Assembly (NCBI GenBank): GCA_011033025.1
Contig: WFMF01000026.1
Coordinates: forward strand, 248,001 to 312,000
Direction: 5' to 3'
DNA length: 64,000 nt
Source: Beroe forskalii
Taxonomy: Eukaryota; Ctenophora; Nuda; Beroida; Beroidae
Made by a program: the position numbers and the translations under genes. Positions 1-64,000 of this stretch are shown here, piece by piece. The notes under the pieces were generated by a model, which was not told the DNA's origin, ran no database searches, and saw nothing but the letters and a program-made list of their open reading frames with translations. Position 1 is the stretch's first letter. Each line of letters begins with the position of its first letter.

Positions 1-3000
1 TGTCTGACATCCGCTTACTGATCTGCTCGTAGTGCCGCCTTAGCCTGTCCAACTGAGGGAGGAAAGGGGTTAAGGAGAGGGTGAGAGGGGGAGGGGTTAA
101 AACTGAAGGGGAGGGATTAAACTGGGGGGTGGGGAAAGGGGGTTAGATGTTTGAGGGGGTGAGGGGTTAGTGAGTAAGTTAGGGATGGGGGAGGCGTTAG
201 TGAGGGAGAAAAGGGGTTTAGTGAATTGGGGAGGGCGTAATGAGGGGAAGGGGTGAGCTAAATAGGGGGGGAGAGAGCTAGTGAGAGTGGGGGTGGGGGG
301 AGGGGGTTAGGGTTGAGGGGTTAGAGTGGGGGCGAGGGGGTTAGAGTATGGAGAGGAGGTTAGAGTGGGGAGGGGATTAGTGAGATAAGGGGGTGAACGG
401 GGGTGAAGGGGTGCGTGAAGGGGGAAAAGGGGCTGGATTCCAGCTGGGTTATAGGTTGGAGAGGGTTAGAGTGGGGGTGAGGGGGTTAGAGTGGGACTAG
501 GTTGACAAGGGGGTGGGGGTGAGGGGGAGGGGTTATAGGGTGGTGTGAGGGGGAGGGTTTTTCGGGTCAAGGGAGGGAAACTGAGGTGGAATCCAGCTGG
601 GAGAGAGTGGTGAAAGGGGGTGAGTGGTTATGCAGGGGTGAAGGGGTTATTGTAGAAGAGAGGGGGTTAGAGTGGGGTGAGGTGGTTCTCACCTCGAACT
701 GTTTCTCTCTGAGCAGCCTCTCCTTCTCTGAGAAGTCCACTGTGGTGTCGATGAGGTCGATGGAGGAGTTCAGGTCGAGGGACTTGAGGTGGTTCATCCT
801 GTAGTTCTCGTACAGAACGCTGTCAGTGTACTCGATGAAGTCCTCTATACACGTTCTGTAGTTGTGGGGTAGTGATTAAGTGGTACAATATTACCTTTGC
901 ACACTAAGAACTGCATCACGTAATTGGTGCGCAGTTAAGGATTTGCGCACTTAATGATGCGCGCACTAAATTAGTGCGAGTTTCAAGTGAAAAAACACAA
1001 TTTTAATAAGTGCGCACTTAATTAACGCGCGTTTATCAAAATCGCTTATCGCACTAATAAAGTGTCGCAGTTCATAATAAGTGAACAGTACTATGGTAGA
1101 TGAAAAAGGATGTAAGAGTGTGATAAGTACGATGTAAGAGTGAGATGTTTCAAGACGTATGTACTAAAAAGCGTGAATTTACAGGGCAAGATGAACCAGA
1201 ACATTTCATATTTTCAGAGGTTTCACCTCACACCCTGATTTAAATCTTAGTTCGCTTTCTCGCATCAGGCATGATATAATCCCAGACAGAAGCCTTAAGT
1301 CTGTATCGCTCAAGGAAGTACACAAGTATAATAGAAAGTGACGTCATTATCAGGGTTTAGAATGTGAGTTGATGAGGTTTTCCTTGTACGACAGGAGAGT
1401 GGAAGCTTTGTATTTTTAATACAGAAAACAGACAAAGAGACAAAATGTCCAGGGGTTGTAGACGTAAGGTTGTTAACGTCTGGAAAACTTAGCAGTTTAA
1501 CTTGAGTTATAATTAAACACAGACGTGGGATCCAGTACAAATTGTAAAGCTTGTGACGGAGGAATAGAGGCAACTTGAGATGGCAATAAGGCTAAAAAAA
1601 GGCGTTGGGTAGGGAAATATACGTTAATTATTAATAGAATTGATAGTCACAAGAAAATAAAATAAAATGACTCATGAAAAACCACTTATTGACACCACTT
1701 CTTGACACCACTACTTGACACCACAGCTTGACACCATTGTCACACCACCTCTTGACACCACTATTTGATACCACTTGACACCACTACTTGACACCACTGT
1801 ATGACATCACTACTTGACACCACAGCTAGACACCACAGCTTGACACAACTGCATGACACCACAGCTTGACACCACTGCATGGCATCGAAGCTTGACACCA
1901 CTTCTTGACACCACTTCTTGACACCACTTCTTGACACCACTTCTTGACACCACTTCTTGACACCACAGCTTGACACCACAGCTTGACATCACTACTTGAC
2001 ACCATAGCTTGAAACCACAGCTTGACACCACAGCTTGACATCACTACTTGACACCGCTTCTTGACACCACTGTATGATACCACTACTTGACACCACTTCT
2101 TGACACCAGAGCTTGACACCACTACTCAACACCACAGCTTGATACCACAGCTTGACACCACCACTTGACACCACAGCTCGACACCACAGCTTGACACTTG
2201 ACACCACTTCTTGACTTACTTGAGCAGGATGTCGTGTAGGGTGATGTAATCGCAGTGTTCCTCGTTGTTGACCTCCGCAAAACCCCAGGGGTACTGACGA
2301 CCTATCTTTTGACCGCTGTCAGAGTACACCACAGCGTCACCTCCAATCACAGTGTAAGGGGGCGCAATCTGAGGTTAATTAAAGAGTTAGGGGGCGCAAT
2401 CTGTGGGATGGATATGGAACTATGTACAATATCGTAATGTCAGAGATAAAATCACGGGAAGAATTGCAAATATAACTTGTTTTCTGTAAGGAAATATAGT
2501 CGTACTTTCCTCTGACTGAAACAACAGAAACGTCAAAGTGCTAGAAAAATTAAAATGGTGAACGACGGAGGATGAGTTTTTGAAACTCACCACATCTGGG
2601 AGGTCGAACATCTCAGGATTGAAGATGGAAATATCGTGCTTCTCACAATCCTCTATGATCTGAAAGAGGTGTCAATAAAGCTTGAGTTAAGAGATGTCAG
2701 TTCTATTGGACTTGTCAGTTATCAAGGTAGAAATAACTTCAGTTTTTAAGCGAGATGCAATATTTTGGGATGAAACAAATAAAATTGTTCGGAAGAGAAC
2801 AGGCGTCAGGGTAGGAAAGAATGTGGAATAGAAGCAGAGAAATAGAATATAAGTCAAATTACGTAATTTCGGACCTCTCTGAAAAACATTCACAAAAAAC
2901 ACAACTGCACCTTGATCTTGAGTTTCTTGGACTCCTGAGTGGTCATGGTATCCACCTTAGCAATGACTGGGATGATGTTCACTAGCCTACAGGTGCTCTT

Positions 3001-6000
3001 CATGAACTCAACATCAACTGGTCGCAATCTGAGGGGGTCAATGCGTTATGAAATGAATTTAAAAATGACTTTTAAAAAATGTACTTTAATAGGGGCACTT
3101 CGAACTGCAGCTTGCGCGGCTTTTGTAGTTTTGTGTGCGCGGCTTAAGTCTGCGCTTCGAGTTCGTATACTTTTATACATAACATGTAAAAAAGCCGCGC
3201 AGACTGAAGAGTGAAGTCGCGCACACAAAAGCCGCGCAAGCTGCAGTTCGAACTGTCACCGCAGCCAGCACCGCATATCCGCAGCCTACAGGGCGAGGGT
3301 CCAACCGTCTAAACCAATATGGACCCGATCAGGCAGGTGTCAGAGATTTATATAAGATAACTGACCCTGAAGCGAAGGGTGAGAGGAAGTAGACGCAGCA
3401 GTGAATCCTGTGGTCCACCACCACCCGTCTGTTGATGCTGTTCTCCTCTCCCATGTACTTCTGAATCCGACCCTTGATCTCATCCAGAACCGGCTGCCAA
3501 CTGCAGGGGAAGAAGGGGTGGGTTAAAGGGAAATAGAGACTTGGGCAAGGGTTACTTGGGCAACCTGGGAAAGGGGGATTGGTTACTGGTTAGTAATTAC
3601 TTCTGAATCCGACCCTTGATCTCATCCAGAACTGGCTGCCAACTGCAGGGGAAGGGGGTTACGTTTCAAGGGAAATTGGAGATTGGTTATGTGGTTACTT
3701 TTATTAGAAACTTCAGCAAGGAAACTTCAGCAAGGAATACTTGGGCTAGGTACCTATAAGCCTATATTAGGGTGACAACTCATGGGGAAAGGGGGATTGG
3801 TTAAGATTCTAGAAAATGAGCACTTCGGCAAGGTTTACTTGAGCAAGGCTACCAAAGGTAGGTGAAGTCTACAGTGAATGCTTGACATGTTAAACGGCTG
3901 ATGATTTAGCTGTCCTACTTCAGAGTACATCAAGTAAATCGTCAAACTACAGATCTATTTGATGATTGATGACAATAGCCATGATGATTGATGACACGAT
4001 TAGTGCTCTGTTAGAGCGAGTTCTTTAGGCAGGAAGTACTACAGAAAATGCCAAGGATTGACTTTGAAGTTCGAATAGCATGCGCTAGTCGTCGTCAGCT
4101 CAGGATTCACTCCCCCCATATTGATTGATGAATTTGTTCAGCTCCACAGTTCTAATCTAAATCTTAACTGTATAATCATATTCATCGTAAGTTTCATCTA
4201 TAGGGCGGAGCGGCTACATTTTCAACACTCTCCCCCTACTACACTCATATAATGCGAATATTACTATTTTTACACACGGAAACACCCCAACTTTCAGTTC
4301 ACTTCATGGTATCTTCTTAAGTGTCACACTTACAAAATACACTACTTGTTGAGCGCAAACCACCACTTTAAACCATGAAAATGGAACACTCTCCATTCCG
4401 CTTATTGATTGTCCGTGACCTATCATAGATAACAGAGTGCTGAGGTTTTATTTTAAGTTTCGAAACACTCAGAAATTCGTTAGAAAGTCGCGACACGTCG
4501 GAATCGTTAATTTAATAGACCTGTCAATAATAATATACATGTATCGGGGTGTGCTAATATATGAGAAACGCTAAAACTTAAGAAAATAATAGAAATATGA
4601 ATTACTTCAGACTACGGAGTCTGCAGACGAAAAGCAGATGATTTTAGTGACTAATTGACCATTCTAAACCATGATAATGACACGTTTCTGAACCGCCTGT
4701 TATCTGAGAAGAGCATCCAATGGTCGTGAGGAGACTGAGTGTGGCAGATTATTACAGTCTACAATCTGTACACTCCAATTTGTGTGTGTGGGATTTTTAG
4801 GGATTTGGAGATCATAAATTGACAGTTTTATAATTGCACAAGGTTTGAGATACCTATAATGGTCGATAATTGTGTTCCAAACAGACCCAGGTTGATTCCA
4901 ATTATTTCTACCTGAAAGTCTAGTCGACCGAATGAGAATAAATGTTGGTAAATTATCTCCTGGGCAGTTGAAGATTAAGATGGACACATCAGCCAGATCT
5001 GATAAAATCTATGGTTTTCTTGAGCTAATGAGTGAGCGTTACTGAAGTCGGCCAGCTGCCCATCCATCAAAATTATTAAAGAAAGGTTTGAATTGAGTTT
5101 TAGGTTAGAGTATCGCAAGAAGCGAGAATATCCCAGTAAATTTGAATGGTCCAAGCACTCAAGCAGTGTCTACTCAACAGTCTGTACCCATGGAGCTGGG
5201 TCCGAAGCCAGGGGTTTCAATGAGGGACAGCACCAGTTTAGAGCGCTTGTGTTTCAGCAGCATCGTCTCGATCTCTGATTCGTTTCTACACGCGAACGCG
5301 CTCACTGAAATGGGAAGGGTTTAAAGAACTTAAACTAAAATAGCAAATTAATTCATAACTTTTTGACAACGTGCTAGTCTATGGAGCCAAGATCCAGCGA
5401 AAATGGGCATTTCTGGATTCACATTGAGGCCGTCCTTGAGTTTGCTTTGAAAACCAGATACAATCTTAACCTATAAAGTTTAGAGTAGCACAGAAAAAAA
5501 AGTCAAGAGGATTCAAACCTGACGTACCCTTGTTGTCTGCCGGGGAGCACTTGGCACGGCTTATCCTCTGTGTCTGCAGCAACTGCTCGATGATGGTGGA
5601 CTTTCCCAGCCTCGACTCTCCTGGGGATTGGAAGGTAACGACATTGCTTTTTGAGCTGGAAGATTCTGATTATTACAATACCAACTGTTTAACAGGTTAG
5701 AAAAATAAAGGTGTATAAAGTAGACTCAGTCAAGTGGAAATAACAGGCACTTGGGAGTGATGTCTTTATGGCTTATAATTGGTGAATTTGGATATGCAGC
5801 TTATACAGTGAATAATACACGTGCTTTTCCGTCTGCAACAAATATGGGTGCTTTTGTATTTTTACTGGGTGGTCTGTAGAGCTCACCACTAGCAGGCCGA
5901 TTGTCTCAGACACTGATTAAAGTTCATGTCGCACGTTACCTACCTACCAAATGCTTTTATGGCAGCTAGAGCTTAGTCTCAAACCGCCAACTTCCAGCTA

Positions 6001-9000
6001 TGGTATTGACTCGCAACCTCTTACTTTCTTATCGGAGCAGTGCGCAGTACTCCTATATGCAGTGTATCATGTGTTAGGTCTGTCTGAGTAAACACTTCAC
6101 GGACTGTTACCGTCCAATGCCGGACTAGCCTTCCTTATCACAGATTTATTAATAACATGTGTGCCAAACGTACATGTGCGAGGTCCGAGTTCGTTCGAGT
6201 GCAAGCGAATATAATATCGCGTCATCCTTTGCCTACTATAATTCATCATAATGACCTTGCAATTAAAACCACCATGCGCTAATCACCAGAATCTATGATT
6301 GTACCAGAAGGATTCCGATAAGACTGGTGAATCATGTGCATATCAGTGCATTCAATGTGCATCATTACGTAATACGTATGCATGTGTATCAAGTTTCTAA
6401 TGAGCTAACAAATTGGAATTATTTGTCCTGATATATTAATTATCGTGGTCATTAAAATTATCGTGGTTAGAAGAGATGGAAGCCTGGAACGTGGTGAAGA
6501 TGACGGAAGTGCGAGCCAGTGCCAAGAACAGAAAATAATTGAGAAGGAGGAGAGGGAGGAAAGGAGGAGGAAATGAGAGGGGGAAGGAGACAGAGAGAGA
6601 GAGAGGAAAGGAGAAGAGAAAAGGAGGGATATTGATGACAGGGAAAAACCGGAAACAGCCGTGAAGTATTTTAACAAGTATTTGTTGCAATGATGAGAGT
6701 AAACTGCAAATATCATGGAAATTTCCGATTAACTCAGTAACTCCAAGAGAAATCTTTCTAGACGAGAATATCACCCGATTTTCGTCACATGGCAAAGTTC
6801 ACCGATTCTATTTCACTTTTACAACCTCCACAGAGGCACTCAATCTAGGTATTCTACTATTCTATTCTAGAATAGATTTTGTTTTTAAACTAGAGCTTCA
6901 AAGTTCCAAGATGATTACAACATGTGCCATATCATATTGAAGGAGCTGCAGAAAGTTCTAGAGTCAAATATTTTGATGCCTGTAACACTGTGCGTATATT
7001 GTCTCTGTGCCAGAAGGCTTTTCCGGCATGGATAGCATCAAAAATGTAGGGAATTTGCCTCGAGGAGTATTGTGAGTTATGGTATGTAGACGAATTAGTA
7101 AGAAATTATATATATGGCAATAAAAAGTTAACAAACTCAAGATGAAACTCTGAAGTTCAAGACATAAAAATGAGAAAAAATTAGATCGTGGCTACGGAAT
7201 GTTTTGGAGTATTTGGGCCCAAAGTTGACAGTGCTTTTTAGACAACGATCTTTTTTGTTCGCCTGCATCTTTGAGTGTTTATTCCTATTTCTCTGTCTGA
7301 TTCTCTACGGCAGTTAGTCTGTCCCTCTGTCTGTCTGTCTGTCTAGCTGCATGTACCTTTCTGTACAGCCACACTGCATGCCTGTTTTAAGTCACTCACC
7401 CACAACTAGGACATTGTATCTCTGTCTGTCTGTCTATTGTCTGTACCTGTCTGTACAGCTACGCTGGATGCCTGTTTAAAGGTGCATGACGCGATAATCA
7501 TGAAAAATTAACATATACATTTTATTGGCTTAATGTGATCCTTATAGCATAACAAAAACTTGTGGTAAGTATGGGCGTGTAAATTTCATGTATTACCGGT
7601 CTAATTGGATAAACTAATTTGTGCCGGATGCAGCAATACAGCACCTTCGCCTCTGATCATGTATTGTTTACATTGCGTTCCATGTTTCTGTTCGTGTTTA
7701 GTGTCATGTTGTGCTGTAAAATACATGTTTCTCGTTTTATGCACCTCTTGGCTAATTATGTTCTCTTGTTAACACACTGTAATAAGGTTTTTTCGAACTT
7801 TTTAATTACCATAATAATAGCTTAATAGTTAAAAACGAATTAAACTATGCATTTCAAGTTTCAACAATAACGAATCTTCAGCGTTCTGACCAGTACACTC
7901 AGACACCAGCGCACTCCTAGACCAATGCACTCCGAAACCAGTGCACTCTGATCTGACACCAGTCCACTCTGACACCAATCGGTTCTGACACCAGCGCACT
8001 CTTAGACCATAAGACCAGTGCACTCTGACACCAGTACACTGCAACACCAGCACTCTCTTATACAAACACACCCTGAGTCTGACACCACATTGAAACTCTT
8101 ATTATAGTGCACTCTAGCACCAGTATACTCTGACTCTTTGAGTCTGAGTGCACTCTGACACCAGCGCACTCTGCAGACACCACATCACTCGGAAACCAGC
8201 GCATTTGACAACAGTACACTCTGACACCAGTGCACTCTAACACCACGTCACTCTGAAATATGAGTGTGCTTTGAAAGCAGCGCACTCTGACACGAGTTTA
8301 CTCTAACACCATTACCAGTGCATTCTGATACAAGCGCACTCTGAGCCTGACACCAGTAAACTCTAATTACAGTGACACCATTAATTGCACTCTTGACACC
8401 ATTCACTCTGACACTGGTGCCTTCTGTCAGCAGTGCGCTTGGGCACCAGCACCCAACTGTGACACCAGTTCAATTTCACACCAATGTCCAATGCACCCTG
8501 AGAGCAGTGCACTCTGACACCAGTTCGTTGAGCATCTCCACACTCCAACACCAGTTCACTCTGGACCCACATGGAAATTACACTGGCTGTAGTGATCCAG
8601 TCAAAAAAGATTGAATTGACTGTTGAAACTGTTCATTTTTCGCATAAAGCATTTGTTTTTAAAAATTTTTCAGCCTGGTGAATCAAATGATATTAATCAA
8701 TGCCATAATTATGCGGGTGAAAAGTGGAATGTAGTACCAAGACTGTAATTATAATGCAATTAGCCTCGCTGTATCTCTAGCGTACTGTTGTTGATATTGA
8801 TATGCAGCGCAGGGTGCTGTATTGCTGCAGAAATCGGAATCTTTGAGGGCTCTAATGAGGGTGATCTAATTAGGCACGCGTTGCGGGATATACGTAGAAG
8901 TGATCCACTAGTGATCTGCTACTATTTTAAGCAAAGTTGTTTTTTTCGCGTCATGCACCTTTAAGTGATTCTCCCACAACTAGGACATTGTATCTCTTGA

Positions 9001-12000
9001 CATGTCTGACACTGCGTTGCAGGGAGTTGATGGACCCCAGTCTGAGCTCCTTCCTCGATTCCATCAGAGCACTGTTCTCTAACGCACTGATCTCCTGAAA
9101 CAAGGGGTTGGTGAGGAAAAGGAGTGGAAACTTTGTAATCAGATACAACGAAAAATTATCATTCTTTAAACTATGAGAAATAAAAAGAGTTTTTTTTTTC
9201 AATTCTTGACTCAATTTGGCTATCGTTCTGCCAAATATATCCCCTATCCACCCACCAAAATGTACCCTCGATTTTCTCTGAACCCCTTCAACAAGAGAAC
9301 CCCGAAAATTAATCTGAAAATTCAAAATATACCCAAATTCAGCTACCTTGCAATTGTAACAGATAGTCCGACAATTGAAACTTAAAACGTTACAAAATAG
9401 CAATAATGGGAGTTATATTGGGAGCTTGATGAGCACCGTTGACGTGATGACGTAATATTCGGATTAGATTAAACTCAAACTGCAGACACTATTCCATTAA
9501 ATTAATGGGATTAATAATCTGATTACAACAACGTTACTATGGTCATAGGCCCCTCCGCCCTAAAGCGAATTAAGCACCTAAATCAGCATTTTAACATTTA
9601 GATTAATTTTATTTCAATTCAACTGGCTTAGCTACATCGTTAAATCAAGTCGCATTGACCCACCTGAACTTTACAAAGGACAAGAAGTACAGTAGACAGC
9701 GGAAGTGGAACAAGTCAAAAACACCTGTGCTAAAACAAGGAAATATCTTGAAAATACTGTATCGAAGGGATAAGAAACAAGAAAAAAGACGTCTGAAAGA
9801 CGCGCGATGGCTTCGGACAATATATAAAAAGAGACGGTGCGTGTTGTGTACGATAGAAGTGAAACACCCAACACCCACAACAAGTACCAGCTGCTGTTAC
9901 ACTGAGAGAGTCTTACGAATTCCTTGTGTGTCCGAAATCTTACATCTGTTAACGTCGCGCACGCGAGAAAATAGGCGGTTATTTTCAACAATTTGGCTGC
10001 GCGCACAATGTTAATGATGTCATGGGCGACCGCCTATTTATTCTGAGGGTACATTATAGTTGTAAGAGTAATTGTACCGGTTATAACCTCCTCCCAACGT
10101 CAAGACAGAGGCGGTGTGACGTCATCAATTCACCATTTCAAAGCATAATAATGACGTCATAGTTACTTCCTATTGGTTGAGGGGAAGGCAGCTTTTGTAA
10201 GGTATGAGCCCGTGTATGTACGAGGCAAAACGCATTGTATCAGACTAGGAACTTGTGATGGAACTGTGACATGTCCGATATCCCACGGTGTAGGCTGTGT
10301 TCAAGATAAGAGGTCAAGAGACCCGGTTCATTTTTGCGGGATAAGTTGAAAGGTCGAAAATTGTCGTTTTTTGCGATCAAATCAAAAGCGAAACTTTCGT
10401 TAACTTAATAATCTCATAATGAGCATGAATATAATGAAGAGTAATGAAATTTGAGAATGCAATGGGAATTATATCACTCTACAAACCCCGCCTACCTAAA
10501 GCAGCTTTAAAACTACAGTCACACAATGTAAAATACTCCGACCAATAAAACAAGTCTGCAGCCCAAAGTGTCAACGTGTACATAAAATAATGTAATATGT
10601 TTCTCAAATAATACAGGACGTTGAGAGCTCAGCCGCTGAGGGATATATAATATTTAATGTGTATAGTTGTTGTGGGTAAAATTAGTCGGAGTTTTGCTGA
10701 AAATTGAGATAAGGAGAGAAGGCACAACGAAAATAGGCAGTTTGTGTCGTAATTAATTCACCATTTTAAACTATGACAACGAAATCACTTAACGAAATGT
10801 TCAACCTATATTGCGCGATTAGTGCAAAAAAGCTACACATTGCAACACTTAATGGTTGTTCAGTGGTTCGTAGATAAAAACACACATTACAGCACAGGAG
10901 CGAGACTTTGGAAGAAAAGTCACGAAGTTGGAAGTTGAGTATTGAGTATTGAGAGTGTGTTCACTGTTCAGTGCTGTGGAGAGGTGCCGAATGTTTAGGG
11001 ATTATATCATCTCAAGATGTTGATGTCTTCGTCTGATATTCGCCTTGACATGTGTAATATGATGACTGAAGATGAAATGACTGAACATGTGATGACTGAA
11101 GATGAAATGGCTGAAGATTATGACTGAAACATGCAATGATTTATGACTTTATGAAGAATGGTTGAACAGTGATATGAAAACCAATTTAAGAGAAAGTGTG
11201 GTAAATATTGCAGATGGTTCATGTGATGAACTGAAAATTCGTCCGACCAGACAACAAATTAACAAACTGTAAACTGCCTTTGATCTCACGTCGATTAAAA
11301 CTTGCATATTTCCATGAAGTAAGAAGTGATGAATGATGATTTTATGGGGCTGAAGGATATGACTCAGATGATATGACAAAGCTGATAGAGAGATGAGAAC
11401 AGGCAAAAGTTAAAAAGTCCTGATAACATGATATCATCAACCAAAAATGACATCAACAGTCATTCAAACACACATGTTACTACATATGGGAGGGAAATCC
11501 TTGAAGATCCCCTGAAAATCTTAATAATCCGATGACAAGTCCCTGTGTGTTAGGCAGTCAAGGAAACCCTTATCAACTCTAATACTTTCTGCTGCTCTAC
11601 CGAAACGGGCGGGTAGAAACCAACAACTTGGTAAGCTAAACTATGACTATGACGTCATCAAGGAGAGCTTTCCATCGTTTTACGAACATGTATTGCAGTC
11701 ATCATCTTCTGAAACACTCCCGGGCTTCCGAGAGGCAATTTAAACCACGGTGGATGTATAATATGCAGTGACACGCATAAAATGTGTCATGTAAACTCGG
11801 TCAGACGGCAAAAACAACGGGAATTGGTACGGCAAACTTACACGGCCAGAACGTGTTGTATTATCCAGTGGGCGTCCAAGTTATAATGGCAATATTCGTG
11901 ATTTAAATCGCATCATATTACGATAAGAAAGAATGAGGAAGTAATGAGAAAATGAAGAAAGTGCGTGGTGACGTTTTTTGGTAAAAAGAAGAGTCAAATG

Positions 12001-15000
12001 ACGAAATCTCAACATGGTTGACCCACTGATAGGTAAAATCCTAACCATGCTATACGGACAGAGTAGGTTTTCGGTAACTGGAAAAAACAAACAAAAAAAA
12101 ATCGTAGCTGATAAGAATAATGGTAAACAGGTTGTCAGAGAATGGGTTTTGCCGTCAATGAATGATACTGGTGTGACCTATTCAAAAGAACAGAAAGTAA
12201 TTAGTGATCATTCCTAGACATAACCGGGGAAGGGAAACACCCTGGCACGAAACTGACATCAGACAAATACACACTCAGACAGACACACACACACACAAAG
12301 TCAGACAGACAAAACCCGCGACATACACACAAACACAGTATTTCGGAGGGTAAACGGAGTATCAAATAACAGCGGGAGAGAGATTATACACTTGACATTA
12401 TGAAAACGGGAGATACTGTTCACACTTTTAATGGGTGATGTGAAGTGTCAGGGGTTTAATTGGGTCGTGAAGTGAGAAGAAAAGGCATTGTTGTCGTGAA
12501 ATGAAATTAGACGCTTCCAAGATAAGGGGAGCTGGGCATTTGTAGTTTTAAGAAGGATCACTCTGGTCTCCGAAATCTGAAATCTGCGTTCATATTCATA
12601 GTGGTTGAAAATGGAAAGGGTCGTGAGTCCCGTTAACTGTAAAGTTGTTGGTGGGATCTGGGCTTCTGGGAAGATGAACTTCCAGCTTCCACCATTCCAC
12701 CAACCAAGTTCGTTGGTCTCTGACGATAGTGATTTTCCATACTGACAATATAATAAATGACTAAAAAACGAGACAAAAACTGATGAAAACTGATAAGAAA
12801 TCAGTAAGGACCTGCCTTAAGATAAATGATAGCAGATTTTTACTCTCACTCATATGGCAAGCACAACGACTACCTATAGTCGCGCGCAGCAATATAGATG
12901 GAGTTGGACTGATGTTACTATGTTATGTCATCAAGAGTTATAACGTGGTCCTCTCAACTCTCCTATTCTTCACATAAACCCAGCTTAGCGATTATCAGCA
13001 CCAACAAACACCTCACAAACAAAACGTGGATTAGGATCAAGCAATGTGAGTGTGACACCATTACATATTATATTTATAACATTACATAAATATACTAACC
13101 AAACTATATATTACATAACCAAATAATAATATATTTAACCAAACATTCCCTTATATACTTACCAAACATATAAAATATTCATGCAACACAAATATTGGTG
13201 TGATATTGGAAAGTCGGCTGCCTGCGCGCCCGGTTGCATAATACATAACGCGCCCTTATGTACATTATATGACTCCTAAATTATGAGGCTCGCGCGAAAA
13301 ATAGGCGGTTTGTGATAAATCCATCTTTTTAGCACTTTGAAGTGTAATAATGACGTCATCACTCCTTGGACCGCCTATTTTTCATGCTCGACCTTCATAG
13401 GATCTGGGAACTTGTCAACAAATCCACACGTAGATCAAAGGACTGAGCTGAGTGTACATGCACCTTGTCCGGAAGGATTATATTAGGTTTTTTTGCGGAA
13501 ATTGACAGCACTTTCGTCAGGGCGTTGGACTCTGCAATACTTAAATATGCTGAAGAGTGGTGAAATGGTCTCGGTCAATGGGGGAAGGAAAAATTCAAGG
13601 AATTATTTATGATAATGCAGCTGAAAAATCAAACCCAGAAGTAAAATTATTGCAGTGCCACTCCCCAGCAATATTTTAGGAAAACAACTAAACGAATGTA
13701 GCCAAGATTTAGAGTGCATGGAAACTGGAAACAAAAGGCTGTAAATTGCCTTATTTTAAAGTTTTGATACTTTAAAGTTTCTTTAGAACCTATCACCACC
13801 ACTGAAAGTGATAATGAAGAGATTAAAACCCCAAGTTTTAAAGTTTAAACCCAAGATTTAAACATAAGTTTCATTCCCTTCATAACATTACCTGATACTT
13901 GAGCATGTATCTGTTCTTCATAGCCGTGGAATCTCGCATCACTACCGGGGTGGAAATGTTAAGCAAATAGTTGAATATAATAACTTAATAAACAGCTAAT
14001 GACTCACAAAAACATCAAATCAGTGTTATTTTTACAGCAATGTTGCGAACCGAACAAGTAAAAAAAAAGAAAAAGTAAGCATAAGGCACAAAGAAAAAAG
14101 CAACAGATCACAAGAAAGCAAAAGCGACCGTCTTAATGTTGAACGTTGTGCGCGCGAGGGCAGTCAATAGTGATTAGCATTAATTGCCATTATTAACTCA
14201 ATAGAAACTATAATCATATCACTAATGACGCTCCACAAGTGTCTCAGGACAATTAAACGCTGCCCAGAGGGTAAGGTGCACGTTTTAACCTAGAAAATTG
14301 AGGGTCTGGGAAGGTGTGACCAATTAATCTAATCATCTCACAATGTAGACTCAATTATTGATACTGTAGCTAGATCCATCTACGGTATACCAATATCCGA
14401 TTAATCTCTAATTGGAGTTGAGTCCCGACTCTACTTGTTCGCTAACTTGTGTTCCAATTCCAGCAAGCTATCTATTATTCTATTCCAACTTTCTTGCCAT
14501 ACTCGGAGTGTGAATTGGAAGACCCTAGACAAACTCTGGGTGTGAATTGGAAGACCCTAGACAGGGTTCCGGCTGTTTTTCAGGTCCGAAACATCTGTTA
14601 AAATTGTAGCCCTCGTATAGTAGTATTCTACAGCCTGTATATAAGCTAGTGCTCCCTGTGGGATGCAGGAAATCACGAGAATGTCCCATGTATGGCTTAC
14701 CCAGAAATTTTTTTTGGCATAAATTAGAATTTAGAAGCTCGGCCTGTCTCAAACAAAGTACCAGAAGATTAGGCCATAAGGCCAATCCCTCAAAAATGTC
14801 ACTGTTCTGATTTACGAGTATAAATGTGACTTTATGAACTCATGCATGGTACCTCTATCCCTGACTCATGCGATTCAGGGTGTCTCTCTCTCTCAGCAAA
14901 CCCCCCAATTCCCACGCCGCATTCCACGCTTAGTACCCCCTAACACAGGTGCTAATTGGGCAACATTCCCCTTTTCACAGAGGAAAGAGAGTTTAAAGTT

Positions 15001-17026
15001 GACACACATACCCCGACTCCCGCGCAGCCTAGAATAGAGCTTCAAACATAGTATATTTACACGGCATCATTGGTAAAAATAGCAACTACAGGTGTTCCAG
15101 TCTTCTTGCAACATAGCTGCATGTTTTCTTGTTTCCGTGAAGAGGTGAGTGCCGTATGCTCTGTGGAATGTTACGCCGAAATGTGGAGTTAAAAGTCCTT
15201 GACATGCTCAGATATTTTCCATTAATACGAAATATAAGACATGTCAGTTTTTAAAAAGAATGCAAAGGCAGAAACCTCGAACGAATCCATGAATTGCTGT
15301 CAGCTTGAGATGATCTGCCAAGAACTAAAATAGTAAAATACTTAGGGCCGGATTACACAACCGTTTAAGGTCGACCTTAAGCCCTAGGTGCTCCTTAAAA
15401 CGGCCCAAACTGCAGTTTAAGGTCCACCTTAAAATTCCGTATTACCCAATGTGCTCCTTTAAGGCGATTTTAAGGTGCTCCTTAGCGAGTTAGGTCGACC
15501 TTAAAATTCCCGAAAAATCAGTATTACCCAATCCACCTCGTCCTTAAGTTGGTCCTTTAGCTGCTCCTTAAACGGCGAATTTTTAAGGTACCTCCAGCTC
15601 GTCCTTAAAACCAGTAGGTGCTCCTTAAACCACACGTTATATGTGATAATAATTTGGAGCTACATCGTTGTCACAACAGAGCAGATAAATTTCAATGATT
15701 CAATTTGCTGTTAGCGGAGTTTGCAGTCCTGTTGTGATCGGTTCAAAAAGCAAAAACAGCCAAAATCTTTTAATAATTATGTGATTGGAATTCGGTATGT
15801 TCTAACCAATAAACTTCTCAGAATGTATGACTATGATGAATGATATATTCATTGAAATATCACAAGAACACGACGTTTTAATTGTTACAATTGAAGATGT
15901 TCGTAACCACTCTACTCGTCCTATTTCTGATTAAATTGATTGGAATTCGTAACCGCGGTAAAATTCGTAAACGGTTTTAAACCGATAATAAGCTCTTGAA
16001 TTTGTGTACAAAATTTTTAATTTATATTCTATCTCAATTCAGCAATTAGGGTAAAAATAGCTGGCAGTGATAGCTCTCATGCTTTTGGGAACTGTGTGAG
16101 TGCCCCACCGTGGGCTTCAATCAATCAAATTGACAATAATTGACAGCAATTGTGTTCGATTGACTGATATGTTTTTTTAACGAGCCCCATCAATAATCAT
16201 AGAAAGATTTTTACTCGCCAGCAGTAAAGTCCATTTCACTGGCACCGAGCACATTCAAACCCATCTATAATTTCATTTGCTAAAAGATTCAATTTGCGTC
16301 TAATTTCTAAATTTAATTTCACTTCCATATGACTTCCCTTATATGGTGGTTTCTACCATATATGGAGCTGCTCCTTAACTGAGCTGCTCCTTTACGACCT
16401 GCTCCTAAAAATTTAAGGAGGATCTCCTCCTTTCAATTTGGGTAATAGCAGAAAGTGTCAAAGGAGGAGCTGCTCCTAAGATGCTCCTTAGCGTTTGAGG
16501 ACGACCTCCTCCTTTACGGTTTAGGTCGACCTTTACGAATTGGGTAATACCAATTTTGCTAAAGGAGGACCTACAGGAGGTGCTCCTTTGAGCTCCTCCT
16601 TAAACATAGAGCCTCTTAGGTCGACCTAACACGAAAATTGTGTAATCCGGCCCTTAATGAGTGAGAGGGCGTCAAGGGTGTGTTTCTAAAATTAACAAGT
16701 TGCTACCAAAGCTGTCGTAAGAGAAAAATGCGCGATTGGCCAGCATCAATTGCCCACTCTAAACCCTGATAAGTAAATCACTCTTTCTGGCCTAATATTA
16801 CCTGCCCACGAAAAATAGGCGGCTATTTTCAACAATTTAGCAGCGCACAACGTTACATTGACATCCAGGCGACCGCCTATTCATTCTGAGTGTATATCCT
16901 CGAGCAGGATACAGCACACGCTGTACCATAGTGCTGTGAAGTCCTCATTGGAAATGGAAGCTGACAGATCTCGCATACCTGTCTCAATCTCTCCTTTCTG
17001 AGAGTTGAGTAGGTAACGATTAGCAG
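1..17026 (-). CDS. Septin GTPase gene, multi-exon, 3' end off the left edge
   Basis: Septins are GTP-binding proteins that polymerise into cortical filaments and rings. Exons by sense-strand translation and splice phase, 5' to 3': 16979-17026 (tentative), 13892-13941, 8974-9094 (end uncertain), 5528-5620 (P-loop GESRLGKST, G1), 5188-5304 (ETPGFG, G3), 3366-3500 (WQPVLDEI, INRRVVVDHRIHCCVYF), 2911-3028 (LRPVDVEFM, AKVD as G4), 2591-2659, 2220-2368 (septin unique element, GRQYPWGFAEV), 693-855 (LYENYRM, start of coiled coil), 1-52 (LDRLRRHYEQ). Phases agree at nearly every junction. The exception is 5188-5304 to 3366-3500: phase 1 meets a one-base start, and several residues usual before the WQP motif are absent, so a small exon in 3501-5187 is probably unseen. 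The first ATG seen lies in 13892-13941. The family call is secure; the paralogue class is not. Confidence 0.93.
53..692 (-). repeat. Septin intron made of CTAACCCC-type pyrimidine repeats
   Basis: Nearly the whole intron before the last visible septin exon is G-rich on the plus strand and pyrimidine-rich on the transcribed sense strand. It holds dozens of loose copies of CTCTAACCCCCTCACCCC. Each copy resembles a branch point (CTAAC) followed by a polypyrimidine tract, and the array runs into the real acceptor at 53-54. The plus strand has many G runs that could form quadruplexes. The ORFs within it are low-complexity shadows. Confidence 0.8.
1339..1377 (+). repeat. CRE-type short dispersed element
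   Basis: TGACGTCATTATCAGGGTTT is followed by AGAATGTGAGTTGATGAGG. This is one copy of a family found across the window: a TGACGTCA palindrome, a central segment like GGTTTAGAATGGTGAATT, and a second TGACGTCA or decayed version. It lies in a septin intron. Confidence 0.7.
1689..2213 (-). repeat. 13-bp minisatellite starting at a septin splice donor
   Basis: About 40 imperfect copies of a 13-bp unit, TTCTTGACACCAC on the plus strand and GTGGTGTCAAGAA on the septin sense strand. The array begins directly after the donor of the 2220-2368 exon (sense GTAAGTCAAGAAGTGGTGTC). The overlapping reading frames here rich in WCQ and VVSS residues are repeat artefacts, not genes. Confidence 0.92.
2358..2404 (-). 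repeat. Duplicated acceptor junction of a septin exon
   Basis: The exon start plus acceptor GGGGCGCAATCTG occurs at the real junction (near 2358-2370) and again about 32 bp upstream in the sense direction (near 2391-2403). The second copy is followed by CTGTGGG instead of CTGAGGT, so its context differs. Confidence 0.6.
3098..3253. repeat. Foldback element of about 155 bp
   Basis: Arms of about 55 bp start TTCGAACTGCAGCTTGCGCG on both strands and contain GTGTGCGCGGCTT-like sequence. They surround an AT-rich centre with ATACTTTTATACATAACATG. It lies in the septin intron between exons 2911-3028 and 3366-3500. No coding capacity. Foldback MITE is an inference from structure. Confidence 0.8.
3599..3652 (-). 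pseudogene. Partial tandem copy of a septin exon with its acceptor
   Basis: This repeats the first 43 or so bases of exon 3366-3500 with its acceptor, encoding WQPVLDEIKGRIQK with one C-to-T difference, and then diverges into intron. It sits about 150 bp upstream of the true exon in sense direction. A GT follows AGAA in the copy (sense AGAAGTAATT), so a cryptic mini-exon is possible, but its splice phase does not suit the flanking exons. Confidence 0.8.
3653..5187. other. Septin intron sequence, no gene seen
   Basis: AT-rich sequence without a convincing exon, although the splice phases on either side suggest that a short exon may be hidden here. The ORF at 4700-4987 has no recognisable domain and no coding-like composition. 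Confidence 0.5.
5621..7320. other. Septin intron, no gene seen
   Basis: Includes a purine-rich run at about 6540-6625 that creates serine and leucine-rich shadow ORFs on the minus strand. Nothing resembling an exon was recognised. Confidence 0.5.
7325..7423 (-). repeat. Tandem-duplication copy 1 with an intact septin splice donor
   Basis: Positions 7325-7423 match 7424-7479 plus 8961-8997. The sense strand ends RYNVLVVG with the donor GTGAGT (sense GTTGTGGGTGAGTGACTTAA). TTAA at 7387-7390 corresponds to the unoccupied insertion site of the transposon that splits copy 2. A CTGTCTGT microsatellite borders the unit. Confidence 0.8.
7480..8960. mobile_element. Non-autonomous DNA transposon, 14-bp inverted ends, TTAA target duplication
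   Basis: The left end AGGTGCATGACGCG at 7480-7493 is perfectly inverted at 8947-8960. TTAA flanks both sides (7476-7479 and 8961-8964). The tandem paralogue at 7325-7423 shows the uninterrupted site, so insertion is directly visible. TTAA duplication is typical of the piggyBac superfamily, but the ends do not let me assign a family. It has no transposase; the interior is AT-rich sequence plus a minisatellite. Confidence 0.87.
7890..8575. repeat. 16-bp minisatellite inside the TTAA transposon
   Basis: Tandem copies of a unit close to ACCAGTGCACTCTGAC, many degenerate. It shares the TGACACCA core with the minisatellites at 1689-2213 and 29134-29345. The minus-strand ORFs at 7829-8285 and 8381-8572 and the plus-strand ORF at 8372-8614 are repeat translations. 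Confidence 0.85.
8959..9094 (-). CDS. Septin exon entering the P-loop, with a mutated donor
   Basis: Sense translation gives EISALENSALMESRKE, then LQRSVRHVKRYNVLVVG, the beta strand before the GTPase P-loop. The acceptor is GTTTCAG at 9095-9101. The expected donor after GTTGTGG reads GAGAAT, whereas the duplicate at 7391-7396 has GTGAGT. The next GT, inside the transposon end (AAAG then GTGCAT at 8958), would keep the frame to GESRLGKST and insert five residues (ESLKG). The true 3' end of this exon is therefore uncertain. Confidence 0.75.
9963..10041. mobile_element. MITE with AAATAGGCGG ends
   Basis: Inverted ends GAAAATAGGCGGTT and GACCGCCTATTTA enclose about 50 bp, including TTTTCAACAATTT and a GCGCGCACAATG segment. 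It is closely related to the copy at 16808-16886. Confidence 0.75.
10117..10160 (-). repeat. CRE-type element with paired TGACGTCA-like sites
   Basis: GTGACGTCATCAATTCACCA, a central TTTCAAAGCATAAT, then AATGACGTCAT. It is preceded by GGCGG, which links it to the AAATAGGCGG-ended MITEs. Confidence 0.7.
10161..13290. other. Septin intron, no gene seen
   Basis: AT-rich. Holds a short GATGACTGAAGATGAAATG-type tandem at about 11041-11130 and a CA/GACA-rich stretch at 12240-12330. No exon recognised; the ORFs here lack domains. Confidence 0.5.
13291..13385. mobile_element. MITE with AAATAGGCGG ends and an internal CRE
   Basis: CGCGCGAAAAATAGGCGGT at the left and ACCGCCTATTTTTC at the right, with AATAATGACGTCATC inside. 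This copy physically joins the AAATAGGCGG family with the CRE-type family. Confidence 0.8.
15345..16653. mobile_element. Non-autonomous PIF/Harbinger-like element, TTA target duplication
   Basis: GGGCCGGATTACACAA at 15345-15360 is inverted at the right end (TTGTGTAATCCGGCCC, ending 16653). TTA flanks both ends (15342-15344 and 16654-16656). A three-base TWA duplication and G/C-rich ends fit the Harbinger superfamily. Subterminal regions are dense in CTCCTTAA and AGGTCGACCT motifs in both orientations, possibly transposase binding sites. No transposase ORF. Confidence 0.85.
15862..15934 (+). repeat. Fragment shared with the foldback at 24429-24550
   Basis: A 73-bp segment ending CTATTTCTGATTAA matches 24478-24550 with few differences. 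It lies inside the Harbinger-like element, so one element has captured or been invaded by the other. Confidence 0.75.
16808..16886. mobile_element. MITE with AAATAGGCGG ends
   Basis: CGAAAAATAGGCGGCTATTT at the left and CGACCGCCTATTCATTCTG at the right. The interior is shared with the copy at 9963-10041 (TTTTCAACAATTT, GCGCACAA). Confidence 0.78.
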
Positions 17027-20000
17027 CTAAAAATAGAGCAGTAAACAGCGTGTATATCCTTGTTAAAAGCTGTCCCTAAGAGAATGTATACGGGCTGCAG
17101 TCTATGTAGGCGAATGCGATTCCTGTTACCCATTATATGCGTGCATTTGCATCGATCGGACGATCGATGAAGGGATTGATAAAGACGCGCATTTCATAGA
17201 GAGCGCAGTTTACTTTCCATAGAATTTCCGTCGAAAATACAGTACTTTACACGTCTTTATCGATCGATTCATGTACATATAGGTCATTTCAACGGATTAA
17301 AGTGGAAAAATGTTGAACAGCATAATTTTTGCATAGCTGACCTTTGAAAGCAAAGAAGATCAAGAAAGTAAGAAAAGCGATTTACTGCCATGAACCACAA
17401 GTAAATGATATTTGCATTCATAATAATTATGCAGTGCGCATGTTGTATGCATCCAATGTTAAAACCTTCCAAAAACATAACTTATTTGATATTGGGGAAT
17501 TGATGGTTATCCGTTATAAACGCTTCTTGATTCAAAACAGCAAGATACGATTTCCACACTACAGTCTTCAACCAAGATTCAGTCAACCGGTGCTTAATCA
17601 TATGAAGTATGAAAACGGAAAAAAGTTCGTAATTCTAGGTTTTCTAATTAAGTAATTGGCAAACTATTCGATACGTATAACAAGATCTAGGCTAGACTGT
17701 GACTATCAAAGGGGAGACCTCAGTACCAACAGTTCTGAGGAGATTCAGACTTTGAACTATTGGAAAACCCGCTTCAGTACCGTCTAAAATTAGCATTAGA
17801 ATGGGAGTAGAGAGTGAAATAAAATTGTAAATACTTTAATTCAACGAACATACTGACTGTTTATGAAATAATTTGTAAAATTGTAGTAACCTAAATCAGA
17901 TGAAGAGAATCGAAAATAGCTTCCTCGAATTGTAGAGTAGGGAAAGCTGGATTTCAATCATATCATCAATCAAGCAGTTCTGATTGATTGATTGATTGAT
18001 TCAGCAGTTCCGATGTTATTTCCGGGAAATTTTGCTAGGGTTTCATCGCGTAGGATTTCCGTTTAAGTTTAACACCTGGATATTATTATTAACAGAAAGC
18101 ATTTTAGAGCACACTAGATGATTTAAGGAAAAATCGTGATTTTGTGACAGGAACCTATCAATGATCTAAGATTCGTATGATTCGTTAAATAATATGATTT
18201 AACATTATGTTTTTATTGCTAATGTGACAATCAGATAGCCAAGAGCAATCATAAGTCGTATTTTTCACATTGACTCGATTATTGCTGATTCCGCCAAATT
18301 GTCTATCAGCTAATGAAATGAGTTTTTGACAAAACCATCTGGAATGAATTCAGTCTGCTGGAATTTTTGAGAGTGCTGGCTTTTGGGCATTTAAAATGGC
18401 TCACGCATAATTCACTATAAGTTAAACAAATAAAAGTTAATTTTAGACAAAATTACACGTCTAAATACAAAACTAATCGTCAATACCAAGAAGTATTTTG
18501 ATCATAATAAGAACAATCAAAAGTCAAAACCATCACATAGTGGCAATTATACTGGTTTTGCTCCAGGGAGTTAGGTATTCTGATGAGAAATGATAAAAGA
18601 ATTGTTGAAATGATGAAAGAATTGTCAAGATGCAAGGAAGTGTGTAAATAAAATGGCAGAGATTGACGGTCGATTGAGAACCATTACCAAATATGGAAAT
18701 ATGTACGTTGCTTTGTCACTAATTCAGACCAAATATGGAAATATCCGTTGCCATGTCACTAATTCACACCAAATATGGTGTTTTGATGACGTCACTCCCT
18801 GTCAACTTCTTGCGGAGGGGTAGTCAACCGTGTAGAAAACCCCGTACACACACACTTGTATACAATGCTGCTAATTGGTGAAGATGTCAGCAACTAGGAT
18901 TGTGAGAGACTGCTCGGCATTACAAACCAAGAGAGTGTGTTCAACAGGTTTACGAAAATACAGTACTTGGGAAGTGACTTAGCCAGCAGGGTTTGAAATA
19001 CTTCTTGACTTCCAGTGCGCGGCTTTGACGCGAGTTTTTCAAGAGGAACGGTATATCGATCACCGTGAAAGCTGAGGTATAGATCGCCGTGACAGCACAG
19101 ATACATAATCTGCATGGCGAGTACGAAAAGAGGAAATAGGTGAAAATTGATTAATTATAGGTACCCTAAATTTGAATTACTGGTCACTGGTTTTGTGAAG
19201 TGATTTTAATTTGCTGATTAGATAATTGATTAGTGCACTATAAAAGTACGGTTTACAGACAAGACTAATTAACGAAAATACATAATAATCCTGGAAATAG
19301 ATTTCCGATATTCTCAATATCAGAAATCTGATCTGAATAGCATAAAATATGATAAATGAGAATTAAGAAACGAAAGGAGACTTTTATAAGCAGATAAGCA
19401 GATGTCTGAGCGCCAACTAAAAGAAACAATTTTCTCCGCCCTCTTAAATACTTCTGCTTAGTCTGACAGTAGCTTATATTTAGCAGACACCACTCTGTGC
19501 AGGCGGTTAATAAACTTCAGAGCACAGATGTCATGGGTTTAAATACATAACGAGCTGCAAGCAAGGAATGGGCCATTGAGCGTCATCAACTCACCATTCT
19601 AAACCATGAAAATGACGTCACTCTCAACCACACACAGCTCCTACAAACACTGCGTGCCGCGTTAACACAAAGGCAAACAATAAAATGTACAGAGAGCTAG
19701 ACAACGCGGAAGCTGCAGCCGCTTGATTAGGAATTCAACATAGACACAACTCGTTTATTACTTGACCGACACACACATGCCATTACCGGAGGAAGAATGA
19801 CAGGAATCATATGACACACAACTTATATCTTATCATGGCTAATCAGAGTAGTAGGAACTAGTGAAACTAAAGATCGGCTAGAAAACAGAGATCTGCAAGC
19901 GCTGAGGGTTGTTATAATGTCGGCACACATCAAACACACAAAGTAATGTATGATAACATAAAACTCGTAATGTAAATAAGGAATAAACTTGTCTTGTGAG

Positions 20001-23000
20001 TGGCTAAGGATCGAGTAGAAGAGTTGACGAGTTCATCGTTATCAGCTATATGGTGTGTCAATAAAATCCGACAAAACATCGAGTTATCGAGTCTTTCCCG
20101 ATGTTTTGTAAACTAAAACCTCGCTCTCCTATTGAAGGATTGAGGGAGAAGTGTAAGGGTGTTATGTAGTTGCTAAAGCTCAGGAGTGCTCTAAAGAAGC
20201 AATGGTAGGGTTCCGAAGAAACTAACCATGTTGAAGACGGAGTACTGAGTACTGAGTTAAAGAAGGAGTAGAACAGAACAACTCAAGGAGTTAAAGAAGT
20301 TAAAAAAATATAACGACTCAAGGATTTTAAGAATAAGTAGGATAAAGGGTTAACCATCCGGCATTGATCAGAGCAATTAACAATGAGGCCGACGGACAAA
20401 TTGTTAATTGACACGATAAATGCGTTTACTCCAGTCGATACATACTATTTAGCCATCAGCCAAAGGTTTAGTTTGGCCCAAAACCACAAGATTTTTTCGG
20501 TGCGTACTTCGGGGGAATGACAAAATAGCGACTAAAGAAGCTTAAGAAGGAGTAGAATGTAAGGACTCAAGTAAGCACCTCGATGGATATACCTATTAGA
20601 GCAGTTGTTCTAGAACGGTATATTTCGCAAAATTGCAATCCGTTATATTATAATGCCGACATCTACTAACTACATGCATTAAAACTACTAAAGTACTAAC
20701 TTCATGCATTGCAGAAGAAAGTAGTAACCACTCTATACGTAATACGCGTATCAAGATCTTGAGCGGTCTACATTAGACAGTGATGAAAGGGGCCATATTA
20801 TGCTCTTAAAAAGACCAAGATACTGGCGCCCGTTTCCTGGAGGAGGTTTATCCAGAAAATTAGCAGCAAACGTATTCCCCATTTAATTGACACCATATAA
20901 CTGAAGTAAGAGAGGGTTTTACCAATAGGAAGTTACAACGCCTAGACGCTGTTTGACGACAAAGTTTGTAGCACTTCCGAATTCGTTCAACCATCAACCT
21001 ACCAATCATCGAGGGTTTGTTTAACTTTTCAACAATACCAAATTTGTCTCTTATATTGATGAATTAATTCCAGCACTGCTTGAGCTTCTTCGTTAATTAT
21101 TGAAAAATTCGTCTCGATATTCATATTGCCAATGAGGTCATTCGAATTTCAACTCGTCTGACCTAAGAAACATGTAGGACTTTGAAGCCGGACAACAATA
21201 AATTGCCCTGGATTAAAAGTTGCGGAGGAAAATCAAAATGCTGCAGATAAACGAGGAATATGGCGTGGTGACGTAATGATATCAAACAAGAAGTAACCAG
21301 TTGTGTCGCGAATTCGAGAAATGAGAATCATTCTGAAACTCCCGGTTCGCGCAGCTCCATATACGTATGTGGAAGTACCAAATCTAAAAACAGTAGAACG
21401 AATGTTCAAATGGCGGTCATGTGGAAATTTCAGGAGGCATTCTCAGAGCTCTCAACATCTACTGAATGTGTAAAGTGAGTCACAGCCCTATCTTCGATTC
21501 TACGAAGATATGAATAAATCATCTTGAAATTTCTTTGATCGGCGGGTTCATTTATATTCTTGCTACTATAACTATATTTTGTATCAATCATCTGTTTCCG
21601 ATCTAATTTGCAGGGAAATAGGATTCCCATTAATGGTGGATTAAACGGACCGACATCTGAAATAGAAATGGGCAGGGAAAGTAAATCAGACATTCTGGAG
21701 AAGTTCCAAGCAGGTTCACGGGAGAGACTCATTCCACAAAGATACGTTTACATGGGAGCATTGGGTTGCAAATTGGTGAGGAAAAATTGCAGAAATTACG
21801 ACACGAACCATAAAAAGTCATTGCATGAAAGATTCGAAAGAAAAAGTAATTATTTTTACTTTCGTCACAAAAATTCTCCAATTTCAAACAAAATGTAAAA
21901 AAGCAAATAAAGAAGCGAGAAAAACCTGCGAAGTTCAATATTGGAAATGCAATACCATTAAATTAAAAGGGCGCGATAAAACAATTAAAGACGCTTGACA
22001 CGACTCATAGCACGCGCGTTTAAAAGCTGACCCCGAATTATAGGCGTTTGAACGGGACGTCAGTACCATGAATCAATGCGTCAGATGATGACGTTATGAC
22101 CTATAAACCACGGCTTATTATAAGACCATGAAATGGGGAATACGATACAGGTATAATATTATAACGGACTCCAAGGAGACAGGCACTGCCAACCAAAAAA
22201 CAGAGGAGCGGGGGTGAAATAATATGGCGAGCACCGACACAGAACTCACTTCGATCTCATCAATTCACCATGTTGAACCATGATAATGACGTCACTTAGG
22301 AGCGATTGCTTTGACTCCGCAGCCCCCCTCTGTAAGTGGTTTTGTCAAAGTGGCGACTGGTGTCAGAAGTACAGGAGTGCGCTTAAGAGCTGGCAATAAA
22401 ACGCATCCTGTGTGTTGGACAGGGGTTGTTTGATTTGATTACATGTATCAGATAATATCATCAGTCAACTGATGACTGATGACTGATGACCAATGATGGC
22501 CTGTGTGACTCAGGGACAGTATATGCTTCGTGATTTATGGAAAATCGAGCGATAGGGTGATTTAGCGTAAAGAACATGCGGGACAATCAGTAATGCATAC
22601 TGAACTGTTTTTTAAACGACGGCACACAATTATTTTCCTCAGATTTGGTCGAGTGAAATGTTTGAAGATGAGATCTCTTTTTAGCTGCTTTAGTAATGTT
22701 GAAAATCATTCCGTTCTTTCAGTTATTTGATGTCTGTCGAGGTCTCACGCGATAAATTTGCTGACCCCCATCTACTTCAGCACATAAAACCTGATAATAT
22801 ATGTCAGCACTTCTATTCGCCATCTTTTCGTGACGACCTCCGAAACCCAGTAGCGTTCCGCAGGCTAATGAGAGCATATGTGCCGTGGCAACACTTCACA
22901 CTAAGTGACTTACAAAGCCCCCTGTAACTCCTATAACTTTGCAACGGAGCAGCCACACCCTGAGACAATCCTCAGTGATTTGTAATGGAATGTTATTAGT

Positions 23001-24428
23001 TCAGTGCCTTAGCTGGGAATTCATACGGTGTGCCGAGTGCTGTAGGATGCATTAGAAATACTCTGAAGAAAGAAGATTCCAATAGATCTACGGATCATGG
23101 ATAAGGATTTACACTGAGCAAAGGGTGGAAGTATCATAACTGGAAGTAAAAAAATTAATAGACTCCTAAAACTAAAAAGAAATAAAAAATTTATAAATTT
23201 CAAAATCTACCAAACAAAACCAGAGAAATAAGCAGCGGAAACCAGCGTAGGAAGTTGGGATATAATTACAGTTGCTACGTAAAGGTGGGAGGAGTCGCTG
23301 CTGATAAGACAGGCTACTCCAACCTCTATTCCGAGATAATAATATATATTTCGTTGAAGCCTTCCTGGGTGTAATACACATAATATTTATCTCTACTTCT
23401 CCGAATAAAATAATATTATATGTGACAGGCAAAGATATTTTAACCAATGGAATTGTTCCGGGATGTGTCACGTGATGTTGAAATTCTATAATTTAGTAAT
23501 GAGTAAAAGCAGATAAATGGGAAATTTGTTCGAATCATTCACAGTATCCTAGATACTGGAAAGAAATAAGCTAATTTGTTCAGGGAGACGAAGATAAGAT
23601 CAGAAGTGGCAGTATCGGTGAAGTCGGTGAAGTCTATAATGGTGAACTTTCAAGGAAGCTCATCAAATACCAACTTAATTAGTTGCTTTTACGCGGATTT
23701 TTCTAATCTGTTGTCGATAGTTTGAATTCACCGCGCATTGTTTTTGCCGCGCACGTACGCACAAAACCGGACAGAAATAGGGTGTCATCGACATCCCTGT
23801 TAGGGAACGTCCAAATGTGGAACGTTGCGCCGTGCACGAGGGTAGGGTAACTGGTAACATCCTACGACTTAAAAATGAAATAGATAATTCAACTCATTCT
23901 AAGAACCAAAATAATGTTTGTGTGCCTTTTATTCCGGCCAGGTTCCTTTTTATGTAGAATTGTGTTGTGCAAGCCTTGTGATATCTCCGTTTTGAGGGGA
24001 AAATAGCTTGTGCTTCAAAGAGTGTGCACACTTTATAATTGCTAAACACCTATACCCTATTTGTGTTGCACACCATTGCGCTCTTAGGAAGCTATATGAA
24101 AGTGCACTTTTATTTGTTATCATTAGTGTGTTCCAAAGCTGTTTTTTTGTGTTTCAGTGTGTTCCAAAGCTGTTTTTAGCCACTAAAAAAGTATAACTAA
24201 GTACTTACCCATGCTACACATGTAGAGTAGGTGAGTGTATATTGAATTAAAGTAGGTAACAAATCACTGTGTGCACTTTTTCTGTAATTCACCTGAGTGT
24301 AGTCTCACAATCTCCGATGAACTAAAGCTATAATATTTTCAATTTCAATCGGCACATTGCTTGATCAATCCACATCCTCTCATGTGATCACCAATTATGG
24401 TGTGTAGAATGAGGATTTCTTTGTAAAT
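17027..24428. other. Intergenic region between septin and the Penelope-like remnant
   Basis: AT-rich with no convincing exon. It holds CRE-type elements at 19582-19621 and 22255-22296 and a TGATGACTGATGAC-like tandem near 22460-22490. The septin promoter or further 5' exons may lie in the first part. ORFs at 17344-17655 and 21608-21898 have no recognisable domains. Confidence 0.5.
19582..19621 (-). repeat. CRE-type short element
   Basis: GTCATCAACTCACCATTCTA followed by AACCATGAAAATGACGTCAC. Same family as 10117-10160 and 60848-60893. A further copy is at 22255-22296. Confidence 0.7.
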
Positions 24429-24550
24429 TTAATCAGAAATAAGACAAGTAGAGTGGTTATGAACATCTTCAATTGTTACAAGAACACAATGTTTTAATTG
24501 GTACAAAAGAAGATGTTTGTAACCACTCTACTCATCCTATTTCTGATTAA
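24429..24550. repeat. Foldback element of about 120 bp
   Basis: The left arm TTAATCAGAAATAAGACAAG with AGTAGAGTGGTTATGAACAT is inverted at the right end (AACCACTCTACTCATCC, TATTTCTGATTAA). It lies directly upstream of the Penelope-like remnant and could be its terminal structure or an independent MITE. Confidence 0.75.
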
Positions 24551-24588
24551 GTTGAATCCAACATTGCCAGTGTAATACAGTGTAATAC

Positions 24589-25170
24589 TTGCATATCACG
24601 AAAATGTTTAATCATGTTTACAGGACAGCTCCAAACTTGGGTGGTCTTTTATCATCGACAAAACAATTAGTAATTGGTAATGGCCCAGGTGCAACCACCC
24701 CATGTGGTTCAAGTAGGTGTCAGTCATGCCCCTTGATGACAAATTCAGATGACTTGTCATACAAAGGGAAGTCAATCCAACCAAAGGCTGGTTCATGTTT
24801 ATCAAGGAACATAATTTATTTTGCTACTTGTTTGCTGTGTCATAAGGGTTATGTTGGTAAAACTGTTTCCCAACTCAGAACCAGAATTAATGGTCATAGA
24901 GCACTATATTACAAAATAAAGAAGGACCCAAATAAAGTATTGTCAGATAATACTTACAATAATGATTTGTCTTGAGCATACCATTTATATAAAGAACATA
25001 ATTGCACCAACCATAATGATTTCAATAGAGTTTATAGATTCACAATTCTACAGCATTCTAATCCCGATGACCTGGACGTTGCTGAAAATAGGTGGATCCA
25101 TGGGTTGAAGACATTGGAACCCGGAGGGATAAATGCCTCCAATCCATTCAGTATCCCTCTTATTCAGTGA
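24589..25170 (+). pseudogene. Penelope-like retroelement, C-terminal GIY-YIG endonuclease remnant
   Basis: One frame encodes the end of a Penelope-type reverse transcriptase and its GIY-YIG nuclease: PNLGGLLSSTK, a CQSC cysteine pair, NIIYFATCLLCHKGYVGKT, then LRTRINGH. After an in-frame TGA at 24973-24975 the same frame continues through AYHLYKEHNC, AENRWIHGLKTLEPGGIN and ends at the TGA at 25168-25170. The reverse transcriptase core upstream is missing, so this is a truncated, broken copy. The C-x2-C pairs before the nuclease are characteristic of the family. Confidence 0.87.
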
Positions 25171-25724
25171 CGTCCAGTCCATTCTGTATTTTTTTAATGT
25201 TGTCCCGTTTCTGAGTTTTTATATTTTGGATCTGTACCAGCACAGTACCCATCATTTGCTCTCAGTTCACTTTTATTTATTCAAAGAAATTTTGTTATTT
25301 TGAAACCGCTCATTTAATAAAGTTTTGATAAATATTCTTCTGGGAGATATCAAGTTTTGTATGGTTACTAACCAGAATATATTCCATTTTAGAATTCTGA
25401 TGATATATAGTATGAAACATGTCAATTCTTTCTAAGTGGTCTCTTACTGTGTGGAACATCGCCAGTCTCCTCTGGGTTTTAAAAAGTTTTCTACTTGCAT
25501 ATCATAAGATTCAACATAAACTAACTAGTGGGATTATTGTTTCATTGAACTGTCATGTTGGTTGACTTGCTATTATGCACATAGGTGATCAAGTGAGAGG
25601 CAGTGGATTGACTGAGCAGTGCACCAACTTCCAATTTGTCACTTAAGTGGCACATACACTACACAAAGCAATTGACTATTGATAATTCATTATTACTTGA
25701 CTGATAGTTAGACCTTTCTTAGGA

Positions 25725-26705
25725 ATGTTACAATCCAATATAATTCTTGAGAAGATTCCTGGTTATTATGTTAAAGATGTAGCTGTGAACTGGCATGGCA
25801 CCAAAATGGCAGTTTGCTCCAATAACACTGTGAATATTTGGAGTAGTAACAGTGAACAAAATTGGGTTAAAGAAGAAAATGGAATTGAACTTGATAAACA
25901 GAAAATTGTTGAGCGACTTTCCTGGGCACATCCTGAATTTGGGCTGGTAATTGCTGTTTGTACTAAGAATGAAATAACTATTTGGGAGTTCAAGTCTAAT
26001 GACTCAGGTGGTCAGTGGTTTAATAGAACAACTCCCCCAATCAATGAGCCTCGATATAATGTTATCAATGATGTCAAATTCAGTCCATCATATTCTGGTA
26101 TAGGCAGATCTAGAGCTCTTGATTTAGCCTATTGCACTGCTTATGGGCATTTGAAAATTTTGAGGTGCAAAGATGCTCATCTCCTGAAAGACTGGGAAAC
26201 TTTAAAAGATTTATCTTTAAATGATAAGGATCAGTTTACTTGCCTAGCCTGGAATGTAACTTGTAATTCTACAATGATTGCTGTTGGAACATCTGAAACA
26301 TCTTCTAAAGACACTAGAGGAGAAGTTAAGTTGTTTGAATATGATGATTCCAAGCATGAATGGGTTTACCGGGAAGTTATAGCTAAAACCTATAATGGCC
26401 AAGTAAATGATATTGCATTCGCCCCAAACCCTGGAAGATCATTTAATACACTTGCTATTGCTTCATCAGATTTGCAAATAATTGACTTCAAAACAACTGA
26501 TCATGGAAAAGTAAATCAGATTCGACAAGATCAAAATCAAGTGGACTCAAAGCAAAATAAGATTGAGGTTTGGAAGTTAAGTTGGTCAAGCCTCGGAACC
26601 ACTTTGTGTGCCACAGGAGATGATGGCTTTATAAGACTGTGGAAAAACAACAATAAGTGGGAGTGCACTAATACTATTAAATGGAATGGGACAGCTGTAT
26701 CATAA
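25725..26705 (+). CDS. seh1: Seh1-like nucleoporin, intronless
   Basis: Encodes 326 residues, slightly shorter than animal Seh1 (about 360). Seh1 is a WD-repeat beta-propeller in the nuclear pore Y-complex and in GATOR2, which signals amino acids to TORC1. Family signatures are visible: WAHPEFG near residue 68, the DVKFSP blade, LAWN, DIAFAPNPGRSFNTLAIAS near residue 230, and the closing GDDGFIRLWK and WNGTAVS. The AGGAATGTTAC context supports the start. It has no introns, unlike its neighbours, and its codons are strikingly A/T-ending, which suggests a retrocopy or an unusual origin. It is uninterrupted, so probably functional. A Penelope-like remnant ends 555 bp upstream. Seh1 rather than the related Sec13 is chosen on the blade sequences. 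Confidence 0.92.
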   Translation: MLQSNIILEKIPGYYVKDVAVNWHGTKMAVCSNNTVNIWSSNSEQNWVKEENGIELDKQKIVERLSWAHPEFGLVIAVCTKNEITIWEFKSNDSGGQWFNRTTPPINEPRYNVINDVKFSPSYSGIGRSRALDLAYCTAYGHLKILRCKDAHLLKDWETLKDLSLNDKDQFTCLAWNVTCNSTMIAVGTSETSSKDTRGEVKLFEYDDSKHEWVYREVIAKTYNGQVNDIAFAPNPGRSFNTLAIASSDLQIIDFKTTDHGKVNQIRQDQNQVDSKQNKIEVWKLSWSSLGTTLCATGDDGFIRLWKNNNKWECTNTIKWNGTAVS

Positions 26706-26888
26706 TGATATAAACTAGTTGATTAATTTATTTTTAATGTATTTTAATCTTTCATATAATAATTTCATACATTTGTAATTTTGTGAAGACTAATATTATG
26801 TGATATGACCATGTGACCAACAGCAACAATTTTACTATGAATTGGTGTTTTCAGTATTGGTAAGCTTTTAAGTATTCCTACTATGTAG

Positions 26889-26894
26889 AATAAA
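26889..26894 (+). promoter_or_regulatory. Candidate polyadenylation signal of the Seh1 gene
   Basis: AATAAA about 185 bp after the stop codon. A second A/T-rich candidate lies near 26987. Either could end the transcript before the next gene. Confidence 0.45.
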
Positions 26895-27089
26895 TTCATA
26901 AGTCCATTATTTGTTTGTCCTGGTACCCACCTGATTGTTGTTTTACTATTTGTCTATAACATTCGATTTGAATATTTTTGATCCTCATAAAATAAAAATA
27001 TTGATAATGCATGAAAATATTGCCTGAAAATGTTGGTATTCTGTAATTTGTATTCAAATTTGATTAACAAATTGCTTGAGCATGGGATT

Positions 27090-30000
27090 ATGGGTGCAAA
27101 ATGTGTTCCTGAAAGTAATACATATGAGCAAGTAATGCAGATTAACACTGTGAAATGCAGTGCACCAGACTCTTTACCAGAAAATCACACAGTCAATGGC
27201 ATTGCTGATTCTACACCAATCAAGTTTGTTTCAAATTTACAAACGGTCAATATATTTGCCTCCACCTAATATTCTATTTTATAATATTGATTCAGTTATC
27301 ATAAAATCAAATCTATAACCATATTATAATTTGTCACTGCATCAATAGAAATCTAATCTTCAATTTTCTATCAGAAAGTCTACAGAAAAGAAAGCAGGAG
27401 TAAATGGGCCAGAAACAGAACCTCAGACCACTCCAGAAGCAGTGAAGAGTAATGGAGTAGCTCCAGTTGCTGCTGCTGCCACCCCTGAGACCCAGAGTCT
27501 GACTGGGAATCACTCGAGGAAACCCAGTGTCGGCACCACCAACAGCTTCAAAGCAAATGGCTCTGCTAAGAATGGCGACAGTCTGTCCAGGTAAATAACT
27601 CATCAATTGAAATGTGTTTGTTTCTTTATTTCATACAGAGAATTGATTGATTGATTACTCAAAATCGAGGTTACAATTAATAATAGGTTCCTTCAAGTTT
27701 TTCGTTCGTAATTCTATCATTAAATAAACAACTCTGAATTTAAGTAAACAAACACTTGAACCTATCAACAAACCATGCAACATCTCTAAATTTCCATACT
27801 TTAGTGCGTGTTTCTATGTTGAATACGATTTGCTTCATGCAAACCAACTCTAAAATCTAAATGAACATAATCTTTTGTTCCTCACTGGTACTAACCACTT
27901 AATTAGTTACTTAGTTGTACTCTCAGTATGTAATACAGAGCGTAGGTCAGGTACTATCCTTCATAGATGCAGTACCGCCGATATGAGCTGTTGAATAGCT
28001 CTAAGTTTTGTCCATCAAGTCATTGTACCTGGCATGTTGTGCTGTTAACCACGGTGAAGACTCCGAATATGATCCGTACTTCACATCATAATTTACTTCT
28101 GACTGTAGAAAAGTATAGGAAACAAGGAAATTTAAGATGAATGGTTATTACTGCCTTTAGCTTTAAGGGCCTAGTTCAAATTCATGCGAGGCTTCTCATA
28201 CTGCATTTCCTACTTTATGTTAATTAAGTCAGCGTTTAATGAATTCTCATGAATTATATTATATGTGTGCTGTGAGCTGATAGACGTCTGATTGGCATAT
28301 AACCTCCTTATTATGCGCATCTCATTATCCGAATATACTGTGGCTTCGGACCACTGGGGAGGAATAGGATAGATTCCCCAGAACTATCTCCCTCAGCCCA
28401 TTCCGCGGAAATCATTTTATCGAGACCAACTCAGCGCTGCTCTTATACGCATACTTCTTATGTAGTGCCTGCTGGCCGCCCATACTCGCTAGCCACTTCC
28501 TGCTGACGGTATTATCAGGATGGGTAATGGTGAACAGGCGAACAGCCTCGTAGTGTATACGAACTCATGTTAACTTAGTACATATAATGCAATATGTAAT
28601 GTGTATGATTCACCATTAGCTTACTCGCAGCTTTTCTAGCTGTTTAAAGCCAATGTGTTCTATTACATGGAGATGATATAACATCTAATGTACCAGAGCT
28701 CAGTGTATTGTAGTCAAATGTATGAATAATGTATCTGCCGGGTATTCATAGGCTTACAGAATATCTGAATTGTGCATTATGAATGGTGGAGCAGTGCCTT
28801 ACTGTGGCTCACTACAACACGAGCCATGCACTATACGGGGACACGGGGTATACCCTGAATTTAGGGGGAAGGGGGTTGGGGACTACCCCCAGATTCCATA
28901 CCTGTTCTAATACGGGAGGGCACCAAAAATTATAGGGTTTTTGAAGGTTTGAAGGGTTTCCCCTAACCCATCCTCTACTTATACTAACATACTAACGGGT
29001 CTCCAGTTTCAGGTCCACTTCCACCATGTCGAGTGGTTCCATAGCGAGTAACATCAGTCAGCTGTGTGAGAAGTACTTCATGCAGCCTTTGATCAGGAGC
29101 CGCTCTCTGCCTACTAACATGCCCCACAACAACGTGAGTACTGGGGTGTCAGAGTGGTGTCAACAGAGTGGTGTCAGATTGAGTGGTTTCAAGGTGGTGT
29201 CAATTGAGTGTCAAAGTGGTGTCAAGAGTGAACTAGGACTGTGGTGTCAGAGTGGTGTCAATTGAGTTGTGTCAACTGTTTTTGATAGTGGTGTCAACAG
29301 GGTGGTGTCAGCTTTGTTAGAGTTGTGTAAGAGTGATGTCAATGAAGAAGAGTAAAGAGCAGTAAACAAAATAAGGACTCCCTTCTACATTCTGGAAGCA
29401 GGGACACTATAACCGATGATATTCAAGTCCCCACTCTTACACCATACGTTACTCATTTATCCAAGAGAGATGTAATATGCCCGCTCTATAGTACATATTT
29501 AACACCAGACTGAGTTGTATTCGCTTATATAGTGCTTTCCTGGAACACCCTACCGAGAATATTTTACAAGCCAGAGATTTTAAGGAGATTTGAGAATATT
29601 ATTTAGTCTCCCTCGTACATTCCCTGATTTACTCCACAGATGGATTGTGAATTTCAGTGCAATCTTGCTTTAAAAGTTTAGGCTCCCCTCAGGGCCCCTA
29701 TGATATTAACCCTACCCCTCTAACCCCCCCTCTCACACCGCCCTCTAACCCCCTTCCTCCCCTTCCCCCTCTAACCCTCCCCGCCCCCCTCTAACCCTCC
29801 CCCTCCCCCCTCTAACACTTCCTTCCCCCTCTAACATCCCCTCCCCTCTAACACCCCTCCCCCTCTAACACCCCCTCCCTCCAGACGTCCGGGTCGCCCC
29901 GCTCCATGCCCTACATCCACCTGCGGCGGAAGAAGGGAAAGTGTCTGCGGAAGTTCTGCATGCGGTTCCTGGCGCCGGCGGCGGCGTGCAGCGGCGTGGC

Positions 30001-33000
30001 GGCGTGCCAGTTCAACATCGTAGCGGACAGGAACCTCGGGAAACCAACCCCGGTGAGTTTATAGGGGTGCTTTTAAAAGGTGTTTTAGGAGATGCAGAAT
30101 CCAGACAAATAGTGGATAGTGGGAAGTTTGAGTTGCAGTGGGGAGTAATTATTAAGGGATTTGAATACTAAATCCGAGGAAATGAGCGCGGAATAAGCCG
30201 CATTTAGATAATGGCTCATTCCTTGCTCATTTTCACAAATCTAAGGTGCAAAAAACAAAGAAACTTATTAAATTGGTAGCGGTGGCTGTACGTGAGTACT
30301 GAGTATGTGAATCTCTCCCCAACCATTGTCTATAGAATTAGGGTGTTTGTATACAGTACTGAGAACTGGTGGGTTGATTGTTTGTAAGTAGTGCGTGTTA
30401 TTTCAGTTCTCAGAGTTGAGCCTGTTGTTCTGAAGCAGTAGGGAAATTACATGGAACGGTATAGAAAGTGCAATAAGTACTACAAGAAATAATAGAGAGT
30501 TCAATAAGTACAGATGTGATTGTCTTTACAAATTACTAAGAACGGTATAGATAATAGAAAGTTCAATGAGTAGAGGTGCTGGTCTTTACATGACGTATCA
30601 TTCATGCCTATTGTCAAATGAAATAAACTTTATTTCACATCCAAGCAACGCATTATATGCCATATTGTCTATTGATTACTTGTAATTACTAATTTGATTA
30701 CTATTATTTTGACCATTAATTTCGTGATAGTCACTTAATCAAGATGTACAATTGTAGGAATCATGAACAATTGTAGGAATTATGCAATTCTAAATTAATA
30801 TTACATCAATTGATCAATGATCAGTCCCCGTTGTAGAATTTTTGTGTTCAAGTTCTAGAGAATCTTCTAGCCAATATTCTAAACTCTTGCATTGAGTAAA
30901 ATCCTAAAATCATTGTTGGATTCACACGGTTATCGAAATGATAATAATTATCCTAATTTATTCTATATCATTCTATTTATTCTAATTTAACCTATATCAC
31001 AGCCTACTATATATCCTGCTTAATTATTCAATAAGAGCATTGTCCACCGATTGAGAAATGAATTAATGATCGGTAAACTAAGATTTTAGTCCTGCTGGAT
31101 GGGTGAATCCGTCTTTCCAAATGTGGAGAAATTCTAAAGTTTAAAGATAATTTACAATTCTACCACCTTAACAGTTCCCAGAATAAACTTATTAATTCCG
31201 TGTGACACACTACCAAATGCTCCTATGACTCTTGACACTAACCCCCATCCCTTTCTCCCCTGTTGCTTGCAAGAGAATAAACCCCCATCCCTTGCAGGTG
31301 ACGGGACTAAGCCAGTGTACCCGCTTGGTTTCAGTAAAGGAAACCCAGGGTTGGAAGGAGCCATTCCTCCCGTGTGTAATGGGGTAAACACCGTCAAACT
31401 GCAGCAACTCAGAGAGGCTAACCGGCAAGAGGAGGTCGAGAAGGTGAGGATTCGGTGATAGACTGTTTTTAAATGTTACTGTGATGAATTGAAAGTAAAA
31501 AGAAAATAGAAACTGACTTTCCATAATGCTAATTTGACGCTTATTCTTGCCTCTTTTCTCAATATTTCTACCGTAAATCCCTCTAAAGAGGTTCTGAGCA
31601 CCCTCTGAACAGTTAACTCCATTTCTAACCCCTCAGCCGCCGTACAACTTCTTCATCTGTCACACGGAGGAGGACTACGTGCCCTACGTGGATAAGTTGG
31701 TGAAGAAGTGCGAAAAGGAGGGGGTCTCCATCTTCTCCAGGAGTTACTCCCTCCTGTGGGGAGACAGTCAGAGGGTGGACACCCAGCTAGCTATCAGCAG
31801 GTCTGTGACGGGGAGGAAGGGGGAGTGAGTGGGGAGGGGGAATGAGTAGGGAGGGGGAGTGAGTGGGGAGGGGAGTGTGTGGGGAGGGGGAGTGTGGGGG
31901 AGTGAGTGGGGAGGGGGAGTGAGGGGTGAATCGGGAGTTAGCGGTGGGGGGTAGGGAGCGATTTTTCTGATCTTCTTACATTCATGGCTGTGCTCACGAT
32001 GATCTTGCATCACAAGTGAACAAAATGAATTAATGATAGATCTCGGCTGATTAATGAAGATTTAAATTATCATTAGTCCATCAGAAATTAATTCATTAGT
32101 TAATGTGTGCATACCAAGGGAAAATAATATTTAATTGGGCTCAGTAATTCCATGCTCAAATTATCATATACATGAAATATACTGAATACTTATTAATAAA
32201 TGCGATATAAATTCTCATGATTTAACTCTGAGTGCAGTATATTATCGTGCCGTATATTCAACTAATAATCACGAATAAAGGGCAGTGAATTTATTCACTT
32301 TCTCTTTCTTCCTCCTCTCGGATTCCCGGCCTTTATACATTGTTAAGGTATGCATAATGTAATATGCTGTTATGCGCGTTTATTGTTCGATGTGACACTC
32401 GTTATGTATGCGGTAATGTAAATTCCTGTAAGAGCGGCGCACATCTGTAAATGTGACGTCATCAATGGACTACTGTTACACCTCATTTAAACAGTTGCAA
32501 ACTCAAGATAATTTAGAAATTGATACAGGGAGTAGGGACAAAGGGTCTTCGTCAATGGGACATCATCATTTAAACAGTAAACACTCGTAAGGAAATGGCG
32601 GTTTTCTGGGGGCACAGATCCTCTGAAAAACTCTTCCTGAGGCTTCACCGGATCGACGTGTGTCTTCTTCTAATACTGAGTTCCCTTTCAGTACATCTGT
32701 CTCGTAGCACGAAGTAGTGAGGCTATCCCCTAACGCAATGTATTACTAATTCAGTGAATATCTTATCATTATACTACATATTACACCGCATATTATGTAG
32801 CCATATAACGTCTTCATTATGCTACCGCTTATAAAGTATGCAATATAACATAAATATAACAATATAGCATACCATCACTGAGTGTAATGGTACACTCAGT
32901 GTGATATGTAGGCTGCTTTAGGAGGGTACTGTTAACCTCTCTGCCCTGAAGAGTAAATATAGGCGGCCCAGAGGCTTCACCTCACCACTCAGCTCCATAA

Positions 33001-36000
33001 TCAACTCACCACTTTAAGCTACAATGATGCCTTCAACTCACCACTTTGAGCTACAATGATGCCTTCAACTCACCACTTTGAGCTATAATGATGCCTTCAA
33101 CTCACCACTTTGAGCTATAATGATGCCTTCAACTCACCACTTTGAGCTATATATTGATTCCGTCACCTCAAACGCCTACTTTTCTGCGAATGAGGTGCGC
33201 AGTGTGGTGAGTGACTCAGAGCGTTGAGTCTTGTTAGATTTATCAGAAAGAGCATGAGATTCTGAGAACTCCACCGCGTATGATTATGATAATAATATTA
33301 TGTTAATTCATAAAGTGTATATTAATTCATGCATTTAACTGGGATTGGTGAGAGAATGAGGCGTGTGGTTTACATGACGTCACTGTTATAGGTTAACATG
33401 GTGAGTTGGTGAGTCAGCCTAGTCTATTTTAGCGTGCAGGGTTTGTTAAAACCTGCTTTGTACTCTGGTGACGTAGGAGGCTGAGTTTTTGAGGAAAACC
33501 GCCCAGCTTGTTATTGTTTTCAGCGGCAAAAGGATTTCTTATGCACATAGGAATAATTTCATAGTTAGTACCATCATAACGGCATTAAAAGCTCCTTTCG
33601 GTCACACACGAAAATGAGAATTCATGGGAATCTTTCATGCATATATCTTTGGATGGAACTTTTTTCCAGTTTCATTGTCAAAATCCTCAAAAGCGATTGT
33701 ATCAACTTGTATTGGGAAGTCCGTGATCATCATTGCCTTAACTTTATTAAAGAAGCATGGCTAACAGTAAAATAACTCAGTCTAGAAGGTCACCAACTTA
33801 ATGATGAGTAATCTGATAAGTTATCAAGCTGAATATATTGAGGCTTGCATATGTAACGGGCCATGTTTAGACTAACATATGGACACCAGGTTTTCTTATA
33901 TATTAGTCATAATATGCACATAAACGGAATAAATTGTGGTTATGGTCGTGTCGTATGAGACATATTCTGCATATCATATTTGAATAAAATGAAGTTTTGT
34001 CTAAAAGTTATCAGTTCGCTACTCAGTATGAGATTTCCCTATTTTTAGAGCGCAATGAATGGAATTCGGGTATCGCTAGGACCCCATCCCTCTCACATTT
34101 TTCACTCTTGAGACAATCAGTCTGATTAGAATTTGGGTTTGGGTGTTCTAGAAATAGTGAGGGAGAGATGGGAACAATGCCTCGTTTCAACCTCAGATGA
34201 TAAAATATCATAACGTAACTTCCTAAGCAATAGGCAATGTAGAGGAACATTCTGTGAAGGTTTGTAGAATTCTGATTCCCTGTTCCAATAACTCCGCTTG
34301 TTTCAAGAATAACTAGAACTCCACTTGTTTCAGTGCGTTATTCGGGATTGTGCTCCTCTCTCCTGCCCTGCTCAACAGTTACAGGAGCTCTTGGTGCGAA
34401 AAGGTAGGTTTGTCAATTATCAGTTGAGTGATTTGTGAAATCGCCAGTTTTTAAATCACTGAATTTCAGGATTAATATGTATCCCAAATCCAGATACGTG
34501 TTTCCAGAACTGATTCCATTTTAACAATTCTATTAGAATATTCATGTCTCCAGATCATAGAAGATTGTGATTTCAAGCCCCAATCCCTAACCCTCACAGA
34601 TAACACGTTACTGTTCTAGGCTAATGAATTGCCAAACATGCTCCTTTCTGAATATTCCTAAGAAAGTAAGAAGGAGCTTTAGCTTTCCTCAGAAGGTTGA
34701 AATGAAACTAAAATCCCTACTAAAACAAGGGAATTCCCATTCCCCAGGGAATGGTGGAAGTCTAAATGTTTGTGTTCATTTGACACAGTTAAAACAGCTC
34801 TTGCCAAGTTTAATGTGGGTCTGGGAAGTATAGGTTGCTGTGAATTGAATAATAGGTTTAATGGCTACTGGAATCAAGTCGACTACAATATTATTTGTCC
34901 GTACATAATATGTGTGTTCGTGTTTTAGTTCGTTTGTTTGTTTGTACACATGTTCGCGTGTGTGTTCGGCGTTCGCGTGTTTTTGTTTTTAAGTATGTGT
35001 GTTCGCGTGTTCGCGTGTGTTTGTATGTACGCATGTGCGTGTGTTTGTATATTGTGTTTGTATGTACATATATGTTTGTATGTGTTTGTGTTTATAGACA
35101 TGTGTTTGTATAGTTGTATGTACAGATGTTTGTATGTATGTTCGCCTGTGTGTTTGAAGACATCGCAGAGAGGTACGTGTGCAGCACATTTTATAAGTGA
35201 TTGCTGCCTCTTACACTCTTAGCATATATTCAGTAGCCCGCATAATATGCTATATGCACATACATCAAGCGCTAGGATCGTGCAGTGACGTCATTATCAG
35301 GGGTTAGAGCGGGGCGTTGATGACCTCATAGGGTCTATTGTACGTGCAATGTTTTGTGAGTGTAAAGGAGGGAGCCATGTGTGTATATTAGAATAGCATA
35401 TTCAACGTTATGTGGGCTATTAGGTCACCAACCAGTGGTCAGGTGACATAACCAGTGGTGACATTACCAGTGGTCATGTGACATAGCCAGTTACATAACC
35501 AGTGGTCATGTGACATAACCAGTAGTGACATAGCCAGTGTCATTTGACATAACCAGTGTCACCGTGACATAACCAGTGGTCAGGTGACATAACCAGTTAG
35601 AATAGCATATTCAACTCATTGTGTTGACATAACCAGTGTCATGGGACATAACCAGTGGACATGTGACATAACCAGTGTCAGGTGACATAACCAGTGTCAG
35701 GTGACATAACCAGTGGTCAGGTGACATAACCAGTGTCTTGTGACATAACCAGTGTCATGTGACATAACCAGTGGTGACATAACCAGTGTCATGTGACATA
35801 ACCAGTGATAACTTGACGAAAAAAGGGGTTCTCTCAATCGAAGCAATAGCGTTATCATCATACTCGTGTGTGTATTGAACCTGTTATGTAAGTATCTGGG
35901 AATTATCTCCAGTATCCAACATTTAAACTTAAAGTACTCTCTTGGATATTGTTAGCGCTACTGAATGTCATTATAGAGTTTAGTTATAGGTATGTTATAC

Positions 36001-39000
36001 CTGCATACTAACTATTATAGTATTATACGGTATTCTAGTTGTACCTGCATCTACTTCACAATGTATGTATAACTTTGATATTCCAGTGAGATTCCTAGAG
36101 GCTAGAACAATTTCAAATTTAAATTATACGGTCGCAGGGCGTACAGTGGTGAATGGTGCACCCTTACGTTCTATCTACCTTGGATAATTCCCATTCTGTG
36201 TACCCTATAATTACATGTGAAAGTTTCACAAATGAAGCCAAAGAAACTTTCGACGCCAAATTTTCAACCAAACATCGCCTGCTGAACTTTGAAACCGTAC
36301 CACGCTTTATGTGGTACAGCGCACATTTCAAACGGTAAAACTCCCCCTGAAACGTTTTGGTTTCATGAGTTCATGGTTAACTACACCACTAAAACTTGTT
36401 AAACTTAAGGCTGACGTTAATTGTCTCTGACAGTGCCTTGCACGAGCTAATTTAAGTGCCTGTTCGATATAGGACACGCCGAAATATGAAGTGTACAATT
36501 GAAATGGAAAATAAATTTACACAATGTATTCACAGGGTCACATCATGTTTTGCTCCTTCATAAAATCATGTTTTGTGCCGACATTTAGCATAATGTTTCT
36601 GTGGCAGTCCTATTACGGCGTTAAATAAATAGCTTTACAGCATATCAGCTGAAAAGTGAAAGCATGAGAAAACCTATTGAACTAAATAAGTTAATAATTC
36701 TGATAATTGATTGGCATATGGGTATTGGACTGACGCTGCTGCCGGTTTAGTTTAAGGTTCCCAAATACTTCCCATACTACCAAATGCTGGCCAATGTTCA
36801 AATGGATATGATGCTGTCAAGTAGTGTTAAGAACTGCTGCAGTAGGCTATTGACTTGTGTGTTATCTGTATAACCTACAAAATATGGGATTTATCCGCAT
36901 ATTGTTCCTGATGTCATACTCTTAAATAGCTCCTATATGGGAGCTGTTAAATTAATATATTATATTATTCAATAATATTACTGAGGCAGGACAAATTCAT
37001 TATTATACCTTTTATATATGCTATTCGAGCAGGAGTAATGAAATGTAGGCTGAGTTAGGCTACTAAATTAGGCTACTGAGTACTGCTGGAGCGTGACAGG
37101 TTACTTGGTTACTTTGAAAGGTTAATTTGTCACTTGAAAGGTTCGTTAATTTGTCTCAGTGAAGATTCATATATTCCACTTAAACCTATTAAACCTACTC
37201 ATACTTTCTTACAAATCGCTCGCGCTATTGTGGCTACTTAATTATATTTTAAGTGTTGTGTGAATTATGAGTTTAATGAAATAAAATTAAGATTTAGATT
37301 CAGATTTAGAAAAAATGGGTTTTGTTACTTAACTAAATTCAGTAGCAATCCTGAATGCTGATAGTATGAGAAATGGCATGTTATTCATGAAGTTTTTGTA
37401 AGTTATTTAACTATTAACATCATCGCTATAAATAATATTTAAATTCTCTGAAATATTCTGTTATCATTAAACGTCTCCTCTTGAGAGTGCACCTGGCCCT
37501 GCATAATGAGTCGTTTCCATTATAAGATAGGCGGCCTCAACTCCTCAACTATATTGTGACTGTTTAATAAGTGTTTATCAGTTCAACCACTCATAATTAT
37601 TCATGATATAACCTCAACTTCGTGTGTTTATTTATTGAAAAGAAAGAGAATAAGTTTGTCAAATCACTGCAACTTTGTACTGTGTTTTGAAGAAATTAAA
37701 ACAGTCACTTCAAAGCAAGAAGACAGCGTTAATCAGAACGCCTAGTCGTTACTGCGCGACTTCCAATATAGCAAACGTTTTCCTGCTTACGTCAGTGGAA
37801 CGTTGAGTGAGGTTTCATTTCGTTACTTGAAGGTTGAGTGAGGTATGTTTGATTATGTGTATTTCATAAGAGCATAATATATTTTCTCATTATGTTTTAG
37901 TGTACTCTGGAAAGTTGGAAGTCGGAGCATTGGCAATGCTAAGTGGCGTCATTATCAGGGTTTATTAGGGTGAAATGATGCGTCAAGATTATGGAATTGA
38001 TTAACACTTTAAACCGGCGTGAAGATTTCATTTTATGAGCATAAAAACTGCCATATAATGCAAATTAAAACGGAGAGATTCGTTAAGAAGTAATTCGTTG
38101 TCATGTGACCTATTTTCAAGTCTGGTAAGAAAGAAAAGCAATTCCAGTGGTTAAAATACATGTAGTTAATTCTCTTAAATCTATTTGTTAAACACTCAAC
38201 TGCTTGTGTTCTTCAGAACAGCTACATTTCAAATATTTATTTAGTCTAGACTCCTCGATTAGCTTGAGAACATATTTCAAGTGATCTCTTAACAATAAAG
38301 CAACAATCAACTCCAAAGGTTTATAAACCCCCATAAGCTGATTGAGGTGGTTCAATCAGTGACGTCACTATAACGCTTTACAATGGTGAATTGATGACGT
38401 CACACTGTAATATGCTGCGAGTGTGTGGAGGTGGTTAAACTCAATATAATATTCTAACATATTCCTGCTCTAGAAAATACCCCGGATTCCTGGAATCTAA
38501 ATACCCGGCATTTATTACAGCTACAAGAGAACTATATGTGCTCCTTTATAAACTATATGTGCTCCTTTATAAAGCGTCTGAATGCATTTCCCTTTCCTGT
38601 AGATTCCTGTAGATTGTAGGTGGTTTTGATGGGATACTCACACAATATTCAGGGGAATATCGGACGTGATTATCTGGGGGCAGGATCTGGGGGCAGTATC
38701 CGGGCTCTCACTTTCTATTTTCAGGGGTTTCAATCAATCAGCAATACATGAACATTGAAGTGGTTCTGGGAAACGTGTATTAGTTTCAGGAACGTTGAAG
38801 TAACGAATTGAAATGTTACTAAGTGACATTACACGAGTATTATTTCAGGATTTGGACGTGTTGTTTGACCGTAACACGAGTGTTAACGGTTGCCACAGTG
38901 TCATTCTGCCCATCTACTGCGGTGGAATCACTCATGAACAGGTAAAGCTACTATTTAATTTGATTAGTGATTTCCTAAAAATTCAAGGAAATTTAGAAAG

Positions 39001-42000
39001 GTTGCCATTCAGAAGTTTTGTGGTTTTCATTTTTCCTAATGATTTCTATTTTTAAAGCAATGAAAATCACGATAAGATCGACTCCCTTTCAAACTGCATT
39101 ATGTCCATAGGTTATTAAGTTCCCTATACACAGTCCACAAACCCCACACAATGAACATTTTCTCAGTGTAAAGACCCCGGTTGCAAAGTGTAGAAACACA
39201 TCGGATAATATGTTCATGATATTTTATTCATAAGTTCATAATATCCACAGCATGTATCATGGTTTGTAGAATACAACATGTATTGTACCTGCTCACAATG
39301 TCCCTCTCTCTAACCTCTTTCTTTCTCTGATCTCTCACTCTCCCATGTAACTATTCCTCAGAACAAATTAATTGAATTTAATTTAAATTATGTCAAATAG
39401 AGCTCCATGACTCCCCTATATATATTCGTATAATTTATGTGTTATATTATGTGCATATTAAGATGTTTAAAAGTAGTAAGATGATGCTCGGCAGACTACA
39501 CACAGAAACAGTCTCTCTCTCCCCACGTGTGGTGACGTCATCAACTCACTGCGTTACTGCGTGAGGATGACGCTGTGTTTTGACTTCTATTGCATTTAAT
39601 TCGTAGGAATATATTCAATGTTATTACATGTGTAATGAACGCTACACCCTCTATAGGACTTGGAGTCTTGCCAAGTGAGGGGTTTGTAGGAAGGAAATAC
39701 AGTGGAATTAATGTGTTAACTACATTGTTATCTTATGTATCGCATATCCGGCATCATTATTCAATGTTATGTATCTCTTCCTGTATCCGGCATCCGGTGA
39801 ATGTATTGGAAATGTACAGATACAGTACACGCGGTATTACACACAATACACACACAATACACACACATTACACACAATGCCTTGCAATATATTCCAGTGC
39901 GTGACCAGAATTCATTATATTCTAGGGGTATTATATGCACTGCGGGATTATATGTATGAACCAAAGAATAAATTAGACGTTACAGAGACCCCCAGACTTG
40001 AGAGCAGCGCGATAACGCTCCTCCTGCTCCTTTATAATAAATAATTATCCAATTATATTGAGTCGTCGAATTTAATAGAATATATCAAGCTGAAGAGAGT
40101 CCATCGCTGGTAGGAAGGAATGAAGATAGAAGTGTTTCGCTCTCAAGATTAATTGACACTAGTTACATGTATTTATTACTTTTGATTGAAAGATTGCTCA
40201 TGAAAGCCCAAAACAGCGGAAGTGAGAAACGCGTTGTCAGATTGCAACATTTCCAGCCTCCTTTAACATACTATAATATATTACCGTAATAATAATATGT
40301 TACCATGCAAAACACCACGCCCTACTGAACACCAATACTCCTCTTCTCATATGGAGCACGTGACCTCTAAGTCACTTGATCCAAACAGGGGTCACGTCAT
40401 CTAAACAGGGGTCACGTCATCTAAACAGGGGTCACATGATCAAAACAGTGGTCACGTGACTCAAACCAAACGTGAAGTCAGTAAAACAGCTGTTTTCATT
40501 GTGTGGCCAGGTTGGCACGGTGCCCAATTTGAGCGGTGTTAGGAAATACAATAATGCATAATATATGAGTGACACATCGCGTGCCATGTGGTACCCTGTA
40601 ACTAAAACAACAGCTAGCACAGGCTTAAACAATGGTGCTGAGAAACACTAGGAAAGAGGGGATGGTGGGAGATTGGAAGTGGTGATAGGGAGAATTGGGA
40701 TGTTATCCATCATTTCCTTTCCTATTTCTTCCACTTCCTTCGGGATTGATCATCAACGTATGGTGTGATTAAGCCCCAGCAGCGATGTTTTGCAGTTTAA
40801 GAAACACACGTAATTAATAGCTCCTCACAGCTTGAGTCAAAAGTGTGAGGTCATCAGATGAAAAATAGAGCCTTTATGCCACTGCTCAGTACCAAGCACC
40901 ATTGTTAGCCTTGATAGACTCATAATGCACTCACATACTGACATGAGAACTTAGTGCTGAAAATGGTTCTTTCTGACGTTATCATGGTTCACAGTAGCAG
41001 ACAGGTGACGTCACAACTAGTCTGTGTGTGCCCTTGTCTGTTTGAGTGTGTGTTAGTTTGTATGTGACTGTGTCGAAGAGCACCTCTTTCTTCAGAACAT
41101 CCCATGTCACACAATGCACTAGAGTAACTAGTACCTACTGTTTTAAGTGCTGTTAGTTTTATATATGGTGCGCAGTGCGTTCTGTACACATATATAACAA
41201 CATGTGGAGCAGGTACAGATTAGAGAAATTTGGAGCAGGATTGAGAATTGGAGAAGTGTGTCGTCTCGTTAGGTTAATAAAGGGCATTATTGACGGCAAG
41301 ACAGATGGGAGTTTCAGTTCCAATGTACTGGAATTAATGTTCCATCACTAAAGCATTTGTTCTGCACTTTTTGTCGTTCCCAAAATATAATGAGTTGATG
41401 CTACAAAGAAAGAGTCAATGGATGAGGAGCCTTTTCTCAATTTAAAGTGAAAAGCTATTATTAAGACCCTCATAAAGATTAAAGAGTATACACGCCCTTA
41501 AATTTCGAAACAACTGCAACTCCACTGTTCCTCACAACACAAACTGGACATTTGGCCAAAATCTAGTTAGGATCAGGGCAGAAAGATAAATTAAAATTGT
41601 GTGATGTTTAGGCATAAGGCCAAATATCCAGTAAGGCCAAATATCCAGTAAGGCCAAATGACCTAGAAATACGCCATTCCACGGGTCGGGCGTTACGCGC
41701 ACCGCTCTCAAAGTGAGAAAGTTTTTATTTATAAAGTGAGAAAGTGTTGTCAATGAAGAGCATACACCTTCAATTGCAAAACAATAGACTCCTCTGTTCT
41801 ATGGATGGAATCTTGACTTCATAATGGCACTTCTAAATGTTCAGTGATTGTTCAGTGATTGTTCAGTGATTGTTCAGTGATTGTTCAGTGTTATGACGCA
41901 CTCTCTGAATTTGCCAGTCCTTGTCACATTATTTGTAAACTTCAATACCTGAAATACTGCCACCTCTTGGTACACTTGGTTAATTCTGAGAAAAAGTAAA

Positions 42001-45000
42001 TGAAGAGTACCCGTGATTTCATGTAAAAAGTAAAACTTTTCCCAATCTCATTAAATGAACACAACACGTGTTTTGGAAAGTGTGGTGTGGTGTGAACGTG
42101 GAAGTTTTAATTACTCTGAAATTGAACAACTTACCCACTTTCTGGGTGTTTGGTAAAGCTGTGAGATTACGTGAAATTCTGTACTTTTTAGTGCTCTCTA
42201 TTTCTCTGGTCACCTTCCAAACCTACCAGTGATTTGCTTCGTAATCCCTATCAAACATTGCACAATGACTGACAACATCCATACTCTCTTAGTCACCAGT
42301 CTAATCTTCGACTCCTTGCGAAGCTCACTCATCAGGGATACGACACCGGCCCTAAACCTAAAATCCTTGTAAAGCTTGTAAATAGGTACACCAGAAATTA
42401 CTCATGCACTTATTCACTGTATCACATGTAATTATGGAACACTACTCGCTCGCCCTCCCACGGTTCGGGTGTATCACGACTCTCAAGACTCTCAAATAAG
42501 GTATTATTGTGTTACAGGTGCAGGCGAAGTATCCCTTCCTGACCATACAAACCCGGCTAATCTACGAGGAACAGAAAGTTGACGGAATTGTGAAGCAGAT
42601 GAAACTAGTTCTGGAAAAGCGGAAGGTGGATTACACGTGTATTACATTGCTGTAATATACATGTAATATTGCTGTGCATAACATTGTCATGATGTGGTGT
42701 AAAATGTACATAACGTTGCTGGTTATGTTAGAGGGTGATGTGTACATTATTCATAGCATTGGCATAATGTAGTGCGAAATGAGCACTGCCTTAATATCCT
42801 GTAATTTGGTGTGAAATGTGTGATATTGTGGGGTATATAATATGTTACATAATAATATGTTACATTATGATACGCGTCTAGAACATTGCAGTATGTAGAT
42901 GTTACATGTATACATACATACACACATACATGTAGATGTCTATTGTTAAGGGTTTTGTGTGTAAACGTGGTTAATGTATTTGTACAGTGCATGTGTTAAT
43001 GTATGTACCGTATGTTCGTCTTTAATGATCCATTGTATTCCAATGTGCGTGTGTATGTGTATGTGTATTTTTGTATGTCTGTATGTATTTGTGTCTTTAT
43101 TATTCGTGGGTGTCTGTGTGTATGTATGCCTTGTGTTTATAGTATGTTTGTCTGTATGTATGTCTCTATCATGTATGCTGTATGTATGTCTCATGTATGT
43201 CTCTATCATGTATGCTGTATGTATGTCTCTATCATGTATGTCTGTATGTATGTCTCTATCATGTATGTCTGTGTGTATGTCTCATGTATGTCTGTGTGTA
43301 TGCGCATATGTGTCGGTACCACTTGAATTTATGCGTAATATACCCATATTTGAGCGCTGTGTGACACCTGACAAAGCCTCCAATAAATAGCTTGTAGAAT
43401 ATGCTGCATAATGATGGATATATGCGACCACCACACTCAGACTGTGAGCTGGTGACGTCATTATCATTACTCAGTGTGATGAATTATAGGTGAAGTAACT
43501 GCCTATTAGGCGCGCACTGGGGCATTTAATTAACACCTAACATGGAATTTAATTGGGACGTTGTAACATTTTCATTGTTAATTTCAGAAAAGCGGAAGTC
43601 GAGGGCATCTAGCCTGATGCGGGCCCCAATCAGCAATACCTGTAAACTGGATGTACAAGTGAGTTGAAATTAACCCTTACCCTGACCCCTCTAAAAGTGA
43701 GTTTTAATTAACCCTGACCCTGACCCCTCTAAAAGTGAGTTTTAATTAACCCTTACCCTGACCCCTCTAAAAGTGAGTTTTAATTAACCCTTACCCTGAC
43801 CCCTCTAAAAGTGAGTTAACTAACCCTACCTCCGGACCCCTCTAAAAGTGAGTTTTAATTAACCCTTACTCTGACCCCCCTAAAAGTGAGTTTTAATTAA
43901 CCCTGACCCTGACCCCTCTAAAGTGAGTTGAAATTAACCCTTACCCTGACCCCTCTAAAAGTGAGTTTTAATTAACCCTTACCCTGACCCCTCTAAAAGT
44001 GAGTTAACTAACCCTACCTCCGGACCCCTCTAAAAGTGAGTTTTAATTAACCCTACCTCAGGACCCCTAATAATGTACATGACTCTTCCCCCATACTGCC
44101 AGTGAATTGACAAGTCTGGTATTAGGGGGTTTTAAATGTACGTGTCTTTAATCACGCGCGTTATGTTGGGAGTCCTGCCCCGCAATTCAGTGTTAATGAA
44201 AAGTGAGGCGATTAAAGCTCACATATTCAATGTAATTAACAGTGTAACATTTTATGTACATTTTATTACAGGTTGTAATGAATGTATTATGCTGGTATTA
44301 GAATTCCCTATTCGTGTAACTCATGGGAAACTTATATAACTTGTCTCCTACGAATGTAATTACGCGATAAGACGCATTGACACAGACATAAAGTCTATTT
44401 ACATTATAATAAACATTTAACATAATATGTACTGCATAATGTGGTCAATTTACATGACTTTATGTAACGCGCGGCGAAATATCCCCGACCTAAGCCAATG
44501 GCGTTTAGCCTAACTTTTTACATAATATTACTGCACGCGCGTTTCCCCCGCATAAATTGTAGCTTTGATTATCTCAAGACGTCGCGCATAGGGGAACAGT
44601 CTCTGAAGTAGAAATAGTTTGCGAGGTTCAGGAAAGTGATAACGGTGTCGTGTGTACAGACCCTCAGCAAAACCAAGCAGGGAAATCCAACGGAGTCAAG
44701 GAAACCAAGCCTCATTCTGATTCAGTGAGTTGTGTTGCTAAATATAGAATATTTGGGAGTCAGTAGTCAGCAGCGAGCCATGCGCTGAATCACTTGTTAG
44801 ATATCTGATAAAAGTAGGGGCATGCAGTCTGGAGTACGATCGAGCCCCAGAGTTGGATTTACTTTCTAGTTTTGTTAAATTCAGAGCGCAGAAAGGGCCA
44901 CTCTTTCTGATTTACAATGTATAATATTGTTGTATGGAATTACTATTAGGATATTAAATATTCTTTCATTTACCTAAAAATACAATCACATCCATAACCA

Positions 45001-48000
45001 TCCCGGCTCACTCCCCAAACTCACTTCATGAAACTTTCATGGAATCATTCTAGCACATCCATGAAATGACATGTTGCTTTTTATCATTTAATTCTTTAGT
45101 TTCCATATACTATGGTCCCTTGGAATATATCACGACGCTTTCCCCACTCTCTAACCATTGACTTGTGCTCCATTCATTTCCCATCTTAAGACCACTTCGT
45201 GAGGTTGACGCTCCTTCCCTTAGGCACCCTCACCCACCAAATTAAGTGGCGTATTGAAGGGTGGTGGAAACCACTGTAAAACAGGCGTTAAGAAAACGCT
45301 AAGAATAAACCCTGATCCGCCCAAGGTATGGAAACAGTACCAGTTTGTGCCAATACTATTCTATGTATAATTAATTGTATTAGAGTTAACAGGGGACAGT
45401 ATAGTATGGATCTATAAGTTTTTCAATGCTGAAAATCTCACATGTCTTTGACTTCTTTTCACCAAAAAAAAAACACGGTTAAAATATTTTTGCTGATATA
45501 TATCAAAATATCTTTTTCATGATAAAAGGGTTTTTCAATAATATTCGTTTACATTTGATTTGTTTATTCCTCCATTATTTCATGATATGTCTCGGTACGC
45601 TGTGCTAGGTGTTTTCACTCCACATGCTAACCACATGATTCTTTGGACCATCTTTCTTTCTCATTTTCCACCAAAAAAACCTTAAATCATGTCCGTCTCT
45701 TTGAAACACTCCATATAGCCCACCTAAACCCCTCACCAAGTCACCCCCTCAGATCCTACGCACAGAACCCCTCTACAAGACTGGGGGAGCTATCAACCAC
45801 TGCGGGCATTGCGGCCCTATGAGTTCCAAGTACCGGGGTGCTACCACCTACACCCAGTCTGAGCTGGACAGGGAAGCAGAGCTGATGGAACAGATACACC
45901 AGGCCCGCATTGCAGGAGACAGTGGGAGTGAGGGGGAGGAGGATGAGGATGAGGAGGATCTTATTGATGTGGACGAGGTGGGGACCTAATTTCTCTCTCT
46001 GACTTCGAAAAGTTCATAAATGGCGCCGGGTGACAGAAATTTTAGAATTTTTCTCAATTCTCGAAACTTCGCAACGCCTGGTTCATACCTTATTTTTGTC
46101 TTTATCTGTTCTCACATCCCTCAGCTTCTAAACTTCTACTCCCCCTCAGAAACTGCTTCAAGACCCCGCCAAGTTGAACGAGTTGCTCCCCACGCCCCTT
46201 TCCAACCTGCGGTTTGAGGTGCTGCGTCTTCTTTCCATCATGATGGACCCCATCACTGTCGTAGGGAACGATTTCACCACCTTCGCTGCTCAGATCGGCT
46301 TCTGCTCCACCTACATCAGGTACAGAACCTTCTACTTATGACTTATCATAGCTCATTAGGGTACATCAGGTACAATACCAGAGCTCGTTGTTTCAGGGTC
46401 CATGTAAATAAAAGTACCTATCAGAGCACATTATGTTAGGGTACATCAGGCACTACACCAGAGCTCATTATGATAATTGCTAGGGTAAATTATGTACAGC
46501 ATCGGAGCTCAATATTAAAGAGTAAATTAGGTACCTACCATGGATGTTAGATCAGGTACAGTTTCTAGATCTAAACTTAAAGGTACATGTTTCACAATAA
46601 GGAACATTAGTTTTAAGAATTTAGGGTAAATTGCATAATGTATACCATGGGTTCGAGTGTATCGACTAAAATAGCACACATTGGTTGAGTGATGACATCA
46701 TATTGCGTAACTCTCGCAATATGGCTGCATCACCAGAACAATGTCGTAATATAACTAGTACAGTGTCGTGACTTATACAATGCTAAGCATTCGGTGCGGT
46801 ATTCGGCTCCGCTCTCAATTATTCGGTTTATTCGGTACGTGATAAGTCGGGAGGGTTGTCTTTAGGAGTGATGAGAGATGTGTAGCTGTAAATAAAGCTC
46901 CCACTTTTAGGAGTGTCATATGATGTCATCAGTTTAGAAGCTTAACGTCTAATAAGATGTCACTATCATTGGCATGTAGTTTGTGTGGGGCTTTAGCTCT
47001 TTTAACTCTTCTTGTGCTAGTGATAACCGTTTAGAATAAAGAATGGTAAGGTTTGAATTAGGTTTAACAATGGAGTTTAATTTTACTTTGAAAACACCGC
47101 TTCAACAACAACCCTATAATTTACATGCACCAAAAACGAGTACATCGCATATAAGAAGACTTCATTTCAAGAATTTATATTCCTTTCATGAATTTGGTCG
47201 GAAATATAATCTACCATCAATACCAAAAGGAGACAGGAGGTTATAATAACTTTGGTATGTTCAGGTACTTGAAGGCTCTTGACATCAAGAAGAACAGTCC
47301 GTTTGAAGAGGTTCTGCAGATCTGGCAAGACTCCGCCCCAGACACCACCATAGGTGCGTATTGAAATAAACCCAATTTAAACCCTTTTAATTGCACCATA
47401 GATTTTTACATAACCCCCATTTAGACCCCTCTGTATTTCATTCTGAGCTCCATCAACCTCCCTCCCACGGCTGACGTGATCACAACCCTCTAGGCTCACT
47501 CGAAACCATCCTTTGAGCACCTGAGACTTGAGGCTTCTCCCCTCATTCCGCCCTCCTTTCTCATTCGTGTAAATGAACATTTGTACAGATCGTCATTTAT
47601 CCGTAAATTCTGAAAACCTTCTTTGCGTTATATTGGAATTATGCGGAAAAATATGCGACATAAAATGCAATATTTTACCACATATTATGTTCAATATGTG
47701 ACGGCTTAAATCATCAAAAAACCATTTAAGCATTTATTGTTTGAACATGACGGTCACATACCCGTTCCTAATGCACCTCTGATCATTCAGTCGTTCACGT
47801 ATTACGTTACCAGAAGGAGGGAGAATAGGGGGTCTCTGGGGAGGGAGAACAGGGTTCTTTAACATGTGCCACAGCGTTGTATGTGATAACAGAGAGGGTT
47901 TGAAAACACTCAGTCTAGTCACTGAGCTACCCGAGTACCCACATGCTCATATTAAGTCACAATGCGATGGAAGAGAGGGATTGAAAACACGTAATATGTG

Positions 48001-48171
48001 AGCACTGAACAACTCATGAAACACATCTCACATTGTCACAGCAGTCACATAAACCTGACTTTACCGGCCCCTCTCAAACCAGGGGACCTAATGTACCTGC
48101 TGAATGAGATTCGACGGAAGGACGTTGTGTATAAGCTGAACGAGTATTACCCAGTGCTGACGGAGCAATAA
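27090..48171 (+). CDS. TIR-death domain adaptor, MyD88-like with reversed domain order
   Basis: Exons: 27090-27223 (tentative), 27375-27590, 29013-29133, 29885-30052, 31276-31443, 31637-31800, 34334-34403, 38849-38941, 42518-42625, 43599-43658, 44668-44724, 45224-45325, 45753-45977, 46150-46319, 47265-47353, 48083-48171. All phases join and the sum is 2034 bases, about 677 residues. Order: a low-complexity Ser/Thr/Asn region, a basic Cys-rich stretch (LRRKKGKCLRKFCMRF, about 225-240), TIR (about 270-414), a linker with INHCGHCG and an acidic tract (about 540-562), and a death domain (about 563-677) resembling that of MyD88. It is likely an innate immune or cell-death adaptor at a receptor or higher-order assembly; the role is inferred. 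The first exon may be wrong: its donor (AAGTTTGT) is weak and it is AT-rich like the Seh1 block. Confidence 0.88.
29134..29345 (+). repeat. GTGGTGTCA minisatellite starting at a splice donor
   Basis: Directly after the donor GTGAGTACTG the intron becomes an irregular tandem of GAGTGGTGTCAAC-like units. The sense strand reads the same motif, in the same orientation and position, as the minisatellite at 1689-2213 in the septin gene. Confidence 0.85.
29690..29884 (+). repeat. CTCTAACCCC array abutting an acceptor
   Basis: About 190 bp of CCCCTCTAACCCTCCCC-type repeats end at CCCTCCAG (acceptor 29883-29884). Every unit contains a CTAAC branch-point-like motif and a pyrimidine tract. It parallels the septin intron at 53-692. 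Confidence 0.85.
30053..31275. other. Intron of the TIR-death gene, nothing else seen
   Basis: AT-rich intron. The acceptor of the next exon is ambiguous among CAAG, AAGAG and TTGCAG within 31260-31299; phase favours the exon start at 31276. Confidence 0.5.
31637..42625 (+). CDS. TIR domain exons of the adaptor (four exons)
   Basis: Exons 31637-31800, 34334-34403, 38849-38941 and 42518-42625 encode 145 residues, a normal TIR length. Box 1 is YNFFICHTEEDYV; the second helix-strand reads EKEGVSIFSRSY; the box 2 region is WGDSQ; the next strand is FGIVLLSPALL; then VILPIYCGG. The pattern is closer to bacterial-type TIR_2 and SARM-like domains than to Toll receptors. In the helix that carries the catalytic glutamate of NAD-cleaving TIRs the sequence is RVDTQLAI with no glutamate, so NADase activity is doubtful. 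No box 3 FW is seen. Confidence 0.88.
31797..31945 (+). repeat. GGGGAGTGAGTGGGG repeats after a splice donor
   Basis: Just inside the intron after exon 31637-31800, about eight imperfect GGGGAGTGAGTGGGGA units occur, several with a GTGAGT donor-like core. The minus-strand proline-rich ORF at 31768-32013 is a shadow. Confidence 0.75.
33005..33160 (-). repeat. Five-fold tandem of half a CRE-type element
   Basis: A roughly 30-bp unit, CAACTCACCACTTTGAGCTA plus TAATGATGCCTT, repeats about five times. The unit is the inner part of the dispersed CRE-type element with the CRE reduced to ATGCCTT. The rest of the 31,946-34,333 intron shows no gene. Confidence 0.75.
34890..35160 (+). repeat. GTGTTTGTATGT-type low-complexity repeat
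   Basis: Degenerate TG-rich simple repeat with GTTCGCGTGT and GTATGTAC motifs. The overlapping cysteine-rich and threonine-rich ORFs on both strands are artefacts. Confidence 0.8.
35425..35815 (+). repeat. GACATAACCAGTGGTCATGT minisatellite
   Basis: About 20 copies of a unit of roughly 17-21 bp, consensus GACATAACCAGTGGTCATGT, with indels. It lies in the intron 34404-38848 of the TIR-death gene, which otherwise holds no recognisable gene. Confidence 0.9.
38360..38402 (+). repeat. CRE-type element, both palindromes intact
   Basis: TGACGTCACTATAACGCTTT followed by ACAATGGTGAATTGATGACGTCA, with CRE palindromes intact at both ends about 27 bp apart. Related partial copies are near 35286-35330 and 37949-37985. 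Confidence 0.75.
40380..40460 (+). repeat. Short tandem GTCACGTCATCTAAACAGGG
   Basis: Three to four copies of a 20-bp unit with CACGTCA or CACGTGA cores. The intron 38942-42517 also contains TGTTCAGTGATT (12-bp, about five copies at 41840-41892), AAGGCCAAATATCCAGT (two to three copies at 41618-41665) and a CACACAATA simple repeat at 39838-39880. No gene seen there. Confidence 0.75.
42890..43315 (+). repeat. TATG/TGTC simple repeat in an intron
   Basis: GTATGTCTCTATCATGTATG and related TATG-rich units. The overlapping MYVS-rich plus-strand ORFs and HTHT-rich minus-strand ORFs are artefacts. Confidence 0.85.
43659..44080 (+). repeat. 38-bp minisatellite in which each unit carries a splice donor
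   Basis: The intron starts at the donor of exon 43599-43658 and repeats a unit of about 38 bp roughly ten times. The unit opens GTGAGTTTTAATTAACCCTT and closes CCTGACCCCTCTAAAA. GTGAGT, the real donor, therefore recurs in each copy. The exon-side base context (AA before GTGAGT) is also retained. Confidence 0.93.
46150..48171 (+). CDS. MyD88-like death domain exons of the adaptor (three exons)
   Basis: Exons 46150-46319, 47265-47353 and 48083-48171 encode about 115 residues ending at TAA 48169-48171. LSNLRFEVLRLLSIMM, DFTTFAAQIGF, FEEVLQIWQ, IGDLMYLLNEIRRKDVVYKL and the terminal VLTEQ line up in order with the six helices of the MyD88 death domain, including the helix 5 tryptophan. MyD88 carries this domain at the N-terminus; here it closes the protein. 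Confidence 0.87.
46309..46520 (+). repeat. Repeated exon end plus donor (TACATCAGGTAC)
   Basis: The junction TACATCAG/GTACAG of exon 46150-46319 recurs at about 46362 (TACATCAGGTACAATACC) and 46441 (TACATCAGGCACTACACC). Later decayed copies carry the linked motifs CAGAGCTC and TTAGGGTA. At least the first repeat retains a usable-looking donor. Confidence 0.8.
47897..47935 (-). pseudogene. tRNA-derived fragment lacking the anticodon arm
   Basis: On the minus strand, GGGTAGCTCAGTGACTAG (A-box-like) is followed after a few bases by TTTTCAAACCC (B-box-like). The 3' half resembles the tRNA-like sequence at 59988-60062 (AGACT, AGTG, TTCAAACCC). Probably a deleted SINE head. Confidence 0.5.
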
Positions 48172-48239
48172 CCCCCTGGCACTCTGCCAAAGGGTGTGTG
48201 AATCTTACTGTGAGGCGAAGGAGAGTGGCTGCTTGGGAA

Positions 48240-48860
48240 GCTTGCGGAGGAGAAGGCGAGTGTGTACATTGTCACGTGCAGTGTACATTGTACATTGTGT
48301 AGCCATACACTGTACATCCCTAGTGTGTACATTGTACATTGTGTAGCCATACACTATACATTGTACATTGTGTAGTCATACACTATACATAGTGTGTGTA
48401 CATTGTACATTGTGTAGTCATACACTATACATTGTACATTGTGTAGTCATACACTATACATTCTGAGGTCATACACTATACATTCCTAGTGTGTGTACAT
48501 TGTACACTGTGTAGTCATACACTATACATAGTGTGTGTACGTTGTACACTGTGTATATTGTCATATACTATACATTGTGTATAGTCACGCCATGTACATT
48601 CTGGGTATGTGTACTGTGTACACTGTACACGATATGTGCCCTATACATGCACTTATATCGTACATTCATGTACAATGTATACCATTTATACAATGTATAC
48701 ATTGTTTTCAATGTATACATGTTACACATTGTATCTATCCAGTGTAGACAATGTACACGCATTGTATAGTGTATAAGCACTGTACACACTATACATTGTA
48801 TACAATGTACTCGCACTGTAAACATTATACATTGTATACAATGTACACGCCCTGTACACA
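48240..48860. repeat. TGTACA/TATACA-rich array after the TIR-death gene
   Basis: Imperfect tandem of ACACTATACATTGTACATTG and GTGTAGTCAT segments, passing into TACAATGTATAC palindromic repeats. It starts about 70 bp after the stop, so it may lie in the 3' UTR. ORFs on both strands at 48533-48861 are artefacts. Confidence 0.85.
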
Positions 48861-48934
48861 CGCCGCTAATTCGGAGGAAGTGCTGATTCGGAGGAGAAGC
48901 AGTAGCAGGAACACGCAGTGGTCGTCATGACGCC

Positions 48935-48982
48935 GGCCAATCACCGCCCGAGTTTACGATCACCTCGCGCTCTGATTGGTCA
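48935..48982. repeat. CCAAT-containing foldback hairpin, copy 1
   Basis: GGCCAATCACCGCCCGAG, a GTTTAC spacer, then CTCGCGCTCTGATTGGTCA. The arms are imperfectly inverted and carry CCAAT/ATTGG. Confidence 0.75.
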
Positions 48983-49148
48983 GTGTATAAGCGGTCGCTG
49001 GATTTGCAGTGGTCGTGTCGACTCGGAAGTGTAGATTGCTTATGTCTGATCGGGGATCTCAAGACTTTGGATTGAATGCGAGATTGGCTTAGAGTTAGTC
49101 ATAGGACTTCCAGAAGCCACGCGCTCAGTGGTAGGCGACTTCATTGTC

Positions 49149-49328
49149 ACCGTGGTGTCCCGACCTGACTACGCCGCGCACCGCAATAACGCCGCGCACT
49201 GCATTGGAGTCTTTCACTAGATGTCTCGACCTTTTAGAGGCGCGGCATAATACGCCGCGCCTCAAAAGGTCGAGACACCACGATTACGCTGCGTATCGCC
49301 CGGGCGTAGTAGGTCTGGACACCACGGT
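49149..49328. repeat. Foldback element with GGTGTCCCGACC ends and a nested hairpin
   Basis: ACCGTGGTGTCCCGACCT and CTACGCC at the left are inverted at the right end (GGCGTAGTAGGTCTGGACAC, ending 49328). Inside, 49221-49279 is a second hairpin with arms TGTCTCGACCTTTTAGAGGC. Same family as 50909-51628. Confidence 0.78.
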
Positions 49329-49446
49329 TTAAAGAGGTTTACTGATGCTAATCAGGGTTTGATGATCGCCTAGTCTTGGCGCGTGGACACAGTCTATTGC
49401 CTTTCAAAGGACCCATAGGAAGTATAGTATACCCACAGGTCCACCT

Positions 49447-49505
49447 GACATTGAACAATCAGTGCGCGAGTTGACCGTAAACTCGCCCGCTGATTGGTCA
49501 ATGTC
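49447..49505. repeat. CCAAT-containing foldback hairpin, copy 2
   Basis: GACATTGAACAATCAGTGCG is inverted as CGCTGATTGGTCAATGTC, with GAGTTGACCGTAAACTC in the middle. Confidence 0.8.
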
Positions 49506-49656
49506 ACGACGATAGGAAGTATATGATACGAATGTTTGGATGAAGTTTTAATTTATTCTCTTTTATCGCGGATCTCTTTTGAAAAAATTTATTTTTGAAA
49601 ATTTGATAATTCTATGTTGAAAATTCACTGTAACCGGGCACTCCTGTACAAACATT

Positions 49657-49775
49657 GGGGCGCATGACTAATGTTAGTGACGTCATGATCATACTTGAAA
49701 GCGCTGAATTGATGACGTCATGATCATAATTCATCGTTTTGAATTGTTGACGTCAGAGCCTATTGTCTGCGCCCC
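49657..49775. mobile_element. Short foldback element with GGGGCGCA ends and three CREs
   Basis: GGGGCGCATGAC at the left and GTCTGCGCCCC at the right. The interior holds three TGACGTCA sites (near 49678, 49712 and 49748) separated by degenerate central segments of the CRE-type family. Confidence 0.7.
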
Positions 49776-49937
49776 GTGTAATTTAGCTCTATACGATATG
49801 ATTATATGATACTGTGTAAGCGAACTGAGTGTTTGCTAGGTTAAAAATAACCGAAAATTGTAAAATTGGGTCGAGTATCGAGCGCTGATGTCAACGGTTT
49901 ATTAATTTACCCATAGGATCCCAAAGCTGTCAAGAAA

Positions 49938-49990
49938 TTGGCCAATCAGTGTGCGAGTTTACAGTCGACTCGCGCGCTGATTGGTCAATG
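49938..49990. repeat. CCAAT-containing foldback hairpin, copy 3
   Basis: TTGGCCAATCAGTGTGCGAG, a GTTTACAGTC loop, then GACTCGCGCGCTGATTGGTC. A fourth, tighter copy is at 54010-54050 (ACCATTCAGCGCGCGC palindrome). Confidence 0.8.
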
Positions 49991-50381
49991 TAAAAAGGGC
50001 CTGTGGGTAAGCTAATGTGCCGTAGATAATAAATATTAATTTTCCCGAGATTGTTTAGAAATGCTGAAACTAAATCATGAAAATCAAGATGTATTTTCGA
50101 CGGTTAAAAACTCTCAAATCTGTTTGCTATCGAAAATTTCCTGTTCTTGAAAAAGAGGATTTCAAGACTTTTCAGCATTTAAATGAACGATCTCAAATAT
50201 TGAAGATTTCGTTTACGCCCACCATGTTATTATAGTATGTCGGTCAGTATTAAGTTTTGTCCAAAAGAGTTTTATGTTTCACCGAATTGTTGATCTATTG
50301 GCACAGAGTAAGGCAAGAGCCAGGCGCTTTATTGTGGTCGTGAAAACTTCCCTTTTCATTTTGATGTCCTGACCTTGACCT

Positions 50382-50423
50382 AGTTTACGCCGCGTAACGC
50401 CCAGGTGTTACGCGGCGTGTTAT
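50382..50423. repeat. Isolated TTACGCCGCGTAAC palindrome pair
   Basis: GTTTACGCCGCGTAACGCCC then AGGTGTTACGCGGCGTG, an inverted pair of the core unit of the array at 50909-51628. It is preceded by a decayed GTCCTGACCTTGACCTAG end. Confidence 0.65.
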
Positions 50424-50908
50424 GCTTTAATCAGTGATGAAATGCGGCGCGAGCTTGTTGATCAAAAGTGAGCGCCACATTGTCAGCATGAAAAGCATAA
50501 TACGGCTATCCCCCACAAAAACGATTTCTAGCGTACCTATTTTTAGTTTCCACATAATTTTTTGGCGCAATGGCATGTCGCGCCACAAAATTAAAGTGGA
50601 ACTTGGAAGACTGGAAGTTCCTTCTACATCCAGTGTCAGTATTCCTTTCACTGATATTTCGACTTCAGACCTAAGATATTTCCCATTTTCTGAAACGTCC
50701 CCGAATGACCGCCCCAACTTCACGTTTAGTGCCGTGGAAATTGTCTTGCTCACTGCGCATTATATTATTATGTAAAATTTTAATATAATACCTATGTATA
50801 TTGTACAATATATTCCTTGATGATGTTATTATATATAGTATTTAAGAAGCCTTGTGTAAACAAGCGCTCTCGAGTGCATTGGAAAGTCGGCGGCTGAGTG
50901 ACGTCATT

Positions 50909-51628
50909 CGGTGGTGTTCCCGGCACAGTTTACGCCGCTAATGCCTAGCTCAGGTGTTACGCCGGGTAACCTACTGGTGTTACGCCGCGTAACGCTCAAG
51001 TGTTACGCCGCGTAATTCCCTGGTGTTACGCCGCGTAATTCCCTGGTGTTACGCCGCGTAATTCCCTGGTGTTACGCCGCGTAATTTCCTGGTGTTACGC
51101 CGCGTAATTCCCTGGTGTTACGCCGCGTAATTCCCTGGTGTTACGCTGCATAACGACCTAGCAACTGGGTGTAACGCTCAAGTGTTACGCTGCATAATTC
51201 TTAGGCGATACGCCGCGTAATTCCTTGGTGTTACGCTGCCTAATACCCAGTTGTTACGCCGCGTAAAACCTGGGTGTATCGCGGCGTAACACCTGGGTGT
51301 ATCGCGGCGTAAAACCTGGGTGTATCGCGGCGTAAAACCTGGGCGTTACACCGCGTAAAACCTGGGCGTTACACCGCGTAAAACCTGGGTGTTACGCGCC
51401 GTAAAACCTGTGCGTTATGCCAAGGTGTTACGCCGCGTAACGCCCAGGTTTTACGGCGCGTAACACCCTGGTTTTACGCCGCGTAACACTGGCGTAAATA
51501 CTGGGTGTAACGCGGCGTAAAACCTGGTTAACGTAAATTGTAACACATTTGACATAACGCACAGGTTTTGAATAGATAATTTGTAACACCCAGGTTTACG
51601 CGGTGTAAACTGGGTCGGGACACCATGG
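50909..51628. repeat. TTACGCCGCGTAA array with inverted GGTGTCCCGACC-type ends
   Basis: About 28 units of 22-23 bp, such as TTACGCCGCGTAATTCCCTG, switch orientation midway to GTAAAACCTGGGTGTATCGC. The core TTACGCCGCGTAA is itself nearly palindromic. The array is bounded by GGTGGTGTTCCCGGCACAG at the left and the inverted CTGGGTCGGGACACCATGG at the right, so the whole is a foldback element with an expanded interior. CpG density is far above the surroundings. Confidence 0.88.
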
Positions 51629-51639
51629 TCATGGTTTAG

Positions 51640-51790
51640 AATGTTGAATTGATGACGTCATTTTCATGTGCAGAATGATAAATCGATGACCTCATCATGT
51701 TTTGAATGGATGATTGATGACGTCATTATCATGGTTTAGAATGATGAACTGATGACGTCATCATGGATTTGAATGAGTGATGACGCATCG
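51640..51790 (+). repeat. Tandem cluster of CRE-type elements
   Basis: Four successive copies of ATGGTTTAGAATGNTGAATT with GATGACGTCATTATC or its decayed form, giving four to five near-perfect CREs within 150 bp. The most compact cluster in the window. Confidence 0.8.
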
Positions 51791-54700
51791 CCTTCTTTTC
51801 TCTGCTCAGACCCCTGAATATATCTCCGCCAATATCTTCGAGCTGTTTTTGTATCAAAGACAAGTTTTCTTTTAAAATTTTCTTTTTATAAGAACAAGCT
51901 GTTTGGATTGTTTAACTCAATCGAATAATGAGGGTGAATCTTAGGGTCATGAATCAAATTCAAGGTAAAAGGACTTGCCATTCATGGCACACAAGTTTTG
52001 TTTTGGAAAAGTATCAGTTTTAAAACATTCATGGACAGCAAACGTTTAAATTTTGCTATTTATACTCCTTGTCTGTTTTGCCAGATGAGTTTGAATGGTC
52101 CACCAGGGTGATTCATACTGATTCCATGATCTCCCATAATTGGTGAAGGGTCAGCTGAGAAAGTTCTAAATAAATGGAGGGATGGTATGTGGGGAATGTG
52201 ATGGGTTGGTTTTATAGGTTGAGGATGTCCTCAGACCTGACCAGTGACCTTGTAGCATTCGAGGCTGTAGAGGTTACTTAAAGGAGTTGCAATTGACACA
52301 GCTTGTGATCAGAAACAGCTGTCAACCCAATGGGGTAGCAAAGGTGGATAATTCTTCAAATAATTGGGCCCCTTCTTCTTACTCATGTAATTGGGCTACT
52401 ACGCGCACGGTTGAGTTCAATAACGTACGTGCGCACTGCGCGCACTCTTGCTTTGAGGCTCACCAGTGACAGAAGTAGAGAAAATCTTCAAATCCAACCA
52501 TCGCGCGCTACATACAAGACGCGGTATTTGCCATTCTGAATGTGGAATTCCAAATTCAGATCATTCTTTTTGGGAATGTAAATAGCGTTTTAATAGGGGA
52601 ACGATTTTGTATTTCAGTGATCTTAAATGCCTCATGTCTGACTTTCCTTTTGAAACCCTCAAATTGCAATAGGACCTATATTTCCATACATTCAAAGGGA
52701 AATCCTGCAAAGTTTAATCAAAGCAATCCATGGCGATTAATCGTGTTCCAGACACATTCATCAAGCGTGAATAACTAAAAGCCGTTCATATTGCATTATT
52801 CAGTGGATTCTCTTACAGGGGTTTCATTCTCTAGGATGGAAATGGCAGTTTGAATAGCGGTGTTCAAATGGCGACCAAATTAATCACGCTATTCTGCTGT
52901 CGACATTTCTATAAGAAATGTAGGTGAAGCATTTAGCAAGGAATCCGAAGTAAGCTGTCGCGTCAACCCCTCCCAATCCAATGCCATGCATAGAGAATTA
53001 TAAAAAGGAATGTAGCTTATAAGCAACTGGTATCATTACTGTTCTGTCCTTAGCGGCTACGGTAATGGATATTTTGTCGGTAGTTTCAGCTAAAATCCTC
53101 ATGAAAATATACGGATTTGTTAATATCATCATTGATCTTTGACATTCAGCTCGGGTATGAGTTATATACTCACACCTTTAGCATATAACACATGGTATAC
53201 ACTTACACTCGCATATTCAAGGAGGCTTAGAGAGGTTATAATGTGCCTAGAGTTTTATGCCTAGCGATCAGGGGAATTCTTTGTTCTCTAATTCCTCCTG
53301 CAATGTGGTGTGACGTGGGTCAATGGACCACTCTAACCCCTGATAATGACATCACACTCACCCACCTACTGTATAGTATAGAGTTTAATAGTAAAACTAA
53401 GGAACACAAACCAATATTCAGTGTACAAACTCGAATGAAAATTACAGGTAAAATCCTCTCAAACAAACTCGAGTCACTTCAAACTGAAATCTCTTAAATT
53501 CCAAAATATCGCTGGAAGAAAGTCCAAAAGTCAGGCATTTATTCGCCAAATTTGGTTTTAAGAAGACGAAAGCTTTTGAGACTGACAAAAATCATATCAT
53601 ATATATCAATGTTTTCACATAAAATGAATGAATCTAGGCTATATCAGTAAAATCCCTGTACACTGGAAAATACTTTATTTCTACTGTACATGTTCTATCT
53701 TAGCTTTAAATTAATTGGCATCAAAACATTGCAAGAAATTTAAAGAAAACAGTAAAACCAGTCGAGGCCTGTTCATACATCACGCAATCAATCCTTTGCC
53801 AAATTCCAACCCTCCTCCTAAACCATATTTAATAACATGCAATCCTTTGAAAACCCTCCTCCCCTGGCTGATTATTGATTGCGAATATACAAAAAATCCC
53901 TCTAATATCTTCTAGTCTACAATGCTCTGATATTAACCTCAGATTAATGACGGATTTTGGCAACAAAAGGCGTTCAATGACATTAATTTGATCCATCCAC
54001 GGGCCATTTGACATCAACCATTCAGCGCGCGCGCGCGCTGAATGGTCGACGCCGCCCGCCTATCGAACAAGGACAGCCTACTCGAGGCTGAATCAAAGTA
54101 ATCTGAGAAGACCTGAAATCGAGAATTTCATCTATACATAATCTGTAAGAACAAATAAGCGGAGGGCTTCAATCCAGAATCTTCCAAGTTTCACATTAAA
54201 TAGGCAATCTGAAAACTCGTTACATAGTAAATTGTAATAAACAAAAAGCGAAAATAGCTTAAATCCGCCACTGGAAACATGGCATCAGTTCAACAAGCTT
54301 ATCAAGTCAGTCATTTGATCAAATTAAAACATAATTTACTTAAATGTCTGTCATTTATTTAGTTACTCATCTTGAAAGATTGAAACCGTTTTAGGGAAAA
54401 CTCAATAAAACAAAGCATTTTCATATTTATAGAAATCGCTAAATCATCTTACTTTACACGCTAAGTCTATTATAAACAATAATACCTAAGTTTTCTATAT
54501 GTTTTAAAGCTACTCTAATAATTTGTGATATGAAGTATGACCTAATGTTGGGTCTGAGAGTTTTTATTTTATTACAATGTATTTTAGTGAACTTTATCCG
54601 AAACTGATTAAAACAGATAAAAACAAGGAGCATGTATCTTTCCGGTGGACCAAACTTTTACATCCTTTAAAATATGTAATATTCATACAGAAACAGTTAT

Positions 54701-55349
54701 ATCTCATCACTCAGCAAAAGTACATAAGTCAGAATGGTAATCTTGTAAAAAGCCTTCTCCGAATTAAGAACTATTACGAAACTAAACGGGTATAGGTGTG
54801 GGAAGGTGCTCGTCACTTCTGTTAGATAATGGTCTGAGTTGCGTATATAATTAATCAACTCCAAATTCAATGTCAGGCAATCATGAAATATGTTATGAAC
54901 TATTTGCTATTCTTTTTGAAACATGGCCGCTGAATACCAGTTTAAAATGCCTCAAACTCTCAAAGTAGCAAAGTCAGGGCAGCAACAGCCTTAACTACGA
55001 TAGAAATGAATGGTAGGAAATGGCCTAGAAATGGAAACTACTGAGAAAACAGCGTCGCTCAATGTAAAAAGCAGTGTGTCAGTTCATGTCAATTATCCTA
55101 ATCTAACTTCAAATAAATTCTAAGCGTTTCTGAGTTACGAGTCTTGATATGAATCGAACTATCACATCATTCTGGATCAGGCTTATCAGATAAACTGTCA
55201 GAGGAACCAGAAATGTGGGAACCAGTGAAACCTTTGCTTTTCTAATATAGAGGAGCCAATCACATTGCTTCTTTTCACCACAGGAGCCAATCACATTGCT
55301 TGGTTTTCATCTTAGGAGCCAATCACATTGCTTGATTGCTAGGAATGTC
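51791..55349. other. Intergenic region between convergent genes
   Basis: AT-rich. It holds the palindrome ACCATTCAGCGCGCGC at 54010-54050, a decayed CRE-type element near 53318-53365, and four copies of AGGAGCCAATCACATTGCTT at about 55248-55335. The ORFs at 52287-52778, 53243-53497 and 53715-53915 have no recognisable domain. Confidence 0.55.
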
Positions 55350-58300
55350 TCAGTCCTCTATGTCGTTGTTGGCATTTGCAGCGCAGAGAGCAGGGTAGTC
55401 TATTAGAGGGGAGGAGGAGCAGGGTTTGAGGGAGCTCTTAGTGGGAACAGCCGTGCTGGGCCGCAGGATGCCGTCATTGGGGGGAACTTCATCGAACACT
55501 TCCTGAGAAAAGAGGGGGAGTCAGAGAGGGAAGGGGATGAGGGTCAGAGTCATGGAAAAAGGAGCATAAGTCAGGGAGGGAACAAGTCATTGGGGGAACT
55601 TCCTGAGAAAAGAGGGGGAGAGTTAAAGGACAGATTATATGAGGGGAAAAGGGTAAGAGATGCAACGGGACAAGAGTCAAGGAGGAAGGAGGGGGCGACA
55701 AAATGTAATTTTAAAAGGAGATTTCTCGAGATATTGCTAAATATGTAACTCATTTAAAGAGGTCAAATTCGAATAATAAACATTGCAGAGGGTTAATAAG
55801 AATTAAGATGATTCCGCAATCGCCTTCTCCCAGCTCAGACAATAATAACTCCCTCATTCACACCCTCTCCTCACTCTCTTTAGCAACTCACTCTTTTCCT
55901 ATAGCAACTCACTATCCCACCATCGGTTATAGCGAGGAGTAAAAATGTAAACAATAACCACTGTCTCATGACCCTAGGTCCCAAGTTATTTCACATGAAA
56001 CACGTGCTACACAGAGATGTTACCATGACACTAGATCCCATGTTATTTCACATGAAGCACGTGCTACACAGAGAATATGTTACCTCTAATACTACAAATA
56101 TACCAGGTTACATAGCAATTCATGCTGTATATTGTGGGGCTAATAATAGCAGTGTGGGTCCCAACTCCCACGTATCCAATCCAGGGGCATGTAATTTCAG
56201 ATTTGTAGCAACCAGGCCATTCTACATTTGTAATATTATGCTACCGAGGGCTATTCATCTCACATATTTGTAGTAACAGTGTAACACAGCAATAAACAAT
56301 CACATATTCTGGGTTAGTCGCAGTAAGTAACAGGGGACTGGTATCCGTAGTAAGTAACAAGGGACTACCAGTAAATTACAAGAACATGACAATTCGAACA
56401 CTGGTACGTGACTACTGATTACTTCTTCATTAAATCTAGCCGCAGTGCCACATTCATGACTTTGATACATCAAAAAACATTTAGACCACGTGACATTAGG
56501 CCACATGACATTTAGATCACATGACATTTAGACCACGTGACTCGCACGTGACATTAAGAACACGTGACCCACGTCTTTCCAGTGTCCACGTGTAAGCACA
56601 GCTTTGACTAACAAAGAAGAGGGTAGGAGGAGTACATTTAATGAACAATACGAGCGCTGAGGGAGGAGGTTAGGCGGCCTCACACCCACAATTCCACATG
56701 TTGACCCCTGATAATGACGTCACTTTACCTCACCTAGTGTTAGCACCTCATACAGCAGGGATATATGAAAGTATGAACACATGAGCCTCACAATGTGTGA
56801 GGATGAGTGTTTCTTTGTCATAATATTATCAGAGCACATTTCATTATACGGCCGTAATATTATGCCGCTTGAGAGGGCCATATTGCTACAATGCGATGCC
56901 CCTATTGGTTACTTACTCCACCATACAATGCCCCTATTGGTCACTCGCTCCACCATACAATGCCTCTATTGGACATTGGTCACTCACTCCATCATAGCAC
57001 TAGGTACCACTTTGAATAATGAAAAAGCTTTTGAATCAACTTATTAATAAGAAACATCTGACCAGAAACATTGTCCATAAAATTAATAATTAATACTTGA
57101 ATATGAGGTATTTTGACTTTTTGCGGAAAGCGAGCCAAGTTTTCCCCCTTTCCACGCTTTGTCTAATACTATGTAATACTGGATTTAAACCTGCGAGTGT
57201 TAAACACAACAGCCAGTGAACCACTCTTTGTTGGTTAGACATCAGGCGGTGTGACGCCATCAACGCACCACTCTAACCTCTGATAATGACGTCACTCTCA
57301 GCCACCTAACAGTTTCCCCCACGAAACACAGGCGGTTAAGATGACGTCATTATCATAGCGCAATGTGGTGAGTTGATGTGGTTGAAACGCCTATTTTCTT
57401 GTGCGCAGCGTTATATAACCTTCGTAGCGGCGTGTAAAGATTAAACTATTATCTAAATACCTTATCTTTAGTAAGCTCTGAGCACAAAGATTTGTTTAAT
57501 CACTCTGTTCACCGCTTCAACACGCGTTGGAACGTGATTTGGAGTTTTCAGTAAATCTATATTCTTCATAATATTATTATCATATTTCATATTAAAGTAG
57601 TAATAAAATAATCATAAAATCAAGATCTTGCCATGCCTTGCTGACTAGGTAAGTAGGTAGTATATAACACCTGATCATGAGAATTAGAAGTAAGGAAAAT
57701 CATGAGAATTAATACGAACTGAGATTGGCAGTTTAATCATTCCCACACATAAAACCAGTGAGACGAAGTCATATAATCTCATGACTGCGATAATGAAAGA
57801 TTTACAGCTTTAGAGTAATTCTTTACAATAAATCAAGCAAAGTTTACACTTGCAGGGAATATCTATATAATTATGTACCGTAATTTATACCTTTTAGAAC
57901 AATTTTCTTCGGAAATATTAGATTTCGAGCCAGACTCAATGTGCATTATGTGAACTGCGTAAAACGGTTCAACGGTTTAACCTGCTAGACCCATGAGACA
58001 CATAATATCAGGCATATTCAACAAAGTGAAACGCGTTGTTAATAATACCTGCACCATTACTGTAAGACACATTACTACTTATCGTGTCTTATCTAGAGCG
58101 CATCTAAGTGAGTGGTAAGGTTTAATGGGGGCTATTAGTTCTGCAGAAGCTGCAGCAGAATGGTTTACAACTCTGTACCTGACCCATCACTCATGTGCTC
58201 CAATACTCCAGTATAGTAGCAGCATTTAGTGCGATACAAAAGAAATGGAATTCACTCTGACGATCTCATTCTAAACAATTTTTAAACAATTCTAATTTTA

Positions 58301-61300
58301 TTTAATCATTATACATACAATTTTGTGTTTGCAAAATTGTATGTATACCTAATGATTAAATAAAATTAGAATTGTTTTAAAAAATTGTTTTAAATTAATC
58401 CCTCCAAACAATAAAAACTGCTCTAAACCTCACTGAAATTGCCCAATTATGGGTACCCCACTGTGGGTTTCAAACAAACTCTGAGATACTCACCTCCTCT
58501 ACTAAAAACTGTTCTAACTACTCTCAAAACCTAAAATTCCGTAATTCACACTCACAATTCCCAGACTCCCCCTCAGCTCGGGTGTCCTCTGGCAGGGCTC
58601 CCCCAGACTCCCACTGGAACTGTTCTCTGATATGCTGAGTAGTTTCCCAGAGCTTCCGTTCCCTTTCTTCAGCATCCAACTACCCCGTTTTATCTTGGAG
58701 CTCTTGTACGCGAATATCTGAGGGGGGAAGGTAACATAAATGTTATGATATCCGAAAGCAGAGGTAGGTACAATGTACATGTATATTATGGTCCAGCGAC
58801 GATTTCTAGGCAAATACAGAGCCAATTTAAGAGCACAATGTTAGAAGAGTCTCCTTTGAAATCAATGTTACACCATAACTTCACGAGAAGGCTCAATTGA
58901 ACGCACCCACTCAAATGTTCTCACGAGATTAATCTCGTGAGGTTGAATGTAGCTCGTTGAGTTATATTCCATTGTTACCATGACAATGCCCAAAGAAGTG
59001 GTATGAGTTGTGGCATAAGAAGACATTGTATATTTGCACTGTCTCGAGAATGAAGAGTAGGAGCTTGAGGGAGATGTCATCATCAATGTTTGGAGTAGAC
59101 TACTGATGACGCAGAGCCCCTATAAGCCTATACTTGGAGCTCTCCTCAGCTCATATTCAGTACGTGGGACCCCTTCACGGACCCCAGGATACGGTACATT
59201 GTAAGACTGGATTGCATGGACCCATTATTATACACTATCTTTCATCCCTAGTACTAGTACGAGCCATTAGAGCATCATCCCTAGTACAAACCATTAGAGC
59301 ATTAGGACCCCTGGATATTATAACGAACTAATGCGCGACAGAGACTAGAAAATACACTGTCACTGACTCTGGAATTGTGAGAAATGAGAATAAATCATAT
59401 AGGTGCTCCTTTAGGCACCTGCGTCGTTCCGCGTCGATCGAATGAACTGATGAAATGTTTTGCGCGGACGTCATCGTAAAAGTGTATTTTAGTATTTTTT
59501 GCGTTTTTCATTTGATCAATCTATTCGATCGACGCGGAATGATGAAACCACCTAATTCATAAAGAGCTAAAGCTGCCAGACAGTAATCATTCAGACAAAA
59601 CTAGTAATTTGGAAAGAACCCAAATTCAAACAAAACTTGAAAATGATATGCAAATCCATCCTGATGTGCAGGAAATTCTAAAGACTATATTTAACACATC
59701 AGGAGCATGCAGTCCAATGCCAAAAGCTCGCGTTTACTTCTAAATTCTAAAGTTTTTTTCGTGAGTTTACAACAGACAAAAGTTACTCACGTATTGTATC
59801 ATGCGGTCCTTTGCCACCACGGTCTGTCTGAAGAGAGCCTCACTCTCCCTTAGCAACCAGAGGTTGTGACTGTAGTTCTGTAGGGCCTTACACCGGCGCT
59901 TCTCAGGAATTCCCTCCACGTAGTCCATCAGATCCTTCTGAAATGGGGGGATTAGTGGGGTAGTGGAACTAATCATTAACGTAGGAAGTAGGGAGATAGC
60001 TCAGTCGGTAGAGCAGCTGTCCCGGTCAGCAGACTTTAGTGAGTTCAAACCCCCCTCGCTTTTCTTCAGTTCATCCTAGTTTCTGTGTGTGAATACAGGC
60101 AGAGTACGGTTAAAAGGTTCCATTATTTCCTTAACTACTTTCGGTTCGGTGGTTCACTCAAAATAATATCTGAGACCTCTCTATTCGGAGCCCACTTAAC
60201 GCGGAACCTCTTATAGTTTCTGTGGCCTCTATATTCGCTTATTCGGGACCCACTTAACTCAGTACCTGAATAATTCTGCACACGAAGCTGAGGATGTGAT
60301 TTCCAACTTCCTAAAATAAACTTAAGTAAACTACCGAGTACTACCTACTGTGTACTCCATAGTGCTATAGTGGGAGGCTTCCTAAAATAAACTACCGGTG
60401 GGATGCTATTAAAACGCTAAATAACCACTTCAATTTCATGAAAAATATATGCGAAGTTGACCTCCTGTATTCCGAGAATATTTAATAGAGAATGAGATTA
60501 AGAAACCACAATACAGAAGTGCTGTGATTGGATCCGTCCATATCTCTTTGTTACAAAAGGCAAACATGAAATTGAGAATTTTTCTCTGTTAATCTGTTAG
60601 TAACTAATGCAGTGGCCTCAAAACACCGTCCACAATAACCATCTCCCTCCCTTCTTCTGACGCCGCAATAACCCTCTCTCTAAAGCTGCTGCAGATGTAG
60701 ACAAATAATCAAATCTCTGTCTCAGCTGTAATGGGCATTATAATCACTACTTGTCCAACCAGTAAAGAGTTCAGCGACATTACCACAGCGCTATAGAACT
60801 GTGTGAACTGTGAGTGGTAGTGACTCCACCTGAGAGAGATGTGAGGGTGACGTCATCAACGCCCCATTCTAACGCCTGATAATGACGTCACTCCCAACCT
60901 CCTACTCTTGGAGGTGGTAATGGTAGAATATGCGGGATATTATGCGGGTTACCACCTACTTAACCTATTTCAGTTTATTTGAGCTGTTACAAAATATAGA
61001 GTTGTCAGTCAGGCTGCAAGGTTTGCAGGAGACAGTGCGAACTGTAAAGGGAGGAAGTGGGACATAAGGAAGAGAAAACTAAATGGACAAGAGACGACTA
61101 ATTGGTGTTTTGAAAGTTGTGCAGCTCTATTTATGTAAACACTTCCTTAAGCATAGGCAGCTGCGTGTCTCTCATTTCTGTCAAGACGTCCTCAATTCCT
61201 CAATTTGTGTTGTCAAGTGTTTATTACTTTAAATTACGTCTGCGCCAAGTCAAATTAACACCATGTCTATATTGCACATGTCTGATTATAATGCCCTCTA

Positions 61301-63400
61301 TTCTGTCTGTCTTTCTTCACCACTCAGATCCCCAATTCTCCTGCTACTCTCCCATATCCAAAAAGCCGCGAACCAGCAAACCTGGTTCGGAGGAAATTTT
61401 GAAACGGAGGAAATTTTCGGGGAAAACGGAGGAAATTCTCAGCGGAAAGCTAGTACAGAAAATTTGATTTTCTGTACTGTGTTTTACCCGAATTGCATTC
61501 GAATGAATCAATGGATGAAATTTCAAATCATTCCTGCACTAACTAACAGTTTTCAGTGATAAGAATTAGGATGTTAAAACCGTATCAGAAAGATATTCAA
61601 TGTGGAATGTGCAAAAACGTGCCTGCATGCACACAATCTGAATCGGCATTTCCAGAGGCATCATCCCTCCATGTGAGCACCTTCCCAGGGAGAACAAATT
61701 AAATTGATTCAGATGCGAAAAACCTTGAAAATTTTTGCCTTCAACAGGCTGTTGTGATGTCACAAAATTGGTCAGGAATAATTTCAGAAACAGTTTCAGA
61801 TGTAAGACTTTCAAATTTTTTGCCTGAGACGGGATATTGTACTTGTAATCAATCCAATTATAATTAACATTACGTTTACCAAATTCATTGTCAATGAAAC
61901 TTAAAAATTTTCGCCTGCGGCGGGCTGTCATGATCAAATTATGCTGCTAGAATGATCCTAGACAGTCTCAGAGGTAAAATAGGTTCCAAAATTTTCGCCT
62001 GCGGCGCGCTTTTGTGATCGAATTATGTTGCTGAATTGATCCTAGACAGTCTCAGAGGTAAAACAGTTTCCAAATTTTCGCCTGCGGCGGGCTGTTTTAA
62101 TCAAATTATGTTACTGAATATTGATCCTAGACAGTCTCAGAGGTAAAACCTTCCAAATTTTCGCCTGCGGCGGGCTGATGTCATCAAATTATGTTATTAA
62201 ATTGGCCAAAGACACACTGTGAGTCTTAGACATGTAAAACTTTCGAAAATTTCGCCTGCGTCGAAGGACAGTGTCAGTAGGATTCGAAATCAAAAAGTCT
62301 ACATGCAATTGACTGAATGTTCGTGATATTGCAAGTTTATCAAAATAATTGCTTTTGTTTAATAATAATCATTGAAGAAGCCAATTTTGAGGCCTGTTTG
62401 CTTCGCTGGCAAAATGGAATCAATTTTAAAAGCGAAGCAATGGACAGCGAAATAGGCAAAAGTTTTGTGAGTGAAGCGAGTAGGCTGCGAAATGGGCAAA
62501 AATTTCTGGTTCGGAGGAAGTTTTTTATTTTTTGGATATGGGGCTACTCTGTTGCAGCGAACAATACAACACACACCCCGGCCAGTAATCCGATGTTTGA
62601 AGTATGCTAACTAGTTTGTGTATCAACTAGTGTATCAACTAATGCGCGTGTATCCAGTGTACATTGTCAACACCCCAGCTAATTTACATTTCTTATATCC
62701 TGTGGGTAAGTACTAAGTACCTCTCACAACTTCAAATGTGACAATTGCTTTAAATATTCCTAGCCCTGCCAACTTAATGTGTAATGGGTACATCTACCTG
62801 ACTTACTGAGCACCTAGTGGGTACATCTAGTGATGGGGAAGATATGAACTCATCTCTCCAGTTTTGTGTACCTCATTAATCATCACAAGATCTTATCTCC
62901 TAAACTTCCACTACATTATGCATTGACTTAATGTCCATGTTTCAGTGTATTGGCTGTGTATAATTATACTGACAGTGTCTTGAAAAGAAATACTGAGTAC
63001 GGCCGCGCTAGGGTTGTCCACATTTCAACAATCGAGTGTGATAACTGGGAGCCATTGAGCCACCTAATACCACTGTGTATAACAGTGAGTACAGTGTGTA
63101 TATGGTAATTCTAAGGTTTACTACGTTTCTGGTGTAGCGTATCATTGAAGGGTACGTGATTCTTCCATCATTGTGTTTAACACTCCACTCAAATCATGGT
63201 ACAATGGTACGATAGTCAACCTGGTGACTAAATCATATGGCTGGCAACTGTTTGGTAGCACGCGACTTTTTACACGCCATGTATAGTATGAAATGTACCT
63301 AGATACAAGTTGAATGTATACTGTACAATGTACATACCCTGTAGATGTCGAAGTGAGCAATGAGCGATTTGATCTTCTCCAGATGCTCCTGTCCCTGCGT
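55350..63400 (-). CDS. Unrecognised multi-exon gene, C-terminal 174 residues visible
   Basis: Four exons on the minus strand, all joined in phase 0: 63338-63400 (QEHLEKIKSLIAHFDIYR), 59791-59937 (KDLMDYVEGIPEKRRCKA, then LWLLRESEALFRQTVVAKDR), 58556-58717 (IFAYKSSKIKRGSWMLKKG, then a Ser-rich stretch), 55350-55502 (EVFDEVPPNDGILRPSTA, ending NNDIED and TGA at 55350-55352). Lengths of 63, 147, 162 and 153 bases are all multiples of three and each border has a clean GT-AG. The first two exons look alpha-helical, the last two disordered, Ser/Pro-rich and probably regulatory. No family recognised. The 5' part was not found before the window edge. Confidence 0.8.
55475..55625 (-). repeat. Duplicated exon start and acceptor of the unrecognised gene
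   Basis: GAACTTCCTGAGAAAAGAGG, with GTCATTGGGGG before it, at about 55584-55623 repeats the exon/acceptor junction at about 55473-55521, losing about 13 bases of exon. Both copies keep a CTCTTTTCTCAG acceptor on the sense strand. Confidence 0.8.
57331..57398. mobile_element. MITE with GGCGGTT ends and an internal CRE
   Basis: CAGGCGGTTAAGATGACGTC at the left, then ATTATCATAGCGCAATGTGG, and TTGAAACGCCTATTTTC at the right. A CRE-type copy in the opposite orientation abuts at 57253-57300, and another lies at 56698-56723. Confidence 0.72.
58273..58390. repeat. Long AT-rich palindrome
   Basis: Left arm AAACAATTCTAATTTTATTT then AATCATTATACATACAATTT, repeated inverted after the short loop TGTGTTTGCA. 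Arms are about 50 bp with only a few mismatches, so it should form a strong hairpin or cruciform. Confidence 0.88.
59413..59553. mobile_element. Foldback element with GATCGACGCGGAA arms
   Basis: AGGCACCTGCGTCGTTCCGC then GTCGATCGAAT at the left; inverted as ATTCGATCGACGCGGAATG then ATGAAACCACCT at the right. About 140 bp with no ORF. A weaker relative with CGATCGAT and GATAAAGACG arms is at about 17150-17275. Confidence 0.75.
59988..60062 (+). pseudogene. tRNA-like sequence, probably tRNA-derived SINE head or dead tRNA
   Basis: GATAGCTCAGTCGGTAGAGC is a perfect internal A box, and GAGTTCAAACCC resembles the B box at normal spacing. The acceptor and T stems do not pair, and the anticodon loop TCCCGGT lacks U33, so this is not a working tRNA. 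A and B boxes could still recruit RNA polymerase III. It lies in the intron between exons 59791 and 63338 of the minus-strand gene. Confidence 0.65.
60848..60897 (-). repeat. CRE-type element, both palindromes intact
   Basis: GTGACGTCATCAACGCCCCA, TTCTAACGCCTGA, then TAATGACGTCACTCCC. Further copies occur at about 63728-63762 and 63878-63913. Confidence 0.72.
61715..62265 (+). repeat. Tandem repeat of about 75-80 bp with TTTTCGCCTGCGGCGGGC
   Basis: Five to seven copies, best at 61905-62180. Each contains AATTTTCGCCTGCGGCGGGC, TGATCAAATTATGTTGCTGA and GATCCTAGACAGTCTCAGAG. The GC-rich block is conserved while the AT part drifts. The 123-residue minus-strand ORF at 61566-61937 lies partly in it and is not a gene. 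Confidence 0.88.
62266..63337. other. Intron of the minus-strand gene, nothing else seen
   Basis: AT-rich. A GCGAAGC/GGCAAAA repeat at about 62395-62500 and TGGTTCGGAGGAA shared by 61370-61390 and 62508-62520 point to another decayed repeat. No exon seen. Confidence 0.5.
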
Positions 63401-63859
63401 CTGAAAAAGAAAACACTTCAGAGTTTGTTGGGAAACATAGAATTTATAGCGAGATCCAATTATTTGAAAATGCGCGCGCGTTTCTAAGGATACGTAAACG
63501 CGTGCACTTACACACTTTACACACTCGCTTTCTGTTAGATCATGAAAAAATCATGCGCATGCAGTGCCAAGGAAAAGCAGTAAGAAACTCATGTATGGAG
63601 TGAGGAAAGCAATGGTGCAATTAATTAGAAACCCCATTAAAGAGCGCGAGATATTCTGGGTGGTTTTAACTGCGAGCCAATTAATCAGGAGACAGAGGGT
63701 TGCCATGGTTACGCTGGAGTGTGACACGTGACCTCATTATCAGGGTTTAGGATGGAGAACTTATCAAGTTACCCTGCAGCCTAATCACTCCTACGCAAGG
63801 AGAGGGTGTAAATGCTCCATTCTAATGTAACTATCTAGTATCTAAACCCGTGAGCTGAA

Positions 63860-63940
63860 TTAGGCGGTTCAGCGTGCATCAACTTACTACATTGTGCTAT
63901 GATAATGACGTCATCTTGACCGCTTATTTCTCTTGCGCGC
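63860..63940. mobile_element. MITE with ATTAGGCGGTT ends and an internal CRE
   Basis: AATTAGGCGGTTCAGCGTGC at the left, ATGATAATGACGTCATCTTG inside, and ACCGCTTATTTCTCTTGCGC at the right. A further full member of the AAATAGGCGG/CRE family. Confidence 0.75.
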
Positions 63941-64000
63941 ACATGTTAGTGTAAAAAGTAAATGTGAGCCCTGTACTCATAAGAGCGCAGAAATACCGTA

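Follow-up and report, generated by a model that had tools for sequence, protein, structure and literature searches.

A gene in the ctenophore Beroe forskalii probably encodes a soluble signalling adaptor in which a bacterial-type TIR domain precedes a death domain (DD) of MyD88 type, the reverse of the MyD88 order, and which feeds an IRAK. The gene lies on the + strand at 27090–48171 of the window, the whole stretch of 64,000 nucleotides that was analysed. Two iGluR frames of this genome have ML032222a, a Mnemiopsis gene, as their best PDB match, in keeping with a ctenophore; their identity to its segment is 48% or less, which excludes M. leidyi itself. Below we describe its structure, the affinities of its two domains, the continuity between them and the kinase that may act downstream.

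Gene structure and domain order

Rebuilt from the DNA, the gene passes through 16 exons with consistent phases from the ATG at 27090 to the TAA at 48171 and encodes a protein of 674 aa, where a preliminary description had counted 16 in-phase exons and about 677 residues. An N-terminal tail is followed by the TIR domain (aa 270–414), a linker of ~145 aa and the DD (aa 560 to the end). The features are:

27090–27223, 27375–27590, 29013–29133, 29885–30052 and 31276–31443, + strand: exons 1–5, N-terminal region, aa 1–269, starting MGAKC
31637–31800, 34334–34403, 38849–38941 and 42518–42625, + strand: exons 6–9, TIR domain, aa 270–414
42614–43598, + strand: 12-bp direct repeat GAAAAGCGGAAG bounding intron 9, one copy closing exon 9 and the other immediately upstream of exon 10
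43599–43641 or 43599–43658, 44660–44724 and 45224–45325, + strand: exons 10–12, linker, the least certain part of the gene
45753–45977, + strand: exon 13, aa 485–559, the linker portion that carries CGHC and the acidic tract
46150–46319, 47265–47353 and 48083–48171, + strand: exons 14–16, predicted MyD88-type DD and stop codon, aa 560–674

The TIR occupies the interval where it had been placed (about 270–414), and the DD exons, at aa 560–674, shift the earlier estimate of about 563–677 only slightly. The CxxC motif and acidic tract previously noticed in the linker are likewise recovered, as CGHC at aa 501 and as 13 acidic residues among the 21 immediately before the DD exons. The N-terminal region had no Pfam match at E≤0.1 in the whole-protein search (aa 1–269) and no NCBIfam match (aa 1–213). 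Myristoylation at Gly2 of the MGAKC start was considered and rejected; the PROSITE pattern, as we take it to read, does not fit.

Coding signal was expressed as the fraction of 500 stop-free intronic stretches whose codon usage scored as high as the exon, with exon 10 taken as 43599–43658. Thirteen of the 16 exons were reached by at most 5% of this null (exon 7 by exactly 0.050), and the values for exons 2–5 were 0–0.026. The signal was weaker in exon 1 (0.206), exon 8 (0.098) and exon 12 (about 0.112–0.123).

The death domain resembles that of MyD88

Taken alone, the DD matched Pfam Death with an E value of 4.5e-11 (43.2 bits against a curated cut-off of 22.6); within the whole protein the value was 9.8e-10. 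When PDB sequences were searched, MyD88 was the only match below E 0.3 (1.3e-5). IRAK3 followed at 1.7, and no other death domain appeared at E≤10. Forward and reverse phmmer comparisons both placed MyD88 nearest (7.5e-6 and 1e-5) and IRAK4 next (3.4 and 18), and 29 of 86 aligned residues are identical to those of human MyD88. According to the tree tool, the closest DD compared is 31% identical, and none of the eight inner branches of the DD tree was starred, so the tree is given no weight here. Judged by these searches the domain is of MyD88 type, and the earlier claim of a MyD88-like death domain at the C terminus is upheld by both the PDB and the reverse phmmer result.

The TIR domain groups with bacterial TIRs

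To the whole protein Pfam assigns TIR_2 (PF13676; E 5.7e-7, 30.5 bits against a cut-off of 28), not TIR. The TIR_2 profile is too broad to subtype TIRs alone (PMC13142454). In PDB sequences the window TIR matched bacterial TIRs at 3.5e-11 to 1.3e-7, TLR1 at 0.24 and TIRAP at 0.52, and did not match the MyD88 TIR at E≤10. Of the PADLOC profiles, PDC-S66 matched at 5.3e-22 (76.6 bits) and ThsB at 3.3e-13, and the NCBIfam family Retron_TIR_antiphage matched at 8.1e-11, yet far below that family's whole-protein cut-off. In pairwise comparison the window TIR scored 46.8 and 45.6 bits with two bacterial TIRs but 2.1 bits with the human MyD88 TIR; the closest TIR compared by the tree tool is 32% identical. 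These scores place the window TIR in a bacterial-type group and not with the MyD88/TLR type.

This placement bears on how the gene arose. An exchange of positions between the TIR and the DD of a true MyD88 would agree with the MyD88-like DD. It does not agree with the TIR, whose PDB matches at E≤10 lack the MyD88 TIR, which scores far fewer bits with human MyD88 than with the bacterial TIRs, and which fits PDC-S66, a profile that the human MyD88 TIR does not match at E≤0.01. We regard such an exchange as highly improbable. The TIR comes from a different, bacterial-type group; the protein is therefore not a MyD88 with its halves swapped, and an origin by domain shuffling or independent assembly agrees well with this. 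The proposal of a reversed adaptor that arose in this way is thus partly supported, namely in its TIR-first order, its MyD88-like DD and its separate assembly. Recent transfer from bacteria was also considered and set aside: 242 pattern-matching stretches in bacterial and archaeal genomes included no relative at E≤1e-3, in a scan that finds close relatives only and that an old transfer would escape.

The glutamate conserved in two bacterial TIRs aligned in the PDB search (WPQKEL and WTEYEL), which we take to be the NADase catalytic residue of the W-x(3)-E motif, is replaced by aspartate in the window TIR (WCEKDL), which departs from the motif. This replacement argues against a TIR enzyme under DD control, one that consumes NAD+ or makes an NAD-derived signal when the DD assembles and so kills or arrests the cell. 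Such an enzyme would agree with the nearest relatives being bacterial and phage-defence TIRs, and action on NAD+ is common among bacterial and plant TIRs (PMC13142454). The presence of an IRAK-like partner, described below, would however fit a relay better than killing, and an enzymatic role appears improbable.

Continuity between the TIR and the death domain

The splice-site scale was derived from nine donors and ten acceptors of the same gene, and each site was ranked among every GT or AG of the window. The donors 27224, 43642 and 44725 and the acceptors 31276, 42518, 43599, 44660, 45753 and 47265 were weak, 10–89% of the window's GT or AG sites scoring higher. Two of these acceptors, 42518 and 47265, sit inside the TIR and the DD themselves, and 45753 (exon 13) is middling, with 20% of AG sites better. 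Strong sites were the acceptors 45224 and 46150 and the site 45326. Because of the weak splice scores the first junction is uncertain, as is the linker. An exon 10 ending at 43659 was rejected, being one base off and breaking the frame.

The exon 9 donor at 42626 is good (only 0.5% of GT sites are better), and its phase matches the strong acceptors 45224 and 46150. Exon 9 can moreover be joined directly to exon 12 in phase (all phase 0, as read from the sequence), and the frame from TIR to DD is therefore independent of exons 10 and 11. The good exon 9 donor, in phase with strong acceptors, weighs against two adjacent genes, in which a TIR-only gene would end near 42.65 or 43.6 kb and a gene for an acidic-tract-DD protein would start at ~45.8 kb. 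That arrangement is favoured by several features of the interval: read-through of the exon 9 donor reaches a stop at 42653, a pyrimidine-rich acceptor at 43588 leads into a stop (read from the sequence), the acceptors 43599 and 44660 are poor, and an ATG inside exon 13, near 45818, could serve as the start of a separate DD protein. In addition, AATAAA occurs at 43382, 44408 and 45304, and neither AATAAA nor ATTAAA occurs within 1.4 kb downstream of the DD stop. Codon usage in the disputed interval again speaks for continuity, with null fractions of about 0.053 for exon 10, 0.002 for exon 11 and 0.027 for the portion of exon 13 upstream of its first Met, the other frames of that portion being nearly as good (0.070 and 0.108); intronic AT-richness may inflate the signal of all three. 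The ctenophore Mnemiopsis leidyi also carries both domains in one predicted protein (PMC11797021). We consider two genes unlikely and one transcript carrying TIR and DD likely.

Intron 9 itself was examined as a candidate introner or mobile intron. Its bounding repeat compares with a chance level of 5 in 2947 random 50-mer pairs sharing at least 11 bases. The candidate was rejected, as 86 of the 87 genome matches of the intron lie elsewhere in the genome and all are confined to its T/G-rich part (query bases 350–692).

An IRAK-like kinase in the same genome

Elsewhere in the genome, gene L030 joins an N-terminal DD to a kinase in one uninterrupted frame. IRAK4 is its top PDB match across the two domains (8.6e-53, residues 21–422), and the best 26 of its 41 PDB matches are all IRAK4. 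Its Pfam Death score was 23.5 bits in the genome search and 19.6 bits in the whole protein, the latter under the cut-off of 22.6. The window DD and the L030 DD show no direct similarity (0.4 bits).

Queries with the TIR and DD found the window gene as their sole locus in the genome, save one match at E 7.4, and at the level of exons a close second copy was not seen. Profile searches returned 15 TIR_2 matches on 10 contigs and 7 Death matches on 5 other contigs; among the loci found, no contig held both, in an exon-by-exon search that missed the window gene too. Both PF01582 loci in the genome were better TIR_2 matches. Human MyD88 as query gave no match and missed the window DD itself, so this result cannot show that MyD88 is absent. 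Searches for a second copy are weak in general, the window's own exons having been missed by the family profiles as well as by the human MyD88 query. No NF-kB Rel domain was found in a genome search run without a positive control. We identified no receptor whose TIR matches, which counts against the adaptor reading.

For the preferred reading, an adaptor of Myddosome type, an upstream TIR protein would contact the adaptor TIR and the adaptor would cluster. The clustered death domains could then seed a helical DD stack, which would recruit and activate the IRAK-like DD kinase encoded elsewhere in the genome. We infer solubility, the binding partners, stacking, a single transcript and a TIR that serves as scaffold and not as enzyme. 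Given the ~145-aa linker, the order of the domains, which had been suggested to turn the effector and receptor faces round, should matter little. A more specific reading is offered tentatively, as possible but short of even chances: a ctenophore Myddosome-like relay whose adaptor was built separately from MyD88, with the DD placed behind a phage-defence-type TIR, and which uses IRAK and lacks NF-kB.

Comparison with known systems

Like MyD88, the window protein has one TIR and one DD, the latter apparently of MyD88 type, and outside the TIR core the mean hydropathy of 19-residue segments stays below 1.5, with a maximum of 1.49 at aa 185 among six segments listed. In contrast to MyD88, in which the DD is followed by a short intermediate domain and the TIR, the window gene has the reversed order, a bacterial-type TIR, a linker with CGHC and acidic tract, and a 269-aa N-terminal region. 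Its TIR is similar over most of its length to the bacterial TIRs of Thoeris ThsB, PDC-S66 and retron-TIR, but differs from them in being fused to an animal DD in an intron-rich gene and in having Asp at the conserved Glu.

In M. leidyi one TIR2 and death-domain protein has been reported that 'might be considered as Myd88-like', and the TIR phylogeny of the same study suggests that Myd88 may be absent from ctenophores (Koutsouveli et al. 2025, PMC11797021). It shares the domain pair and the phylum with the window gene; we liken the two by domain content, as the accessible part of that report does not state domain order, sequence or DD family. Since there is one such gene per genome, the M. leidyi protein is presumably the orthologue. 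Given that protein, the combination of TIR and DD is not wholly new (PMC11797021). The sea-anemone Novel Gene 3 combines a kinase, a death domain and TIR or TIR_2, to which SMART adds Roc/COR and SH3 (PMC5094078). It resembles the window gene as a non-bilaterian pairing of TIR or TIR_2 with a death domain, but no kinase, Roc/COR or SH3 was found in the window gene. A 'TIR-DEATH sequence' of the sponge Dysidea avara is described as an orthologue of vertebrate Myd88 (PMC12909245), and xenacoelomorph TIR and death-domain proteins cluster, with low support, with human TIRAP (PMC12849515). These too have both domains in one predicted protein, a likeness drawn without a stated order in the available portions of either source. 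The presence of IRAK in ctenophores may not be new, as Traylor-Knowles 2019 is cited for both IRAK and NF-kB in Ctenophora (PMC12849515). In the open-access literature searched, available in part, we found no description of an adaptor that combines a leading TIR with a MyD88-type DD.

In the window protein the likeness to MyD88 resides in the DD, not the TIR, and an IRAK4-like kinase is present in the same genome. Should this DD bind the IRAK, ctenophores would possess the DD-IRAK core of the Myddosome, with a receptor-facing TIR that was exchanged or separately added. Testable consequences are which half of the pathway is ancestral and whether domain order matters. On the view that ctenophores are the sister group of other animals, there are two alternatives: the DD half of MyD88 arose first and was joined to TIRs repeatedly, or this lineage replaced the TIR and reversed the order. 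The core of the MyD88-IRAK immune relay may thus be older and more flexible than currently viewed.

Gene structure and neighbouring features

The window lies at positions 248001-312000 of a 926-kb contig in a 216-Mb genome. The adaptor gene is readable on the plus strand from 27090 to 48171 as 16 exons, and their phases fit unbroken to give 674 residues; this rebuilt model agrees with the preliminary description in exon count and domain positions. To score splice sites, a scale was built from the adaptor gene itself (nine donors, ten acceptors), with each site omitted in turn when scored. By this self-trained scale the majority of sites of the TIR (6-9) and death-domain (14-16) exons were good, with acceptors 42518 and 47265 weak (outscored by 15% and 50% of AG sites, respectively). 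Linker exons 10 and 11 scored worst, acceptor 43599 being outscored by 89% of AG sites. Relative to stop-free intronic stretches, codon usage backed 13 of the 16 exons at 5% or better and was weaker for exons 1, 8 and 12 (0.206, 0.098 and 0.112), fractions that may flatter GC-rich exons because the null was drawn from AT-richer introns. A repeat run gave 0.053 for exon 10. Since the strong exon 9 donor and acceptors 45224, 45753 and 46150 are all phase 0, the frame from TIR to death domain holds with or without exons 10 and 11. The following features lie in or beside the gene.

Window 42614-42625 and 43587-43598: exact 12-bp repeat, one copy at each edge of intron 9
Window 25701-26705: uninterrupted, putatively Seh1-like WD-repeat frame of 334 aa that ends 384 bases upstream of the adaptor start codon
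Window 24586-24975: a GIY-YIG-like stretch (YFATCLLCHKGYVGKT...LRTRINGH) in an open frame that may be a Penelope-type element

The frame into exon 10 is kept only if splicing excises the span between the ends of both 12-bp copies, which requires a poor acceptor. Introns of the gene also contain tandem repeats (window 43680-44060 and 35430-35810), with a unit near CCCTGACCCCTCTAAAAGTGAGTTTTAATTAA, and TGACATAACCAGTG, by eye.

The death domain may instead belong to a separate gene starting within exon 13, and common polyadenylation hexamers are present between the TIR and the death domain and none occurs within 1.4 kb past the last stop. A single gene is favoured by the one M. leidyi TIR2 protein that also has a death domain, noted by Koutsouveli et al. 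(PMC11797021), and by the B. forskalii genome, where the TIR_2 matches (at least 15) and Death matches (at least 7) lie on different contigs, both counts being lower bounds because the searches go exon by exon and missed the adaptor gene. The adaptor gene is real and coherent, and probably gives one transcript.

The TIR domain resembles phage-defence TIRs

The best PDB matches of the adaptor TIR were seven TIR sequences (3.5e-11 to 1.3e-7) with bacterial or unspecific names (AbTIR, TcpB, TIR protein), and of bacterial origin. Animal TIRs ranked later, from 0.043 (Toll-receptor-related 2, TLR1/6 and TIRAP), and the MyD88 TIR was absent among PDB matches up to E 10. The top defence-system profiles were PDC-S66 (5.3e-22, residues 3-141) and ThsB (3.3e-13). 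When eight control TIRs (human MyD88, TIRAP, SARM1 and TLR2, and four others from this genome, L011-L014) were scanned with the defence profiles, all eight matched some profile: MyD88 and TIRAP each a ThsB model (21.6 and 15.7 bits), SARM1 a SAVED-TIR model (43.9 bits). PDC-S66 scored 76.6 bits on the adaptor TIR, followed by L014 (59.9), TLR2 (31.3), L011 (25.6), SARM1 (19.3), L013 (16.5) and L012 (14.7), with no match listed for human MyD88 or TIRAP.

G000:C415:43153-43422 (-): L014, a further TIR that shares the bacterial type of the adaptor TIR (6.7e-17 with PDC-S66; 2e-10 with PDB 7uxr)
G000:C359:254667-257550: two adjacent TIR_2 genes whose downstream regions closely resemble each other (loci L016-L018, L021), likely a tandem duplication

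In a TIR tree without TcpB the adaptor TIR grouped with two bacterial rows at 84/81, below the starred level, and the same grouping reached 91/88 with TcpB. A close bacterial relative was looked for and not found, making recent bacterial transfer unlikely. The Glu of the conserved W-x(3)-E motif, the catalytic residue of NADase TIRs, is replaced by Asp in the adaptor, a change that suggests a scaffold. In a preprint (PMC13142454), MyD88, TLR and TIRAP TIRs form an almost entirely animal clade, with most bacterial TIRs in other clades, and the TIR_2 profile is warned to be unable to separate TIR subtypes.

The death domain is closest to MyD88

Pfam Death matched the adaptor death domain with 43.2 bits (E 4.5e-11). 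Among all PDB sequences MyD88 was the only one below 0.3 (1.3e-5), the next death domain being IRAK3 at 1.7. Against ten death domains MyD88 scored 29.5 bits, IRAK4 11.3 and the remaining eight at most 5.5. In the MyD88 alignment, gap-free over its first 46 positions, 29 of 86 aligned residues were identical. The death-domain tree contained no well-supported branch; the assignment is therefore based on the pairwise scores, which place MyD88 top and bear out the likeness proposed earlier.

MyD88 carries its death domain first. The adaptor gene differs from it in TIR type and domain order and by neither is a member of the MyD88 family, but its function is most likely like that of MyD88. The combination of TIR and death domain is shared with the M. 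leidyi TIR2 protein, yet none of the ctenophore TIR2 sequences clustered with MyD88 in the tree of Koutsouveli et al. (PMC11797021).

An IRAK-like kinase in the same genome

The genome Death search also returned a kinase gene.

G000:C569:355858-356094 (-): Death match of L030, an IRAK4-like death-domain kinase

L030 is an uninterrupted open frame that encodes both a death domain and a kinase; of its 602 residues, 594 fall inside the locus analysed. In the PDB comparison, the best 26 of 41 rows at E<=1e-40 were IRAK4, two IRAK4 rows extending into the death domain (8.6e-53, residues 21-422); LysM and other receptor kinases ranked after IRAK4, from 1.3e-46. Its Death scores straddle the 22.6-bit cut-off, at 23.5 bits when the genome was searched and 19.6 when the whole protein was, and the last ~100 residues had no Pfam match at E<=0.1. 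A genome search for Rel domains, run without a positive control, found nothing. Separately, two uninterrupted glutamate-receptor frames in the genome had ML032222a, a Mnemiopsis receptor, as best PDB match (5e-65 and 3.6e-64), 47 and 38 bits ahead of the next PDB protein, which marks the genome as that of a ctenophore. Identity to a segment of ML032222a was no more than 48%, so the species is not M. leidyi.

We propose that an upstream TIR protein would cluster adaptor TIRs and so bring death domains together; the gathered domains would seed a helical stack, which would take up the IRAK-like kinase. Because the 16-exon model puts 145 residues between the TIR and the exons of the death domain, domain order should matter little. 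A ctenophore IRAK-like gene may already be known from work cited in PMC12849515. New against the open-access papers searched are the TIR-first order, the MyD88-like death domain, the phage-defence-like TIR and the finding that this genome also has an IRAK-like gene.
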